A DNA stretch of 64,000 bases from Candidatus Aminicenantota bacterium (GTDB lineage Bacteria; Acidobacteriota; Aminicenantia; Aminicenantales; UBA4085): positions 65,195 through 129,194 of the forward strand of contig PLMN01000009.1 in the NCBI GenBank assembly GCA_003141555.1. Reading direction: 5' to 3'. Under the pieces are notes generated by a model. The model ran no database searches. It was not told the DNA's origin and saw only the letters and a list, made by a program, of their open reading frames with translations. Numbering within the stretch: the first letter of the stretch is position 1; each line of letters begins with the position of its first letter. Position numbers and translations under genes: made by a program. Of the stretch, positions 1-64,000 are shown piece after piece.

Positions 1-330
1 AACATCATGCTCGTCTCCGTGACCGAGCGCATCCGCGAGATCGGGATCCGGATGTCGATCGGGGCCAAGGAAAGCGACATCCTCCTCCAGTTCCTGGCCG
101 AGGCGATCGTCCTCAGCATGACGGGGGGGATCATCGGGATTATCCTCGGCGTGGGCACGTCCAAGGTGCTGAGGGTCATTCCCATCTTCGCCAACATCAA
201 CACGATCGTTTCGACGGGATCGGTGGTGCTTTCGTTCCTCTTCGCCGGGTCGATCGGCGTCTTCTTCGGATTCTATCCGGCCCGGAAGGCTTCCAAGCTC
301 AACCCGATCGAGGCCCTCCGCTTCGAATAA
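1..330 (+). CDS. ABC transporter permease, MacB/FtsX family (C-terminal part)
   Basis: The reading frame is open from the first base, so the gene begins upstream of the window. The visible 109 residues start with the VTERxREIGIRMSIGA segment that follows the large periplasmic domain in MacB/FtsX-type permeases. Two hydrophobic segments follow (about residues 30-52 and 70-92), and the chain ends with the conserved FGFYPARKASKLNPIEALR tail. These proteins are mechanotransmission ABC permeases that work with a separate ATPase for peptide, macrolide or lipoprotein traffic. The substrate cannot be told from this fragment. The next gene is convergent and begins its stop codon 14 bp downstream. Confidence 0.9.
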   Translation, partial: NIMLVSVTERIREIGIRMSIGAKESDILLQFLAEAIVLSMTGGIIGIILGVGTSKVLRVIPIFANINTIVSTGSVVLSFLFAGSIGVFFGFYPARKASKLNPIEALRFE

Positions 331-343
331 TCGCCCGGCCGCC

Positions 344-1420
344 TCAGCCCGCGAGGGGCAGGGCGACGAAGAACTCCGCGCCCTGGCCGGGCACGGACTC
401 CGCCCAGATCCGGCCGCGGTGCTTTTCCACGATCGTCTTGCAGATGTAAAGGCCCAGCCCCGAGCCCTTGACCCCCTCGGTCCCCTTCTGCTTCAGGCGC
501 TCGAACCGCTTGAACAGGCGGTTTTGGATGTCGTCGGCCGAAATCCCCACGCCCTCGTTGCGGACGGACAGGATGGCTTCGCCCGGCCGGCGCCCGAGCC
601 TGACCCGGATGGGCGTACCCTCGCGGCCGTACTTGATCGCGTTGCCGACGAGGTTGCGGACCACGATCCGGAGCAGCTCCGGGTCGCCATGGATGACCGC
701 CTCCTCGCCGATCTCCGCGGCGAGGGGCATGTGCTTGAGGTTGTCCTTGACCTCGGGCACGGCGAGCTCGGGGGCGACGACGTCGGCCCCGAGCCGGATC
801 TCCTTCTTGAAGGCGTCGAGATCGTCGATCTCCATCTTGGACAGGTCGATGTAGCTCCGGATGATATCCTCGAGATAATCGCAGTTGCGAAGGATGGTCT
901 CCACGATCCGCCCCTGCTCGGGCTCGAGCTTGCCGAAATAGCCCCGGTAGAGGGTATCGGCCGTCGTCCGGACGGTCGAGAGAGGGCTCTTGAGCTCGTG
1001 GGAGACGATGGCCATCAGGTCGAGCATCTTGGCCTCGGTCTTGTGGGCCCGGGCGGCGAGGGCGTTGCGGACGACGTCCTTGATCTCGTCGGGGGTGAAG
1101 GGCTTGGGAATATAGTCGAACGCCCCGTTCTTGAGCGCCTCCCGGGCGGTCTCGACGTTCGCGTAGCCGGTGAAGACGATGACCGTGACCTCGGGCCGCT
1201 CGGCCCGGAGGGCCTTGAGGACGTCCATCCCGCCGAGGCCCGGCATCTTCAGGTCCGTGATCACGACGTCGTAGCGCCCCGCCCGGGCCTTGGCCAGCCC
1301 CTCCTCGCCCGAGGCGGCGGTCTCGATCTCGACATCCTCGCCGCCGAAGACGCGCCGGCAGCTCCGGAGAACGATGTCTTCGTCGTCGATGAACAGCAGC
1401 CGTCCTTTGGTCGTCGTCAT
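344..1420 (-). CDS. Hybrid response regulator / histidine kinase
   Basis: This 358-residue soluble protein joins an N-terminal receiver domain (about 5-125; phosphoacceptor Asp56 in VVITDLKMP, conserved Lys in YIPKPF) to a HisKA domain (His141 in IVSHELKSPLS) and a HATPase domain (N box VGNAIKYG, G boxes NEGVGIS and GSGLGLYI). There is no membrane segment, so it probably takes phosphate from, or gives it to, a partner kinase. It is the last gene of the long minus-strand run that starts with the molybdopterin/hydrogenase genes and lies 37 bp after a membrane kinase. Linkage suggests that the three signalling genes sense the redox or energy state handled by the hydrogenase, but that is inference. 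No DNA-binding output domain is visible. Confidence 0.88.
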   Translation of the reverse strand: MTTTKGRLLFIDDEDIVLRSCRRVFGGEDVEIETAASGEEGLAKARAGRYDVVITDLKMPGLGGMDVLKALRAERPEVTVIVFTGYANVETAREALKNGAFDYIPKPFTPDEIKDVVRNALAARAHKTEAKMLDLMAIVSHELKSPLSTVRTTADTLYRGYFGKLEPEQGRIVETILRNCDYLEDIIRSYIDLSKMEIDDLDAFKKEIRLGADVVAPELAVPEVKDNLKHMPLAAEIGEEAVIHGDPELLRIVVRNLVGNAIKYGREGTPIRVRLGRRPGEAILSVRNEGVGISADDIQNRLFKRFERLKQKGTEGVKGSGLGLYICKTIVEKHRGRIWAESVPGQGAEFFVALPLAG

Positions 1421-1457
1421 GGTCGTGTCCTTTTCTTGCCTTCCTCCCGCCGGGCCG

Positions 1458-3383
1458 TCAGGCGAGCGGCAGCTGGATCGTGAATTCCGTGCCCTCGCCG
1501 GGCTTGCTCCGGACGTCGATCGTCCCGTTGTGGCGCTTGATGATGCCGTACGAAACGGCCAGCCCCAGCCCCGTCCCCTTCCCCCGATCCTTGGTCGTGA
1601 AGAACGGCTCGAACAGCCGGGAGATATTTTCGGCGGGGATCCCGACCCCCGTATCCGCCACCTTCACCACCACCCGGCCGGCCGCCCGGTCGAGGGAAGT
1701 GGCCAAGGTCAGCCGGCCGCCCTTGGGCATGGCGTCGGCCGCGTTGACCGCCAGGTTGCTGATGACCTGCTTGAACTGGCTGATGTCGAGCCGGACGAGC
1801 GGCAGGCCCGGGGCGAAAGCCCGGATGATCGCCACGTTCTGGAAGGTGACATTCTTCTCGAAGATGGCCAGCGTTTCGTCGATGACCTCGTTTAGGTCGG
1901 CCGCCGTCTTCTCCGGCTCGTTCTCCCGGGCGAAGTCCAGGATGCCCCGGACGATCTTCCGGCAGCGGAGGGTCTCGTCGCGGATGACCTTGACGTCCTC
2001 CTCGTACTTCGTCCCGGCCAGATCGCCGAGGAGCAGGCTGCTGAAGGTCAGGACCCCGGTCAAGGGGTTGTTGATCTCGTGGGCGATCCCGGAGGCCAGG
2101 CGGCCGAGCGAGGCCAGCTTCTCGGACTTCAGGATCGTCCGCTCGGCTTGGTCCTGGAGCTTGCGGTCGCGCTCCTCGATGGCCGCGACCATGGCGTTGA
2201 ACCCCGAGGCGATCTTCCGCGCGTCGTCGTCGTCGCCCGGCAGGACCGCGATGGGCCGGTAGTTTCCGCGGGCGATGTCGGACGTGGCGGCGATGATCCG
2301 CTTGACCGGCTTGGTCGTGGCGTTGATCAGGTAGAGAGCCAGGACGAGGGCGACGAGGACGGTCACGACGATGATCAGCAGGAACAGGAGGGTCGTCGTC
2401 CGCAGAGCCGCGTCGAACTTCTCCTTGAGGACGCCCACGTAGAGCATGCCCAGGATGCGGCCGTCGATATCGCGCAGGGGGCTGTAGCCGGAGATGTACC
2501 AGGCGGCCACGACGAAGGCCTGGCCGACCCAGGTCTGGCCCTCCTCGTAAACCCGCTTGTAGACCTCCTCGGAAACCTGGGTCCCGATGGCCCGCTTGCC
2601 CAGGGTGTCCACGACGCTCGTCGTCACCCGGATGTCGCCCAGGAAGAGCGTCGAGGCCCCGACCTCGCGGCCGTCGATCCGCTCCTCCTTGAAGACGAGG
2701 CGCTTGAAGCGGTCGATGAACTGGTCGTTGTTGTTGAGGAGGACGGCGGCGTACAGGATCCCGATCATCGTCCCGTCGTCGAAGATGGGGGTCACCGCCT
2801 TCATGACCAGGGCGTCGTTCAGGGTCTGGGAGGCCAGGGGCCGGGCGAGGGGCGTGGGGACGACCTTGATGACCGTCCGCTCGGCCAGGTCCTTGCCTTC
2901 CTTGCGGATATTCTCCAGGCCGAGGATGCCCGTCCCCGCGGCCGGCTTCCGGTTCTTCATCACCCACTGGATATAGCGGTAGTTGGCCACGCTGTCGCCC
3001 CAGGCGTCGAAGTTGTTCGCCCGGACGAGGATCGAGCCGTCGGGATTGACCACGTTGACGATGTCGAAGCCGAATTCGGCCTTGATCTGGGCCAGCTTGG
3101 CGAAGAGGAAGGCCCGGTCGCGGGAGGCCGTGGCCTTGACGATCTCGGCCGTCTTGGCCAGGTACTCCACGATCCGTGACCGCTTCTGGACCTCCTCGTT
3201 GTAAAGCTCGGTCGTCGCCCCGAGGGAGTTGCGGACGGATTCCGTCGCCTCCCGGATGACGTTCTTGTTGATGATCGAGATGCCGACGATGAGGGACATC
3301 GTGCCCATGACGACGACGATGGCCAGCAGGCTGACCACCAGCTTGAGGCGGATGTTGGATCGGCGGAAGATGTCGGTGATCAT
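1458..3383 (-). CDS. Membrane sensor histidine kinase with dCache-like sensor and HAMP
   Basis: I start this 641-residue protein at the ATG at 3383 (MITDIFRR), which overlaps the stop of the upstream response regulator in an ATGA; the longer open frame upstream is antisense noise. It has an N-terminal membrane helix (about 14-38), an extracytoplasmic region of about 290 residues with the layout of a double-Cache sensor, a second helix (about 331-354), a HAMP linker, a HisKA domain (His435 in SGIAHEINNPLTG) and a HATPase domain (G boxes DTGVGIP and GTGLGLAVS). The HEINNPL form of the H box is typical of HK4-type kinases. It is probably paired with the adjacent CheY-like protein. The ligand is unknown; a small organic acid would fit the Cache fold. 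Confidence 0.9.
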   Translation of the reverse strand: MITDIFRRSNIRLKLVVSLLAIVVVMGTMSLIVGISIINKNVIREATESVRNSLGATTELYNEEVQKRSRIVEYLAKTAEIVKATASRDRAFLFAKLAQIKAEFGFDIVNVVNPDGSILVRANNFDAWGDSVANYRYIQWVMKNRKPAAGTGILGLENIRKEGKDLAERTVIKVVPTPLARPLASQTLNDALVMKAVTPIFDDGTMIGILYAAVLLNNNDQFIDRFKRLVFKEERIDGREVGASTLFLGDIRVTTSVVDTLGKRAIGTQVSEEVYKRVYEEGQTWVGQAFVVAAWYISGYSPLRDIDGRILGMLYVGVLKEKFDAALRTTTLLFLLIIVVTVLVALVLALYLINATTKPVKRIIAATSDIARGNYRPIAVLPGDDDDARKIASGFNAMVAAIEERDRKLQDQAERTILKSEKLASLGRLASGIAHEINNPLTGVLTFSSLLLGDLAGTKYEEDVKVIRDETLRCRKIVRGILDFARENEPEKTAADLNEVIDETLAIFEKNVTFQNVAIIRAFAPGLPLVRLDISQFKQVISNLAVNAADAMPKGGRLTLATSLDRAAGRVVVKVADTGVGIPAENISRLFEPFFTTKDRGKGTGLGLAVSYGIIKRHNGTIDVRSKPGEGTEFTIQLPLA

Positions 3384-3784
3384 CGAAGCAGGCCGGCGAT
3401 CCGGCCGAGCAGCCCGTCGAGATCCACCGGCTTGGTCAGGAACTCGTTGACGCCGGGGAGGAAGCTCTCGCCCTGGTCGAGCGAGAAGCGGGAGTTCGTG
3501 ACCTGGTCGATGGCCGTCAGCATGATGATCGGGACGGACCGGAACTCCCGGTAGCGGGACGTGGGCCGCGGGCTCCGGATCTGGTCGGCCGCCTCGAAGC
3601 CGGCCGTGTCCGTCTCCATCATCACGTCCAGGATGATGAGGTCGGGTCGCTCGGAGAGGAGGGCTCGGAGGCCCTCGGCCCCGCTGTACGCCGCGGCCAC
3701 GGCGTAGCCCCGGGTTTTCAGGACCTGGGACAGGCTTTCGACGAGGTCCCGGTCGTCGTCGACGATGAGGATCTTCTTGGCCAT
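3380..3784 (-). CDS. Single-domain response regulator (CheY-like)
   Basis: The protein is 134 residues and consists only of a receiver domain: acidic pair in ILIVDDDRD, phosphoacceptor Asp53 in LIILDVMM, and the conserved Lys in EFLTKPVD. The start is the ATG at 3784 (MAKKILIV); the frame runs on upstream only as noise inside the hydrogenase small-subunit gene. Its stop overlaps the start of the membrane kinase by 4 bp, so the two are translationally coupled. An insertion after the phosphorylation site (TSRYREFRSVP and the segment before FLPGVNEF) makes it a little longer than plain CheY. With no output domain, it probably acts by protein contact or as a relay to the downstream hybrid kinase. 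Confidence 0.88.
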   Translation of the reverse strand: MAKKILIVDDDRDLVESLSQVLKTRGYAVAAAYSGAEGLRALLSERPDLIILDVMMETDTAGFEAADQIRSPRPTSRYREFRSVPIIMLTAIDQVTNSRFSLDQGESFLPGVNEFLTKPVDLDGLLGRIAGLLR

Positions 3785-3801
3785 GGCGGTCTCCCTGCCG
3801 C

Positions 3802-4332
3802 TCAATCCCGGAGCAGCTTGTAGATGACGTTCCGCTCCTCCCAAGCCCTGTTCCGGAGCTGGGCATCGATCGGGAACTCGACCTGCTTGAGCTCGACCGG
3901 CGCCGCCTTCTTGTCCACGAGCCCCAGGGCCAGGGCCACGCCGTAGACGATGGCCTCGGGCCGGGGCGGGCAGCCCGGGATGTAGTAGTCGACCGGGACG
4001 GCGGTCGCGCCTCCTCCGGAGACGTTGTACGTGTCGAACCAGCAGCCGCCGCCGAGGGCGCACGAGCCCACGCCGAAGACGAGCTTGGGCCCGGGCATCG
4101 CCTCGAAGGCCCGCTTGACCAGGGGGAACGTCGGCCGGGTCACCGCCCCGGAGAGGAGCATGACGTCCGCGTGGCGGGGCGAGCCGACGAGCTTGATCCC
4201 GAAGCGCTCGACGTCGTAGTAAGGCGTGAGGACATTCAGGATCTCGATATCGCAGCCGTTGCAGGCCCCGCTGTTGCAGTGATAGAGCCAGAGGGACTTG
4301 GGGAATGCCTTGCGGGCGAGCTTGGCCAGCAT
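3802..4332 (-). CDS. Group 4 [NiFe]-hydrogenase small subunit (NuoB/HycG-like)
   Basis: This 176-residue protein carries the proximal [4Fe-4S] cluster that passes electrons between the Ni-Fe site and the ferredoxin-like subunit. The four ligands are visible: Cys24 and Cys27 in CNSGACNGCDIE, the Cys of GVGSCALGGG and the Cys of IPGCPPRPEAI. The first motif has the spaced form of energy-converting hydrogenases rather than the adjacent Cys pair of complex I NuoB. Length matches the family. It follows the ferredoxin-like gene by 1 bp and belongs to the same operon. The complex should sit at the inner face of the cytoplasmic membrane. Confidence 0.92.
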   Translation of the reverse strand: MLAKLARKAFPKSLWLYHCNSGACNGCDIEILNVLTPYYDVERFGIKLVGSPRHADVMLLSGAVTRPTFPLVKRAFEAMPGPKLVFGVGSCALGGGCWFDTYNVSGGGATAVPVDYYIPGCPPRPEAIVYGVALALGLVDKKAAPVELKQVEFPIDAQLRNRAWEERNVIYKLLRD

Positions 4333-4333
4333 G

Positions 4334-4879
4334 TCAGCCTCCGATCCTTTCCGGACGCCGGTAGGCCTCGGTTTCGCCGAGGACGTCCGGCGCGAAGCGC
4401 TCCGTGGACCGGCGGATCACGGTCCGGGCCTCCAGGCTGTCGTAGCGATACCCCCGGAGGTCGAGCTTGTCGATCGCGTTCTTGATCTCGAGGTCGTAGC
4501 ACCGGCCGCAGCGCTGGCAGGTCAGCATGAAGAGCTCCAGGCTCTGGGTGATGTCGTCCCGGTCGCCGGTCGCGAGCTCGAACTCCGGGCTCATGACGAT
4601 GGCCTTCTCCGGGCAGACGTCGGCGCAGCGGCCGCAATACATGCAGCGCGCCCCGTCGTAGAACAGGATCCGGATCTCGGGGCAGAGATCCCGGGTCAGA
4701 ATCGTCCGGGCCGGACAATGGTTGGCGCAGCCGCCGCAGCCGATGCACTTCGTGTGGTCCCAGGCCGGCTGGCCGCGGAACCCTTCGGGTACGGGGCGGG
4801 ACTCCGCCGGATAGTTCAAGGTCACCTTCCCGGGCTTGAGCACCAGGAGGACCTGCTTGATCTTGCTCGTCAACCACAT
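4334..4879 (-). CDS. 4Fe-4S ferredoxin-like subunit of hydrogenase (NuoI/HycF-like)
   Basis: The 181-residue protein has two [4Fe-4S] motifs, CIGCGGCANHCPA and CMYCGRCADVCPEKAI, as expected for the polyferredoxin arm that links the hydrogenase small subunit to its electron donor. A further CQRCGRC segment downstream may bind an extra cluster or a metal; that is not usual in plain NuoI and deserves notice. The gene lies between the NuoH-like and NuoB-like genes with 13 bp and 1 bp gaps, the order seen in many group 4 hydrogenase operons. The start is an ATG at 4879. Confidence 0.9.
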   Translation of the reverse strand: MWLTSKIKQVLLVLKPGKVTLNYPAESRPVPEGFRGQPAWDHTKCIGCGGCANHCPARTILTRDLCPEIRILFYDGARCMYCGRCADVCPEKAIVMSPEFELATGDRDDITQSLELFMLTCQRCGRCYDLEIKNAIDKLDLRGYRYDSLEARTVIRRSTERFAPDVLGETEAYRRPERIGG

Positions 4880-4892
4880 GGCGTTTCTCCCC

Positions 4893-5804
4893 TCACCAGC
4901 CCTTGACCGCGAGGGCGACCGCGGCCAGGGACAGGACGATGAGGACGGCGTAATAGCGGACCGCCTGGTCGATCCGAAGGCGGGGGTTGGTCGACCCGAC
5001 CAGCCCGATCAGGAGGAAGACGACCAGCATGGCCGCGAGCTGGAGGACGATGTCCGCGGGATAGATCCCGGTCCGGATCCAGGGCAGGAAGACCGAGACG
5101 AAAAGCCAGGCGTAGAACATTTGCTTGAGCATCATCGCGTACTTGAACAGGGCGTAGTTCGGCCCGCTGTATTCGATGAACGGCCCTTCGAGGAGCTCGA
5201 CCTCGGCCTCGGCGATGTCGAACGGCTGCCGGGCGACGAACGCCTGCAGGGCGAGGAGATAGACGGCCAGCATGAGCCCGGTCGCGAGGGTGAACTTCGC
5301 CCCGGCCGCGCCGGGCATGGCCGCCGCGAGGCCGAGGCTTCTCAGCTTGACCGCGCCCAGGATGAGCGTCACGGCCAGGACGGGCTCGACCATGATCATG
5401 GTCACCATCTCCCGGCTGGCCCCGATCAGGGCGAAGGTATTGCGGCTGGCCAGGGCGCCCAGGAGCACGGCCACGCCGCCGAGGGTCAGGAGGTAGATGA
5501 CGACGATCACGTCCAGGCGGCCGGCGAAGACGCCGAGCCTGCCCCCGAACGGGATCAGGACGACGACGGCCAGGGCCGCCGCGAACGCGCCCAGGGGGGC
5601 CAGCTTGAAGGGCCAGCTCCCCGCCGAATTCAGGGTCTGCTTGCCGAGGAGCTTGAGCAGGTCGCGGTAGGGCTGGATGAGGGGCGGGCCCTGCCGGGAT
5701 TGGATCTTGGCCGCGAGCTTGCGGAGCACGCCCTCGTAGAGGGGCGCGGCCAGGAGGAAGACGAGGGCGTTGATCAGGGGGGCGGCGTAAGTCAGGGCGC
5801 GCAT
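4893..5804 (-). CDS. Membrane anchor subunit of group 4 hydrogenase (NuoH/HycD-like)
   Basis: The 303-residue protein is almost wholly hydrophobic, with about eight predicted membrane segments. It has the family marks RQGPPLIQPYRDLLKLLGK near the N-terminus and the loop QPFDIAEAEVELLEGPFIEYSG, rich in acidic residues, that couples the quinone-site or hydrogenase arm to ion movement. It anchors the small and large subunits to the cytoplasmic membrane. It starts 1 bp after the large-subunit stop, so the genes are tightly coupled. Confidence 0.92.
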   Translation of the reverse strand: MRALTYAAPLINALVFLLAAPLYEGVLRKLAAKIQSRQGPPLIQPYRDLLKLLGKQTLNSAGSWPFKLAPLGAFAAALAVVVLIPFGGRLGVFAGRLDVIVVIYLLTLGGVAVLLGALASRNTFALIGASREMVTMIMVEPVLAVTLILGAVKLRSLGLAAAMPGAAGAKFTLATGLMLAVYLLALQAFVARQPFDIAEAEVELLEGPFIEYSGPNYALFKYAMMLKQMFYAWLFVSVFLPWIRTGIYPADIVLQLAAMLVVFLLIGLVGSTNPRLRIDQAVRYYAVLIVLSLAAVALAVKGW

Positions 5805-5805
5805 G

Positions 5806-7482
5806 CTAGGGCTTCCTCCGGCCGCGGCCGAGGGCCTCGATCTCGCTCCGGGCGAAGACCCGGCGCGAACGGGCGCGGCCGTCGACGACGAGGACCCGGT
5901 CGGTGCAGGAGAAGCAGGGGTCGATGCTGCCGACGATTATCGGGAAATCGGCGAGCTGGTTGTCGAGTAGCATCCGCGGGACGCCCTGGAGGTTCGTGTA
6001 GGTCGGGGCGCGGACCCGCCACCGCTCGGGCCGATTTTCCGGGCCGGTGATCAGGTAGTGGACGGACTCGCCGCGCGGGGCTTCGACCATCGACAGGCCG
6101 TGCCGGTAAGCCGGGAGCACGTCCGCGACTTCGGTCAGGAGCGGTCCATCCGAGGGCATCTTGTCGAGGGCCTGGCGCACGATCTTGATCGACTCGAAGA
6201 TCTCGAGGAGCCGGACGACGAGCGTGCCCCAGACATCGCCCGAATCCATCACCGGGACGTCGAAGGAGAGCTCGTCATAGGCGGCGTAGGGATGGTCGCG
6301 GCGGACGTCGATGTCCACGCCCCGTCCCCGGGCCACGGGCCCGAGCAGGCTCCAGGCCTCGGCCTCTTCGCGGGGGATGAAGCCCACGCCCTTGGTCCGG
6401 CGGTGGATCGACGTATCCTTGAGGACGGCGTCCTTGAGTCCCCCGACCTCGGTCTCGACCTTCTTGAGCACGCCGAGGATATCCTCCCGAAGGGCGGGCG
6501 TGATGTCGCGCCGGACGCCGCCGATGACGATCATGCCGTAGGTCTTGCGGTTGCCGGTCAAGCGCTCCGAGAGCCACATGATCGGCTCGCGGACGCGCCA
6601 GCTCTGCATGAAGATCGTGTCGTAGCCGATGAGGTGGCCGGCGACCCCCAGCCAGAGGAGGTGGGAGTGGAGGCGCTCGATCTCGAGCATGATCGTCCGG
6701 ATGAACTCGGCCCGCCGGGCGATCTTGATTCCCGCCGCTTCCTCGACGGACTGGGAGTAGGCCGCGGCATGGACCGAGCCGCAGATCCCGCAGATCCGCT
6801 CGGCCACGAAGGGCACCTCGTTGTAGCTGACCTGGGTCTGGCAAAGTTTTTCGATCCCCCGGTGGGTCATGAACCCCCGGTAATCGCAGCCCTTGATCGT
6901 CTCCCCGTCGACGTAGACGGCGAAATGGGCGGGCTCGTGCAGGCTCGGATGGAAGGGCCCGATGGGGACGGTCGTCGTGCCCTCGGGCGCCTCGTCGAGC
7001 TCGTAGGCCACGTCCTCGGCCGAGGGCGGCACGAGGTTGTAGGGGACTTCCTTGCGGAGGGGATGAATCCCCGCCGGCCAGTCGTCGGCCAGAATGAGCT
7101 TCTTGGGCTTCGGATTGCCCTTGAACGTGAATCCCAGCAGATCCATGTATTCGCGCTCGGTCCAGCCCGCGGCCGGGATCTCGGGCGCGATCGAGTCGAA
7201 CTCGGGCGTCTCGGCCGGGGCCGACGTCCGGAGCGCGACGGTGAAGCCGTCCTTGTCGAAGGCGAACAGGTGGATCATGCCGAAGGCGCCGCGGCGGTCG
7301 CGCTCGTCGCTGCCCACACCGACCATGTAGCGGCCGCCCGCGGCCCTCAGCTTCAAGGCCGCCGCCCGGAAAGCCGTCCTGTCGATGTCGAGGACAAGCC
7401 GCTTCGGCGTCGCCCCCTCGGACACGGTGAGCGCCGGCCCGAACCCGTCCCGGAGCGTCCGGATCAGGCTGTCTTTGGTCAT
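5806..7482 (-). CDS. Group 4 [NiFe]-hydrogenase large subunit with NuoC domain (HycE-like)
   Basis: The 558-residue protein fuses an N-terminal NuoC-like domain (about 1-160) to a NuoD/hydrogenase large-subunit domain, as in HycE of formate hydrogenlyase. All four Ni-Fe ligands are present: Cys231 and Cys234 in RICGICGSVHA, and Cys523 and Cys526 in DPCFSCTDR. This separates it from complex I NuoCD, which has lost them, and supports real proton reduction or H2 oxidation. The chain continues for 32 residues after the last Cys, so a short C-terminal peptide may be removed on maturation. No hyp maturation genes lie in this window. Its start overlaps the stop of the antiporter-like gene. Confidence 0.94.
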   Translation of the reverse strand: MTKDSLIRTLRDGFGPALTVSEGATPKRLVLDIDRTAFRAAALKLRAAGGRYMVGVGSDERDRRGAFGMIHLFAFDKDGFTVALRTSAPAETPEFDSIAPEIPAAGWTEREYMDLLGFTFKGNPKPKKLILADDWPAGIHPLRKEVPYNLVPPSAEDVAYELDEAPEGTTTVPIGPFHPSLHEPAHFAVYVDGETIKGCDYRGFMTHRGIEKLCQTQVSYNEVPFVAERICGICGSVHAAAYSQSVEEAAGIKIARRAEFIRTIMLEIERLHSHLLWLGVAGHLIGYDTIFMQSWRVREPIMWLSERLTGNRKTYGMIVIGGVRRDITPALREDILGVLKKVETEVGGLKDAVLKDTSIHRRTKGVGFIPREEAEAWSLLGPVARGRGVDIDVRRDHPYAAYDELSFDVPVMDSGDVWGTLVVRLLEIFESIKIVRQALDKMPSDGPLLTEVADVLPAYRHGLSMVEAPRGESVHYLITGPENRPERWRVRAPTYTNLQGVPRMLLDNQLADFPIIVGSIDPCFSCTDRVLVVDGRARSRRVFARSEIEALGRGRRKP

Positions 7483-9377
7483 GGGCGGCCTCCTTGCCTT
7501 CGGCCGGCCTTCGGCGAGGTCCGCCCTCCCGTCCAGCGGAAGAAATTCTTGAACGCGGCGAACATGCCGTGGTCCCGGTACCGGTTTTTATCGCTGAGCT
7601 CCTGGTAGCCGCAGAGCCAGGTCGGAACCGCGACCTCCCGGGACCCGGCCGACCGGCGGAGGAGGACGGCCGCGGCGAGCGCGGCCGCGAGGAGTCCGAG
7701 CACGACGAGCGGCGCGACCGCGGCGTTGAGCCCGGGCCCGAAGAGATCGTGGACCCGGATCCCGAGGAGCGAGACCGAGAGCATGCCGTCGAGCCCGCCG
7801 GGCGTGAACGCCTCGCCGAGGAGGAACCCCCGGGAATTCGCGAGAGCTGAGGAGATCAGGCCGAAGAACAGGAACGGAAAGAGGCCTTGGACTATGCAAA
7901 CCGCGGCCAGGGCAAGCTTGGGAAGAAGCATCAGGACCGGCACCTCGCGGATCTCCTTCTTGACCGTCCACTCCGAGCCCGAGGCCGTGAAGGCCATCCC
8001 GAAGAACTTGACGTAGCAGGCCAGGGTCACGACGCTCGTGAAAAGGGCCGCGATCCCGAACAGGACGAGGAGGACGGACGCGTCGCCGGCAAGGAGCGAG
8101 CTGGTGATGATCGTCCACTTGCTGGCGAAGCCGCTCGACGGCGGCATGCCGGCGATCGAGAGCGAGGCCACGCCGGCCACGGCGGCGCTCACCGGCATGA
8201 GCTTGATCAGCCCCCCGAGGCGGTTAAGGTCCTTGGTGCCGGTGGCATAGAGCAGGCTTCCGCCGGTGAGGAATAGGAGCCCCTTGAAAGCGGCATGGTT
8301 GAGCACGTGGAACAGGGCGCCGAGGATGGCCACGGCGGCCAGGCTCCGGACCGCCGGGACGCCGGAGCCCGAGAGGAGCAGGGCCGCGCCCATCCCTAGG
8401 ACGATGTAGCCGATCTGGCCGATCGAGCTGAAGGCCAGGAGGCGCTTGGCGTCGCTCTGCTTCACGGACTGGATCGTGCCGATGAAAAGCGTCGCCGCGC
8501 CGACGGCGGCCAGGACGAGGCCCCAGAGGGCGGCGTCGAAGCCGTTCCCGCCCGGCGGGAGCATGAAGAAGAACACCCGGAGGAGGCCGAAGATCCCGGT
8601 CTTGAGCATGACGCCCGAGAGCAAGGCGCTAACGGGCGAAGGCGCCACGGAATGGGCATCCGGCAACCAGAGCTGGCCGAGGGGAAAGACGCCCGCCTTC
8701 AAGCCGAAACCGACGAGGAGCAGACCATAGACGGCAAACAGCGGGCCGGCGCCCGCCCCGGCCAGCTTGCCGCCCAAGGTGTGGAGCGAGTCGCCGATCG
8801 ATCCGCCCGCGACGAGGCCTCCGCCGACGACGAGGAGCCAGGCCAGCTCCATGAGGGCGAGGTACTTGGCCGCGGCGCGGACGTTCTCCGGCTTCCGCCG
8901 CTCGAAGCGGATGAGGACGAACGAGGAGAGGGTCATCAGCTGCCAGGCGAGGGTGAAGCCGAGCGAGAGGTCGTCGACAGTGACAAGGGCCGCCATCCCC
9001 AGGATGAAGACGGGGAAGGCGGCCGTGAACCGGCCCAGGCCGTAGTCCGGATAGTGGTCCATGTAGCGGATGGCGTAGAGGGCGCTCAGCGCCGAAAGCA
9101 CGGCGATGACCGCCAGGAACAGGCCGCTCAGGCCGTCGATCAGGATCGGGACGGCGATCGGCCCGAGGCGGAGGAATTCCGCTTCGTCCATGCCCCCGCC
9201 GAGGGCGGCCTTGAGCCCGGCCCAGGCGAGCAGAACGCAGGCCGCGGCGACGAAAGCGAAGTGGACAATGCCGGCCGCCCGCCGGCGGGCGGCGAAGAGC
9301 GGGGTCACGACCGCCGCGGCGGCCAGGGCCGCCAGGGCCGCGAAAACGGGAATGACCAGGTCGGGACGGGTGAACAT
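7479..9377 (-). CDS. Proton-translocating antiporter-like subunit (HyfB/NuoL/MrpD family)
   Basis: I start this 632-residue protein at the ATG at 9377 (MFTRPDLV); the open frame further upstream is noise inside the HydG-like gene. It has about 14-16 hydrophobic segments. The core motifs of Mrp/NuoL/M/N antiporter subunits are visible: the Lys-bearing segment LKAGVFPLGQLWLPDAHS, the LLAFSSIGQIGYI segment and the HVLNHAAFKGLLFL segment. It should couple hydrogenase electron flow to H+ or Na+ movement. Only one such subunit is encoded, a simpler layout than Hyf. Its start shares one base with the stop of the upstream HydG-like gene (TGATG). Confidence 0.9.
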   Translation of the reverse strand: MFTRPDLVIPVFAALAALAAAAVVTPLFAARRRAAGIVHFAFVAAACVLLAWAGLKAALGGGMDEAEFLRLGPIAVPILIDGLSGLFLAVIAVLSALSALYAIRYMDHYPDYGLGRFTAAFPVFILGMAALVTVDDLSLGFTLAWQLMTLSSFVLIRFERRKPENVRAAAKYLALMELAWLLVVGGGLVAGGSIGDSLHTLGGKLAGAGAGPLFAVYGLLLVGFGLKAGVFPLGQLWLPDAHSVAPSPVSALLSGVMLKTGIFGLLRVFFFMLPPGGNGFDAALWGLVLAAVGAATLFIGTIQSVKQSDAKRLLAFSSIGQIGYIVLGMGAALLLSGSGVPAVRSLAAVAILGALFHVLNHAAFKGLLFLTGGSLLYATGTKDLNRLGGLIKLMPVSAAVAGVASLSIAGMPPSSGFASKWTIITSSLLAGDASVLLVLFGIAALFTSVVTLACYVKFFGMAFTASGSEWTVKKEIREVPVLMLLPKLALAAVCIVQGLFPFLFFGLISSALANSRGFLLGEAFTPGGLDGMLSVSLLGIRVHDLFGPGLNAAVAPLVVLGLLAAALAAAVLLRRSAGSREVAVPTWLCGYQELSDKNRYRDHGMFAAFKNFFRWTGGRTSPKAGRRQGGRP

Positions 9378-10219
9378 CAGATCTGCTCCCCCAGCGTCTT
9401 GAGCTGCTTGTAGGTGTAAACGGGCCCGTCCGTGCAGACGAGCGTCCGGCCGATGGCGCAGTGCTGGCACTTGCCGATCCCGCACTTCATGTGGCGCTCG
9501 AGGGTGGAGAAGATGAACTCGTCCTTGAGCCCCCGACCGGTCAGCTCCTTGATGTTGGCGTTGAACATGATCGGCGGCCCGCAGACGAAGGCGACCGTGT
9601 TCTCCACGGGGACCTTGGCCTTTTCGATCAGGGTATGGACGAACCCCACCTCCCCCGCCCAGCCGGGCTCGGCCCGGTCGATGGTCAGGAAGGCTTCGAA
9701 GCCCTCGGTCTTCCTCCAATCCTCGATCTGAGAGAGGTACATCAGGTCGCGTGAGGAGCGGGCGCCGTAGAGGAGGATGATCCGGCCGAAGTCCGCCCGG
9801 TGCTGAAGGGCGTGGACGAGCGTCGAGCGGAGCGGGATGAGGCCGATACCCCCGGCGATGACGACCATGTTCCGGCCCTTGATCGCATCGAAGGGGAAGC
9901 CGTTGCCGAACGGCCCCCGGATCCCGATCTTGTCGCCGGGCCGGAGGGCGTGCAGCCCGTCGGTCACCTTCCCCACCCGGCGGACCGAGAGGTGGCGGCG
10001 GTCATTCTCGGGGCTGAAGGGCAGCGAGACGGCGAATTCGCCCGCGCCGAAAACGGTGCACATGATGAACTGTCCGGAGCGGGCGCGGAACGAGCGCTCG
10101 AGCTCCGGGTGGTCGAAGGAGAAATAGAACGTCCGGACTTCCTCGATCTCGTCTTTGATCTCGGTGATCTCGGCGACGGCCGGGACGGTGACAATGGCGT
10201 TCAGAGGGGATTCGGCCAT
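9377..10219 (-). CDS. FAD/NAD(P)-binding electron-transfer subunit (sulfhydrogenase gamma / HydG-like)
   Basis: The 280-residue protein belongs to the ferredoxin-NADP reductase superfamily group that includes PyrK and the gamma subunit of archaeal sulfhydrogenase. A FAD-binding barrel (about 15-105), the GDKIGIRGPFGNGFP segment, an NAD(P)-binding domain starting at VVIAGGIGLIP, and a C-terminal [2Fe-2S] site (CGIGKCQHC and the later Cys in TLVCTDG) are visible. It should exchange electrons between NAD(P)H and the iron-sulfur chain of the HydB-like partner. Here it is embedded in a membrane-hydrogenase operon rather than in a soluble hydrogenase operon. Confidence 0.9.
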   Translation of the reverse strand: MAESPLNAIVTVPAVAEITEIKDEIEEVRTFYFSFDHPELERSFRARSGQFIMCTVFGAGEFAVSLPFSPENDRRHLSVRRVGKVTDGLHALRPGDKIGIRGPFGNGFPFDAIKGRNMVVIAGGIGLIPLRSTLVHALQHRADFGRIILLYGARSSRDLMYLSQIEDWRKTEGFEAFLTIDRAEPGWAGEVGFVHTLIEKAKVPVENTVAFVCGPPIMFNANIKELTGRGLKDEFIFSTLERHMKCGIGKCQHCAIGRTLVCTDGPVYTYKQLKTLGEQI

Positions 10220-10222
10220 GGC

Positions 10223-11281
10223 TTACCTGCCTGTCGTCTCCCTCCGGATGTACTGGACCACGTTGGGCAGGCCGATGTCGCCCGGGCAGACCCGGGCGCA
10301 ACGGCCGCAGCCTACGCATCCCGGCCGGAGGTATTTTTTCGATTGGGAATAGGAGAGCTTGCAGAAGAAGCGTTTGTTGCGCCGGTCCTCGATGGGCCGG
10401 CGCGGGTTGTGCTCGCCCGCCATCCGGGAATAGCCTTCGAACGAGCAGGAGTCCCAGGTCCTGATGCGCCCGGTCGGGCCTTCGGCGGGGGTGACGTCCT
10501 CGATATTGAAGCAGGAGCACGTCGGGCAGACGTAGGAGCAGGCGCCGCACTCGAAGCACTGGTGGCCGATGTATTCCCAGGTTTCGTTCTTGACGAAGCC
10601 CGTGGTCAGACGGTTGACGGCCCGGGAGATCCAGGCCTTGTTTTCCCGGGCGGCAGGGTCGAAGCTCGCGATCGAGGCGTTCACGGCCGCGTCCCGCCTC
10701 CCGGCGGCGTCGGCCCCGGCAGGCGCCAGGCCGAGCCGAGCGGCGAGGGCGGCGCCCTTCTCGCTCCCGGATTCGACGAGGTAGTGGTCCCCGAGGTCGG
10801 TAAGGTTGAGGTCATAGCCTTCGACGGCGTAGGGACCGCTGTCCGTGCAGACGCAGAAGCACTGGGGGAACGGGCCGAGGCAGGTATTGGCCACGATGAA
10901 TGTCCGGCGCCGGTGATCGCGGTAGACCTCGTCCACGAACTCCTGCCCGAGGTAGAACCGGTCGAGGCAGGCGAGGCCGGTGAGGTCGCAGGAGCGGACG
11001 CCGATCAGGGCCTTGGGCCGGACGAGGTCGGTCCGGGCGATGTCGACCTTCTTGGAGTCCCGGTCGTAGGCATAGTGAAGGATCTCCTCGAAATGGGGAA
11101 AGACCGCGGCTTTGGGCGGGATGTACGGGATGGGCGCGTCGAGGCGCAGGGCGGCCGGATCGGCGAGCTTCTCGAACAGGGCGTCTCCCGAAACCTCGTG
11201 GAGGATCGGGCCGTAAAGCTCGTGCTGCTCGCCGAGGGCTTCGACGAGCCGGGGAAGTCCGGACTTGGGAAGGATATGCAT
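10223..11281 (-). CDS. 4Fe-4S electron-transfer subunit (sulfhydrogenase beta / HydB-like)
   Basis: The 352-residue protein has the N-terminal domain of the HydB/AsrA family (segments IGVRSCDLTGLACLDRFYLG and CVCTDSGPYA) and two C-terminal cluster motifs, CFECGACSYVCPTCSCF and CVGCGRCARVCPGDIG. In archaeal sulfhydrogenase this subunit links the flavoprotein gamma subunit to the hydrogenase dimer. It lies 3 bp before the HydG-like gene and 2 bp after the molybdopterin gene, so the three proteins are probably made in equal amounts and form an input module on the hydrogenase. Confidence 0.88.
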   Translation of the reverse strand: MHILPKSGLPRLVEALGEQHELYGPILHEVSGDALFEKLADPAALRLDAPIPYIPPKAAVFPHFEEILHYAYDRDSKKVDIARTDLVRPKALIGVRSCDLTGLACLDRFYLGQEFVDEVYRDHRRRTFIVANTCLGPFPQCFCVCTDSGPYAVEGYDLNLTDLGDHYLVESGSEKGAALAARLGLAPAGADAAGRRDAAVNASIASFDPAARENKAWISRAVNRLTTGFVKNETWEYIGHQCFECGACSYVCPTCSCFNIEDVTPAEGPTGRIRTWDSCSFEGYSRMAGEHNPRRPIEDRRNKRFFCKLSYSQSKKYLRPGCVGCGRCARVCPGDIGLPNVVQYIRRETTGR

Positions 11282-11283
11282 GG

Positions 11284-13290
11284 CTAGACCTTCTCGATCC
11301 TGACGGGGATGGCCGCGTCCTCGCCGCGCTCGATATCGACGGCGTGCGGCTTGAGGAACCCGGGGATCATGGCCCCGATGAAATAGGGCGCGTAGGCCAT
11401 GCCGGGGCGGACGTCGTCGGTCACGCGGGCCGCCACGGTCATGGAACCTTTCGCCGAGACGATCCGCGCCGGCCGCTTGTCGCGCAGGCCGAGGCGGGCG
11501 GCATCATCGGGATGGATTTCAACGAGACCCTGGGGATAGAGCAGCAATAAAGCGTTATACTCCCGGCGGGGGATGAACGTCTTCCTCATGATATTGTTCT
11601 GGTGCCAGTAATACGTCGAGGTACCCGCGACGAGGGCCATCGGGAAATCGTCGGAGAGGCCGGGCCGTCCGGATTCCGCGGCGAAGGGAACAAAGGTCAT
11701 CCGGCCGGCGTCCTCGGCCAGGAGGCGGGGCGTCCCCTGGGGGCGGGCGGCGTCGCAGGGCCATTGCAGCCCCCCGAAATTCCGGTCGAGCTTGTCGTAG
11801 GTGACGGCGCTATAAGACGGAACGGTCCGGGCGATGTCGGCGAAGACTTCGGAGGCCGCCCGGTAGCCCCAGTCCTGGCCGCGCTTCGCGGCGAGGTCGG
11901 CGAAGACGCGCCAGGCCGGGCGGGCTTCGGCCAGCGGCTCGGTCTTGCGCCGGTTGAGCTGGATGCGGCGCTCGGCGCTGGTGTACGTGCCGTCGCCCTC
12001 CCCGTATGACGTCGTGGGCAGGACGGCGTGGGCCAGTCCGGCGAACGGGTTGGCGTAGGCCCCAAGATACACGACGTAGTCCAGGTTCCGGACGGCGTCC
12101 GCCTCGAGATTGATCTCGTCGTCGTGGTCGACGACGACGAGCGCCTTCAAGCCCGAGCCCTCGTCGCGGAGGAGGTCGTCGATCCGGCGGCCGGGCCGGG
12201 CGTCGAGACCCGACTTCCATGCGGCCCCGAGCTCGGCCGCCGCCCCCTCGTCGGGGAGGCGCCGGGCGCCGGGAAGCATGTCGGGCACCGCGCCCATGTC
12301 GCTCGCCCCGAGCATATTGCTGATCCCGGTCACGGGATTGACGCCGCATCCCTCGCGGCCGATCTTGCCCGCGGCCAGGAAGAGGTCAAAGAGCAATGCC
12401 GCGGTGTCGCGGTCGGGACCGGCCACGCCCGCGGCGGTGAAGGCCAAGGCCCGCCGCGCGGCGGCCAGGCGCCGGGTGGCATCCCGGAGGCTTTCGAGAG
12501 AGAGGCCGGTTTGGGCTTCGACGGCCGCGAGGTCGAAGCCGGCGAGCGACATCCGAAAAGCGTCGAAGCCCCGCCCGTAGCGGGCGATGAAATCCGCGTC
12601 CTGGCGGTTCTCGTCGATCAGGATCCTGGCCATGGCCTTGAGGACCGTCGCCAGAGAGCCCGGCTTGGGCCGGAGATGGGTTGTCGCGAGCCGGGCCATC
12701 TGGGTCGTCCGGCTGCTCAGGACGAGGACGTGCGTTCCGCCTCTCGCCGCGAAATGGATCTCGCTGGCGATGATGGGATTCTGTTTGGAGAGATCGGTCC
12801 CGACCACCAGGATGAAGTCGGCCGGACGGATGTCGGCCAGGGCGCCCGTCATGGCCGGCCAACCTGCCCCGTCGAGGAGGACGCGGGCGGAGGCTTGATG
12901 GCCGGCGTCGGATAGGAGGCCGATGTTGGGACAGCGGAAGACGGCGCGGGCCAGACGGACGAGGGCGTATGTGTCTTCGTTCGAAGCGCGCGGCGAAGCC
13001 CAGAACCCGATCTGATCCCCGATATAGTCCGCCAGCCGGCCGGCGACCGAAGCCAGGGCTTCGTCCCAGCCGACCTCGCGAGTCCGTCCGGCCTCCCGGA
13101 GGAGGGGCCGGGCGATCCGGTCCCCGTTCGTCAGCAGCTCATGGATGTGCCAGCCGCGGACGCAGAGGCGCCCCTTGCCGACGGGATGCTCGGGGGAGGG
13201 AAAGACGCCGCGGACGGCCCCTCCCTCGACCTTCAGGAGATGGCCGCAGCCCGTTCCGCAATAATTGCACACGCCCGGATGATTACTCAT
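11284..13290 (-). CDS. Formate dehydrogenase alpha-like molybdopterin protein lacking the Cys/Sec ligand
   Basis: I choose the ATG at 13290 (MSNHPG), with GAGGAG about 7 bp upstream, over the TTG two codons earlier; this gives 668 residues. An N-terminal [4Fe-4S] motif (Cys8, 11, 15, 43) precedes a molybdopterin oxidoreductase core and a dinucleotide-binding C-terminal domain. The segments SPRASNED and SNMLGASDMGAVPDMLPG place it in the FdhA family. Where active formate dehydrogenases have Cys or Sec followed by His, this protein has Gly130-His131 (codon GGC at 12901-12903). The usual Arg of the NP(L/V)RGQNN motif is Thr321. The shortened FdhA lacks the extra N-terminal ferredoxin domains. 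It heads the hydrogenase operon. It probably does not oxidise formate; another substrate or a pure electron-transfer role is possible. Confidence 0.85.
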   Translation of the reverse strand: MSNHPGVCNYCGTGCGHLLKVEGGAVRGVFPSPEHPVGKGRLCVRGWHIHELLTNGDRIARPLLREAGRTREVGWDEALASVAGRLADYIGDQIGFWASPRASNEDTYALVRLARAVFRCPNIGLLSDAGHQASARVLLDGAGWPAMTGALADIRPADFILVVGTDLSKQNPIIASEIHFAARGGTHVLVLSSRTTQMARLATTHLRPKPGSLATVLKAMARILIDENRQDADFIARYGRGFDAFRMSLAGFDLAAVEAQTGLSLESLRDATRRLAAARRALAFTAAGVAGPDRDTAALLFDLFLAAGKIGREGCGVNPVTGISNMLGASDMGAVPDMLPGARRLPDEGAAAELGAAWKSGLDARPGRRIDDLLRDEGSGLKALVVVDHDDEINLEADAVRNLDYVVYLGAYANPFAGLAHAVLPTTSYGEGDGTYTSAERRIQLNRRKTEPLAEARPAWRVFADLAAKRGQDWGYRAASEVFADIARTVPSYSAVTYDKLDRNFGGLQWPCDAARPQGTPRLLAEDAGRMTFVPFAAESGRPGLSDDFPMALVAGTSTYYWHQNNIMRKTFIPRREYNALLLLYPQGLVEIHPDDAARLGLRDKRPARIVSAKGSMTVAARVTDDVRPGMAYAPYFIGAMIPGFLKPHAVDIERGEDAAIPVRIEKV

Positions 13291-13410
13291 GCCCAAGCTC
13301 CTCGGCTCCCGAGGCCGCGGAAATCGGAAGCCCCGTCTCCGGGGATTTGCCCGGCCGGCGGGAGTCCGATCTCTCAGACGATAAAAAAACCGCCTTTGAA
13401 ATTAATATTA

Positions 13411-13439
13411 CAAAAAAAGGGCTTCGGTGGGGCGCCCTT
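13411..13439 (-). terminator. Terminator-like hairpin in the leader of the hydrogenase operon
   Basis: On the minus strand a 6-bp stem AAGGGC/GCCCTT (13417-13422 with 13434-13439) is followed directly by seven T residues. It lies between the candidate promoter and the first gene of the operon, about 120 bp before the start codon. It could be an attenuator, the end of a short leader RNA, or an insulating terminator. The 11-nt loop makes it only moderately strong. Confidence 0.45.
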
Positions 13440-13461
13440 GTGAGAACCCCCCGCCCTTCGG

Positions 13462-13476
13462 CGTTTATGATAAACG
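13462..13476. promoter_or_regulatory. Perfect palindrome, candidate operator of the hydrogenase operon
   Basis: CGTTTAT-G-ATAAACG is a perfect 7-bp inverted repeat with a 1-bp centre. On the minus strand it begins two bases downstream of the candidate -10 hexamer, across the expected transcription start, a classic place for a repressor. It does not match the FNR, Rex or ModE consensus sequences I know. Confidence 0.5.
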
Positions 13477-13478
13477 AT

Positions 13479-13507
13479 AATTTAGCATGAAGCGCCGGCT
13501 TTGTAAA
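13479..13507 (-). promoter_or_regulatory. Candidate sigma-70 promoter of the fdhA-like/hydrogenase operon
   Basis: TTTACA (13502-13507) and TAAATT (13479-13484) are separated by 17 bp on the minus strand. This is the AT-rich stretch of the 13291-13571 gap. Transcription from here would give a leader of about 180 nt before the ATG at 13290. Confidence 0.5.
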
Positions 13508-13545
13508 TATCCCCTGCGCCGTTAAGAAAGAGCCGGGAGAATTCC

Positions 13546-13572
13546 AAAAAAGCCGGATCCCGGCTCCGGCTT
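13546..13572 (-). terminator. Intrinsic terminator after the 13572-14060 gene
   Basis: On the minus strand the stem AAGCCGG/CCGGCTT (13550-13556 with 13566-13572), with a 9-nt loop, runs into six T residues. The first stem base overlaps the stop codon of the upstream gene. It separates the response-regulator pair from the hydrogenase operon promoter. Confidence 0.75.
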
Positions 13573-14060
13573 CAAGGCGCGCCGATCTTCAGGGTGACGA
13601 CGTAGAGGATGTTGTAGAGGTTGCTGATGCCGCCGATGAAGCGCTCCCGGATCATGCCCTTGGGAATTTCCTCGATCGTCCTCTTCATGGCGTCCAGCGC
13701 GGCCCGGACCCCCTCCGCCTCGCGCCGCAGGCCGGCGGCGTCCTCTCCGGCGCGGCGGCCTTCGATCCGCGATCCGACCTGGGAGACGTCCTGGAAGACG
13801 GCCCGGTAAAAGAGGCGGGACGCGGGGGACAGGTCCTTGACGACTTTTTCGATGATGCAGATCCGGACCAGGGCATAGCCGACGAGGACGCCGGCCGTGT
13901 CGCGGCCGACGCTCCGCTCGGGATGGCGCTCGAAGTAGGCCTCGCCCAAGGCGATCATGTCGGGCGCGGCGAAATCGAATTCGCCCGCGAGGGCGGTCAC
14001 GGCCGCCCGGAAGGACGCCAGGTCCTTTTCCCGGCGGAAGATCTCGGCGGGGCTGGCCAT
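13572..14060 (-). CDS. Hypothetical soluble protein, 162 residues
   Basis: I do not recognise this family. The protein is soluble, mostly helical by composition, and has a charged stretch about 95-135 (GRRAGEDAAGLRREAEGVR) that may form a coiled coil. It has no signal peptide, no Cys motif and no membrane segment apart from a mildly hydrophobic C-terminal end. It lies 19 bp after a single-domain response regulator, ends in an intrinsic terminator and so forms a two-gene unit. A role as target or partner of that regulator is inferred from position only. Confidence 0.7.
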   Translation of the reverse strand: MASPAEIFRREKDLASFRAAVTALAGEFDFAAPDMIALGEAYFERHPERSVGRDTAGVLVGYALVRICIIEKVVKDLSPASRLFYRAVFQDVSQVGSRIEGRRAGEDAAGLRREAEGVRAALDAMKRTIEEIPKGMIRERFIGGISNLYNILYVVTLKIGAP

Positions 14061-14079
14061 CGCGGGGCGGGGCGACGCC

Positions 14080-14451
14080 CTAGGCTTTCAGGCGGCGGAG
14101 CGAGGACAGGAGCATGTCGAAATCGACCGGCTTCTGAAACACGCCGTTGAAGCCCAGGCCGCTCAGGTCGAGAGCCCCGGCCGTGGCGTCACCGATCGTG
14201 CTCAAGAGGAAAATGGGGACGTCGGCCCGTTTGCCTCTCATGACCTTCGCCACCCGGATCCCGGAATCGACGTCCTCCATCATCATGTCGCACAGGACGG
14301 CGTCGGGCTTGACCCGGCCGAAGGCCTCGAGGCCCTCCATACCGCTCAACGCGGTCTCGGCCGCGAAGCCATTCGCTTCGAGGACGGCCTTCACGGATTC
14401 GCAGATGGCCGGATCATCGTCGATGACCAGGATCTTCTTCTTGTCGGACAT
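14080..14451 (-). CDS. Single-domain response regulator (CheY-like)
   Basis: The 123-residue protein is a lone receiver domain with the acidic cluster VIDDDPA, phosphoacceptor Asp55 in AVLCDMMMED and the conserved Lys in GVFQKPVDF. It resembles the receiver at 3380-3784 in having MM after the phosphorylation site, so the two may be paralogues. No kinase lies beside it; the nearest are the three signalling genes at the far end of the hydrogenase operon. A well-placed GGAGGG precedes the ATG by about 4 bp. Confidence 0.88.
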   Translation of the reverse strand: MSDKKKILVIDDDPAICESVKAVLEANGFAAETALSGMEGLEAFGRVKPDAVLCDMMMEDVDSGIRVAKVMRGKRADVPIFLLSTIGDATAGALDLSGLGFNGVFQKPVDFDMLLSSLRRLKA

Positions 14452-14480
14452 GGTACCCTCCGCTCCGTTTTCGAAGGGGC

Positions 14481-14510
14481 ATTATACACCACGCTGCGCG
14501 CGCCCGACAA
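14481..14510 (-). promoter_or_regulatory. Candidate promoter of the 14451-13572 unit
   Basis: On the minus strand TTGTCG (14505-14510) and a consensus TATAAT (14481-14486) are 18 bp apart, with the -10 about 30 bp before the ATG. Confidence 0.5.
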
Positions 14511-14512
14511 AT

Positions 14513-14523
14513 TATACTATACT
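14513..14523 (+). promoter_or_regulatory. Candidate -10 region for mobA
   Basis: Two overlapping TATACT hexamers (14513-14518 and 14518-14523) lie about 25-30 bp before the mobA start. No good -35 is seen at the right distance. The divergent promoter of the response regulator overlaps this region. Confidence 0.35.
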
Positions 14524-14546
14524 GATCCGGGAGGTCGGAATCGGAC

Positions 14547-15146
14547 ATGCGGGAACGAAAGCCGGGAATGCGGCCGGCGGCGAGCGCCATCGTCCTGGCC
14601 GGCGGCGACAGCCGGCGGATGGGACGGGACAAGGCGCTGCTCCCGGTCCGGGGCAGGCCCCTGATCGCCCTGATCATGGACCGCCTGGCCGGACGCTTCG
14701 ACGACATCCTGATCAGCGCCGGGCCAGGCGACGATCGCCGTTTCCCCGGCCGGACCGTCGTCGTTGACGCCGCGCCGGGCCAGGGACCGCTGATGGGGAT
14801 CGCCACGGCCCTGCCCCGGATCCGGCACGACCTGGCCTTCATCATCGCCTGCGACATCCCCCACATCGACCTGGACTTTGTCGAGCGCCTGATCGAGCGG
14901 GCCGGAGGATGCGATCTCGCCCTCCCCGACCGCGGCGGCGGGCGATACGAGCCCCTGTTCGCCGTCTACCGCAAGGCCGTCGCCGGGCCCGCGCGCGACA
15001 TTCTGGCGGCCGGCGGACGGAGCATCCTGGAGCTCCTCGACCGGGTGCGGCTGGGGCTCGTGGCCGTCCCGCAGAATGTGCGGATCGGAAACATCAACAC
15101 GGAGTCGGATTACCGGAGATTCCTGGGTGACCCTTCTTCCCTTTGA
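14547..15146 (+). CDS. mobA: Molybdenum cofactor guanylyltransferase MobA
   Basis: The 199-residue protein should transfer GMP from GTP to molybdopterin cofactor to make the guanine dinucleotide form used by DMSO-reductase-family enzymes. The nucleotide-binding signature LAGGDSRRMGRDKALLPV (about 18-35), the GQGPLMGIATAL segment, the metal-binding Asp in IIACDIPHID and the RYEPLFAVY segment are all present. It is divergent from the response-regulator pair and lies about 1.3 kb from the FdhA-like gene. The Mo hydroxylase at 16859-19559 is also nearby, but such enzymes usually take the cytosine form of the cofactor. GGGAGG lies about 10 bp before the ATG. Confidence 0.92.
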   Translation: MRERKPGMRPAASAIVLAGGDSRRMGRDKALLPVRGRPLIALIMDRLAGRFDDILISAGPGDDRRFPGRTVVVDAAPGQGPLMGIATALPRIRHDLAFIIACDIPHIDLDFVERLIERAGGCDLALPDRGGGRYEPLFAVYRKAVAGPARDILAAGGRSILELLDRVRLGLVAVPQNVRIGNINTESDYRRFLGDPSSL

Positions 15147-15171
15147 TTTCGGACGGCCGTCGGGATAGAAT
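15143..15171 (+). promoter_or_regulatory. Candidate promoter of the acyl-CoA synthetase gene
   Basis: TTGATT (15143-15148) and TAGAAT (15166-15171) are 17 bp apart. The -35 overlaps the end of mobA, which suggests that the synthetase is at least partly expressed on its own. Confidence 0.5.
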
Positions 15172-15195
15172 GCCTAATCCCCCCTACGGGGACAG

Positions 15196-16908
15196 ATGAT
15201 GAACGAAAATACGATTCCCGCAGTCCTGGCCCGAACCGCCGAGAGCCATGCCGACCGGCCGTCTTTATCGTTCTACGACGAAGAGCCGATGTCCTACCGG
15301 ACTTTCAAGGAACGGGTCGATCAAATCTCGGAATTTCTCGCCGCCCGCGGCGTCGCACCCGGCGACCGGGTGGCCATCCTCAGTGAGAACGGCCCGCACT
15401 GGGGAATCGCCTTTTTCGCCGTCACCTCGCTGGGCGCCGTGGCCGTGCCCATCCTGGCGGACTTCCCCCCCGCCGACGTGCACCACATCCTCCGCCATTC
15501 CGAAGCCCAGGCCGTCTTTGTCTCGGAGAAGCAGTACGCCAAACTCGAGGACGCGTCCTTCGAGCACCTGAAGGTCAGGATCCTGATCGACGATTTCTCG
15601 GTCATCGACCCGGGCACGAACAAGGACCGGCTGCGGAAGCTGATCGCCGAAGGGGGAACGGAGCTGCGCAAGATCAAAATGCGGGCCCTCCAGCTGGTGG
15701 GCCTCCGCCCCTCCAAGGTCCGGGACGACGACCCTGCCTCGATCATCTATACGTCGGGGACGACCGGCCACACCAAGGGCGTGATTCTCTCCCACCGCAA
15801 CATCGTGGGCAACGCCGAAGCCACCCTCAAGTTCATCGAGTTGAGCACTTCGGACCGCATGCTGTCGCTGCTGCCGCTCGGCCATGTCTACGAGTGCACC
15901 CTGGGCCTGGTCGTGCCCGTAATCCGGGGCACGTCGGTGGCGTATCTCCGCAAGCCGCCCACGGCGGCCGTCCTCCTGCCGGCTCTCAAGGCGGTCCAGC
16001 CGACCATCGTCCTGTCCGTCCCGCTGATCATCGAGAAGATGGTCCGGGGGCGGGTGTGGCCGGAGATGCGTCGTTCGGCCCCGCTCCGCTGGGCAGCCAA
16101 GGTCCCCTCGCTCCGCAGAACGATCAGCCGCAAGGCCGGAAAGAAGATGATCGCCGCCTTCGGCGGGCACCTGAGACTGCTGTGCATCGGCGGCTCGGGG
16201 CTGGCGCCCGACGTCGAGGCATTTCTCCGGGAAGCGGGCTTCCCCTACGCCATCGGCTACGGGCTCACGGAGACATCGCCGCTCGTGACGGGGACGGACG
16301 CCTTCCGGACGAAGCTGCGCTCCGCGGGCCCGGCGCTCGCCGGCGTCGAGATCAGGATCGACGCGCCGGACGCGGCCTCGGGCGAAGGGGAGATCGAGGT
16401 CCGGAGCGAATTCGTGATGACGGGATATTACAAGGACCCCGAGAAGACGGCGGACGTCCTCACCCCCGACGGCTGGCTGAAGACCGGCGACCTGGGCCGC
16501 CTGGACGGCGACGGATATCTCTTCATCAAGGGCCGGCTGAAAAATGTCATCATCGGCCCGAGCGGAGAAAACATCTATCCCGAGATCATCGAATCGGTCA
16601 TCAACCGGCTCCCCGAGGTCCAGGAATCCCTGGTCTACGAACGCCAAGGCCAGCTGACGGCCCGCGTCTGCCTGGACGCCGAAAAGCTGGACGCCGTGAT
16701 CGCGGAACGGAAATATACCGAGGCCCAGATCCGGGACTACATCCGCGGCAAGCTGGACGACATCAAGCGGCACGTCAACGAGAATGTGGCCGCGTTCTCG
16801 CGCCTCAGCAAGGTCATCGAACAGACCGAGGACTTCGAGAAAACTCCCACTCAGAAGATCAAGCGATTCCTGTACGTGGACGAAGGGCCGATTTCGTCCG
16901 ACCGGTAG
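15196..16908 (+). CDS. AMP-forming long-chain acyl-CoA synthetase (FadD-like)
   Basis: The 570-residue protein belongs to the ANL adenylation superfamily and should activate a fatty or related acid to its acyl-CoA through an acyl-AMP. The P-loop IIYTSGTTGHTKGV (about 182-195), the IGYGLTETSPLV motif (A5), the DGWLKTGDLGRLDGDGY motif (A7) and the KNVIIGPSGENIYPE motif (A8) are intact, and a C-terminal Lys lies in TPTQKIKRFL. Two ATGs lie in tandem at 15196 and 15199; the second has better spacing from the GGGGA upstream. The last 50 bp overlap the end of the convergent molybdenum hydroxylase gene. Confidence 0.92.
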   Translation: MMNENTIPAVLARTAESHADRPSLSFYDEEPMSYRTFKERVDQISEFLAARGVAPGDRVAILSENGPHWGIAFFAVTSLGAVAVPILADFPPADVHHILRHSEAQAVFVSEKQYAKLEDASFEHLKVRILIDDFSVIDPGTNKDRLRKLIAEGGTELRKIKMRALQLVGLRPSKVRDDDPASIIYTSGTTGHTKGVILSHRNIVGNAEATLKFIELSTSDRMLSLLPLGHVYECTLGLVVPVIRGTSVAYLRKPPTAAVLLPALKAVQPTIVLSVPLIIEKMVRGRVWPEMRRSAPLRWAAKVPSLRRTISRKAGKKMIAAFGGHLRLLCIGGSGLAPDVEAFLREAGFPYAIGYGLTETSPLVTGTDAFRTKLRSAGPALAGVEIRIDAPDAASGEGEIEVRSEFVMTGYYKDPEKTADVLTPDGWLKTGDLGRLDGDGYLFIKGRLKNVIIGPSGENIYPEIIESVINRLPEVQESLVYERQGQLTARVCLDAEKLDAVIAERKYTEAQIRDYIRGKLDDIKRHVNENVAAFSRLSKVIEQTEDFEKTPTQKIKRFLYVDEGPISSDR

Positions 16909-19081
16909 CCGCCGGCGCTTTTTCATCTAGAGCGGCCTTGACCCGCGCGGGCGTCATGGGAAGCTGATAGAGCCGCGCCCCGACGGCGTCATGGATCGCG
17001 TTGGCCACCGCGGCGCCCATCCCGATGATCGGGGGCTCCCCTCCTCCCTGCGGCGGCGCGTCCGCGGCGTCGAGGATGACCGTCTCCATCGCCGGCGTCC
17101 AGGAGAACCGGGGAATCTCGTAGGTATCGAAATTGACGTCGAGGATCTCCCCGTTCCGGAAGCGGATTTCCTCGGCCAGCGCATAGCCGAGGCCCATGGT
17201 GATGCAGCCTTCCATCTGGAGCCTGGCCCCCGCGGGATTGATCGTCAACCCCATGTCCTGGGCGACGACGACTCTCTTGACCTGGACTTTGCCGCCGGCT
17301 TTGTCCACCTCCACTTCGGCGAAATGGGCGACATATGTGCCGGCGTCGATGCCGCAGGCCACGCCGCGGCCCCGGCCGGTCGGCGCCGGGGCGGGCTTCC
17401 AGCCCGCCTTGGCCGCGGCCGCCTTGAGGACGCGGATCATGCGCGGGTCCTTGAGGTTGCCGAGGCGGAACTCGACCGGGTCCATCCCGGCCCGCGCGGC
17501 CATGATGTCGATCTGAGACTCCCGGGCGAACGTGTTCGTGCTATTGGACGGGGCGCGCCACGCCCCCGTGGCGAAGGGATGGGTGCCGGGGCCGCCCGTC
17601 CAGCTCGAGCCGTAAACCGTGGTCCGGGAGTTGGGAATGTCGTAGAAGTGGTCCGAACCCCGCTGGCCGGCGAAATAGACGGCGTAATCCCACAGGACGA
17701 TGGACCCGTTTTTCGCCGCGCCGGATTTGATCTTCACGATCGCCGCCGGCCGGAACGTGTCGTAGAAGAACTCCTCGCCGCGGCTCCAGGCCACCTGCAC
17801 GGGCCGGCCCGTCGCCTTGGCCAGCCGGGCCGCCTCGACGGCCTGCCGGTTGCTGGTCTTCCCTCCGAACCCGCCGCCGACGAACGGGGCGATGACTCGG
17901 ACGTTTGCCGCCGGCACGCCCAGGGCCTTGGCGATCTCGTCCTTGTCACCAAAGGGGCGCTGGGTCGAAATCCAGGCCGTGACCTTATCGCCCTCGATCC
18001 GGACCGTGGCCGTGTGGGGCTCGATCGGGGCATGGGCGACGTAGGCGTTCAGAAAGGTCGATTCAATCACCGGATCCGCAAGCTTCGCCCCTTCTTCGAG
18101 GCTGCCTTTCAGCCCGCTCTCCTCACCCTTGGGCGCGACCTTGAGGAGATGATCGTAGATCGTCTTGTCATCCAGGCCCGTATCGGGGACGTCGAACCTA
18201 GCCTTGATTTTGGCCAGCGCCGCCTCGGCGGCGTCCGGGGACTCATGGAGGACGGCGAGGAGGTCCGCGTCCCGGACGATCCGGATTCCGGGCATCTTCT
18301 CCGCGGCCGAGACATCCGCATCCAACAGCTTGGCCCCGTGGGCGGGAGGCCTCAGGATGCGGGCATGAAGCATGCCCGGAAACAGCATGTCCCCCGCGTA
18401 CCTGGCCCGGCCGGTGACCTTCTCCCGGGCGTCGCGGCGGAGCTGGGACGTCCCCACGACGCGGAAAGCCGCCGGGGCCTTGACCGGGGGCTTCTTTTCG
18501 AGGTGGCGCTCGATTTTCTTGCCCTCGGCGAGCTGGGCATAAGTGATCTTGGCCGCCGGGTCCTTGGCATCGTAGACAACGCCCTCCCGAACGGCCAACT
18601 GGGCCGCGGGCCGGTGGAGCTTCTCGGCGGCCAGGTCGATGAGGACCGCCCGCGCCTCGGCCGCGGCCGCCCGCATCGCCGGGCCGAAGACCCGCGTGGT
18701 CATGGAGCCGAACGTACCCATATCCCATGGACAGAGATCGGTGTCGCCCATGACCATCACGACCGAATCGAGAGACACGTCGAGCTCCTCGGCCAGCATC
18801 TGAGCCAGAGAGGTGACGATGCCCTGGCCCATCTCGATCTTCCCCGTCAGGCAGACGACCTTGCCGTCCTCGCGGATGGCCAGGAAGGCATTGAAGTCGG
18901 TGGGCAGATTCCCGCCGCCCGGGCCCCGGCCGCGCTGGCCTTCCTGTCCCTCCAGGACGTCGACCAAGGAAAAGGCGACGACGATGCCGCCGCCGAAGAC
19001 CTTCAGGAATTCCCGCCGGTCCATGGCCGGGAGGTGCGACGCGTCGAAGAAATCCAGCTCCCGTGGATCTTTGGCTTTCAT
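16859..19081 (-). CDS. Molybdenum hydroxylase large subunit (isoquinoline 1-oxidoreductase beta-like), Tat-exported
   Basis: The 740-residue protein is a xanthine-oxidase-family molybdopterin subunit of the IorB type, which binds Mo cofactor and oxidises aldehydes or N-heterocycles. A twin-arginine signal (DRREFLKVFGGG, about 21-32) precedes a hydrophobic stretch, so the enzyme probably works in the periplasm. Typical segments include GKIEMGQGIVTSLAQMLAEE, VGGGFGGKTS, the GAWRAPSNSTNTFARE segment and GMGAAVANAIHDAVG near the end. The [2Fe-2S] partner is encoded 1 bp upstream and has no signal, so it is probably exported bound to this subunit. The 3' end overlaps the convergent synthetase gene by 50 bp. 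The substrate is unknown. Confidence 0.9.
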   Translation of the reverse strand: MKAKDPRELDFFDASHLPAMDRREFLKVFGGGIVVAFSLVDVLEGQEGQRGRGPGGGNLPTDFNAFLAIREDGKVVCLTGKIEMGQGIVTSLAQMLAEELDVSLDSVVMVMGDTDLCPWDMGTFGSMTTRVFGPAMRAAAAEARAVLIDLAAEKLHRPAAQLAVREGVVYDAKDPAAKITYAQLAEGKKIERHLEKKPPVKAPAAFRVVGTSQLRRDAREKVTGRARYAGDMLFPGMLHARILRPPAHGAKLLDADVSAAEKMPGIRIVRDADLLAVLHESPDAAEAALAKIKARFDVPDTGLDDKTIYDHLLKVAPKGEESGLKGSLEEGAKLADPVIESTFLNAYVAHAPIEPHTATVRIEGDKVTAWISTQRPFGDKDEIAKALGVPAANVRVIAPFVGGGFGGKTSNRQAVEAARLAKATGRPVQVAWSRGEEFFYDTFRPAAIVKIKSGAAKNGSIVLWDYAVYFAGQRGSDHFYDIPNSRTTVYGSSWTGGPGTHPFATGAWRAPSNSTNTFARESQIDIMAARAGMDPVEFRLGNLKDPRMIRVLKAAAAKAGWKPAPAPTGRGRGVACGIDAGTYVAHFAEVEVDKAGGKVQVKRVVVAQDMGLTINPAGARLQMEGCITMGLGYALAEEIRFRNGEILDVNFDTYEIPRFSWTPAMETVILDAADAPPQGGGEPPIIGMGAAVANAIHDAVGARLYQLPMTPARVKAALDEKAPAATGRTKSALRPRTGIA

Positions 19082-19082
19082 C

Positions 19083-19559
19083 TCACTTCTCCGCTCTCAT
19101 CTCCCGGGCCGCGTCCTGGATGGCGGCCACGATCCGGGCGTATGTGCCGCAACGGCAAAGGTTGCCCGACATCTCGTCGATGATCTTCGCCCGGCTCGGG
19201 TTCGGGTCCCGGCGCAACAGACCGTAAGCGTTGAGGATCATCCCGGGGGTGCAATATCCGCACTGGAGGGCGTCGTTCCGCATAAACGCCTTCTGCAAGG
19301 GGTGGAGCGCCTCGCCCGCGGCGAGGGCTTCGATCGTCACGACGCTCCGGCCTTTGACGTCCTTGAGGAGGGTCTGGCAGGACCGGACGGGCGCGTCGTC
19401 CACGAGGACCGTGCAGGCCCCGCAGAAGCCCTCCCCGCATCCATACTTGACGCCGAGGAGCCCGAAGTCGTACCGGAGGACACCGAGCAGCATCCGGCCG
19501 CCGCCGGCCCCGATACTCACCGGCTTTCCATTGAGCGTGAAGCCGATCTTCTCATCCAT
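19083..19559 (-). CDS. [2Fe-2S] subunit of molybdenum hydroxylase (IorA/CoxS-like)
   Basis: The 158-residue protein has the plant-type [2Fe-2S] motif (CGEGFCGACTVLVDD with a later Cys in VRSCQTL) and the second, C-terminal cluster motif (CGYCTPG and GNLCRCGTYARI) of the small subunit of xanthine-oxidase-family enzymes. It passes electrons from the Mo site to an outside acceptor. No FAD subunit is encoded next to it, which agrees with the two-subunit isoquinoline-oxidoreductase type that uses a cytochrome or other acceptor. Its start overlaps the end of the ribokinase gene by 8 bp. Confidence 0.92.
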   Translation of the reverse strand: MDEKIGFTLNGKPVSIGAGGGRMLLGVLRYDFGLLGVKYGCGEGFCGACTVLVDDAPVRSCQTLLKDVKGRSVVTIEALAAGEALHPLQKAFMRNDALQCGYCTPGMILNAYGLLRRDPNPSRAKIIDEMSGNLCRCGTYARIVAAIQDAAREMRAEK

Positions 19560-20496
19560 GCGAAACCTCCTTCGAACGTTCCCGAAGGAACCGGTCGATG
19601 ACGCGACGGCTGGGCGCGGACGGCTGGGCGCCCAGCCGGGTCACCGAGACGGCCGCGGCCGCGTGGCCGAACCGGACGGCGTCGGGAAGGGCTTTGCCTT
19701 CGCCGATCGCCACGGCCAAGGCGCCGTTGAAGATGTCTCCGGCCGCCGTCGTGTCCACGGCCTTGACCTTGAAGCCCGGCACGAGCCCCGTGAACCCGGG
19801 GCCGGCGACGAAAGCTCCGCGGGCGCCGAGAGTGATGATGACCGTCTCCACGCCCCGCCCGCGCAGGAGGCGCGCGGCCCGGGCCGCGGACGTTTCGCCG
19901 TCCACGGGAACGCCCGCGAGGAGCGCCGCCTCATGCTCATTGGGGGTCAGGATCGAGACCCGCTCGAGGAGGGTTCTCTCCAATCGGCGGGCCGGGGCGG
20001 GATTGAGGATGACGGGCACACGCTTTTTCGAGGCCAGGGCGACCGCCGCCCCGACGGCCTCCGCCGGGACCTCGAGCTGAAGGAGGGCGATGTCCGCGCC
20101 TTCAAAAGCCCGGGCGGACGCCTGGACGTCGGCGGCCGAAAGCGCCGCGTTGGCCCCCGGCGCCACGGCGATGCTGTTTTCGCCATCCCGGGCCACGACG
20201 ATCAGCGCTACGCCCGACGGCCGGACGGCGTCGCGGATGACGCGGGTCACGTCGATGCCGTCGGCGGCGAGCCCGCGGACGGCCCGTTCGCCGAACGCGT
20301 CCCGCCCCACCCGGCCGATGAACGTCACGCGGCCGCCCGCCCGCGCGGCGCCGACGGCCTGGTTCGCCCCCTTGCCGCCCGCGGCCATGGCGAAGCCGCC
20401 GCCCAAGACCGTCTCCCCAGGCCTCGGAATGCGCACCGAAGTGACGATCATGTCCGTGTTCGAGCTGCCCACGACTACGATCGAAACGTCGGACAA
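19552..20496 (-). CDS. rbsK: Ribokinase-like PfkB family kinase
   Basis: The protein phosphorylates ribose or a related sugar or nucleoside with ATP. It has the two PfkB signatures: the N-terminal GGKGANQAVGAARAGG and the C-terminal DTTAAGDIFNGALA, with the catalytic Asp in the latter. I prefer a TTG start at 20496 (314 residues) because GGAG sits 7 bp before it; the in-frame ATG two codons earlier has the GGAG only 1-2 bp away. It is odd that a sugar kinase sits directly upstream of, and overlapping by 8 bp, a molybdenum hydroxylase; a nucleoside or purine salvage link is possible but not shown. Confidence 0.85.
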   Translation of the reverse strand: MSDVSIVVVGSSNTDMIVTSVRIPRPGETVLGGGFAMAAGGKGANQAVGAARAGGRVTFIGRVGRDAFGERAVRGLAADGIDVTRVIRDAVRPSGVALIVVARDGENSIAVAPGANAALSAADVQASARAFEGADIALLQLEVPAEAVGAAVALASKKRVPVILNPAPARRLERTLLERVSILTPNEHEAALLAGVPVDGETSAARAARLLRGRGVETVIITLGARGAFVAGPGFTGLVPGFKVKAVDTTAAGDIFNGALAVAIGEGKALPDAVRFGHAAAAVSVTRLGAQPSAPSRRVIDRFLRERSKEVSHG

Positions 20497-20522
20497 GCGC
20501 ATTCTCCGAAGGCGCGACGGGC

Positions 20523-20600
20523 CTATTTCTTCTTCAGCGTTCCTTCCATGTAGGCCTTAAAATCCCGGCCCGACGGAGCGACATAGAAGGCTTTTTTCAT
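20523..20600 (-). CDS. Very short ORF (25 codons) with strong ribosome binding site
   Basis: An ATG at 20600 follows CGGAGG with a 7-bp gap, and the frame ends in TAG at 20523-20525. The peptide begins MKKAFYVAPSGRDFKAYM and ends EGTLKKK, so it is basic with no membrane segment. It lies 26 bp before the ribokinase start on the same strand. It could be a microprotein, a leader peptide, or the two ends of a gene that lost its middle, as seen elsewhere in the window. I do not recognise it. Confidence 0.4.
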   Translation of the reverse strand: MKKAFYVAPSGRDFKAYMEGTLKKK

Positions 20601-20665
20601 GGCGTTTCCTCCGAATCCGTGCCCATTATTTCCCGAATTGCCGGGAATGTCCACCCCTTCGCGCC

Positions 20666-20800
20666 CGGCGGGTCAACGCCGCGCTCGATTGGCTCGCCGG
20701 GAACCTCGATCGGAAGATCTCCTTGGCCAAGCTGGCTGAGGCCGGGAGCGTATCGAAGGATTTCATTTTCGATCTTTACATCCCCGTCAAGTCCCTGTGA
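20666..20800 (+). pseudogene. Remnant of AraC-type regulator with GyrI-like domain, internally deleted
   Basis: The frame ending at TGA 20798-20800 reads VNAALDWLAGNLDRKISLAK, then LAEAGSVSKDF, then IFDLYIPVKSL. The first part matches the start of an AraC helix-turn-helix domain (family form: NxAxDYIxxNLDxxLSLxxLA). The last part matches the end of the GyrI-like effector domain of AraC/GyrI regulators (FDxYIPVK). About 200 residues that should lie between are absent, yet the frame is kept. No start codon or ribosome site is clear. A GyrI-like gene follows 10 bp downstream, the usual partner order. Confidence 0.6.
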
Positions 20801-20810
20801 GGAGGACCTC

Positions 20811-21240
20811 ATGACAACGATCGACCTCAAGAAAACGCTCAAGCCCCTTTATACGGCTTCGGCCGCGAAGCCGTCGCTCATCGATGTCCCCGCCCTGAGC
20901 ACGTTGATGGTGGACGGCGTCGGCGATCCGAACGCGCCCGCGTTCCAGGAGGCCGTCGGCACGCTCTACAGCGTCGCTTATACGCTCAAGTTCATGTTCA
21001 AGAAGGAGCGGGCGATCGACTACCCGGTCATGGCCTTGGAAGGGCTGTGGTGCGCGGAGGACATGACCGACTTCGCCGCCGAGCGGCGCGACCGCTGGCA
21101 ATGGACATTGTTGATCGTCCAGCCCGACGTCGTGACCAAAGCGGACGTCAAAAAGGCAGTCAAGGCGGTCAAAGCCAAGGGAAAGCTCCCGCGCACCCCG
21201 GATGTCCGTCTCGAGAAACTCCTCGAGGGCCGGCGGGGCC
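20811..21240 (+). pseudogene. GyrI-like small-molecule-binding protein, 3'-truncated
   Basis: The gene starts with ATG at 20811 behind GGAGGA and encodes the N-terminal two-thirds of the GyrI-like family that begins MTTIDLKKTLKPLYxxS and has the segments LMVDGVGDPNAP, LYSVAYTLKFMFKK and MALEGLWCAEDM. Homology stops about residue 143 (RLEKLLEGR). Beyond that the open frame to 21482 is only the antisense of the SDR gene. The usual C-terminal part (the cargo-binding HxGPY segment and after) is missing. With the damaged regulator just upstream, the pair appears to be a decayed regulator/effector locus. Confidence 0.65.
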
Positions 21241-21262
21241 GCCCGGGAACGGGCGGAGGCGC

Positions 21263-22021
21263 TCAGGCGTGCGCCATGTTCCGCATCCAGTCGTGGGCGA
21301 AGATTTCCGCATCTTCGCTCCCGATCCCCTTCAGGATGACCTCGGCCAGGTACTCCGGCGTATCCGGCGGCCGCAGCGGCCCATGGCCTTCCGCCTCGTC
21401 GGGCGCCGCATCCCCGGCGTCGCCCTGCGTCTCCTCATCGTGCCGGATCGTGTTCGCCTCGAATCCCGTGAGGGTGATGTAGGGATAGACGACGCTGACC
21501 CGGATGCGGTCGCCGTCCAGCTCCGCGCGGGCCGTCAGGCTGATCTTGCCCAGGGCGCTCTTCAGGGCCGCGTAGGGGCTCATCCCGGGCAAGGTCATGA
21601 GGGCCAGGCCGGAGCTGATGTTGACGATCAGGCCCCCGCCCTGGCGGCGCATGACGGGGATCACGTGCTGCATCGCGACCAGCGGGCCGACGACGTTGAG
21701 CTCGAACAAGGCCCGGAAGGCGTCGGGCCGGATCTTTTCCACGGGGGCGTCGTACCCGCGGCCGGCGTTGTTGATGAGAATATCGACGCGGCCGTAGCGG
21801 CCCAGGACGTCGCTCACCATTTTTGCGACGTCGCGTTCCCGGCTCATGTCCGCGACGACGGGCAGCGAGCCCGGAATCCCGGCGGCGATCGCCTCGAGCT
21901 TGTCCTTGGAGCGGGCCGCAAGGGCGACCTTGGCCCCATGGCGGGCCAGCAGCTTCGCTACGGCCAGGCCGATGCCGGAGGAGGCCCCGGTCACGATGAC
22001 GACTTTATCGCGGACGTCCAC
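21263..22021 (-). CDS. Short-chain dehydrogenase/reductase
   Basis: The 252-residue protein has the NAD(P)-binding TGASSGIG motif (about 10-17), the NNAG motif, the catalytic Ser in VNISSGLAL and the YxxxK pair in SPYAALKSAL, so it is a classical SDR oxidoreductase. I start it at the GTG at 22021 (VDVRDKVVIVTG), preceded by a run of G that can serve as ribosome site; the open frame upstream is noise from the next gene. The stretch about 210-230 (ETQGDAGDAAPDEAEGHG) is unusually acidic and low in complexity. The substrate is unknown. Confidence 0.88.
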   Translation of the reverse strand: MDVRDKVVIVTGASSGIGLAVAKLLARHGAKVALAARSKDKLEAIAAGIPGSLPVVADMSRERDVAKMVSDVLGRYGRVDILINNAGRGYDAPVEKIRPDAFRALFELNVVGPLVAMQHVIPVMRRQGGGLIVNISSGLALMTLPGMSPYAALKSALGKISLTARAELDGDRIRVSVVYPYITLTGFEANTIRHDEETQGDAGDAAPDEAEGHGPLRPPDTPEYLAEVILKGIGSEDAEIFAHDWMRNMAHA

Positions 22022-22032
22022 GGCATCCCCCC

Positions 22033-22794
22033 CTACTTGATCGCCCCGCCGATTGTATCGCGGTGCATATCGATGAGCGTCCGCATGGTCGGCCCGATGG
22101 AGGCCGCGTCCGTGAAGCCTGCCTTGCGGGCGGCCGCGTCCTTCTGGTCCTTGGACAGGTCGACGCCAAGCTCGGCCCATTCCTTCAGGTCCTTGTAGCA
22201 TCCGAGCGAGAAGACGTCCCAGGTCGCGCCCTGGTCGCGGACGAAGATCATGGCCGCCGGCCGGCCGATCCCGACCTGGTAGGCATTGTCCATCTCCCGC
22301 TCGCGATAGAGCTCCTCCTGTCTTCCCGGCAGGGCGATGAAAATCTCGAGGTGGAAGTACCCGGCTGCGGCGAAGGCCGCTTTCACCGCATCGAGCGGCG
22401 GCCCCCAGACGAAAACGTCCTCGGTCCAGGCCGTGCAGGCCGCGAGCTGCCGGAGGAATTCCTGCGGAGAGGCGGCGGCTCGGGCCCGGCGGTCCAGACG
22501 CTCCTTGGCGTAATATTCCGTGTAGCTCCCCATCGGGCTGAGGAGCATGAGGTCCCACTGGTCGCCCTCCGCGTGGCGCCACCACAGCGGATGTTCGTCT
22601 CCGGCCGCGGCCTCCACGGCCGCCCGGCTCTTATAGAGGGCGATCAGATCCAAGAGCTTGCCGGGGGCCGCCCGGACAAAGGTCGTCTTGTAGAGAAAGG
22701 TCGGCCAGGCCGCCGCCGGAGCGGCCGAAATGGCCGGCCCCGGTGCTGCCAGGAGGATGACGAGTACGAGAATGCCCGGGATGATCTTTTTCAT
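22033..22794 (-). CDS. Exported hypothetical protein
   Basis: The 253-residue protein has a clear signal peptide (KK near the N-terminus, hydrophobic LVLVILLAA, cleavage probably after AISA or nearby). The mature part has two similar halves with aromatic-rich segments (EHPLWWRHAEGDQWDLMLL and GATWDVFSLGCYKDLKEWAE), reminiscent of a duplicated alpha/beta barrel of the ferredoxin-like fold. I do not recognise the family. Its stop lies 12 bp before the SDR start, so the two may be co-transcribed. Confidence 0.75.
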   Translation of the reverse strand: MKKIIPGILVLVILLAAPGPAISAAPAAAWPTFLYKTTFVRAAPGKLLDLIALYKSRAAVEAAAGDEHPLWWRHAEGDQWDLMLLSPMGSYTEYYAKERLDRRARAAASPQEFLRQLAACTAWTEDVFVWGPPLDAVKAAFAAAGYFHLEIFIALPGRQEELYREREMDNAYQVGIGRPAAMIFVRDQGATWDVFSLGCYKDLKEWAELGVDLSKDQKDAAARKAGFTDAASIGPTMRTLIDMHRDTIGGAIK

Positions 22795-22830
22795 ATTGCC
22801 TCCGCCGTCGCAGGGATTTTCAACCGGCCC

Positions 22831-22859
22831 AGTCTATGAAATCGGGACGGGCAAATCAA
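22831..22859 (-). promoter_or_regulatory. Candidate promoter of the 22794-21263 unit
   Basis: TTGATT (22854-22859) and TAGACT (22831-22836) are 17 bp apart on the minus strand, about 37 bp before the ATG. It is back to back with the promoter of the amidohydrolase gene. Confidence 0.45.
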
Positions 22860-22891
22860 GCGCGGGAGCGGGCGCGCCGGCCGCCCGAGCA

Positions 22892-22920
22892 TTGACGCCG
22901 TCCATCATTCCCGACATAAT
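22892..22920 (+). promoter_or_regulatory. Candidate promoter of the amidohydrolase gene
   Basis: TTGACG (22892-22897) and CATAAT (22915-22920) are 17 bp apart, each one base from consensus. The leader would be about 60 nt. Confidence 0.6.
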
Positions 22921-22989
22921 TCAGCCGTATCCTGATGCGCCGCCGATCGCCGCGGCGGCCGATTTCACCCGGTTCAAGGAGGGAGTGAG

Positions 22990-24339
22990 ATGAGACGAAA
23001 TCAAGGCAAATTCCTCGGATCCATCGCCCCGATCCTTGTCATTGTCGCCGCACTGGGGAGCCTTTTGGCCGCGGGACCGCAACGCAGCGCGGGCGGCCGG
23101 CCCCCCGCTTCCGCGGGTGCCTCCACGGCTTTTTTGCTCCGGCCGGCGCGCGTCTTTGACGCCGAGGACGGCAAGACCCGCGAGGGTTGGGTCGTCGTAG
23201 TCCGGGGCGAAAGGATTGAGGCCGTCGGGCCGGCCGCGCAGATCGCCGCGCCGGAAGGCGCCCGGACGATCGAGCTGCCGGGGATGACCCTCCTGCCGGG
23301 GCTCATGGACATCCACTCGCACATCTTCCTGCATCCCTACAACGAGACGCTCTGGAACGACCAGGTCCTGAAAGAACCTCTCGCCTACCGGACCATCGAA
23401 GCCGTGGGCCACTGCGAAAGCACGCTGATGGCGGGCTTCACCCTCCTCCGGGACCTCGGCACCGAGGGCGCGGGCTACGCGGATGTCTCGGTGCAGCGCG
23501 CGATCCGGGAAGGCCTGATCCCGGGCCCCCGCCTGCTCGTGGCGACCCTGGCCATCGTCGCCACGGCCAGCTACGGCCCGGGGCCGGCCGGCTTTGCGCC
23601 CGACCTCATCCTGCCGAAGGGAGGTCAGGAAGCCAGCGGGACGGCTGAAATCATCAAGGCCGTCCGCGAGCAGGTCGGGCACGGCGCCGACTGGGTCAAG
23701 GTCTATGCCGACTACCGCCATGGGGTGAGCGGGACCGTGCCGACCTTCAGCGAGGACGAGCTCCGGACGCTGGTGGCGGAAGCCCGATCCGCGGGCCGGC
23801 CCGTCTCGGCCCACGCTACGACCGCGGAAGGGATGCGGCGGGCGATAGCGGCGGGGGTCGACACGATCGAGCACGGCTACGGCGGCACGGAAGACGTCTT
23901 TCGCCTCATGGCCGAGCGCGGGATCGGCTACCTGCCCACCCTGACCGCAGAAGAGGCCTACGCGGAGTATTTCGAAGGGTACAAGCCGGGGCAGCCTCCG
24001 ACGGCGGGAATGCAGCAGGCCCTCGGCGCCTTCAAGCTGGCCCAGGCCGCCGGCGTGACGATCGGACTGGGGAGCGACGTCGGCGTCTTCGCCCACGGCA
24101 CGAACTACCGCGAGCTGGAATGGCTGGTCCGGGCGGGCATGACCCCGTCCCAAGCCCTCCTGGCGGCGACGGCCGTGAACGCCAGGATCATCCGCATGCA
24201 GGACCAGCTCGGGCGGATCCGTCCCCGCCTCTACGCCGATCTGATCGCCGTCCCCGGCGATCCGACCGAGAACATCCAGGCCGTCCGCGATGTCCGGTTC
24301 GTCATGAAAGGCGGCGTGATCTACAAGCGCCCGAGCTGA
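22990..24339 (+). CDS. Exported amidohydrolase (imidazolonepropionase-like)
   Basis: The 449-residue protein has an N-terminal signal or anchor (about 10-28) followed by an amidohydrolase fold. The metal ligands and catalytic residues are visible in order: HxH in LMDIHSHIF, the Lys in DWVKVYADY, His in SAHATT, His in IEHGYGG and Asp in GLGSDVGVF. A C-terminal composite beta domain ends with VRFVMKGGVIYK. Such secreted imidazolonepropionase-like hydrolases often act on dipeptides or cyclic amides outside the cytoplasm; the substrate here is unknown. AAGGAGGG lies just before the ATG. Confidence 0.9.
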   Translation: MRRNQGKFLGSIAPILVIVAALGSLLAAGPQRSAGGRPPASAGASTAFLLRPARVFDAEDGKTREGWVVVVRGERIEAVGPAAQIAAPEGARTIELPGMTLLPGLMDIHSHIFLHPYNETLWNDQVLKEPLAYRTIEAVGHCESTLMAGFTLLRDLGTEGAGYADVSVQRAIREGLIPGPRLLVATLAIVATASYGPGPAGFAPDLILPKGGQEASGTAEIIKAVREQVGHGADWVKVYADYRHGVSGTVPTFSEDELRTLVAEARSAGRPVSAHATTAEGMRRAIAAGVDTIEHGYGGTEDVFRLMAERGIGYLPTLTAEEAYAEYFEGYKPGQPPTAGMQQALGAFKLAQAAGVTIGLGSDVGVFAHGTNYRELEWLVRAGMTPSQALLAATAVNARIIRMQDQLGRIRPRLYADLIAVPGDPTENIQAVRDVRFVMKGGVIYKRPS

Positions 24340-24352
24340 ATCCGTTCTGATC

Positions 24353-26179
24353 CTAAATCGCTTCGCCCTTGAACTGGCTCATGTACAGGTGGTGGTAGAA
24401 GCCGCGCCGGGCGAGCAGCTGGGCGTGCGTGCCGCGCTCGATGATCTCCCCGTCCTTGATGACCAGCACCTGGTCGGCGTCGCGGATCGTGCTCAGACGG
24501 TGGGCGATGACGAAGGACGTCCGCCCCTGCTTCAGACGCAGAAGCGCGCTCTGGATGCGCACCTCGGTGCGCGTGTCCACGCTGGACGTCGCCTCGTCGA
24601 GGACCAGGATGCCGGGGTCGGCCAGGATGGCCCGGGCGATCGCGAGCAACTGGCGCTGTCCCTGGCTCAGGTTGCCGGCGCGCTCCGAGAGCTGGGTTTG
24701 GTAGCCGTCGGGCAGCCGGCGGATGAAGGGGTCGGCCTGAGCCAGTCGGGCGGCGCTCAGGACCTCGTCGTCGGCGGCCTCCAGCCGCCCGTAGCGGATG
24801 TTCTCCATGACGGACGTCGAGAACAGGAAAGTGTCTTGCAATACGAGGCCCAGCTCGCGGCGCAGATCGTCCTTCCTGATCCGGCGGATGTCCTTGCCGT
24901 CGATCGTGATCGCGCCGCCGTCGATCTCGTAGAACCGGGTCAGCAGGTTGACGATCGTGGTCTTCCCCGCTCCGGTCGGGCCGACCAGGGCCACGGTCTC
25001 GCCCGCCTTCGCCTCCAGGCTCATGGCTTTGATGATCGGCGTGCCCGGGATGTAGCTGAAATCCACGCGATCGAAGCGGACATTCCCCTCGACCTTGTCC
25101 AGCGGATAGGCGTCCGGCGCGTCCTGGACCTCCGGCGGCGTGTCCATGATCTCGAAGATGCGCTCCGCGCCGGCCAGCGCGCCCTGGATGGCGTTGTAGA
25201 TGCTCGAGAGCTGCCGCAGGGGATTGACGAAAGCGCGCCCATAGCTGATGAAGGCGGCGATGGTCCCGACCGTCACCAGCCCTTTGATCGCCAATCCTCC
25301 CCCCAGGCCGGCGATGGCGATCACGAACAGGTTGCCCAGCTGGTTGGAGAGGGGCATCAACAGCAAGGCAAAGGAATTGGCGTAGACGGCCGCCCGGTAG
25401 ACGTCCTGGTTGCTCTTGCGGAATGCGTCGTTCGCCGCGTCATGGCGCCGGAAGGCCGTGACCACGCGCTGCCCGCTGAACGCCTCTTCAATGATGCCGT
25501 TCAGCTCGCCCAGGCGCTTCTGCAGCTCGCGGAAGCCCTTGCGGGTATACTTGGCGACGAAGCTCGTGAATCCGAGCATCACGGGGACGACGGCCACGGC
25601 GGCCAGCGCCAGGGCAACGTTCATGAGGACCATGGCCGCCAGGATGCCGGCCATCGTCAGCAGGCTGGCGACCAGGGCGACCACGTTCTGGGAAACCGCC
25701 TGGTTGATGGCGTCGATGTCGTTGGTCAGGCGGCTCATCAGCTCTCCGGCCGTGTGGCCGTCGAAGAACTTGAGCGGCAGGGACTGGAGATGCCCGAACA
25801 GGTCGCGCCGGACCCCCTTGAGCGCCATCTGCGAGACGCGGGCCATCATCCAGGACGAGGCGACGTCGCAGACATTGCCCAGGACGAAGACGGCCAACAT
25901 CGCCAGGGCGATCCTCCCCAGGCCGGCGAGCCTTTTCAGGGCGATGAACTTGTCGATGGCCTGGCCCATCAGGTAGGGGCCGATCAGGCCCAGGACCGTC
26001 GAGGCCAGGATGAAGAGCAGGATGACGGCCAGGACGCGGCGATGCGGCTTGAGATACGGCAGCAGCCTGAAGAGCGCCCGGCGCGGGTTGCGCGCTTTTT
26101 CGATCGTACGGGAGCGGCCCTGGCCGCCGCGCATCATCTGGGCGCGAACCTCGCCGGCCTTGGGATTCTGGTCGCTCAT
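24353..26179 (-). CDS. ABC exporter half-transporter, catalytically competent partner
   Basis: The 608-residue protein has six membrane segments (about 35-320) and an ATPase domain. Walker A is GPTGAGKTT, Walker B ends LDEATSSVD with the catalytic Glu, and the switch His is in VIAHRLSTI. Its signature is LSQGQ rather than LSGGQ. The upstream half-transporter has the opposite pattern, so the two should form a heterodimer with one working and one degenerate ATP site, as in TM287/288 or LmrCD-type multidrug exporters. Its start overlaps the stop of the upstream gene by 4 bp. A charged N-terminal extension of about 30 residues precedes the first membrane helix. Confidence 0.92.
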   Translation of the reverse strand: MSDQNPKAGEVRAQMMRGGQGRSRTIEKARNPRRALFRLLPYLKPHRRVLAVILLFILASTVLGLIGPYLMGQAIDKFIALKRLAGLGRIALAMLAVFVLGNVCDVASSWMMARVSQMALKGVRRDLFGHLQSLPLKFFDGHTAGELMSRLTNDIDAINQAVSQNVVALVASLLTMAGILAAMVLMNVALALAAVAVVPVMLGFTSFVAKYTRKGFRELQKRLGELNGIIEEAFSGQRVVTAFRRHDAANDAFRKSNQDVYRAAVYANSFALLLMPLSNQLGNLFVIAIAGLGGGLAIKGLVTVGTIAAFISYGRAFVNPLRQLSSIYNAIQGALAGAERIFEIMDTPPEVQDAPDAYPLDKVEGNVRFDRVDFSYIPGTPIIKAMSLEAKAGETVALVGPTGAGKTTIVNLLTRFYEIDGGAITIDGKDIRRIRKDDLRRELGLVLQDTFLFSTSVMENIRYGRLEAADDEVLSAARLAQADPFIRRLPDGYQTQLSERAGNLSQGQRQLLAIARAILADPGILVLDEATSSVDTRTEVRIQSALLRLKQGRTSFVIAHRLSTIRDADQVLVIKDGEIIERGTHAQLLARRGFYHHLYMSQFKGEAI

Positions 26180-27930
26180 CCCAATTCTCCGTCCACCCCG
26201 GTCCCGAGCTGGGAGGCGAAGATTTCCTGGTAGATCGGACTCGTCGGCAGCAATTCGCGGTGGGTGCCCTCGGCGACGATCCGCCCCTGATCGAGGATCA
26301 CGATCTTGTCCGCCTTCAGGACCGTGCTGATCCGCTGGGCCACGACGAAGCTGGTTCGGCCCGCCATCCGCTCCTCCAGGGCCGACTGGATCTTCGTCTC
26401 CGTCTCCACGTCCACGGAGCTGGTGCTATCGTCCAGGATCAGGAGGGAAGGCCGGATGAGCAGGGCGCGGGCGATGGCCAGGCGCTGCTTCTGCCCGCCC
26501 GACATGTTGACACCCCTCTCCTCCACGTGCGTGTCGTAGCCGTCCGGGAAGCCGAGGATGAATTCGTGCGCCTGGGCCGCTTTCGCCGCGGCGACCACCT
26601 CCTCGTCGGGGGCTTGGGGGCAGCCGTAGCGGATGTTGTCCCGCACGGTCCCCGAGAAGAGCACCGTCTCCTGGGGCACGAGCCCGATATGAGCCAGGAG
26701 CGAGTCCTGAGTGATCCGGCGGACATCCAGGCCGTTGATGAGGACCCGCCCCTGGCTGACATCATAGAAGCGCGGGATCAGGTTGACCAGCGTGGATTTT
26801 CCGGCGCCGGTGGCCCCCAGGATGGCGACCATCTGGCCCGGCTCGGCCGTCAGGTTGATGTCCCGCAGGACGGGCTCGTCGCTCGTGCCGCGGTAGTGGA
26901 AGCCGACGTTCTCGAAGACGACGCGCAGAGGGCCGCCGGCAGGCAGGGCGACGGCGTCCGGGGCGTCCAGGACTTCGGAGACCTCGTCCAGGACCTCGTT
27001 GACGCGCCCGGCGGAAGCGATGGCCGCCGCCCAGACGTTCGTCAGCATGACCAGGTTCATCAGCGGGACGACCGTCGTCTGCAGGTAGTTCACGAAGGCC
27101 ACGATCTGGCCGGTGGACAGGTTGCCCAGGCGGATGGACTGAAGCCCGCCGGCCCAGACGACGAGCACGATGCCGATGTTCAAGGCCAGGCTCAGCAGCG
27201 GGCCGATCATGGACATGAGCTGCAGGACCCGGATATTCCTCGCGGTGAAGTCCTCGTTCGCCTCCTCGAACCGGCCGGCCTCCCGGCGGGCGCGGACGAA
27301 GGCTTTGACCACGCGCACCCCGGCGATGTTCTCCTGCAAGACGGTGTTGAGCGCGTCCAGCTTCCGCTGCAGGGTCAGGAAAAGCGGCCCCAGCTTAAGA
27401 CTGAAGACGGCAATGATGGCCGAGGTGACGACGAGCAGGGGGACCATCGTCAAGGCCAGGTGCGGGGCGGTCTTGAACATCAGGATGAGGCTGCCGATCA
27501 TCAGCAGCGGGGCGCGCGTGCCGATGCGCAGGGAGATCTGGACCAGGCGCTGGATCACGGCCGAGTCGCTGGAGAGGCGGACCATCAGCGGGCCGGTCTT
27601 CAGGCGGTCGAGGTTGCCGAACGAAAACGACTGAACCTTCAGGAAGAGGGCTTCGCGCAAATCGCGGGCCACCCCTTCCCCGACCCGGACCGAGAGGTTG
27701 TTGTTCCCCACGGCAAAGATCGTATCCAGGATGGAGATGGCCAGCATCAGGAAGAACGTGTGCAGAACCAGCCGCAGGTCTTGGAGGCGGATGCCCTGGT
27801 CGATGACGCGCTGCACAAGGCGGGGGATGGCCAGATCCATGACGACGACGCCGGTCAGGAGGGCCAGCGACAGGACGGCCTTCTTCCCGTAAGGCTTGAG
27901 AAAGCGGAACAGCTTGAAGACCTGGTGCAT
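26176..27930 (-). CDS. ABC exporter half-transporter with degenerate ATPase site
   Basis: I start this 584-residue protein at the ATG at 27930 (MHQVFKLFRFLKPYG). The open frame extends 13 codons further, but that stretch contains the promoter. Six membrane segments precede an ATPase domain with Walker A GATGAGKST and signature MSGGQ. The catalytic Glu after Walker B is Asp (LDDSTSSVD) and the switch His is Gln (VVAQRISTV). These two changes mark the non-hydrolysing site of heterodimeric exporters. It is translationally coupled to its partner. The cargo is probably a drug or lipid. Confidence 0.92.
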   Translation of the reverse strand: MHQVFKLFRFLKPYGKKAVLSLALLTGVVVMDLAIPRLVQRVIDQGIRLQDLRLVLHTFFLMLAISILDTIFAVGNNNLSVRVGEGVARDLREALFLKVQSFSFGNLDRLKTGPLMVRLSSDSAVIQRLVQISLRIGTRAPLLMIGSLILMFKTAPHLALTMVPLLVVTSAIIAVFSLKLGPLFLTLQRKLDALNTVLQENIAGVRVVKAFVRARREAGRFEEANEDFTARNIRVLQLMSMIGPLLSLALNIGIVLVVWAGGLQSIRLGNLSTGQIVAFVNYLQTTVVPLMNLVMLTNVWAAAIASAGRVNEVLDEVSEVLDAPDAVALPAGGPLRVVFENVGFHYRGTSDEPVLRDINLTAEPGQMVAILGATGAGKSTLVNLIPRFYDVSQGRVLINGLDVRRITQDSLLAHIGLVPQETVLFSGTVRDNIRYGCPQAPDEEVVAAAKAAQAHEFILGFPDGYDTHVEERGVNMSGGQKQRLAIARALLIRPSLLILDDSTSSVDVETETKIQSALEERMAGRTSFVVAQRISTVLKADKIVILDQGRIVAEGTHRELLPTSPIYQEIFASQLGTGVDGELG

Positions 27931-27940
27931 GGACCCAATT

Positions 27941-27969
27941 CTAATACGAAAAAAACCCGATCTTGTCAA
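27941..27969 (-). promoter_or_regulatory. Strong sigma-70 promoter of the ABC exporter, nearly leaderless
   Basis: A consensus TTGACA (27964-27969) and TATTAG (27941-27946) are 17 bp apart on the minus strand. The start codon at 27930 lies only 10 bp after the -10 hexamer, so the expected transcript begins about 4-5 nt before the ATG, with no room for a Shine-Dalgarno site. Confidence 0.65.
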
Positions 27970-28059
27970 TGGGGGGAGCGGCCTCCGCCGGCCGTTTCGA
28001 GCCGCGGCTGGCCGAAGGCCGGGCGAAATCGAAATTCCTGTTTCTTGCCGCGGGTGAAT

Positions 28060-28068
28060 TGATATAAA
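28060..28068 (+). promoter_or_regulatory. Candidate extended -10 promoter of the 28112 gene
   Basis: TG-A-TATAAA (28060-28068) forms an extended -10 element; the -35 region is poor. The leader would be about 37 nt and contains GAGGAGG before the ATG. Confidence 0.45.
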
Positions 28069-28111
28069 CTAGAGAGGAGATGCGGATCGGAATTCCACCG
28101 AGGAGGGAATT

Positions 28112-28990
28112 ATGAAAAACCGGATATCTTTAAAAAGAACGGCGGGAATCCTCGCCTTGGCCCTCGTCGTCCCGGGGATCGTCGGAGCGGCGGTCGCCGC
28201 CGCGTCCGCTCCCCAGGACGCCGTGACCCTGGTCTACAAGTTCGCCCCGGGGACGCCCCTCTCTTACAAGACGACGGGTAACAACGTCCAAAACGTCGAC
28301 ATCCAGGGGCAGACGATGACGACCGAGATCATATCGAATATGGACTTCACCTTGACGCCCAAGGGCCTCAAGGACGGGAACCACCTCCTCGGGCTGAAGA
28401 TCGACGCCATGGCCCTCAGCCTCAACGGGCCGCAGGGCGGCCTGACGCCCGACATGGCCGGCATCATCGGCAAGAGCATCGACATCGTCCTCTCGCCGCG
28501 GGGAGAAACGGTCGACGTCTCGGGCGCGGCCGCGCTCACCATTGATATGGGCGAGGGAGGGCAGCGCGATATGACGTCCGATTTTCAGGGCCTCTTCGAT
28601 GCCCTCCCCGACCACCCGGTCAAAATCGGCGACACCTGGCCGAGCCAAAAGAAGATTACCCAGAAAAGCACTTCGGGCGACGTCAACCTCGTCCTCGCTC
28701 TGGTGAACAAGCTCGACGGCTTGGAGACGATCGACGGCCTTTCCTGCGCCCGGATCAAGTCCACGATCACGGGCACCATGTCCGGCGCGCTCAACCAGGG
28801 CGGAATGTCCCTCGGCCTCGACGCCAAGATGGGAGGCAACCTGACCTGGTACTTCGCCGTCAAGGAAGGGTACTTCGTCAAGTCGGAATCGGTCACCGAT
28901 GTCGGCGGGACCATCTCGGTCGAGGCGGCCGGCATGACGCTCGGCTTTTCCGGTCAGCAGAAGAGCACGCTGGCCCTGGTCAAGAAATAG
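28112..28990 (+). CDS. Exported hypothetical protein (DUF6263-like)
   Basis: The 292-residue protein has a signal peptide (basic N-terminus, hydrophobic ILALALVVPGIVGAAVA) followed by a beta-rich domain. The pattern LVYKFAPGTPLSYKTT at the start, the middle FDALPDHPVKIGDTWP and a late YFAVKEGYFVKSES segment recall the DUF6263 family of exported proteins with no known function. There is no Cys in the mature part that would suggest a lipoprotein. It is a single-gene unit facing the convergent BNR-repeat gene. Confidence 0.75.
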   Translation: MKNRISLKRTAGILALALVVPGIVGAAVAAASAPQDAVTLVYKFAPGTPLSYKTTGNNVQNVDIQGQTMTTEIISNMDFTLTPKGLKDGNHLLGLKIDAMALSLNGPQGGLTPDMAGIIGKSIDIVLSPRGETVDVSGAAALTIDMGEGGQRDMTSDFQGLFDALPDHPVKIGDTWPSQKKITQKSTSGDVNLVLALVNKLDGLETIDGLSCARIKSTITGTMSGALNQGGMSLGLDAKMGGNLTWYFAVKEGYFVKSESVTDVGGTISVEAAGMTLGFSGQQKSTLALVKK

Positions 28991-29040
28991 CCTCATCCGG
29001 GGACGTCACCCCGCCGATAAGGACACCGGCGCCGAGATTA

Positions 29041-31761
29041 TTAGCCGGCGAGGCGGGGGTCGGGCTTGACCTTGAGCGGCTGGGTGTATGTCTTCCCTTC
29101 GACCGTCAGCTTGACCATATAAGTCCCGGGATGAACGGAGGGCGCCCCGCCGCGGCCGAATCCGCCGCCCCCGCCCCCGCCCCCGCGTCCCGGTCCGCCG
29201 GTCACGCCTGCCGGCGCGGGACCGCGCAGGTCCCACACCCAACGGTGCATGCCGGCCGCCGCGGAAAGCGGCTCGGACGCGAGCATCCAGACGGCCTGGA
29301 CGCTGAGCGTGTCGGGATCGCGAACAGGGGTCCGGTCGTCGCTGGAATAGCGGCGTACGGACTGCCCCGCCGCGTCCAGGATCTCAAGCATAATTGGCCC
29401 GGCCACGCCCGATTTCAGGTAGTAGTCGATCAGGGCCCCGTTCGGAGGATTCTCGGCGAACGGCTCGTCCTTGGGCAGCGGCGTGCCGAACTCGCTTCCC
29501 GACGGCAGGAGGAAGGCCTCGGCCGGCTTGAAGAGAATCGCCTCGGCCGCCGCAGCCGCGGCGTCGATCTGGCGCAGGGCGGTAATGTCGTCGAGGACCC
29601 AGAATCCCCGGCCGTGCGTCGCGACGGCGAGGTCATCGCCCCGAAGGGCGAAGTCACGCATCGACGTCGGGGGGAGGTTGAGTTGCAGGGACTGCCAAGT
29701 GTCGCCGTCGTCAAAGGATACATGGACGCCCAGCTCCGTCCCGGCGAAGAGCAGCCCGCGCTTTACCGGGTCCTCCTTGACGGTCTGGACATAGGCGTCC
29801 GCCGGCAGCCCGTTCGTAATTTTCCGCCAGGTCCGGCCGCCGTCACGCGTGCGATAAATGTATGGCTCGTAGTCTTCGAGCTGATGGCGTTCCACCGCCG
29901 CGTAGACTTCGTCCGGATCGAAGTGCGAGGCATCGATCATCGTCACCTTGCTCCACGGCGTCAAAGCGGGAGGCGTCACGTTCCGCCATGTCGCTCCGTC
30001 ATCCCCCGTCGTTTGGATCATACCGTCGTCCGTGCCGATCCAGACGAGCGACGCCCGCACCGGCGACGGCGCGATCGTGTAGATGACGCCCCGGCGGACG
30101 CCCGCCCCTTGCGGGGCATCCGCCGCGGCCGCCGCGTCCAGATTGGCCGGCACACCGGGGCTTTCGCGCGTCAGGTCGGAGCTGATCTGCGTCCAACTGT
30201 CGCCGCCGTTGGTCGTCTTATAGAGATATTGGTTGGCGAAATACAGCGCCTTCGGGTCGGCGGCGGAGAACACCAGGGGCTGGGTCCAGTCGTGCCGGAA
30301 CGGTCCGCCGGAGGCGCCACGCTCGGGAGACACGTTTTGGGAGACCCCGGTGACGTTGTTCCAGCGCGTGACGGTGCCGCCGAATAAGATCTCGGGGTGG
30401 AGAGGATCCGGAGCGGTGTAACCGCTCTCGCCTCCGGCGCCCAGGCCGGTCCAGTCGTGCATCGAGATCACGGCATGGGGTGCGCGCACCGGCACCCCCA
30501 CGGGGCCGCTGTCCTGCTGCGCGCCGCTGAGCCAGTAGGGAAAGCGGTAGTCGGCGGCGACATGATACAACTGCGCGGTCGACTGGTTGTACCACGAGCT
30601 CCACGTCGCCGCGCCGTCGACCGTAACGACGGCCCCCTGATCGCTGGCCACGATCATGCGCTGGGGATCCTCGGGGGCGATCCAGAGCTGATGGTAGTCG
30701 TCCCCGCCGGGCGCGCCCTTGATCGGGACCCAGTTCCTTCCTCCGTCGACGGACTTGTAAAGCGCCGTATTCGACACATAAACGATGTCCGGATTCTTCG
30801 GGTCGACCGTGATCTTTCCGAAATACCAGCCCCGGCCCCATACCCGGTTGTCGCCAGAGGCCTTGCTCCACGTCGCGCCGGCGTCGTCCGAACGATAGAG
30901 GCCGCCCTCCTTCGCGTCGATGACGGCGTAAACCCGGTTCGAATCCGCGGGAGCCACGGCCACGCCGCTACGCCCGAAGTTCTCGGAGGGCAGGCCCGCC
31001 GTAAGCTGCGTCCACGTCGTCCCCCCGTCGGAAGATTTGAAGAGGCCGCCGCCGGGGCCCACGGAGGGACCATAGATGTACCAGGGCGGGCGGCGGGTCG
31101 CCCACAGCGTGGCGTACAGGACTTGCGGATGCCCCGCATCGATCGCCAGATCAGCGGCGCCGACGCCCTCGCCGCGGTAAAGCACCTTCTGCCAAGTCGC
31201 GCCCCCATCGCGCGAGCGAAAGACGCCGCGGTCCGGGCTCGGCCCGTAGGCGTGGCCCAGGGCGGCGACATACACGATCTCGGGGTTCTTCGGATCGACC
31301 TGCACGTGCGCGATCTGGCGGGTCAGGTCCAGGCCGATGTGCGTCCAGGTGCGGCCGGCGTCCGCGGTCTTGTACATCCCGTTGCCGAACGAGATCGAGT
31401 CGCGCATGTCGCTCTCGCCCGTGCCCACGTAGATGATGTTCGGATCCGAGGCGGCGACGGCGATGGCCCCGATCGAAGCGACGGGCTGCGAATCGAAGAC
31501 CGGCGTCCAGGTCCGGCCCGCATTCGAGGATTTCCACAATCCGCCGCTGACCGAGCCGTAGTAGAACGTGTTCGGCTGGCCGGGCACGCCGCTCACCGCA
31601 TTCACCCGGCCGCCCCGGAACGGCCCCACCAACCGCCAGCGCAGGCCCGAGAACAGGCTCGGAGGGACGGGAGGCCGGGCGGAAGCCAAGATCCCGCCGG
31701 TCGCGGCAATCAGTGTGATTCCCAGGAAGACGGCAGAGACGATTCGCCGGGGCGTTGACAT
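29041..31761 (-). CDS. Exported BNR/VPS10-like beta-propeller protein
   Basis: The 906-residue protein has an N-terminal signal and two stacked propeller-like halves with many sialidase-type BNR signatures (for example SSNAGRTWTPVF, TADAGRTWTHI, SRDGGATWQKV, TRDGGRTWRKI). The C-terminal part is a beta-sandwich-like domain with a Gly-rich linker of about 20 residues (encoded about 29150-29200) before a final strand pair. This is the VPS10/sortilin-like family common in Acidobacteriota and Bacteroidota, often annotated as glycosyl hydrolase without proof. No catalytic residues are evident. A second member starts at 62595. It may be co-transcribed with the S10 peptidase upstream. Confidence 0.9.
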   Translation of the reverse strand: MSTPRRIVSAVFLGITLIAATGGILASARPPVPPSLFSGLRWRLVGPFRGGRVNAVSGVPGQPNTFYYGSVSGGLWKSSNAGRTWTPVFDSQPVASIGAIAVAASDPNIIYVGTGESDMRDSISFGNGMYKTADAGRTWTHIGLDLTRQIAHVQVDPKNPEIVYVAALGHAYGPSPDRGVFRSRDGGATWQKVLYRGEGVGAADLAIDAGHPQVLYATLWATRRPPWYIYGPSVGPGGGLFKSSDGGTTWTQLTAGLPSENFGRSGVAVAPADSNRVYAVIDAKEGGLYRSDDAGATWSKASGDNRVWGRGWYFGKITVDPKNPDIVYVSNTALYKSVDGGRNWVPIKGAPGGDDYHQLWIAPEDPQRMIVASDQGAVVTVDGAATWSSWYNQSTAQLYHVAADYRFPYWLSGAQQDSGPVGVPVRAPHAVISMHDWTGLGAGGESGYTAPDPLHPEILFGGTVTRWNNVTGVSQNVSPERGASGGPFRHDWTQPLVFSAADPKALYFANQYLYKTTNGGDSWTQISSDLTRESPGVPANLDAAAAADAPQGAGVRRGVIYTIAPSPVRASLVWIGTDDGMIQTTGDDGATWRNVTPPALTPWSKVTMIDASHFDPDEVYAAVERHQLEDYEPYIYRTRDGGRTWRKITNGLPADAYVQTVKEDPVKRGLLFAGTELGVHVSFDDGDTWQSLQLNLPPTSMRDFALRGDDLAVATHGRGFWVLDDITALRQIDAAAAAAEAILFKPAEAFLLPSGSEFGTPLPKDEPFAENPPNGALIDYYLKSGVAGPIMLEILDAAGQSVRRYSSDDRTPVRDPDTLSVQAVWMLASEPLSAAAGMHRWVWDLRGPAPAGVTGGPGRGGGGGGGGFGRGGAPSVHPGTYMVKLTVEGKTYTQPLKVKPDPRLAG

Positions 31762-31795
31762 CTCGGGATTCTCCTCTCGCCCGGATCCGATCCCG

Positions 31796-33388
31796 TTACT
31801 TCTGAAAAACCCGATCGATGAAGCGGGCGATATTGTCGTGGAGGCTCACCCGGCTTTCCTCCTGCAGGTACATCATGTGCCCCGCGGCATAATAGTCCAG
31901 GGTAATGTGGCTTTGGAGGTCCGGGGGCAAGCCGAGGTGCCCCATCGTAAATTCAGTGGCGAAAAACGGGGTGGCCATGTCGAAGTAGCCGTTCTCGACC
32001 TGGACGAGGAGCCGGGGATTGGTGATCATGGCCTGGGCGAGATCGGCCCCCACGCTCGGCGCCCCGGGGAAGAAGCCGCCGGCGACGGCGCCGCCCGGTC
32101 CGATGGCGGGCAGACGCTTCCAATTCCACTCCCGCGCGCCCCCGCTCGAGTTGAAATAGGTCTTGTCCAGGCCGAACTTCAGCTCGTCGTGATTGTAGGC
32201 GTTGAGCATGGCCGTGAATGCCCCGGCGACCGCCGGTCCCTCGGGATCGCCCTGGGCGTTCTCCGCGAGCAGATCGGCGGTGTATCCCGAGAAGCGGGCG
32301 TCGATCCGGCCCGTGGTCAGGCCCCGCCGGCGCAGCAGCTCGACGTTGAATTGGCCCAGGGTCACGCGCAGATTGGCCCGCACCAGGAAGTCCTCGTCGA
32401 GTCCCGTAAAGGACGAGAGTTTTTTCGCCACGGCCTGCTTCTCCGCGGACGCCAGCCGCGCGCCCTTGAACAGGGCCGAGGCGTACTCGCCCCGGGCATA
32501 CTGGCGGGCCTCCTCGACGAACGCGGCCAGGTCGGCGGGCTGGTTCTTCATGGCTTTATGGTACCAGGCCACGGCGGCGTAGCTCGGGAGATAATAGATG
32601 TAGGGCCGGTCATCGCCGGGCGAGAACGTGAGGCTCGCGAGATCGAGGACCGAGGAGATGAGGACGATGCCGTTGAGATGCATGCTGTCGTGGTTCTGGA
32701 GGTAGTTGCCGAGCACCGCCGAGCGGAACGTGCCGTAGCTTTCGCCGACCAGGAATTTTGGCGAATTCCAGCGCCCGTTCCGGTTCACGTAGATCGCGAT
32801 GAACTGGGCGAAGGCCTGGGCGTCCTCGTCGATGCCGTAAAAGTCCTTGGGCTGGCCCTTGCCGACGATATGGCTGTACCCGGTCCCCATGGCATCGATG
32901 AAGACCATGTCGGTCTTGTCTAGCAGGCTCTCGGTGTTGTCCGCCAGAGCGTAAGGCGCGGGGGGCGTGAAGACCCCGTCGGCCGTCGCGACGCGTCGCG
33001 GGCCGAACGCGCCCATGTGCAGCCACATGGAGGCCGACCCCGGTCCCCCATTATAAAAGAACGAGATCGGCCGCAGGCGGAGGTCCTTCACGTCGCTCCG
33101 CGTGTAGGCCACGGAATACAACAGCCCCGTCGGCTCGCCTTTCTCGTCCTTGAGGAGGGTCGTGCCCGCCGCGGCCTTGTAGGGAATGATCTGGCCCCCG
33201 AGCCGGATGGTGTGCTCCGTCACCGAGGTCTCTTCCTTGGGGATCGGGGCATTGCCCGCCGCCGCCGGCGCTTTGAGGTCCGGGGCTTGGGGCTGCAGAA
33301 CACGTTCCGGCGTCTGCGCCGCCATCCAGACCGCTTGACCGCACAATAAAAGGACCGTCGCCATCGCGGGTCCTAGCTTTTTTCTCAT
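31796..33388 (-). CDS. Exported serine carboxypeptidase-like protein (family S10)
   Basis: I start this 530-residue protein at the ATG at 33388 behind GGAG; the TTG five codons earlier has no such site. A signal peptide is followed by an alpha/beta-hydrolase fold. The S10 triad is visible: Ser217 in GESYGT, Asp470 in NGYFDMATP and His504 in AAGHMMYL, with the oxyanion-hole segment YNGGPGSASMW. The enzyme should remove C-terminal residues from peptides in the periplasm. It lies 34 bp before the BNR protein on the same strand and 33 bp after the CBM9-like gene, a likely three-gene unit. Confidence 0.9.
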   Translation of the reverse strand: MRKKLGPAMATVLLLCGQAVWMAAQTPERVLQPQAPDLKAPAAAGNAPIPKEETSVTEHTIRLGGQIIPYKAAAGTTLLKDEKGEPTGLLYSVAYTRSDVKDLRLRPISFFYNGGPGSASMWLHMGAFGPRRVATADGVFTPPAPYALADNTESLLDKTDMVFIDAMGTGYSHIVGKGQPKDFYGIDEDAQAFAQFIAIYVNRNGRWNSPKFLVGESYGTFRSAVLGNYLQNHDSMHLNGIVLISSVLDLASLTFSPGDDRPYIYYLPSYAAVAWYHKAMKNQPADLAAFVEEARQYARGEYASALFKGARLASAEKQAVAKKLSSFTGLDEDFLVRANLRVTLGQFNVELLRRRGLTTGRIDARFSGYTADLLAENAQGDPEGPAVAGAFTAMLNAYNHDELKFGLDKTYFNSSGGAREWNWKRLPAIGPGGAVAGGFFPGAPSVGADLAQAMITNPRLLVQVENGYFDMATPFFATEFTMGHLGLPPDLQSHITLDYYAAGHMMYLQEESRVSLHDNIARFIDRVFQK

Positions 33389-33421
33389 GGGTTCGCTCCG
33401 CAAAGGGACCGACGTGGTCCT

Positions 33422-34324
33422 TTACCGGAAAATTTCCGTCACGGACAGCAGGGAAGCCTGGGCGGCTTTCCCGGCGATGACAAGTCGGACCTCGGTCCAG
33501 AAGTCGATCGGTTTTGGCCCGTTCATCGTCCCGCCCGATCCGCCGCGGCCGCCGCCCATGCCGCCCCGGCCGCCCCGGCCGCCGCCCATGCCGCCCATCC
33601 CCCCCATGCCGCCGCCGCGTCCGCCGCCGCCCTGTTCGCCACCGGAATCGTCGCCCTCCGCCCGAGCCCGAATCGTGCCCGTCTCGAACCCGATCCCGAT
33701 CGCGGCGCCCGGCGCGGCCCCGACGGCGACGGGCTGCTTTTCCGACAGGGCGAGCGGGATCTTCAGCTCATAGGTGAACGCCCCGCCCGAGATGTCGGCC
33801 TTCAGCTCCAAGCCGATGTTCGCCAATTGAGCGAGGGCCACCCGCTCGCTGGCGGGGCCTTTTGACCGCAGGATTTCCACCTCGTCCTCGGCCGGGCCGG
33901 GGCCTGCACCAGGCGATGGCCGACGCGCGCCTTCCCCTCCGCGCCGAGCGCCCGCCCCCTCGCGGGAGGCGGGAGGGGTCGAGGCCGGGAATCTGAGCCC
34001 CAAGACCTTCTTCGTCCCGCCGGCGGGGTCGAACCAGACGGTCAGGCCTTCCCGCATCAATTGGGAGGGCCGCCGGCTGTCCCCGGAAACGAGGCAGACA
34101 TAGAGATAGTCGTGGTCGTTCATGAACCCGACGAAGGCCTGCTCGTCGGCCAAAAGATAAAGCGCGCCCTTCCAGTCCTCGGTCAGGCCATCGATCGTGA
34201 TTTCGGCCTCGGGCGTGCGGCTCTTGATGACGTAGACGCCCGCCGCGCAGGCCGAAAACACCGCGATCAGGATGGCCGCGGCCGCGAAAAACCGAACCCG
34301 ACGTCCGATTCGCCCATCTCTCAT
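33422..34324 (-). CDS. Exported CBM9-like protein with Gly/Met-rich repeat
   Basis: The 300-residue protein has an N-terminal membrane or signal segment (about 10-30) and then a domain that begins ITIDGLTEDWKGA and includes VGFMNDHDYLYVCL, the pattern of carbohydrate-binding-module-9-like (DOMON-related) domains. A charged Gly/Pro/Arg-rich linker occupies about 115-150, and a second low-complexity tract of GGMGG and GGRGG units occupies about 230-270. Between them lies a typical CBM9-like end (GGAFTYELKIPLALSE). Ligand and role are unknown. The start is an ATG behind GGAGGAAAC. Confidence 0.78.
   Translation of the reverse strand: MRDGRIGRRVRFFAAAAILIAVFSACAAGVYVIKSRTPEAEITIDGLTEDWKGALYLLADEQAFVGFMNDHDYLYVCLVSGDSRRPSQLMREGLTVWFDPAGGTKKVLGLRFPASTPPASREGAGARRGGEGARRPSPGAGPGPAEDEVEILRSKGPASERVALAQLANIGLELKADISGGAFTYELKIPLALSEKQPVAVGAAPGAAIGIGFETGTIRARAEGDDSGGEQGGGGRGGGMGGMGGMGGGRGGRGGMGGGRGGSGGTMNGPKPIDFWTEVRLVIAGKAAQASLLSVTEIFR
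33541..33631 (-). repeat. Gly/Met/Arg-rich codon repeat
   Basis: On the minus strand this stretch encodes a run of GGMGG, GGRGG and GMGGG units inside the CBM9-like protein. The DNA is a degenerate tandem of GGCGGCATGG-like units, a likely site of length change by slippage. Confidence 0.7.
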
Positions 34325-34420
34325 GTTTCCTCCGTCCAGGGACGCATAACAAAACCGCCTAACCTTATTAGACGTTTCAAAAAGAAAAAACTTAGTCTTC
34401 GGGCGATCCGCCGCCAGCCC

Positions 34421-35905
34421 CTATTTTCTGACCGCTGAAACGGCCGTAGCGGGGGACGCGGCGGATGCTGCCTGGTCCGAGCTCCGCCATCCTCCGCCCA
34501 GCGCCTTGATGAGGTTGACGCTGGCCGTCAGCTGCCTGGCGAGAAGACCGACCGCGACCCTCTCGTTGGACAGGGCCGTGTTCTGAGCGGTCACGACCTC
34601 GAAGTAGGACGAGATGCCGTTCAGGTAGCGGTTCTTGGCCAAAGTGACCGTCCGCTCGGCCTCCGTGACGGCCACGGCCTGGTGGCGGGCCTCCTCGCCG
34701 AGAAGGCGGAGGGCCGCCAGGTTGTCTTCGACCTGCTCCATCGCTTCGAGCACCGTTTCCCGATACTGAGCGACGGAGCCGTCGTAGGCCGCCCGGGCCT
34801 GCTCGTAGGCCGCCCGGTGCTTCCCGGCGCCGAAGATCGTATCGGCCAGCGACGCTCCCAGCGACCAGATCCTGTTGGGCAGGGTGAACAGGCCGGCGAG
34901 CGCCGAGCTCTCGTAGCCGGCCAGGCCGGTCAAGTTGAGTGTCGGGAAGAAACCCGCCACGGCGACGCCGATCTGGGCATTGGCCGCCGCCACGCGCCGC
35001 TCGGCGGCGGCGATGTCGGGCCGCCTCTCGAGAAGCTCCGACGGCAGCCCGGCAGGGATCTCCGGCAAAGCCGCCCCGAGATCCCCGGCCGCCACCGTGA
35101 ATTCCTGTGGCGCGCGGCCGGATAGCACGGCCAGGGCATGATCGAGCTGGGCCCGGGTGATCTCGAGGTCCGCTACCTGGGCCAGCGTCGATTCGAGCTG
35201 CGTCTTCGCCTGCGAAACGTCGATCCCCGAGGCGACGCCCTGCCGGTAGCGGTTCTCCGTGAGGCCGAGCTCGGACTGGTAGCCGGCCGCGGTCTTCTGG
35301 AGGAGCTGGATCGCCGCGTCCTGGCCGCGGAGGAGGAAATAGTCCACCGCCGCTTCGGCCTGCATGGCCAGCCGGACGCTTTCGAGGTCCGCCGCGGTGG
35401 CGAGGGCGCCCGCGACGCCAGCCTCGACGCCGCGCCGGATCCGGCCGAAGAGGTCGATTTCCCATCCGAGGTCGACCGCGATCTCGTAGCTCGCGGCCGA
35501 CGGCGCGGCCTGCCCGGGACCGGGCGACCTCGTGGTGAGCCCGCTCGAGGGCGCGGCCTGGCCTACAACGCCTACCGTGGGGAAGAGCTCCGAGCGGATG
35601 CCGACCACCGCCGCCCGGGCGGAGCGGTACTGGGCCTCGGCCAGGGCGACGGTCTGATTCGAGACGTTCACCTTTTCCAGTAGGGCGTTGAGATCGGAGT
35701 CCCGGAAAACCTCCCACCATGGGGCCCGGCGGGCCGCGTCGGCCGGCTGGGCGGCCTTCCACGTCACCGCGCCGGCCGCGCCCGCCGGGGAAGGCTCCTG
35801 GTAAGCCGGCGGGACCGGGGCTGAAGGCCTCCGGTAAGCGGGGCCGACCAGGCAGCCCGCGGCGCACAGGATCGGAAGGAATAAGGCCGAACGTCTTGGG
35901 ATCAT
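34421..35905 (-). CDS. RND efflux outer-membrane lipoprotein, NodT family
   Basis: The 494-residue protein has a lipobox (LCAAGC, Cys about 17) and two repeats of the TolC-like outer-membrane factor family; typical segments are QVADLEITRAQLDHALAVLSG, the ERRPDIAAAERRVAAANAQIGVA motif and a final LIKALGGGW. It should form the trimeric outer-membrane channel of the pump encoded upstream. Its start overlaps the stop of the MdtC-like gene by 4 bp, completing a four-gene operon. Confidence 0.93.
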   Translation of the reverse strand: MIPRRSALFLPILCAAGCLVGPAYRRPSAPVPPAYQEPSPAGAAGAVTWKAAQPADAARRAPWWEVFRDSDLNALLEKVNVSNQTVALAEAQYRSARAAVVGIRSELFPTVGVVGQAAPSSGLTTRSPGPGQAAPSAASYEIAVDLGWEIDLFGRIRRGVEAGVAGALATAADLESVRLAMQAEAAVDYFLLRGQDAAIQLLQKTAAGYQSELGLTENRYRQGVASGIDVSQAKTQLESTLAQVADLEITRAQLDHALAVLSGRAPQEFTVAAGDLGAALPEIPAGLPSELLERRPDIAAAERRVAAANAQIGVAVAGFFPTLNLTGLAGYESSALAGLFTLPNRIWSLGASLADTIFGAGKHRAAYEQARAAYDGSVAQYRETVLEAMEQVEDNLAALRLLGEEARHQAVAVTEAERTVTLAKNRYLNGISSYFEVVTAQNTALSNERVAVGLLARQLTASVNLIKALGGGWRSSDQAASAASPATAVSAVRK

Positions 35906-38900
35906 GTTCCCTCTCCATGAGAAGCGAAACGGCGGACCAAAGTGCGGCGGACCGCCGCCATCCGCAGCCGGAAGCGGTCGAGGTAGATATAGACGACGGG
36001 CGTCGTGAACAGGGTCAGCATCTGGCTGAAGATCAGGCCGCCGACGATGGCGATGCCCAGAGGCCGGCGCAGCTCCGACCCCGTGCCGCCGCCGATGGCG
36101 AGCGGCAGCCCCCCGAGCAGCGCGGCCATGGTCGTCATGGTGATCGGCCGGAAACGGAGGAGGCAGGCCTGGAAGATCGCCTCCTCCGGCGTCTTGTTCC
36201 CGTTCCGTTCGGCGTCGAGGGCGAAATCGATCATCAGGATGGCGTTCTTCTTGACGATGCCGATGAGGAGGATGATCCCGATCAGGGCGATGACCGAGAG
36301 CTCGGTATGAAAGAGGAACAACGCCAGGAGCGCGCCGACCCCGGCCGAGGGGATGGTCGAAAGGATCGTGATAGGATGGATCAGGCTCTCGTAGAGGACC
36401 CCGAGAACGATGTAGACGGCCAGGAGGGCCGCCAGGATCAGGATGTTCTCATTGGCCAGCGAGGACTGGAACGCCTGAGCCGTGCCCTGGAAGCTCCCCC
36501 GGATGCCGGCCGGAAGGCCGAGGTCCGACTCCGCGCTCTTGACGGCGTCGATGGCCGTCCCGAGGGCGACGCCGACGGGCAGGTTGAAGGAGATCGTCAC
36601 CGCGGGGAACTGGCCCTGGTGGTTGACCGTGAGCGCCGCGGTCCGCGGCTCGAAGCGGGTGAAAGCCGCGAGCGGGACCAGGCCGGACTTCGGGGTGGGG
36701 ATATAGACGAGCTTGAGGCCTTCGGGATTCTGCCAGTATTTCGGATCGAGGTCCATGATCACGTGATACTGGTTGAGCGCCGTGTAGATGGTCGAGACCT
36801 GGCGCTGGCCGAAGGCGTCGTAGAGATAATCGTCCATCGTCTGGGGCGAGATGCCGAGCCGGGACGCCGTCACCCGGTCGATGGTCAGGTTGGCCTGGAG
36901 GCCCCGGTTCTGCTGGTCGCTGTTGACGTCGGTGAGCTCCTTGAGGCGGCGGAGGCGGTCGTAGACCCGCGGCGCCCAGGAGAACAGCTCGTTGGGATCG
37001 TCGCCCTGGAGCGTATACTGATACTGGGCCGCGCCCATGCGGCCGCCGATGCGCACGTCCTGGACCGATTGGAGATAGAGCGTCGCGCCCGGGACGGAGC
37101 CGAGCTTGGCCCGCAGGCGGGCGATGACCTGGTCGGCCGACACGTCGCGGTCCTCCATAGCCTTCAAGCTGACGAACATCCGGCCGGAGTTGAGCGTGCC
37201 GCCGCCGAGGAATCCCACCGCGTTTTTGACCGCGGGATCGCGGTTGATGGTGTCCATGAACTGGGTCAGCCGGACGCGCTGGGCCTGGAACGACGTGTCC
37301 TGGTCGGCGATGATCGAGCCGTTCAGGCGGCTCGTGTCCTGCTGAGGGAAAAAGCCTTTGGGAATCTTGACATACAGATAGACGGTCATGGCCATCGTGG
37401 CCAGCGTCACGGCGAGCGTCAGGCGCCGGTGGCGCAGAACCCAGCCGAGAGCGCGCTCGTAAGCGCGCAGGATCGCGGCGAACCAGCGCTCACTGGCCCG
37501 GTAGAGGCGGCCGCCCCGATCCTTCTCGTGCTGCCGGAGCAGGATGGCGCACATCATCGGCGTCGCCGTGAGCGAGACGAGGAGGGAGACGGCGATGGCG
37601 ATCGACAGGGTGACGGCGAATTCCCGGAAGAGGCGCCCGACGATGCCGCCCATGAGGAGGATGGGGATAAAGACCGCCACGAGGGACAGGCTGATCGAAA
37701 GGACCGTGAACCCGATCTCCTCGGCTCCCTTGAGCGCCGCGGCGAGCGGCGCCATGCCCGCCTCGAGATGCCGCGTGATGTTCTCGATCACGACGATGGC
37801 GTCGTCGACCACGAATCCCGTGGCGATCGTCATGGCCATGAGCGACAGGTTGTCGATGCTGTAGTGGAAGAGATACATCACGCCGAATGTCCCGATCAGG
37901 GAAATGGGGACGGCGATGCTCGGGATGAACGTCGAGCGCACGCTGCGGAGGAAGACGAAGACCACCAGGATGACGAGGGCGATGGAGATGAGGAGGGTGA
38001 TCTCGACGTCCCGGACCGACGCCCGGATGGTCCGCGTGGCATCGATGAGAATCGACAGGTCGACGGTCGGCGGGATGGCCGCCTTGAGCTGGGGCAGGAT
38101 GGCCCGGATGCCGTCCACGGTAGCAATGATGTTGGCCCCCGGCTGGCGGGAGATGGTGAGGATGATCGCCGGCTTGCCGTTCGACAGGCCGGCCGTCCGG
38201 ATGTCTTCGACCGAGTCAGTGACGTTGGCCACGTCGCTCAGGCGCACCGCGGCCCCGTTGCGATAGGCGACCACGAGTGGCCGGTATTCGGCCGCCATCA
38301 TGATCTGGTCCGTCGTCGACAGGGACCAGACCCGCTCGATGTTGGCCACCTCGCCCTTGGGCCGGTTGGCGTTCGCCGCGGCGAGCGACGCCCGGACATC
38401 CTCGAGGCCGAGCCCGGTGCTGTTGAGGGCGACGGGATCGACGTCGACCCGGACGGCGGGCAGCGCGCCGCCGCCGACCGAGACCTGGCCGACGCCGGGG
38501 ACCTGGGCCAGCTTCTGCTGGAGGATGGTCGCCGCGAGGTCGTACATCCGCGCCCGCTCGACGATGTCCGAGGACAGGGCGAGGAGGATGACGGGGGCAT
38601 CCGCCGGGTTCACTTTCCGGTAGCCGGGATTGCTCGGGAGGTTCTTGGGCAGCTGGCCTCGGGCGGCATTGATGGCTGCCTGGACGTCGCGGGCGGCAGC
38701 GTCGATGTTGCGGTTGAGGTCGAACTGGATGGTAATGTTCGTCGAGCCCAGCCCGCTTGACGAGGTCATCTCGGTGATGCCGGCGATGCGGCCGAACTGG
38801 CGCTCGAGGGGGGTCGCCACGGACGAAGCCATCGTCTCGGGGCTGGCCCCGGGCAGGCCGGCGAACACGCTGATGGTCGGGAACTCGACCTGGGGAAGCG

Positions 38901-39006
38901 GCGAAACGGGCAGGAAGCGGAAGCCGACCACCCCGGCCAGGGCGATGGCCACGACCATCAGCGTCGTGGCCACCGGCCGGCGGATGAACGGCGCGGAGAT
39001 GTTCAT
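35902..39006 (-). CDS. mdtC: RND multidrug transporter subunit, MdtC-like
   Basis: The 1034-residue protein is an inner-membrane RND pump subunit with twelve membrane segments and two large periplasmic loops. The N-terminus ([11 protein letters not shown]) and the segment [20 protein letters not shown] closely match MdtC. Acidic residues of the proton path are visible in [13 protein letters not shown]. It should form a mixed trimer with the MdtB-like protein encoded upstream. Its start overlaps that gene by 4 bp. Confidence 0.93.
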
Positions 39007-42000
39007 GCGGCTTCACGCGAGTTGGCGGCTGCCGGCCGGGACCGCTTGCGGCCCGCGACGCGGTGCGACAGGTGGTCGAAGGCGAGGTAGATCACGGGCG
39101 TCGTGAAGAGCGTCAGCATCTGGCTGAAGATCAGGCCGCCGACGATGGCAATGCCCAGGGGATGGCGGAGCTCCGAGCCGATCCCGGAACCGACGGCCAG
39201 GGGGATCCCGGCGAACAAGGCGGCCATAGTCGTCATCAGGATCGGCCGGAACCGCAGCAGGGCGGCCTGATGGATGGCCTCGAGAGCGGGTTTGCCCTCC
39301 TTGCGCTGGGCATCGAGGGCGAAATCGATCATCATGATGGCGTTCTTCTCGACGATGCCGATAAGGAGGATGATCCCGATCAGGGCAATGACCGAGAAGT
39401 CGATGCCGAACAGCATCAGGGAGAGCAGGGCCCCGATCCCCGCCGAGGGCAGCGTGGAGAGGATGGTCACCGGGTGGATATAGCTCTCATAGAGCATGCC
39501 CAGGAGGAGATAGACCGTAATGATCGCGGCCAGCAGCAGGAACGGCGTATTGACCAAGGAGTTGCGGAAGGCCTGGGCGGTTCCCTGGAAGCTCCTCTGG
39601 ATGCTCTCCGGAAGGCCGAGCTCGAGCGCCGCCTTGTCGACGGCTTGGACGGCGGCGCCGAGCGAGGAGCCGGGGGCGAGGTTGAAGGAGACGGTGACCA
39701 CCGGGAACTGCCCCTGGTGGTTCACGGCCAGCGGGACGTTGGAGAGCTGGACGGTAGTGAACGAGCCGAGGGGCACGGTGCCGCTCGCGCCGGCCTTCAG
39801 CCGGACGTGAGCGAGGTCGTCCGGCTTGGTCTGAAACTCCGGCTGGGTCTCGAGGACGACGCGGTACTGGTTGAGCTCCGTGAACATCGTGGAGACCTGA
39901 CGCTGCCCATACGAGTCGTAGAGCGCGTCGTCGAGCATCTGGGGGGTGATGCCGAGCCGGGAGGCGGTCGTCCGGTCGAGGACAAGGCGCGCGTCGAGCC
40001 CCTCGGTCTGCTGGTCGCTGGCCACGTCGCGGAGCTCCGGGACCATCCGGAGCCGGTCTACGAAACGGGGGGCCCAGGCGGCGAGCTCCCGGGAGTCGGG
40101 ATCCTCGAGGGTGTACTGGAACTGCGTGCGGCTGACGCGGTCTTCGACGGTCAGCTCCTGGACGGGCTGCATGAAGAGGGTGATGCCCTCGACGCGGTCG
40201 AGCTCCGGCTGGAGGCGGCGGATGATCTCGCCGACGCCGGCCTTCCGCTTCCCGAGGGGGATGAGGTTGATCTGGATCCGGCCGCTGTTGACCGTGGTGT
40301 TGAGCCCGTCGATGCCGATGAACGAGGAAAGGCTCTCGACGGCGGGGTCCTTGAGGATCACCCGGGCCAGGGCCTGCTGGCGCTCGGCCATGGCCGTGAA
40401 GGACACGGTCTGCGGAGCCTCGGAAATGCCGAGGATGACGCCCGTGTCCTGGACGGGGAAAAACCCCTTGGGGATGACGATGTAAAGGACGATCGTGAGG
40501 ACCAACGTCCCCACGGCGACGGCCAGCGTCTCCCCGCGGTGGCGGAGCACCCAGGTCAAAATCCGGTCATAGAAAGCGATCACCTTGTCGAAGGCGCGCT
40601 GCGACGTCCGATAAAAGCGGGTCTGCGCCGAAACCGGCTTAAGCCGCAGGAGACGGCTGCACATCATCGGCGTCAGGGTCAGGGAGACGGCCATCGAAAT
40701 GAGGATCGTGACCGACAGCGTGACGGCGAATTCCCGGAAGAGGCGCCCGACCACGTCGCCCATGAAGAGGAGCGGGATGAGCACGGCGATCAGCGACACC
40801 GTCAGGGACATGATGGTGAAGCCGATCTGCTCCGAGCCTCGAAGAGCGGCCTCGAGCGGCGGGACCCCCTCCTCGATATAGCGCGTGATGTTCTCGATCA
40901 TGACGATCGCGTCGTCGACGACGAAGCCGGTGGCGATCGTCAGGGCCATCAGGGTCAGGTTGTTCAGGCTGAAGCCGAGGAGGTAGATCACCCCGAACGT
41001 GCCGACGAGGGAGAGGGGCACGGCGACGCTGGGGATCACGGTCCCGGCGGCCGTCCGGAGGAAGAGGAAGATGACCATGACCACGAGGGCGATGGTCAGC
41101 ATGAGCTCGAACTCGACGTCCCGGACCGAAGCCCGGATCGTCGTCGTCCGGTCGGTCAGGATCGACACCTTCACCGCCGCGGGCAGCGACGCCCGGAGCT
41201 GGGGCAGCAGCTGCTTGATCCGATCGACGACGGCGATGATGTTGGCCCCGGGCTGGCGCTGGATGTTGACGATGACGGCCGGCACCTGGTTCATCCAAGC
41301 GGCCAGCTTCACGTTCTCGGGAGCGTCGATGACCCGGGCGATGTCGGACAGGCGGACCGGCGCCCCGTTGCGGTAGGCGACGACGATCGGGCTATAGTCG
41401 GCGCTCGTCAGGAGCTGGTCGTTCGCCCAGATCGAATAGGCCTGTTGGCGGCCGTCGAACGAGCCCTTGGCCTGGTTGACATTGGCCGTGACGATGGCGC
41501 TCCTGACGTCTTCCATGTTGAGCCCGAGCGCGGAGAGGGCGACGGGGTTCACCTGGACGCGGACGGCCGGCTTCTGCCCGCCGCTGATGCTGACCAGGCC
41601 GACGCCCGGCAGCTGCGAGATCTTCTGGGCGAAGCGGGTATCGGCGTAGTCCTCGACCTTGGACAAGGCCATCGAATCCGACGTCAGGGCCAGGGTCAGG
41701 ATCGGCGCGTCGGCGGGGTTGATCTTGCTGTAAATCGGGGGATTGGGCAGGTCGCGGGGGAGGTAGGTCCCCGAGGCGTTGATCGCCGCCTGGACTTCCT
41801 GCTCGGCGACGTCGATGTTCAGGTCGAGGACGAACTGGAGCGTCACGAGCGAGCTCCCCGAGGAGCTAGCCGACGTCATCTGATTCAGGCCCGGCATCTG
41901 TCCGAACTGGCGCTCGAGCGGCGCCGTGACGGCCGAGGCCATGACATCGGGGCTGGCCCCGGGATAGAAGGTCACGACCTGGATCGTGGGATAATCCACC

Positions 42001-42116
42001 TGGGGCAGGGCCGAGACCGGCAGCTGGCGGAACCCGATCGCGCCGGCGATCAGCAGCCCGACCATGAGCAGGGACGTGGCGATCGGCCGCTGGATGAAGG
42101 GCCGCGAGGGGTTCAT
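39003..42116 (-). CDS. mdtB: RND multidrug transporter subunit, MdtB-like
   Basis: The 1037-residue protein has the RND architecture; the N-terminus ([17 protein letters not shown]) and the [16 protein letters not shown] segment match MdtB. The proton-path motif [13 protein letters not shown] is intact. It and the next gene are diverged copies, as in the MdtABC system of enterobacteria, where the two pump proteins assemble into one heterotrimer. It starts inside the last codon of the adaptor gene (ATGA overlap). Confidence 0.93.
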
Positions 42117-43369
42117 GAGGAGCGCTTCCGGGTTCCGCTTCCGGTGGGATTGTCCTCCCCGGCCATGGTAACCCGGGTGCCGGCCTGAAGCTTGTCGACG
42201 CCGTCGACGACGACGATCTCTCCGGGAGAGAGGCCCTGGCGGATCGCGGAATCGTCGCCCTGAGTCAGCTGGACGTCGACGTTCCGGATCTCCACGGTCT
42301 GGTCCGGCTTGACGACGAAGACATAGGTCGACTGGGGGCTGCGCTGGAGCGCGGCGGTCGGGATGACGACCGCGTGGCGCAGGGTGTCCACGAGCAGCTT
42401 GGCGCTGATGGGCTGATTGGCGAAGAGGGCGAAATCGGTATTAAGGAACAGGGCTTTGATCCGGATGGTGAACGTGCCCGGGTCGATTTGGTTGTCGAGG
42501 GCCAGCACGGAGCCATCGGCGAGCTTGTGGGTGAGGTCCGTATCCCAGGCTTCGACCGCGAGCTTGGTCCCGGCCCGCAGGGGAGGCAGGATCTTGGAAA
42601 GAGAGCTGGCGACGAGGGTGAAGACGGCCGTAATCGGCTGCTGCTGGGTGATGACGAGGAGGCCGGTGGCGTCGCTGGCATGGACGATGTTCCCGAGATC
42701 GACCAGCCTGAGCCCGACGATGCCAGGGATGGGCGCCGTGATGCGGCTGTAAGTGAGGCTGAGCTTGGCGCTGTCGACCTGGGCCTGATCGCTCTTGATG
42801 GCCGCCTCATACTGGGTTACGACGACCGCCTGGGTATCGAGCTGTTGGCGGGCGATCGAGTCGTCCTTGATCAGCGCCTCATAGCGCTTCAAGTCGACCT
42901 TGGCGTTAGCCAGGCCCGCCTGGTCTTTGGCCATCTGCCCTTCGGCCTGGTGGAGAAGGACCTCGAAAGGCCGGGGATCGATTTCCACCAAGAGGTCGCC
43001 TTCGCGGACGGATTGCCCTTCCCGAAAGGCGACGTTGACGATCTGGCCGTCCACCCGGGTCCGGATGGTGACCGTCTTGAGCGGGATCACCGAGCCCAGC
43101 CCGGTGAGGTAGACCGGGAAGTCCACGCTCCGCGCGGCGGCCCCGATGACCGGAACGGCGCGCGCGGCAGCTCCGGGCGCAGCCCCTCGGCCGCGCGGCG
43201 CTTGGGCGAAGACGGATCTCAGGCCGAAGAGCGACGCCCAGACAAAAAGGGCGGCCAAGCTCCAGAGCCAAAGCCGCGGGCGGCGGCGCAGCCCGGCCTG
43301 CGGTCTTCGGCCGCCCTTCGAGATTTCAACCTGACGGCCGTCCGGTGAGTCATTTGTTTCGAAATCCAT
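42113..43369 (-). CDS. mdtA: RND periplasmic adaptor, MdtA-like
   Basis: The 418-residue membrane-fusion protein has an N-terminal signal-anchor helix (about 31-52), a lipoyl-like domain split around a coiled-coil hairpin (VRTRVDGQ-type entry at [15 protein letters not shown] and exit at [15 protein letters not shown]), and a beta-barrel domain ([13 protein letters not shown]). It links the MdtBC pump to the outer-membrane channel. GGAGGG precedes the ATG. No regulator is encoded beside the operon; the upstream region is unusually AT-rich. Confidence 0.92.
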
Positions 43370-43697
43370 GGATTATCCCTCCAAGCGATTCCCCGTCGCA
43401 GTCCGGGTGCTCTTTCTTGCGTAGGCTCTCAATATTCAATGACATGATAAGGTTTCGATTATAGGATTTTTGGCAAATATACTCCACCACAAAAATATTA
43501 GACATCTGATAAGCCGGGATATTAGCGAGAAATTATAAAAATTATGAGACGGCCAAGTTGTTGAATTCATATGGCCTAACAAGGCCAATCTTTATTTCAG
43601 CGTTGAAAAAGCCGCGAGAAGATGTGAAAATACATAGCCGGTCTTGACATCCCCGCAAATCGGGCCATATGATCCGAGACGATAACAGAGGGCAGAA
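43370..43697. promoter_or_regulatory. AT-rich divergent intergenic region between mdtA and the beta-helix gene
   Basis: This 328-bp gap is far richer in A and T than its surroundings. A consensus TATAAT lies on the minus strand at 43458-43463 with a weak -35 (TGGAGT, 17 bp upstream), a candidate mdt promoter. A perfect 6-bp hairpin TGGCCT-AACA-AGGCCA lies at 43572-43587. A promoter for the beta-helix gene lies at 43644-43673. I see no ORF or RNA gene in it. Confidence 0.5.
43644..43673 (+). promoter_or_regulatory. Candidate promoter of the beta-helix protein gene
   Basis: A consensus TTGACA (43644-43649) and TATGAT (43668-43673) are 18 bp apart, about 25 bp before the TTG start codon. Confidence 0.55.
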
Positions 43698-45662
43698 TTG
43701 GCAATAATAATTTCATGGAGCCGACGGATCCCGCTCATCCTTCTCCTCTCTGGATTTGTCGTTATCACCGGAAGCTTGTCATCCGGCCAGGGCGGCAGAC
43801 CGGGGATGCTGCTCCCGGACGGACGGGAGTTCATATCCTGGGAGCGGCCGCTCCAGTTCGCCAAAACTTATTACGTCGACAATCGGAATGCGCGCGCGGC
43901 CGATTCGAATGCCGGGACTCAAGAATCGCCCTTCCTCACCATCAACAAGGCCGCCCAGGTCCTCCAGCCCGGCGAGCGCGTGATCATCATGACGGGGATC
44001 TATCGCGAGCGCGTCGACCCGGCGCGCGGAGGGGCCGGCCCCGACACGATGATCAGCTACGAAGCGGAACCCGGGGCGGACATCGTCGTCAAGGGCTCGC
44101 GACTGGTCAAAACCGGCTGGCACCCCTCGACGGGGTTCAAGCTCGACCTGCCGGCACCGGCTCAAGTCCCGGTGAAGATCTACGAGCGCCGCTTGGACGA
44201 CCTCGATTTCCAGGGCTACAACCCCTTCGGCATGGCCAGCATCATGCAGGACCGTGTCTACTTGATGCCCAAGCCGGAAGAGCTGTGGCGGCATCTCGTG
44301 CGCCGGGGCATGGTCTTCGTGGACGGACGGCGCCTCGCCCAGGTGGAGCTCTACCGGGATCTGGGCGCGAAGGACGGCGCCTTCTGGTGCGAGCACGACG
44401 GGCTCGCGATCCACGTCCGCCTGCCCGGCGACGCGGATCCGGCTCAGCGCGAAGTGGAGCTCGCGATCCAGGAGCAGGTGTTCGCGCCCCGGACGCGGGG
44501 TCTCGCCTACATCCGGATCAAGGGGATCACGTTCGAACACGCGGCCAACGGCTTCCCGGTGCCGCAGCGCGGCTTGATGTCGCTCAACCGGGGCCACCAT
44601 TGGATCGTCGAGGACTGCGTCCTGCGGCACGCCAACGGCGTGGCGCTCGACCTCGGCGCCCAGGATTGGGACATGGAACGGCCCGCGATGGTCGGCTACG
44701 CGCTCATACGTCGCAATCGCATCGACGATGCCGGCGTGTGCGGGATCGCCGGGATGGCGGTCCAGGACACCCTGATCGACTCCAACCTGATCGAGCATGT
44801 GGGCGACCGGGACGTGGAGCTGGCCTGGGAGACGGGCGGGATCAAGCTGCACGCGGCGAAGGGCTGCCTGATCCGGCACAACGTCATCCGGCATACGATC
44901 CACGCGGAGGCGATCTGGCTCGACTACGAGAACGCGAACACCCGCATCACCGGCAACGTCATGGGCGATAATCTCGAGACGCTCCGGGGCGGGATCTACC
45001 TCGAGGCCTCCCACGAGCCCAACATGATCGACGACAACATCATCTGGAAGGCGACCGCGGGCGCGGGAGGCGGTTCCTACAACATGCCGGGCCACGGGGG
45101 CTGGGGCATCACGGTGGACGGCAGCGACGAGACGGTCATCGCCCACAACCTGATCGGCGAGACCCAGGACGCGGCGATCAAGTTCCGCCACGTCGAGGAC
45201 CGGATCGTGAGCGGCCGCGGCGGCACGACGCGCCGCAACAAGGTCCTGAACAACATCTTCTACCGCTGCGGCAAGGCGATCGATTTCTGTAACGTCGACA
45301 ATACCGCCGACGGCAACCTCTATACGAAAGATTGGGGCGGCGTCAGCGAAGAAACTCAGTCCGTGGGCCGAGGCTTGAACTGGCTCCCCGACTCGGGCAC
45401 GACGCTGCGCCTCGATCTCGATTCGTGGAGAAAATTCTTCGGCTTCGACAAGAACGGCGCCTACGCCGATATGGCCATCGCCGTCGATCTCGACGCGCTG
45501 ACCATGACCTGGTCGATCAAAGGCGCCGGTCCGCAGGCGCCGCTCGGGGCGCCCTTCCAACATGATCTCCTCGGCCAGGCTGCGGACAAGGCCCGCCTGC
45601 CCGGTCCACTGGTCCGCGTGCCGGAGGCGCCGACCACGGTGAGCATCGATCCCCGGCGCTAA
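43698..45662 (+). CDS. Exported right-handed parallel beta-helix protein
   Basis: The 654-residue protein starts with TTG at 43698 behind GAGGG. An N-terminal signal (IPLILLLSGFVVITGSL) leads into a short segment YYVDNRNARAADSNAGTQESP and then FLTINKAAQVLQPGERVII, the standard entry of DUF1565/pectate-lyase-like beta-helix proteins. Repeated helix rungs follow (DTLIDSNLIEHVGD, LIRHNVIRHT, TRITGNVMGDN, TVIAHNLIGETQDAA). Such proteins are often polysaccharide lyases or glycosidases; I see no proven catalytic set. Its neighbours include a GH127 enzyme, which fits plant or microbial polysaccharide use. Confidence 0.85.
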   Translation: MAIIISWSRRIPLILLLSGFVVITGSLSSGQGGRPGMLLPDGREFISWERPLQFAKTYYVDNRNARAADSNAGTQESPFLTINKAAQVLQPGERVIIMTGIYRERVDPARGGAGPDTMISYEAEPGADIVVKGSRLVKTGWHPSTGFKLDLPAPAQVPVKIYERRLDDLDFQGYNPFGMASIMQDRVYLMPKPEELWRHLVRRGMVFVDGRRLAQVELYRDLGAKDGAFWCEHDGLAIHVRLPGDADPAQREVELAIQEQVFAPRTRGLAYIRIKGITFEHAANGFPVPQRGLMSLNRGHHWIVEDCVLRHANGVALDLGAQDWDMERPAMVGYALIRRNRIDDAGVCGIAGMAVQDTLIDSNLIEHVGDRDVELAWETGGIKLHAAKGCLIRHNVIRHTIHAEAIWLDYENANTRITGNVMGDNLETLRGGIYLEASHEPNMIDDNIIWKATAGAGGGSYNMPGHGGWGITVDGSDETVIAHNLIGETQDAAIKFRHVEDRIVSGRGGTTRRNKVLNNIFYRCGKAIDFCNVDNTADGNLYTKDWGGVSEETQSVGRGLNWLPDSGTTLRLDLDSWRKFFGFDKNGAYADMAIAVDLDALTMTWSIKGAGPQAPLGAPFQHDLLGQAADKARLPGPLVRVPEAPTTVSIDPRR

Positions 45663-45681
45663 ACATAAGGAGGATATACTC

Positions 45682-45996
45682 ATGGCCTTCAAAGCACTCT
45701 TTCTCGCCCATGCTCCGGACGGGGACCCATCGAAGTACCACTGTTTCATCGACACCGGGAAATACCAGCTGGACGTGGTGATCGTCAAGAACCAGGCTGA
45801 GGCCCTCGAGGTCAGCAAGCGCCTGTTCGCGGAGAAGAAGATCGACTCCATTCTCCTCTGTCCGGGATTCACCCATGAAAACATTGCCGAGCTCGTCCGC
45901 GCCACGGATCACAAGGTCGCGGTCTGCGTGTCCCGGGGCGACGGCCCGGGCAATGGGATCTCGCAGGCAGCCCTGAAGCAGGCGGGTTTTTTCTAA
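45682..45996 (+). CDS. DUF6506 family protein
   Basis: The 104-residue cytosolic protein has an alternating alpha/beta pattern: MAFKALFLAH, then a conserved KNQAEALEVSKRLFAEKKID segment, LLCPGFTHENIAELVRA and VAVCVSRGDG. This matches the DUF6506 family (family form: CxGFxxxxVAxV), whose function is not known. It follows the beta-helix gene by 19 bp with AAGGAGG before its ATG, so it is probably in the same transcript. Confidence 0.75.
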   Translation: MAFKALFLAHAPDGDPSKYHCFIDTGKYQLDVVIVKNQAEALEVSKRLFAEKKIDSILLCPGFTHENIAELVRATDHKVAVCVSRGDGPGNGISQAALKQAGFF

Positions 45997-46015
45997 ATCG
46001 ACGGCACTTTTTAAA

Positions 46016-46041
46016 GAGCGCGGCCTCGCCGGCCGTTGCTC
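46016..46041. terminator. Candidate bidirectional terminator between convergent genes
   Basis: GAGCGCGGCC and GGCCGTTGCTC form an imperfect stem around a short loop. On the minus strand it is followed by TTTAAAAAG, on the plus strand by a weak pyrimidine run. It lies between the DUF6506 and GH127 genes. Confidence 0.4.
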
Positions 46042-46048
46042 TCCTTCT

Positions 46049-48202
46049 CTACCGGACGACCCGGATATCGATCAGGCTGCCGACCCGGCCGTTCGGCTCG
46101 GACTGGAATTTCACCGTGACGCGCTGCTTGCCCTCATAGAATCCCTGGTTGGAATTCTGCCCCTGGAAATTGTGCTCCTTTTCGCTCGGCGCGCTGTTGA
46201 GGTCGACCACGTCCACCGTCCGTTGGAACAGCTCGATCTGATGAATTTTCCGCTCCGTATCCTTGAGCACGCCCTGGCGCCACTCCGCCGCCGATTGGAC
46301 ATTCCAATAGACCGTGTAGCGTTGGTCGAACGCCTTGTTCAAGGGAATCAGACGGACGTCCTGGGGCTGGGCGAGCTCGCTTGTCTGGAACGTGAGCGGC
46401 GCGCCCTGCTCCGGCGCGGCTTTGATGTGGGACAACACGTCCTTGACCTCGCCGATGAAGACGGGGACGGCGACCGAAGGGATCCGGTTCATCGGCGGCG
46501 CATTCGGCCCATACCTCAGCGCCTCGGTCAGGCCCTCGCGGCCGAGGTCGCCGGCGAGCACGATCGGGCCATAGAGGACCGCGACCATCTTCGGATTGTC
46601 GGGCATGGCTTCGAGCCTCAAGCCCATCGGCCAGCGGACAAGGACCGTGTCGCCGCTCTTCCATTCCCGCTCGATCGAAGCATAGGATCCCGGCTTGGCG
46701 TTCACCGGCTCGATCTTCCCGTTGATCGTCACCGCCATGCCAGCCGCGAGCCAGGACGGGCACCGGATCTTCAACGCCAGCCGAACGGGATTTTGGGCCT
46801 TGATCGACAACCGCGACGTGTCCTCGTCGGGGAACTTCGTCTCCTGGCGAACCACGAGCCCTTTCCCCTTCCAGGTCAGCTCGGAGGCGATGAAGAGGTT
46901 GACGTAAAGGGAGGCGTCGTCGTGGAAGTAGACGGTGTCGGCGTACTTGGCGTGATTCTCCATGCCCGTGCCCACGCAGCACCAGAAGGATGCGTCCGGA
47001 GTCGAATACGTCTTCCATGCGCCCGGCCGGAGCGGGAGATAATAGCAGACCATCCCCGTCGCGGGGTCCTGGGAGGCAAGGATGTGGTTGAACAGGCCCC
47101 GCTCATAGAAATCCATCTTCTCGGCGGACGGCTCCAGGCCGAAGAGCTGGCGGGTCAGCTTGAGCATGTTGTAGGTATTGCACGTCTCGGTACTGGACGG
47201 GCCGAGATTCCGGGAGAAAGCGTCGATCGGGAAAAAGCTCTCGCCGTTCGTGTTCCCGCCGGTGACGAACGAGCGGTGGAGGGCGACCCGGTCCCAGAAG
47301 AAGGAGGCAATATCCAGGTACCGCTTGTCGCCGGTCAGCTGGTATTCGCGGAAGGCGCCGACGACCTTGGGAAACTGCGTGTTCCCGTGCAGGCCGTCGA
47401 GCTTGTCCACGCCGGCGGCCCATTGGTCGAACAGCTTCTTGTGGTTGAACTTGAAGGCCGTCTTCAGGAGATCCTCGTTTCCGGTTACGGCATAGAGATT
47501 GGCCAAGACCTCGTTCATGCCGCCGTGCTCGGTTTCGAGGGCGGCCTGCTGCTGCTCGTCAGTCAGCCGGTCCACGCGAAACTTGACCCAGGCGGCCATC
47601 TTGGTCACGACGTCCAGGGCCTGGGTGTTGCCGCAATGGAGAGACATGTCCAGGAGTCCGGCCATGATCTTGTGGAGGGTGTAATACGGCGCCCAGACCT
47701 GGACGCGCTTGTCGACGCGGTCGAAGAACTCCTCCGGATACGCCGATAGGAATCCTTTATTGAAGCCCTTGGCCGGCATGGCCTCCTGGACCTTGGCCAG
47801 CTCGGCGACGATCAGGTCGCCCCGGGCCTTGAACCGAGCGTCGCCGGTCGCGGAGGACATCAGAGCCAAGGCCGTCAAGTAATGCCCGACGGTGTGGCCC
47901 CGCAGCTCCCCTTTCGGGTCTTCCCATCCGCCCAGGGGCTTGGCCGTCGAGGGCAGGCCCGCGGTCACCCGGAAGTTGTGGAGCAGCCGGTCCGCGTCGA
48001 GGCCGAGCAGGTATTTCTGATCGCGGAGCATGGCCTCCCGGAACGGCCCGTCAAGCAGGCGCACGTCCTCGAGCTCGAAGGGGAGAGCCTTGGACGGCAC
48101 CTTGTCCGGGACCTTGATCTTGGCGCTTTGCGGCGCCGCGCTCAGTCTCGAAAACGCGCCGAGGACGGCCAGGACGAGGGCGATCAGAGTGTTTTTTTTC
48201 AT
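46049..48202 (-). CDS. Exported beta-L-arabinofuranosidase-like enzyme (GH127/GH146)
   Basis: The 717-residue protein has a signal peptide (TLIALVLAVLGAFSRLSA) and an (alpha/alpha)6 barrel followed by beta domains. The metal and catalytic residues of the HypBA1 type are all present: Glu321 in NTNGESF, Glu339 and Cys341 in TETCNTYNML, and the Cys408-Cys409 pair in FWCCVGTGMENH, where one Cys is the nucleophile and the others hold Zn. It should release terminal beta-linked L-arabinofuranose from plant glycans or glycoproteins in the periplasm. A C-terminal DUF4986-like segment ends the chain. It is a single-gene unit. Confidence 0.92.
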   Translation of the reverse strand: MKKNTLIALVLAVLGAFSRLSAAPQSAKIKVPDKVPSKALPFELEDVRLLDGPFREAMLRDQKYLLGLDADRLLHNFRVTAGLPSTAKPLGGWEDPKGELRGHTVGHYLTALALMSSATGDARFKARGDLIVAELAKVQEAMPAKGFNKGFLSAYPEEFFDRVDKRVQVWAPYYTLHKIMAGLLDMSLHCGNTQALDVVTKMAAWVKFRVDRLTDEQQQAALETEHGGMNEVLANLYAVTGNEDLLKTAFKFNHKKLFDQWAAGVDKLDGLHGNTQFPKVVGAFREYQLTGDKRYLDIASFFWDRVALHRSFVTGGNTNGESFFPIDAFSRNLGPSSTETCNTYNMLKLTRQLFGLEPSAEKMDFYERGLFNHILASQDPATGMVCYYLPLRPGAWKTYSTPDASFWCCVGTGMENHAKYADTVYFHDDASLYVNLFIASELTWKGKGLVVRQETKFPDEDTSRLSIKAQNPVRLALKIRCPSWLAAGMAVTINGKIEPVNAKPGSYASIEREWKSGDTVLVRWPMGLRLEAMPDNPKMVAVLYGPIVLAGDLGREGLTEALRYGPNAPPMNRIPSVAVPVFIGEVKDVLSHIKAAPEQGAPLTFQTSELAQPQDVRLIPLNKAFDQRYTVYWNVQSAAEWRQGVLKDTERKIHQIELFQRTVDVVDLNSAPSEKEHNFQGQNSNQGFYEGKQRVTVKFQSEPNGRVGSLIDIRVVR

Positions 48203-48235
48203 GGGCGGCCTCCTCCTGGAACTTCCGAGACCCTC

Positions 48236-48263
48236 ATGCTACACTACAGGCGGGGTAAGTCAA
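48236..48263 (-). promoter_or_regulatory. Candidate promoter of the GH127 gene
   Basis: TTGACT (48258-48263) and TAGCAT (48236-48241) are 16 bp apart on the minus strand, about 34 bp before the ATG. Confidence 0.45.
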
Positions 48264-48300
48264 GGTGGAAGGCGCCGCCTTCCCGCCCTTGGAAAAACAG

Positions 48301-48346
48301 AATCCTGACACAATCTCCATTCAATCTTGACCTGGCCCGATATAAT
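48301..48346 (+). promoter_or_regulatory. CCTGACA direct-repeat element, partial copy, with -10 of the kinase/regulator genes
   Basis: AATCCTGACA at 48301-48310 is followed by CTTGACC (48326-48332), 22 bp start to start. A consensus TATAAT lies 8 bp further on (48341-48346). No -35 hexamer lies at the proper distance, so the promoter probably needs an activator. Three better copies occur at 53682, 55874 and 57370. Confidence 0.5.
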
Positions 48347-48378
48347 CTTGGGAATCAACGCCGCCGGCAAGGCAACCC

Positions 48379-50309
48379 ATGAGATTAGCTGATTGGCTCC
48401 ACCCGCCCGGACGCCTCCTGGTGGTCTTTCTCTGCCTCATGGTCGTCCTCGGCGGCGCCTTGGGCTGGCTCGGCTGGCAATGGCTGAAGCAGGACCGCGC
48501 GCTCGAAGGGCAGCGCTTGCAGGAGCGCCTGGAGCAGACGGCCGACCAGATCGCCGCGGCGCTTCAGCTCAGCCTCGCCGATCTGGAAAGCTATCAGAGC
48601 TTCGTCCCGAGCCCCGGCACGAAGGAGCCGCCGGACGGGGTCATCGTCTTCCAAGCGACGAAATCCTCCGCCCGAGCTTTTCCCCCCGCCAGCCTTCTCT
48701 TCTATCCCCTGATCACGGACGTCGGAGAGCCGCCGGCGACGACCTTCGCCGCCGGGGAAAGCCTGGAATTTCAAGGCAATGATTCGGTCCGGGCGGCCGA
48801 GGTCTTCCGCTCCCTCGCCCGTTCCCCGGATCCGGGCGTGCGGGCCGGCGCCCTGCTGCGCTTGGGGCGAAACCTCCGCAAGATCGGCCGCAGCCAAGAC
48901 GCCCTCCAGGCTTACGACGAGCTCGCCAAGCTCGGACAGACCTCCGTCCACGGACTGCCGGCGGAGCTGATGGCCCGGGAATCGCGCGGCACCGTGCTGG
49001 AAGCGATCGGGAACCGCGAAGAGCTGCGGAAGGAAGCGTCCCTCATGCATGCGGCCCTCTGGAGCGGCCGGTGGAGCCTGCTCCAGCCCGCATGGGAGTA
49101 TTATCGAGACGAGGCCCGACGCTGGCTGGGGACCGTTCTTCTGACGGAGCGCGAACAAAACGCGCTGGCCCTTTCGACCGCCGCGGAATCGCTCTTCCGC
49201 CAATGGGTTGCCGAGCCGGAATCGAAAGGGCGCCGGATCCAGAAATTTGAAGATCGGCCGGTCCTGATCTCCTGGTCGGGAACGACGGACCGGCTCGTCG
49301 CCGTATTGGCCGGGCCCAGCTACCTCGAGTCGACGTGGACGGAGACCTTGCAGGGCCGGCGCGCACGGGGCGCCGTGCTCGACGCAGACGGGCAGGTCAT
49401 GCTCGGATCAATCAATAAAAGCGGTCCGCAGGCGGTCCGGACGGCGGCGGCTACCCGACTCCCCGGGACTCTGCAAATCGCGCGGGCCGATACCGGCGCC
49501 GACGAAGAAGGCGCGGCCGGGCGTCGCCGCCTTCTCTTCGCGGGATTCGCCGTTTTAGCCCTGACGCTCGTGGCCGGCTCCTATTTCATCATGCGCTCCA
49601 TCAACCGCGAGCGGGCCGTAGCCAGGCTAAAGTCCGAGTTCGTATCGGCGGTGTCGCACGAATTCCGGACCCCGCTCACCTCGCTCCGCCAGCTTTCGGA
49701 GATGCTCGCGAAAGGACGGGTCCCAACGGAGGACCTGAAGCAGAAGTCCTACGACATTCTATCCCACGAAAGTGAGCGGCTGCAGAGGCTCGTCGAGTCG
49801 CTGCTCGATTTCGGCCGCCTCGAGGCGCGCGCGTACCGCTACAGCTTCGATGACATCGATCCCGTCGCGTTGGTCCGCGACCTGGTTGCCGAATTTCAGG
49901 AGAAGGCCGCGGTCAAGGGCTTCCGCATCGAGATGAAGCTCGACGGGGAGTACGCGCTGATCCGGGCCGATCGGGATGCGCTCAGCCTGGCGCTGAGAAA
50001 CCTGCTCGACAATGCGGTCAAGTATTCGCCGGACTGCCGCACCGTCTGGGTCGAGATGGCGCGCGAGGAAAGCCGCCTGGTCATCAGGGTCCGGGACCAG
50101 GGCATGGGCATTCCGGCATCCGAGCAGAAGGATATCTTCAAGGAATTCGTCCGCGGCACCGGCTCCCGGGCGGCCCACATCCAAGGGACCGGCATCGGCC
50201 TAGCCATGGCCCGCCAAATCGTCGAGGCTCATGGCGGAGAGATCCGCCTGGCGAGCGAACCCGGCAAAGGCAGCACGTTCAGCATCCTGCTGCCCATGGA
50301 GGAAAAGGC

Positions 50310-50313
<4 letters not shown>
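48379..50313 (+). CDS. Membrane sensor histidine kinase with large unassigned periplasmic domain
   Basis: The 644-residue protein has membrane helices at about 13-33 and 386-405 that bracket a periplasmic region of about 350 residues. Part of that region (about 140-225, VRAGALLRLGRNLRKIGRSQ and following) looks like TPR-type helical repeats; I cannot name the rest. The cytoplasmic part has HisKA (His427 in AVSHEFRTPL) and HATPase motifs (NLLDNAVKYSPD, DQGMGIP, GTGIGLAMA). It is coupled to the next gene by an ATGA overlap and is preceded by the partial CCTGACA element. Confidence 0.9.
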
Positions 50314-50984
<671 letters not shown>

Positions 50985-51007
50985 CATGAGCTCGGGAAGG
51001 ACGCCGC

Positions 51008-53686
51008 ATGAAGCCGGCTAAGCTCATCCTTTTGGCAGTGCTGCTTTGGGCGCCCTTTTCCCTCGGGGATCAGGCGAACCCCGCGAACGACAACAAGGCG
51101 GAAGTGGCTCTCCAAGCCGCCATCAAGTCGGAAACGGTCGATGGAAATCTCCGGGCCGCGATCGAGCAGTATCGGAATCTCGCCGAGGGCAGCCATCGCG
51201 CCGTGGCGGCAAAGGCCCTGGTCCGTATGGGTCAATGTTATGAGAAGCTGGGCGATACGCAGGCGCGCCTCGCCTACGAACGAGTGGTGCGGGATTTCGC
51301 CGAGCAGAAAGAAACGGTGGCCGCCCAGGCGCGGCTAGCGGCGCTGAATCACGCGGGAAACGGACCTCCCATGACCGTGCGCCGGGTGTGGACGGGGCCC
51401 GAGGTGGACGCCGGGGGGGCACCGTCCTGGGACGGGCGATACCTCTCTTTCACGTCCTTCAAGGACCGAAACGCCGCCAACATCGCGCTTCGAAACCTGG
51501 CCACTGGGGAGACTCGCGATCTGACGAAGAATTCCGACGTCCGCCAGTATCCGGCTTATCGCTCCATCATCTCCCCCGACGGCAAGCTCGTCGCGTACGG
51601 GTGGATCACCGAAGAGGCTTCTTGTGACATCCGGCTGATCGGCACCGACGGATTCGGGCAGCGCGTTCTTTACACGAACGAGCATCTGAGCCGCGTCGAG
51701 CTCGGCGCCTGGTCCCCGGACGGCGCCTGCCTTGTCGCCGCGCTCACCGTCAAAGACAAGACCGACAGGAGCGAGACCAACCAGATCGCCTCGATTTCCG
51801 TGGGGGACGGCGCCGTGCATATTCTGAAAACGCTGGGTTCGCGTTGGCCCGAGCCTCGCGCCTTTTCGCCGGACGGGCGCTACATCGCCTGTGATTATCC
51901 TCCGCAGGACGACGCGAACAACCGCGACATCTATCTCCTGGCGGCCGACGGGAGCCAGGAGGTTCCGTTGGTCCAGCATCCCGCCGACGATCAGCTGCTC
52001 GGCTGGATGCCCGACGGCAAGGGCATCCTCTTCGCCAGCGACCGGACGGGCCCCTGGGGAGCCTGGTTCGAACAGGTGGCGGACGGCAAACCGAAAGGAG
52101 CGCCCGAGCTGATCAAGCCGGAGCTGGGGGCCGCCGAGCCCTTGGGCTTCACGCGCGGCGGGTCGTTTATCTATGGAATCGAGACCGGCGGGATGGACGC
52201 GTACGTCGCTACGCTCGATCCAACCGCATCGCAGCTTCTGGCCGCGCCGGCCCGGATCGACGAGCGCTTCATCGGCAAGAGCCGCTACCCTCTATTCTCC
52301 CCTGACGGGCAATATTTGGCCACCTTCTCGAATGGAGCCGGCGATCGATGGTTCCTTTGCGTCCGCTCCCTCAAAACCGGGGAGGAGCGCGAATTCCCTG
52401 TCCCGCCCGACCTGGAACGCTTGCAAACTCCGCGCTGGGGCTCAAACGGACGGGCGATTCTCGTTTCCGGAGTCGACAAGCAGCTTCTCCACACGGGATT
52501 CTACCTGATCGATGTTCGAACCGGAGAGACCAGCGCCATCATGTCGAGCAATCCCGAAGCGGACGCGTTGGCCGGTCAATGGACCCCCGACGGGAAGTCG
52601 CTTTTCCTTGCCCGAGCCGGCATCGCCGCGGCCGATCAAGCTTCCCGCGTCCTGCAGCGCGACCCGGCCACCGGAAGAGAACGGGAAATCTATCGCGCCG
52701 CCTCAGGAGCGGACATCACCAACCTGACGCTCTCCCCCGACGGACAGGAGCTGGCGCTCACCCTCAGGTCTTCGAATGGGATCCGGTCCTTCGACGAGCT
52801 TTGGGTCATGTCAGCCCAAGGCGCGGACGCTCAAAAGCTCCTAAGTCTGAATGGTCGTGAAACCATCCGGCGTGACGGGCTGGTGTGGACACCGGACGGG
52901 CGAGCCCTGCTGTTCGCCAAAGCAATAGAAACATCAAGGCACGCGTCCAAGCTGGAGCTTTGGCGGGCTTCCCCATGGGAAAAAGAACCCCAAAAGGTGG
53001 GCGTCTTGGCTTCCGAGACGGCCATCGGCGACGGTTCCGCCGGATTGGCTATCCATCCCGACGGAAAGAGCATCGCCTTCCACGCCGGACAGCGGAAGCC
53101 GGAAGTCTGGACGATGGAGAACTTCCAACCGGCGCCAAAAGCCGCCGCGTACTTGAACATCTTGCATGAGTTGACTATGGAAGCCTGGATCAATACTTCA
53201 AGCATAGGCCCCTCTAATCAAACGATCTTGGCGAAGGGGAATATCAACTATGACGGAATCGCCTATGCTTTAAGCTTAACACCCCAGGGCAAAGTAGTGG
53301 GGGGGGTCAGACACAGTCATACTTTTTATGGCGACGGAGGGGACTGGAGTATCGACGGCATTGTTACCGATACGGTTCTTCGTCCGAACACCTGGTATCA
53401 TCTGGCCTGCACGATCTATTCTTCCAGGAGTGCGAGCATTTATGTGAATGGCGCGTTATCAAAAACGGGGCCCATCACCCAATCGATACTTTCCAGGCCG
53501 ACGGAACCATTGCACATCGGTTCGTCGTTGAATTATGGGACGCCCGGTTTTCGCTTCAACGGTTTGATAGATGAGGTGGCGATCTATGATCATGTTCTTT
53601 CCGCGGATGAGATCCAGCAGAGCTATCTCGCCGGATTGCCAAGGCACAAGGGCCCGGCCGGGAATCCGAGCCCGACGGCTGAATAA
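51008..53686 (+). CDS. Exported TPR / TolB-type beta-propeller protein with C-terminal LamG domain
   Basis: The 892-residue protein has a signal peptide, a TPR-like pair of helices (about 30-110, EVALQAAIKSETVDGNLRAA and MGQCYEKLGDTQARLAYE), then a long TolB/PD40 propeller with SPDG- and PDG-type blades up to about residue 713 (VWTMENFQPAP). A LamG/concanavalin-like domain follows (LTMEAWIN, NTWYHLACTIYS, FNGLIDEVAIYDHVLS). The paralogue at 53762 ends exactly where this propeller ends, so the LamG part was added. That part is visibly more AT-rich, and its first strand is missing. The gene lies 23 bp after the response regulator. Confidence 0.88.
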   Translation: MKPAKLILLAVLLWAPFSLGDQANPANDNKAEVALQAAIKSETVDGNLRAAIEQYRNLAEGSHRAVAAKALVRMGQCYEKLGDTQARLAYERVVRDFAEQKETVAAQARLAALNHAGNGPPMTVRRVWTGPEVDAGGAPSWDGRYLSFTSFKDRNAANIALRNLATGETRDLTKNSDVRQYPAYRSIISPDGKLVAYGWITEEASCDIRLIGTDGFGQRVLYTNEHLSRVELGAWSPDGACLVAALTVKDKTDRSETNQIASISVGDGAVHILKTLGSRWPEPRAFSPDGRYIACDYPPQDDANNRDIYLLAADGSQEVPLVQHPADDQLLGWMPDGKGILFASDRTGPWGAWFEQVADGKPKGAPELIKPELGAAEPLGFTRGGSFIYGIETGGMDAYVATLDPTASQLLAAPARIDERFIGKSRYPLFSPDGQYLATFSNGAGDRWFLCVRSLKTGEEREFPVPPDLERLQTPRWGSNGRAILVSGVDKQLLHTGFYLIDVRTGETSAIMSSNPEADALAGQWTPDGKSLFLARAGIAAADQASRVLQRDPATGREREIYRAASGADITNLTLSPDGQELALTLRSSNGIRSFDELWVMSAQGADAQKLLSLNGRETIRRDGLVWTPDGRALLFAKAIETSRHASKLELWRASPWEKEPQKVGVLASETAIGDGSAGLAIHPDGKSIAFHAGQRKPEVWTMENFQPAPKAAAYLNILHELTMEAWINTSSIGPSNQTILAKGNINYDGIAYALSLTPQGKVVGGVRHSHTFYGDGGDWSIDGIVTDTVLRPNTWYHLACTIYSSRSASIYVNGALSKTGPITQSILSRPTEPLHIGSSLNYGTPGFRFNGLIDEVAIYDHVLSADEIQQSYLAGLPRHKGPAGNPSPTAE

Positions 53687-53740
53687 GACCAAATCCTGAC
53701 TATAGCGCGGATACTAACCTGACAATGGAGCCGTAACATG
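53682..53740 (+). promoter_or_regulatory. CCTGACA direct-repeat element, copy A
   Basis: The element starts at the stop codon of the LamG-fused gene (GAATAAGACCAA) and carries CCTGAC at 53695 and CCTGACA at 53718, 23 bp apart, then GGAG and an ATG 7 bp later (53738). Copy B differs from it at only a few positions. It probably holds the promoter, operator and ribosome site of the next propeller gene. Confidence 0.65.
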
Positions 53741-53761
53741 GGGGGGCGTGAGAGTATCCCT

Positions 53762-55789
53762 ATGAGGTTAGCGAGGGGGGGGGTCTTGGTTGGCCTTCTC
53801 TGCATCACACTCTCCGCGGGGTACTTGGCGAGCCAGACGAAGGACGACAAGGCGGAGGTGGCGCTCCAGGCCGCCATTAAAACAGAAATCGTAGATGGAG
53901 ACTTGAGGGGCGCCATCGAGCAATACAAGAAGATCGCCGCGCAGCCCGGCGCCGGCCGGGCCACGGTTGCGACCGCCCTGCTGCGAATGGGCCAGTGCTA
54001 CGAAAAGCTGGGCGCCGCGGATACGCGAGAAGCTCGCAAGGCGTACGAGCAGGTGGTGCGCGAATACGCCGATCAGGCCGGGATTGTGGCCCAGGCGCGG
54101 GTAAGGCTCGTGGCGCTAAGCGGTCCCGGCGCCGGTGGACTCGTCACCCGCCGGGTTCTCACGGACGCCTCCGGAGTCGGCGGGGTCTTGACCGCGGACG
54201 GCAAATCCATCAGAGGCATGGACTGGGACACGGGTGACGTGGTCCAGTTCGAAGTTGCCGGCGGACAGACGAGGCGGATCACAAATAGGTTACCCTGGAG
54301 CGATAAAGGGAACACCTTCGGTGACCAAGCGTTTTCACGCGACGGAAAACAAATCGCCTACGACTGCGTCGTCCTTTCGGATACGAAGGACTGGGTCCCT
54401 CAGCTGCGGATGAGAAACCTGGATGGTTCGGGTCTTCGCACGCTTTGCGCCGAGAAAGACACGTACATCTATCCCTTGGACTGGTCGCCTGACGCAGGGT
54501 CCATCCTCGCCTATCGCGAGCGCAACAAGGCGAAAGAGCTAACGCTGATCTCGACAGCGGACGGCTCGATGCGCGTCCTGAGGAGTATGACATCGAACTG
54601 GGTCAGTGCCCGTTTCTCGCCCGACGGGCGATTTGTCGCATTCAGTTCCGTGCAAGAGGGCAGCCCACCCCAGGGCGATCTCTTCCTGATGGCCGCCGAT
54701 GGCCGGAATGAGGTCGTTGTCGCCGGGCACCCCGCGAAGGATCAATTGCTTGGATGGACGCCGGGCGGGACGGGCCTTGTCTTCCTCAGCGACCGCTCGG
54801 GGACATGGGACATCTGGACCGTTCCCATCATCGGGGGGAAGCAGCAAGGAGAGCCGGAGCTGCTGAAAGAGAACTTCGGCTATGATGCCGAGGTTCTCGG
54901 CTTTGCCCCCGATGGCTCCTGTTATTACAAGACGGACACCTCTTCAGGTCGCTTCTACAATGGTGAGCTCGACCTTGAAACCGGCAAGGTGCTCGTGTCC
55001 CCCACGCCGGTCACGACGCGATATACCGGCCCGCCGTCGCAGCCGACATGGTCGCCCGACGGCAGGAACCTGGCCTACATTTCTCGCCGGCGTACCGCCG
55101 TTCCCGGAAACAACATCCTTACGATCCGGTCCGGCGCAACCGGGAAAGAGCACTTTCTGTCGCCCCGTCTTCGTTTCGTGAACCAGATCTCCTGGGCGCC
55201 GGACGGCCGGTCCGTCATCGCTCTCGGGATTTCGGAGACGGAATTGGGAATCTTCCGAATTGACGCGGAAACAAGCGAGATCACGAAGTTGGGAGTGCGG
55301 GCGGCGGCCCCCAAGCTCTGCCCGGATGGGAAGACCCTGGTGTTCGTGACGGATGGGCTAAGCATCAGGAAACGCAATATCGAAACCGGCGAGGAATCGG
55401 AAGTTATTAAAGCAGGGCAAATGTCCTACGACCTTTCGCCGGACGGCCGGGAAATCGTGTTCCAGGTGGATGGCGCCGTAAAGACCGCGCCCCTCAACGG
55501 AGGGGAACCGCGGGAGCTATTTCGCGGTTTGGCGAAGTCCTACGGCCTGAGGTGGACGCAGGACGGCCGTTACATCATCGCCCGGGCAGTCGGTACCGCG
55601 AGCAGTGAAATCTGGCGTGTTCGGGCGCAAGGCGGGACGCCGCTGAAGTTGGACCTCTCCGTTCCAAAGCTGCTGTTCTTCGCGCTTCATCCGGACAACC
55701 GCCGCTTTGTGTTCAGCGTCGATGAGGGGTCGAAGAGCGAGCTGTGGGTGATGGAGAACTTCCTGCCGCCGACGAAAATCGTCAAGTAG
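53762..55789 (+). CDS. Exported TPR / TolB-type beta-propeller protein
   Basis: This paralogue of the 51008 gene has a signal peptide, the same TPR-like N-terminal pair (AEVALQAAIKTEIVDGDLRG, MGQCYEKLGAADTREARKAYE) and a TolB/PD40 propeller that ends at ELWVMENFLPPTKIVK. I give the ATG at 53762 (675 residues), just before the signal peptide. The ATG at 53738, which is part of copy A and has GGAG 7 bp upstream, would add 8 residues and cannot be ruled out. Proteins of this layout are common in Acidobacteriota; their role is unknown, perhaps binding of envelope or extracellular ligands. Confidence 0.85.
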   Translation: MRLARGGVLVGLLCITLSAGYLASQTKDDKAEVALQAAIKTEIVDGDLRGAIEQYKKIAAQPGAGRATVATALLRMGQCYEKLGAADTREARKAYEQVVREYADQAGIVAQARVRLVALSGPGAGGLVTRRVLTDASGVGGVLTADGKSIRGMDWDTGDVVQFEVAGGQTRRITNRLPWSDKGNTFGDQAFSRDGKQIAYDCVVLSDTKDWVPQLRMRNLDGSGLRTLCAEKDTYIYPLDWSPDAGSILAYRERNKAKELTLISTADGSMRVLRSMTSNWVSARFSPDGRFVAFSSVQEGSPPQGDLFLMAADGRNEVVVAGHPAKDQLLGWTPGGTGLVFLSDRSGTWDIWTVPIIGGKQQGEPELLKENFGYDAEVLGFAPDGSCYYKTDTSSGRFYNGELDLETGKVLVSPTPVTTRYTGPPSQPTWSPDGRNLAYISRRRTAVPGNNILTIRSGATGKEHFLSPRLRFVNQISWAPDGRSVIALGISETELGIFRIDAETSEITKLGVRAAAPKLCPDGKTLVFVTDGLSIRKRNIETGEESEVIKAGQMSYDLSPDGREIVFQVDGAVKTAPLNGGEPRELFRGLAKSYGLRWTQDGRYIIARAVGTASSEIWRVRAQGGTPLKLDLSVPKLLFFALHPDNRRFVFSVDEGSKSELWVMENFLPPTKIVK

Positions 55790-55876
55790 GACATAACCAA
55801 GCCCTTCCGCCCGGGCGAGCTGCGCGAGCCCATCAAGATGGCGTTACGCAGGATGGAAGACCGTTTCGCCGGCTGA
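55790..55876 (+). pseudogene. Remnant of a second OmpR-type response regulator
   Basis: The 28 codons directly after the propeller stop read DITKPFRPGELREPIKMALR, then RMEDRFAG and TGA. The first part matches the end of the receiver domain of the 50310 regulator (VTKPFSPRELRARIKAALRR), and the last residues match its C-terminus (YRFDG). The winged helix between them is gone, but the frame is kept. No start remains. Confidence 0.65.
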
Positions 55877-55934
55877 ATAAAACACAATCCTGACAATAGC
55901 GCGGATAATACCCTGACAATGGAGCCGTAATATG
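55874..55934 (+). promoter_or_regulatory. CCTGACA direct-repeat element, copy B
   Basis: CCTGACA occurs at 55889 and 55912, 23 bp apart, with GATAAT between them and GGAG plus ATG (55932) after the second repeat. The element begins at the stop codon of the response-regulator remnant (TGAATAAAACAC). It is nearly identical to copy A over about 55 bp. Confidence 0.65.
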
Positions 55935-56015
55935 AGGGCAGGGGAAAATCCAGAAGGACATAAGGAGAAAAAAATGGGAAAAGAAAACGATCATCGCGAT
56001 TCTAAAGGAGGAGTT

Positions 56016-56927
56016 ATGACCAAACACCGCACTTTGAAGGCCGTTGGATTCTTCGTCGTCTTGGTCGCCGTTCTGGCATTCTTAGCCCTTCCTAAAAGCC
56101 AGGCCGGTGCTGCAAAACCTATCAGGTGGCAGGCAACTATCTTGCCTGGCGGGAATTTGATAGGGTCTGGACCATTCGTCGGTGGCCAGGATCAGGTGAA
56201 TATCAACAATGGAGTGGGAACAAACAGCACCCCATGCAGTGCTACCGGAACCTCTGGCGCTTACTCTTACCTTGAGCTGCAGGTCTTCAATCCGAGTTTG
56301 CTGTTCAACATAGGTGGCTTTTTAAATTCGGGTAATCCTGCTCCTGCTTCTTACGGATTTCCAAATACCGACACCGCCTGGCCGAATTGCATCGCAAGTT
56401 TCTTAAACGCTTATCCTCAGCCAACCGCAGACTATCCGCATATCATCTTGAGATTCACGACATGTGGATGCGCTAACTCTATCACGGATTTAATGGCAAT
56501 GAAGGATGGCGACATTCTCCCGGTCCACATGGAGCTCCTGTTCTTTTCTCATATCTGGGGTTGCCCGCCAAGCTCTCCATATACCCAAGAAACGTTTCTC
56601 AATCTCGAGATGCATGCTCATGGGTATAAGGGAAGCATTCCTGCTGATATTAACGGTAGCACTTATGATGTTTACATCAAGAAAGTTGGCAACACATGGA
56701 CAGCCTATGTGGATACAGTCTTCAATAATCCGACTTACCAGAAGTCCCTTGCTGATTACACTTCAGCTGACTGGCCCTTGACAATTAGCGATAATATCGT
56801 TGGACAATATGCCACGTGCGAGCAGGTCCCAGCAGCGAAGGGCAAAAAAGCGACCTGGACCACGACATATCATTACCCCTGGGCAAAAACACATTTGAAT
56901 TTCCAGATCGCATTTACGAAATCTTGA
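56016..56927 (+). CDS. Exported protein of unknown function, low-GC gene
   Basis: I start this 303-residue protein at the ATG at 56016 behind AAAGGAGGAG; an upstream ATG at 55932 in copy B would add 28 charged residues before the signal peptide. A signal peptide (GFFVVLVAVLAFLALPKSQAGA) is followed by a beta-rich, Asn/Ser/Thr/Pro/Tyr-rich mature part with about seven Cys (CSATG, WPNCIAS, TTCGCANS, WGCPPSS, YATCEQ), which could form disulfides. I do not recognise the family. Codon use is much more AT-rich than in neighbours, a sign of acquisition. A strong terminator-like hairpin follows. Confidence 0.75.
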   Translation: MTKHRTLKAVGFFVVLVAVLAFLALPKSQAGAAKPIRWQATILPGGNLIGSGPFVGGQDQVNINNGVGTNSTPCSATGTSGAYSYLELQVFNPSLLFNIGGFLNSGNPAPASYGFPNTDTAWPNCIASFLNAYPQPTADYPHIILRFTTCGCANSITDLMAMKDGDILPVHMELLFFSHIWGCPPSSPYTQETFLNLEMHAHGYKGSIPADINGSTYDVYIKKVGNTWTAYVDTVFNNPTYQKSLADYTSADWPLTISDNIVGQYATCEQVPAAKGKKATWTTTYHYPWAKTHLNFQIAFTKS

Positions 56928-56942
56928 CGCGAACGGTACGGA

Positions 56943-56975
56943 TCGAGTCCGGAGGCGGGGGGCCTCCGGACTCGG
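56943..56975 (+). terminator. Strong hairpin after the 56016-56927 gene
   Basis: CGAGTCCGGAGGC and GCCTCCGGACTCG form a perfect 13-bp stem around five G residues (56944-56956 with 56962-56974). Only GGTTTGCC follows, so the T-run is weak. It may act as a terminator or as an mRNA-stabilising end. Confidence 0.6.
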
Positions 56976-57422
56976 TTTGCCTGGGTCTTCGAATTGGCCA
57001 AAATCTTGAGAACCTCTAACATCTTTTTTCGCGGCCTCGAGAAGATCTAAAAAGCCGGGGCCGGACGACCTGAAAATCGCCTGGAAGATGCAAGACACTC
57101 GCCCTCCTCATTCAATTGTGGCGGGCCAGGGGTGACGGCACGCTGGATCTGGCGATTAAAATAACTACCGAAAGAATCCTGGCGGCCGTTCAGAATATCT
57201 TGAAGTGAAAGAAAAGTCCCTGACGAGGACGGAAGGCTTAGTTCTGTATGAAAGCGCGACGCGGCCCGGCATCGGCCGGGCCGCGTTCGCGACCGCCCTC
57301 TTCCCCCCTGCGGGCGGTTCCCGCCTTTTCTGGTTCCGAGAAGTTCGTTAACACCTTAATTCTCGCCTTCATGTTACGACCCTCGTGTCAGGTTCTTATC
57401 GCTCTCTTGTCAGGATTTGGCT
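56976..57422. other. Degenerate intergenic stretch with gene remnants
   Basis: No intact gene is seen in these 447 bp. The plus-strand frame from about 57122 reads RGDGTLDLAIKITTERILAA and ends VQNILK-stop (TGA about 57206), a possible gene tail that I cannot name. A remnant of a TolB-type gene lies at 57247-57303 and element copy D at 57370-57428. On the minus strand copy D leads into a 44-codon ORF (57372 to 57238), MKARIKVLTNFSEPEKAGT at its start, which is probably not a real gene. Confidence 0.5.
57247..57303 (+). pseudogene. Remnant of a third TolB-type gene N-terminal region
   Basis: The frame reads YESATRPGIGRAAFATALF, which matches YKKIAAQPGAGRATVATALL in the TPR-like part of the 53762 protein; the DNA is also close (GGCCGGGCC followed by GCGACCGCCCT in both). 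The rest of the gene is missing. The GC-rich inverted repeat here comes from this coding sequence. Confidence 0.5.
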
Positions 57423-57428
57423 TTATTT
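57370..57428 (-). promoter_or_regulatory. CCTGACA direct-repeat element, copy D (inverted)
   Basis: On the minus strand CCTGACA occurs at 57414-57408 and again at 57392-57386, 22 bp apart, followed by GAGGG and an ATG 7 bp later (57372). It begins at the stop codon of the pseudogene next door (AAATAAAGCCAAATCC), just as copies A and B begin at stop codons. It no longer precedes an obvious intact gene. Confidence 0.6.
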
Positions 57429-58512
57429 CGCGAACGACACGCGGATCTTGAAGGCCCCGCGCGGCGTTGAGAGGCTCAGCGTTTCCCCGGAGAAGGTCGT
57501 CACGGCCGACCCGTTGACCTCTACGGCCCGGATGGGCTTCCCGTCCGGATGCCGAAACCGGATCATCATGTTGCGCGGCGATCTTCGGGCCGGGGCCGTC
57601 ACCTCGGCCAGAATCTCTCCCTTTTCGGCGCGCGATTCATAGGAAAAAGAAACTGGCCCGAACTTTGTCGGCGCACCGCTCACCTCGATCCTGTTCGCCG
57701 CCTTGAGCCAAGGCCTTGGCACGGCCTGGCCTATCCAGAGGTCGTCCCCATCCTCGCGGAGGAGCATCATCCTGAGGAGCCGGAGCTGTTGCGTGCACGA
57801 GTAAAGATGAGGGAGCGTCGACTCGTTGTCCCCGGTCACGTGGTGGGTCACCTCGACCCCCGAGAAGGTCTCCCGGGACATGCCATAGGCCAGGGAGCCG
57901 TAGAAGCCGAGGATGACCGGCTTCACCCGGTCGAGCTTGAGCGAATCAAGCCAGTAGCCGTAGGTGTAGGCGTGGTCGATGCCGCCGTCGAATTCGCTCA
58001 TCCCAAGGCGCAGACCACCCCGATTTTCCATGAAATCCATGACCATCGCCGCCCGCGCGTCGGCCGCCGGCAGGAATTCGCTCTCCAGCATGCAGCTGGC
58101 GATGAGGCCGTAACATCCCCCGCTCCGGTATTTAGAGTCCTTCAGAATCCGGTGCGTCTCGGGCTCCATCGGGAGGACCTTCCGTCCGTCGAGGACGAAG
58201 GCCGCAGCGTACTCCTTCTCCGGAATCTCCCGGAATGCCGCATTTTTCAGATCGAACGGGACCTTGAGGAATATTTTCGCCGGGCGGTTCTCGGCGGCTT
58301 TAATCTCCCAGCTCTTTTCTGAATTCGCCCCGATCGGAGGCGTGACGCGGAATCGCGCGTCGATCGACCGGCCCTGGGGGCCGTCGGCTTTCGCTTCGAG
58401 CGCGACATACGCCCAGAGCTCGGCCTCCGGGCTCAAGGATCCCTATCGCGGCGATCCCGGCGATGGCGACAACAGCCTTCACGGGTGCGGTTCCATGGTG
58501 GGTGATCTTCAC
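57423..58512 (-). pseudogene. Glycosidase-like gene, truncated and frameshifted
   Basis: A GTG at 58512, preceded by AAAGGA, opens a frame with a signal-like start (VKITHHGTAPVKAVVAIAG). Near 58436-58440 homology continues in another frame (SPEAELWAYVALEAKADG) after an in-frame TAG, so a frameshift is needed to join them. The remaining 337 residues look like the last third of an (alpha/alpha)-barrel glycosidase-like protein: FYGSLAYGMSRETFSGVEV, LRLLRMMLLREDGDDLWIG and a C-terminal beta domain with PDGKPIRAVEVNGSAV. The bulk of the barrel is absent. Element copy D starts at its stop codon. Confidence 0.6.
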
Positions 58513-58603
58513 GTTCGAATCCTTTCGCCCGGTTCCCCCGGCGACCTTATTCACAGCGGATTGCCGAAAGCCCGTCAATCGAATCCGAACCTCAACGAAA
58601 TTC

Positions 58604-58630
58604 TTTACACATCACGACTCCGCGTATTAA
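58604..58630 (+). promoter_or_regulatory. Weak candidate promoter of the PfkB kinase gene
   Basis: TTTACA (58604-58609) and TATTAA (58625-58630) are 15 bp apart, shorter than ideal. It lies in the only AT-rich part of the 58513-58702 gap. Confidence 0.3.
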
Positions 58631-58702
58631 ATTGACGTTCGGATCATGACGGGATCACCCGGATCGCGGGAGAAATGAAAAGGTCTCGACAGAGAGGCTC
58701 AC

Positions 58703-59623
58703 ATGTCGATCGTATGCATCGGACAGCTCGTCGCGGACATCGTCGTCCGGCCCATCGAGAAGCTCCCCTACCCCGGCCGGACGGAGGCGGTTGAGGACCT
58801 GGACCTCCTTTCGGGAGGGTGCGCGGCCAACACGGCGGCGGTCCTGGCCAAGCTCGGCGCGGAGGCGAGCCTGGTCGCGCTCATCGGCCGGGATGCCTTC
58901 GGCGACGCGGCTCTCGCCGATCTCAAGCGGGCCGGCGTCGACGTCGAAGCCGTGAGGCGGGAGGCTGCCTGGCCGACGTCCGTGTCCATCGTCATGATCG
59001 ATCCCAAAGGCGAGCGATCCTTCTTTTATCGGTCCGGCGGGTGCGAACAGCTGACCGGCGATCACGTGCCCGATGCCGTCCTGAAGCGGGCCGAGATCGT
59101 CCACATCGGCGGGGCGATGAAGCTCCTGAAGCTCGACCTGGAAAAGCTCGCGAGCCGGGCGAAATCCTTCGGCTGCCTCACCTCGCTCGACACGGATTGG
59201 GATGTCTACGGCAACTGGATGAAGGTCCTCCAGGGCGCGCTCCCGAACATCGATTACCTCTTCACCAACGAGGAAGAGGCCGCCGTGCTGAGCGGGAAAG
59301 ACGATCCGCGAGAGGCGGCGAAGGAATTGCGGGGGCGCGGCCCCAAGGTCGTGGCGGTCAAGCGCGGGGAGCGGGGCGCCATCCTGGCCACGGGGGACGG
59401 CATCTCGGATTTCCCGGCCTATCGCGTCGCGGTCAAGGACACGACCTGCGCCGGCGACGCCTTCGCGGCGGGGTTCCTGCGGGGCGTCAGCCTGGGTCGG
59501 CCCCTCGACGAATCGGCCCGCCTGGGCAATGCGGCCGGGGCCCTATGCACGACCCGGGTCAGCCACCGGGGGATTGCCTCGTTCGAGCAAGTGCGGCGGC
59601 TGGTCGACGAACAGGCCCCGTGA
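58703..59623 (+). CDS. PfkB family carbohydrate kinase
   Basis: The 306-residue cytosolic protein has both PfkB signatures: GGCAANTAAVLAKLGAE near the N-terminus and DTTCAGDAFAAGFLRG near the C-terminus, with the catalytic Asp in GDAF. The substrate (ribose, fructose, adenosine-like or a keto-deoxy sugar) cannot be set from sequence alone. Neighbouring ThuA-like and MFS genes suggest a sugar-utilisation locus. AGAGAGG precedes the ATG. It is more distant from the ribokinase at 19552 than the two signatures alone suggest. Confidence 0.88.
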   Translation: MSIVCIGQLVADIVVRPIEKLPYPGRTEAVEDLDLLSGGCAANTAAVLAKLGAEASLVALIGRDAFGDAALADLKRAGVDVEAVRREAAWPTSVSIVMIDPKGERSFFYRSGGCEQLTGDHVPDAVLKRAEIVHIGGAMKLLKLDLEKLASRAKSFGCLTSLDTDWDVYGNWMKVLQGALPNIDYLFTNEEEAAVLSGKDDPREAAKELRGRGPKVVAVKRGERGAILATGDGISDFPAYRVAVKDTTCAGDAFAAGFLRGVSLGRPLDESARLGNAAGALCTTRVSHRGIASFEQVRRLVDEQAP

Positions 59624-59669
59624 CGACGCGCAGGCCGGTCCCGGCCGTCCCGGCGCTTCTCAGCCCTCC

Positions 59670-60446
59670 TCACTTGCGATGAAGTGATTCATCGACCTCA
59701 TGTTTGGCGGCGATGGGGCTCAGGGGCGGCTCGATGCGACGGCCCTCTCCGAAATACGGCGAGCCGCTCGGCGCGGCCCAGCGCGCGGCATTGGCGATGA
59801 TCCTTCGCACCCTGGAATCGTGATAGATGGGAAAAGTCTCGTGGCCCGGGCCGAAGTAGAAGATCTTTCCCTTTCCGCGGCGGAACGTGCAGCCCGAGCG
59901 GAACACCTCTCCCCCTTCGTACCAGCTGAGGAAGATGATCTCGGCCGGCTGGGGGATGTCGAAGAATTCCCCGTACATCTCGGTGTGCGGCAGCTCGAAG
60001 AATTCGCCCTCGAGCCCGTCGGCGATGGGGTGGGAGGGATCGATCGTCCAGATCCTCTCCTTTTCGGCGGCCTCGCGCCAGCGGAGCATGCAGCTCGTCC
60101 CCATCAGGCGGCGAAAGATCTTGGAAGCATGGGCCGAATGAAGCACCAGGAGTCCCATCCCTTCCAGCACGCGTTGGTGGACCCGGTCGACGACGGCCTC
60201 GCTCACCCGGTCGTGAGCTGCATGTCCCCACCAGGTGAGAACGTCGGTCTGGGAGAGGACGTCAGGGGATAAGCCGTGCTCGGGCTGGTCGAGCGTGGCC
60301 GTGCGGACATCCACCGCCCCGCCGAGCTGCTCCCTCAGCGCTTCGGCGAGAACCGCGTGAATCCCCCGGGGATAGATCTCCATAGGCCGGGCGGCGGTCC
60401 GCTCGTGGATGAATTCATTCCAGACGGTGACATGGAGACGTTTCAT
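59670..60446 (-). CDS. ThuA-like domain protein
   Basis: The 258-residue protein starts with the ATG at 60446 (MKRLHVTVWNEF); the open frame upstream is not coding. It has the class-I glutamine-amidotransferase-like fold of the ThuA family, with VTVWNEFIHE, DVLTWWGHAAHD, LLVLHSAHASKIFRRLMG and YFGPGHETFPIYHD. ThuA proteins take part in trehalose and related disaccharide use, probably in sugar oxidation steps. It is divergent from the MFS transporter gene, with which it may share regulation. Confidence 0.88.
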   Translation of the reverse strand: MKRLHVTVWNEFIHERTAARPMEIYPRGIHAVLAEALREQLGGAVDVRTATLDQPEHGLSPDVLSQTDVLTWWGHAAHDRVSEAVVDRVHQRVLEGMGLLVLHSAHASKIFRRLMGTSCMLRWREAAEKERIWTIDPSHPIADGLEGEFFELPHTEMYGEFFDIPQPAEIIFLSWYEGGEVFRSGCTFRRGKGKIFYFGPGHETFPIYHDSRVRRIIANAARWAAPSGSPYFGEGRRIEPPLSPIAAKHEVDESLHRK

Positions 60447-60586
60447 GACCCTTCGTTCGCGTGGGCGGCGCGTCCAGAAAATAACGCCGTTCGGCGGGGA
60501 AGTCAAGGATTGACAGGATGGAAGCAAGTGAGATAAAAACACAAAAGGGCCTTCAGGCTATCCCGGGAAACAAGGGAGAAAAGACG

Positions 60587-61765
60587 ATGAAGAAAATGAC
60601 GGCCGTCGCGGCGCTCATGTCCGTATTTTCGCTTGCCATCTGTTTCATCATCCTCGGCACCATCTCGCTCGAGCTCATGAAATCCCTGAATATCGACGAG
60701 GGCCGATTCGGGTCCCTGGTCATGGGCCTGTTCCTGACGAGCTGCATCGTCCAGCTCATCATCGGCCCTTCGGTCGATAAATTCGGCTACAAGCCGGTGG
60801 CGATCATCGGCTTCCTGGTGACCAGCGGCAGCTTGTTCCTCCTGGCCTTCGCGGCGAGCTATTCCCTCGTTATGCTGGCTTGCATTCTGCTTGGGATCGG
60901 GGCCATGAGCTTGAACACCGTAGGCAACACGCTTCTCCCCGTGGTGCTGTTCAACGGCCAGGATCCGGCCCGGGCCAGCAACCTGGGCAATGCCTTTTTT
61001 GGGCTGGGCTATGTTCTGACGCCCCTGCTGTTCCTCTTCTTCCGCGAGACCCTGGGCCTGAGCTACAGCGTCTCTCTGTCCATTTTTGCGGCGCTCATGT
61101 TGATCTTCCTGCTCTTCGCCCTCGCCACGAGCTTCCCCCGGGTGGCGACCGGCTACAAATTCTCGATGGCCGTCAAGCTCCTGGGCAAGGCGGCGGTGCT
61201 GGTGGCCGCCTTGGCCCTGTTCTGCTACATGGCCCTGGAAATCACCATGGCGACCTGGATCAAGCCCCTCATGACCGAGCTGTTCACCAAGGCCCAGAAC
61301 GGCCATCCGGCCAACAACGCCGCCCTGGCCCTCAGCGTTTTCGGCGTCGCGATGATGATCGGCCGGTTCCTGGCTTCGACCATGAAGAATTTGACCACCA
61401 AGGGCGGCATGGTCTTGACGCTCATGTCGTTCCTGTCCATCCTGGCGATCGGGGCGATGATCCTGACCCAGAGCCCGGTGCTGGCCATCGCCGCCGTCGT
61501 CATTACGGGCCTGGCGTTCGCGCCGATCTTCCCGACGATCACGGGCGTGACTTTCGCCAAATTCACCCCGAATCTCTACGGCAGCATCTTCGGGATCATT
61601 TTCGCCCTCGGGTTGCTCGGCGGGACGTTCGTGCCCAAGATCATCGGCAACGTGAGCGTGGGACGGTCGGTCCAGGGAAGCCTGGTCATCGCCGCAGTGA
61701 TGGCCGGCATCCTGTTCGTCATTTCCCTGTTCATCACGAAGGTCGGCCGGCCGGCCAAGTCCTGA
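60587..61765 (+). CDS. MFS transporter
   Basis: I start this 392-residue protein at the ATG at 60587 (MKKMTAVAAL) behind GGGAG; the upstream ATG at 60518 would add 23 polar residues. It has twelve predicted membrane segments. The loop after helix 2 (IGPSVDKFGYKPVAIIG) is the MFS signature region. The overall pattern is like the fucose/hexose facilitator group (FucP-like). Position next to ThuA and PfkB genes suggests a sugar substrate, but no specificity residues can be read. Confidence 0.87.
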   Translation: MKKMTAVAALMSVFSLAICFIILGTISLELMKSLNIDEGRFGSLVMGLFLTSCIVQLIIGPSVDKFGYKPVAIIGFLVTSGSLFLLAFAASYSLVMLACILLGIGAMSLNTVGNTLLPVVLFNGQDPARASNLGNAFFGLGYVLTPLLFLFFRETLGLSYSVSLSIFAALMLIFLLFALATSFPRVATGYKFSMAVKLLGKAAVLVAALALFCYMALEITMATWIKPLMTELFTKAQNGHPANNAALALSVFGVAMMIGRFLASTMKNLTTKGGMVLTLMSFLSILAIGAMILTQSPVLAIAAVVITGLAFAPIFPTITGVTFAKFTPNLYGSIFGIIFALGLLGGTFVPKIIGNVSVGRSVQGSLVIAAVMAGILFVISLFITKVGRPAKS

Positions 61766-61819
61766 CGACGGAACATCCAAGGAATCAAAAATCATTTCAA
61801 AATGTCGGAGGAGGAATCC

Positions 61820-62575
61820 GTGTTCAGATATGGCCGAATAGGGTTGGTTTTATTGCTGTTCGCCGCCGCGAGCGCGCAGGCGTTCACGGTCGACGAGCTC
61901 ATTGCCAGGAACGTCAAAGCGCGGGGGGGCCTGGAAAAGATACGCGCCATCCAATCCCTGCGCACAAGCGGCAGGATGTTCGTCGGGGACGGCGGTTCCT
62001 CCCTCGAGCTGACCTATGCCCAGATGATCAAGCGCCCCGGATTGATCCGGCAGGAGGCCGGCATGCAGGGGCTCACCTCGGTGAGCGCCTACGACGGCGC
62101 CGTGGGGTGGCAGATCCAGCCGTTCGGGGGGCGCCTCGACCCGGAAAAGCTGTCCGCCGACGATCTCAAGGGCTACAAGCTTCTTGCTGATCTGGACGGG
62201 CCGCTGGTCGACTATGAGACCAAAGGCCACAAGGTGGAATACCTGGGCACCGAAGATGTGGACGGCACCGACGCCCACAAGCTCAGGGTCACGCTCAAGG
62301 ACGGGGATGTCGTCTTCATCTACCTCGATCCGGATTACTTCCTTCAGATCCGGATGATCGTCCAATTCAAGATCCGCGGCACCGAATTCGTGGAGGAGGA
62401 TGATCTGGGCAACTACGAGCGGGTCGACGGGGTGATGTTGCCCTTCTCGATCGAGTCCGGCCCCAAAGGCCAAGCCAAGACCACGAAGATCACCATCGAA
62501 AAGGCCGAAATCAACGGGGCGATGGACGCGAAGCTCTTCCATTATCCGGCGCCGCCGGCGGCCGCGGGCAAGTAG
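61820..62575 (+). CDS. Exported outer-membrane lipoprotein-sorting-like protein (LolA-like fold)
   Basis: I prefer a GTG start at 61820 because GGAGG lies 5 bp before it; the ATG at 61802 has no ribosome site and would place the GGAGG inside the gene. The 251-residue product has a signal peptide (IGLVLLLFAAASAQA) and a LolA-like half-barrel: VDELIARNVKARGGLEKIRA, RPGLIRQEAGMQG, VFIYLDPDYFLQIRMI and LGNYERVDGVMLPFSIES. Such proteins carry lipids or lipoproteins across the periplasm or act as sensors of them. It may be co-transcribed with the BNR gene 19 bp downstream. Confidence 0.8.
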   Translation: MFRYGRIGLVLLLFAAASAQAFTVDELIARNVKARGGLEKIRAIQSLRTSGRMFVGDGGSSLELTYAQMIKRPGLIRQEAGMQGLTSVSAYDGAVGWQIQPFGGRLDPEKLSADDLKGYKLLADLDGPLVDYETKGHKVEYLGTEDVDGTDAHKLRVTLKDGDVVFIYLDPDYFLQIRMIVQFKIRGTEFVEEDDLGNYERVDGVMLPFSIESGPKGQAKTTKITIEKAEINGAMDAKLFHYPAPPAAAGK

Positions 62576-62594
62576 ACGCCCGGAGGGAATCCGC

Positions 62595-64000
62595 ATGAAA
62601 CAATCCGCTTTGATCCTCATCCTCCTGGCGGCTCTTCTCGTTTCGGCGCCCGTCCTCCGGACGCAAACGCAGGCCCCGGCTCCGGCCACGCCCGCGCGCT
62701 TCGACGCCGGTACGATCTCCGGCCTGGGGGCCCGCAATATCGGCTCCGCGCGCATGAGCGGCCGCATCGCGGCCATCGCCGCCGCGCCCGTCGACGGCAA
62801 GACATTGATCTACGTCGGCGCGGCCAGCGGCGGCGTCTGGAAGTCGGACGACGGCGGCACGACCTTCAAGCCGGTCTTCGACAAGAACCCCGTCCAATCC
62901 ATCGGCGCCCTGGCCCTCGACCCCTCCAACCCGAAGACCGTCTGGGCGGGAACGGGTGAAGCGTGGACCCGCAATTCCGTATCCGTGGGCGACGGCATCT
63001 ACAAGTCCGTCGACGGCGGCGAGACGTGGACCAACATGGGCCTCGCGGCGTCCGAGCGGATCAGCCAGATCCTGGTCCATCCCCGAAACGGCGACGTGGT
63101 CTACGCCTGCGTTCCGGGCAGGCTATGGAGCGATTCCGCCGACCGCGGCCTGTACAAGACCGTCGACGGCGGCAAGACCTGGGGCCTGATTCTCAAGGGG
63201 GCGAACCTGTCCACGGGCTGTTCCTCGATCGCCATGGATCCGCGGAATCCCGAGGTGATCTACGCGGGGCTGTGGGACTTTCGCCGCCAGGGTTGGACGT
63301 TCCGCTCCGGCGGGGACGGCCCCGAGGCCGCGAGCGGGAGCGGCCTGTTCCGCTCCGAGGACGGCGGCCGGACCTGGGCGGAGCTCGAGGCGGGGAAGAA
63401 CGGCCTGCCATCCAAGCCATACGGCCGCATCGAGGTCCGGTTCGCGCCGTCCAACGGCGCGATCGTCTACGCGTTTATCGAGGGCGTGGACTCCGCCCTG
63501 TATCGCTCCGACGACGGCGGCCGGACCTGGGACAAGCGCGACAAAAGCCAGCAGATGGTCTGGCGGCCCTTCTACTTCGCCAGGCTGGCGGTCGACCCGA
63601 CCAATCCCGACCGCCTCTTCAAGGTGGACTTGGGCCTGATCGTCAGCGAGGACGGGGGCAAAAGCTTCAGCTCCGCCAGCGGCAGCTCTCACGGCGACTG
63701 GCACGATGTCTGGATCGATCCCTCCAATCCCAAGCACCTGGTCGGCGGCGACGACGGGGGTCTCTGGATCTCCCATGATGGCGGTAGCCGCTGGTGGATG
63801 GCCCAGAACCTGCCGATCTCCCAGTTCTACCACGTGAGTCTCGATGACCGGAACCCTTACCAGGTCTACGGCGGGCTGCAGGACAACGGCAACTGGATGG
63901 CCGACTCCGAGTATCCGGGCGGAATTTCCAACGCGCGCTGGGAATCGATACCCGGCGGCGACGGCTTCTGGGTCTTTTCCGATCCGGCCGATCCCGATTA
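62595..64000 (+). CDS. Exported BNR/VPS10-like beta-propeller protein (5' part)
   Basis: The frame is open from the ATG at 62595, behind GGAGGG, to the end of the window (468 residues seen; the C-terminus lies outside). A signal peptide is followed by many BNR signatures: SDDGGTTFKPVF, SVDGGETWTNM, TVDGGKTWGLI, SEDGGRTWAEL, SDDGGRTWDKR. It is the same family as the protein at 29041-31761, with the opening segment LGARNIGSARMSGRI matching the other's WRLVGPFRGGRVNAV. It is probably exported; role unknown. Confidence 0.9.
   Translation, partial: MKQSALILILLAALLVSAPVLRTQTQAPAPATPARFDAGTISGLGARNIGSARMSGRIAAIAAAPVDGKTLIYVGAASGGVWKSDDGGTTFKPVFDKNPVQSIGALALDPSNPKTVWAGTGEAWTRNSVSVGDGIYKSVDGGETWTNMGLAASERISQILVHPRNGDVVYACVPGRLWSDSADRGLYKTVDGGKTWGLILKGANLSTGCSSIAMDPRNPEVIYAGLWDFRRQGWTFRSGGDGPEAASGSGLFRSEDGGRTWAELEAGKNGLPSKPYGRIEVRFAPSNGAIVYAFIEGVDSALYRSDDGGRTWDKRDKSQQMVWRPFYFARLAVDPTNPDRLFKVDLGLIVSEDGGKSFSSASGSSHGDWHDVWIDPSNPKHLVGGDDGGLWISHDGGSRWWMAQNLPISQFYHVSLDDRNPYQVYGGLQDNGNWMADSEYPGGISNARWESIPGGDGFWVFSDPADPD

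Follow-up and report, generated by a model that had tools for sequence, protein, structure and literature searches.

Described complexes with formate dehydrogenase-like subunits

An FdhA-family subunit is combined with a group 4 [NiFe] hydrogenase and an antiporter arm in the formate hydrogenlyase (FHL) of Escherichia coli (PMC9474812) and in the Thermococcus Fdh2-hydrogenase-antiporter cluster. The locus described here has the same three parts. In both known systems, however, the formate dehydrogenase (FDH) is active and the complex is fed with formate, whereas here active-site residues are lost, so that the locus does not qualify as a formate hydrogenlyase, which is defined by an active FDH subunit; it also has an FAD/NAD(P)-binding gamma subunit. 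The NADP-dependent Fdh3 of Thermococcus onnurineus, in which an active FdhA has an NAD(P)-binding partner and FeS subunits (PMC8965080), illustrates what a live counterpart could look like. The triad Cys133-His134-Arg325 of Fdh3A corresponds to Gly-His-Thr in the protein studied here. In FHL, FdhF sits on HycB, and when the structures are superposed its cluster A1 coincides with N7 of complex I, a cluster off the electron pathway (PMC9474812).

NuoG (Nqo3) of complex I resembles the protein of this locus in that the molybdopterin-oxidoreductase fold was kept without Mo catalysis, but NuoG has an N-terminal 2Fe-2S/HoxU-like domain. FdhF-related domains also occur in StnC, where the domain was stated to be inactive (PMC10482914), in HydA of HydABCSL, which is homologous to FdsA and Nqo3 and for which the A4/A5 branch was judged most likely nonfunctional (PMC8880783), and in QrcB, which is named molybdopterin-binding-like. 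All three are parts of redox complexes, as the present protein is, but the complexes are different and the domains attached to them differ. A homologous NAD(P)H-FAD-FeS electron-input module is found in the beta and gamma subunits of sulfhydrogenase (group 3b) and in AsrA/AsrB. Here, by contrast, the partner is a membrane group 4 hydrogenase, and the scores of the beta and gamma subunits were below the equivalog cut-offs (HydB, 146/750 bits; HydG, 197/650; AsrA, 126/323; AsrB, 185/289; ShyB, also below). As far as sequence can tell, their relationship to HydB/HydG and AsrA/AsrB is one of homology only.

An enigmatic group 4 [NiFe] hydrogenase locus was described in 2019 in Saganbacteria RX5A, with its nearest hydrogenases in Zixibacteria and Omnitrophica (PMC6349859). 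It is probably of the same kind as the operon described below. The passages on this locus contain no residue analysis, statement of catalytic loss, or cofactor test. FDH-like sequences from Lost City (PMC9469722) were considered as possible relatives and dropped because the text has no operon or residue data linking them. Our literature search, which was thin on subscription journals, found no report of the residue losses or of cofactor independence, and both appear to be new for this type of locus.

The FdhA-like subunit and its operon

The stretch analyzed (the window) comprises 64,000 nucleotides of contig PLMN01000009.1 from a Candidatus Aminicenantota bacterium (Table 1). The open reading frame at the head of the operon, whose strand and ends were correct, encodes a 668-amino-acid FdhA-like protein, P0001. 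The ATG at 13290 is likely its start, because a GGAG lies just 5' of it and the orthologues start with MSY/MSN..GVC in the alignment. P0001 consists of the domains PF04879, PF00384, and PF01568 (Molybdop_Fe4S4, Molybdopterin, and dinucleotide-binding), which bore out its initial assignment to the FdhA family, although its score against TIGR01591 (formate dehydrogenase alpha) was 415 bits, below the curated cut-off of 666. The closest solved structures were F420-, NAD-, and FHL-type formate dehydrogenases. The NuoG profile TIGR01973 gave 115 bits against a cut-off of 470, and the QrcB profile NF041783 gave 66 bits against 440. The N-terminal 2Fe-2S and HoxU-like domains of NuoG are missing, and P0001 begins at the Fe4S4 domain. 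An AlphaFold model built from a 7-sequence alignment was poor (mean pLDDT, 61). A Foldseek search with this model placed E. coli FdhF on top at a TM of ~0.4 and an rmsd of ~20 A, which confirms only the family.

Table 1. Positions in the window of the genes and sites discussed in the text
Feature	Position	Strand	Basis or features
FdhA-like subunit without Mo ligand, P0001	11284..13290	-	668 aa; domains; TIGR01591 415 bits
[4Fe-4S] ligands C8, C11, C15, C43, N-terminal	13162..13269	-	invariant in clade
Gly130 codon GGC at Cys/Sec (FdhF U140) position	12901..12903	-	alignment
Thr321 codon at Arg (FdhF R333) position	12328..12330	-	alignment
Clade-specific segment YWHQNNIM..FIP.REYNALLLLYPQG, residues 561-588	11527..11610	-	partly an insertion missing in canonical FDH
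Beta subunit, AsrA / sulfhydrogenase HydB-like, two C-terminal [4Fe-4S] motifs	10223..11281	-	PF17179
Gamma subunit, FAD/NAD(P)-binding, C-terminal [2Fe-2S] motif C246, C251, C254, C262	9377..10219	-	PF00970, PF00175, PF10418
Antiporter-like membrane subunit, HyfB/NuoL-like	7479..9377	-	profile matches
Group 4 [NiFe] large subunit fused to NuoC-like domain	5806..7482	-	C231, C234, C523, C526
NuoH/HycD-like membrane anchor	4893..5804	-	profile matches
NuoI/HycF-like subunit, two [4Fe-4S] motifs	4334..4879	-	profile matches, motifs
NuoB/HycG-like small subunit	3802..4332	-	profile matches
Response-regulator receiver protein, conserved at the operon's end	3380..3784	-	profile, neighborhood comparison
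Conserved 162-aa protein, unknown family, upstream of operon	13572..14060	-	shared with several Spirochaetota loci
Second response regulator upstream of operon	14080..14451	-	conserved in Aminicenantia
MobA-like gene adjoining operon	14547..15146	+	classification

P0001 was aligned to Citrobacter FdhF, for which the E. coli numbering holds. Gly130 aligned with U140, the following His131 (codon CAT) with H141, and Thr321 with R333. The initial annotation, which had read a Gly for the Mo ligand, a Thr for the Arg, intact N-terminal iron-sulfur cysteines, and no missed UGA codon, was thus right about the site. A Sec codon overlooked at position 130 was rejected because the codon is GGC and neither Cys nor TGA occurs there in any member of the clade defined below. 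We also looked for another cysteine that could take over as the Mo ligand. Invariant cysteines in the clade were limited to the four cluster cysteines, and C315, near the former Arg loop, was found in 66% of the members.

The large subunit of the neighboring hydrogenase contains the motifs RICGIC (C231 and C234) and DPCFSC (C523 and C526), so all four Ni-Fe cysteine ligands are kept, as had been proposed. With NuoB-, NuoC/D-, NuoH-, NuoI-, and antiporter-like subunits present, the complex is a group 4 [NiFe] hydrogenase. It is not an Ehr complex, a class that has no Ni-Fe ligands. The beta subunit has further cysteines besides its two clear [4Fe-4S] motifs. A comparison with a related locus (L008) indicated that the antiporter-like subunit likely starts at the ATG at 9377 and that the listed start is too far upstream.

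The same operon was present in 22 of 22 neighborhoods (21 clade loci and the window), all of which had been picked by the presence of the FdhA-like subunit. The FdhA-like gene came first, in agreement with its proposed place at the head of the operon, and was followed by the genes for beta, gamma, usually a hydrogenase maturation protease, the HyfB-like subunit, the NuoC/D-like [NiFe] large subunit, NuoH, NuoI, NuoB, and the response regulator. The maturation protease gene was missing from its place in the window and in L007, L008, L104, and L118. At the four loci with a canonical-type FDH that were examined (L101, L102, L117, and L011), no such hydrogenase operon was found beside the FDH gene. 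The 162-amino-acid protein encoded upstream had no Pfam match; it is conserved at this place in Aminicenantia, beside regulators, and may be involved in control of the operon. Farther upstream, at 16859-19559 on the minus strand, the window carries a molybdenum hydroxylase pair, an aldehyde/xanthine-dehydrogenase-type large subunit matched by PF02738 and a 2Fe-2S subunit.

A clade with a remodeled active site

A scan of one genome per species found five close relatives of P0001, with 43 to 61% identity, and one distant FdhF. In a whole-genome search, matches at an E value of 1e-100 or below were found in 28 of the 142 genomes of the window's class. Clade members were present in 27 of these, including the window genome; the relative in the remaining one, G477, has 34% identity and lies outside. 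About 30 genomes with clade members were found in Spirochaetota in a 296-genome sample, and one further acidobacterium (G054) also had a member. The clade as analyzed consists of 57 proteins, counting that of the window, and its members come from Aminicenantia (Acidobacteriota), Spirochaetota, and the acidobacterium G054. For the alignment, the tree, and the column counts, it was delimited by more than 40% identity to P0001 and not by site residues. In the tree, which was rooted at the midpoint, it forms one side of a branch with an SH-aLRT support of 100 and a length of 0.96.

The Mo-ligand column of the 57 members contained G (52 members), W (4), or T (1), with no Cys or Sec. It was followed by H (35), Q (11), L (7), or Y (4). 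The Arg column contained T in 35 members, A in 16, V in 3, P in 2, and S in 1, with no Arg. A sequencing error or a pseudogene is ruled out by this number of members together with the dN/dS values given below. Even in the window's own family, L007, L008, L014, and L097 have W-Y at the site where the window has G-H; Gly-His is therefore not a conserved pair, and the clade also includes members with G-Q, G-L, and T-H.

We compared the clade with 24 canonical FDHs. These had been picked for C/U and R at the two sites, and two YjgC-type relatives with Cys-Gln were kept out, so that the contrast describes the state of the clade and is not an independent statistic. Of 120 columns conserved at 90% or more in canonical FDH, 50 were kept, 36 were mixed, and 34 were lost in the clade. 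The lost columns included those of FdhF K44, C136, N159, N176, H181, R333, Q335, D478, and K679; what was measured is the loss of FDH-conserved columns, from which an effect on MGD contacts would follow only indirectly. The column of K44, which in FdhF lies between the cluster and the pterin, was Arg in all clade members. Conversely, 104 columns reached at least 95% conservation in the clade, and 38 of these, including the segment of residues 561-588, were rare or missing in canonical FDH. The clade has thus been remodeled and conserved, which is not the picture of random decay. The dN/dS of the FdhA-like subunit was 0.07 to 0.18 in five pairs, indicating purifying selection, and its dN was the highest within the complex in all five.

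Two proteins outside the clade also deviate at the site. A relative from the window's order of bacteria (L100, 8681-10720, minus strand, genome G477) has 34% identity to P0001 and keeps Cys-His, but carries Ile where the substrate Arg would be expected (NPLIGQSN). Its operon is rearranged (gamma, FdhA-like, beta, two HyfB-like, large subunit, NuoH, and NuoI), and the protein falls at the base of the FDH side in the midpoint-rooted tree. It could represent a step on the way to losing FDH activity, or its site may have eroded separately. An otherwise canonical FDH from genome G098 (L026 / L117, 2141-4147), with RGQNN kept, has Gly at the Cys/Sec position (CVRVGHAPSE), and no hydrogenase operon was found in the 9 kb examined near it. 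Judged from the sequence, this Gly would be either a sequencing error or an independent loss.

Cofactor supply and the probable role of the subunit

Genes for cofactor synthesis were surveyed in 48 to 51 genomes that have either the operon or the sister version at L100. Matches to MoaA occurred in 42 of 51 genomes, to AOR in 44 of 48, and to MobA, at E < 1e-17, in 35 of 48. Nine genomes of one genus (g126), 90 to 94% complete, carry the subunit together with MoaA, MoeA, and AORs; MobA gave only weak profile matches in them (E, 1e-6 to 9e-4). Three of these matches were classified as IspD, and the others start with the same kind of sequence. No other MGD enzyme was seen in these nine genomes. 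Eight had one further PF00384 protein and the ninth had none; the eight proteins were NuoG-like, three by classification and the rest as judged from their N termini by eye. A tenth g126 genome (G503) had MobA and an 820-amino-acid molybdopterin protein on one contig. In three Spirochaetota genomes (G298, G314, and G153; completeness unreported), there was no match to MoaA, MoeA, AOR, or MoCoBD_1 and no strong match to MobA. Other PF00384 matches in them were none, NuoG, and QrcB-like, respectively.

The window genome has MobA, MoeA, and a weak MoaA match. Its protein in the 820-amino-acid size class is a DmsA-family enzyme, and this DmsA-like protein is the sole clear MGD enzyme among its PF00384 matches. 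MobA was located within ~9 kb of a DmsA-sized molybdopterin protein in G499, G502, G490, G495, G503, and G497. From this proximity and the g126 pattern, MobA appears to track the DmsA-like enzyme, with the FdhA-like subunit staying when both are gone. Searches for MoaA (PF06463) and MoeA (PF03453) were also blank in G146, G531, G525, G490, and G477, despite their AOR genes, which points to a missing assembly piece or a divergent pathway; several of these genomes also hold MGD enzymes. A single missing profile is therefore weak evidence. The case for cofactor independence is built on the lack of MobA in g126, because the other pathway genes were present there.

These results make it likely that the FdhA-like protein is a dead descendant of an FDH alpha subunit, most likely free of molybdopterin, that serves as a structural [4Fe-4S] subunit of an ion-coupled group 4 hydrogenase. 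The reading is based on the loss of Cys/Sec, of Arg, and of other FDH-invariant residues, on the retained cluster cysteines, the invariant operon, and purifying selection, and on persistence without MobA. Because the subunit persists without MobA in g126 and without MoaA, MoeA, or MobA in the three spirochaetes, it probably holds no molybdopterin. Of the proposed inactive, NuoG-like molybdopterin scaffold, the inactive scaffold was thus upheld and the molybdopterin was not. As sequenced, the subunit would not oxidize formate. NAD(P)H would be oxidized at the FAD of the gamma subunit. From the gamma [2Fe-2S] cluster, electrons would reach the Ni-Fe site by way of [4Fe-4S] clusters in beta, NuoI, and NuoB and reduce protons to H2 there; the flow could also run in reverse. 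The NuoH/HyfB arm would couple this flow to H+ or Na+ translocation. If the FdhA-like subunit sits as FdhF does on HycB, it would take the position of FdhF in formate hydrogenlyase and dock beta/gamma to the hydrogenase arm. Its cluster would be structural or a side branch like N7 of complex I, an in-line relay being less likely, so that by this analogy the subunit may not be the electron hub that had been proposed. The cluster position, electron path, and ion coupling suggested here are drawn from homology.

Alternatively, the subunit could hold (bis-)MGD or a metal-free pterin without a protein ligand and act as an electron carrier or a structural filler with no formate chemistry. We consider this unlikely. 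In its favor, the domain architecture is intact, the large conserved C-terminal domain would otherwise surround an empty cavity, MoaA and strong MobA matches are frequent, and MobA adjoins the operon in the window. Against this, the nine near-complete g126 genomes without MobA or MGD enzymes and the three spirochaetes without every tested pathway gene have nevertheless kept the subunit, MobA lies near DmsA-sized proteins in six other genomes, and K44, N176, Q335, and K679 are lost clade-wide. Given the MobA, MoeA, and weak MoaA matches of the window genome and the frequency of MoaA, many members could have a pterin bound. A mixed situation, in which members that make MGD hold Mo/W by the pterin alone for a new redox chemistry or a relay and MGD-less members use the protein empty, seems improbable to us.

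Even less probable is a Mo/W enzyme with a new chemistry, as had been suggested initially, with Gly for Cys, the metal held by bis-MGD alone, and another substrate supplying electrons to the hydrogenase. Such metal binding has a precedent in arsenite oxidase, where the metal is held by bis-MGD only. Gly is by far the commonest residue in the ligand column, AOR genes are common in these genomes, which may handle tungsten, and the remodeled loops with their clade-specific invariant columns are conserved as a new active site would be. However, the ligand column varies among G, W, and T and the next one among H, Q, L, and Y, with W-Y even in four proteins closely related to that of the window, and G-Q, G-L, or T-H in others, all of them with the same operon where examined; H181 is lost in addition to the four residues named above, and no MGD supply was seen in g126, G298, G314, and G153. 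Least probable of all is that the subunit is degenerating, soon to be lost from an operon that works without it: it is among the least conserved subunits and has the highest dN, but the low dN/dS, full-length frames, four invariant cluster cysteines, and 104 clade-invariant columns speak against decay.

Membrane hydrogenases are regarded as the ancestors of complex I, whose NuoG is itself a dead FDH-like protein. Returning to the reading as a dead, structural subunit, the clade seems to be a further case of this kind, with a wiring of its own: an FDH subunit has apparently remained in a hydrogenase after losing its catalysis and cofactor, and the complex has a Ni-Fe site and an NAD(P)H input that look intact. 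It would thus be a living, testable analogue of the change from enzyme to scaffold in the complex I superfamily. The sequences represent a real and conserved pseudo-formate dehydrogenase, probably free of cofactor, in the membrane hydrogenase of two groups of uncultured anaerobic bacteria, where a former enzyme has most likely been retained for structure and wiring. Profile searches would label the clade as formate dehydrogenase or formate hydrogenlyase, and formate metabolism would then be wrongly attributed to many Aminicenantia and Spirochaetota. Elsewhere in the window genome (G000, contig C12; L003, 88-2964, plus strand), we observed a long molybdopterin-domain protein with an apparent GltD-type start, which is possibly StnC-like.
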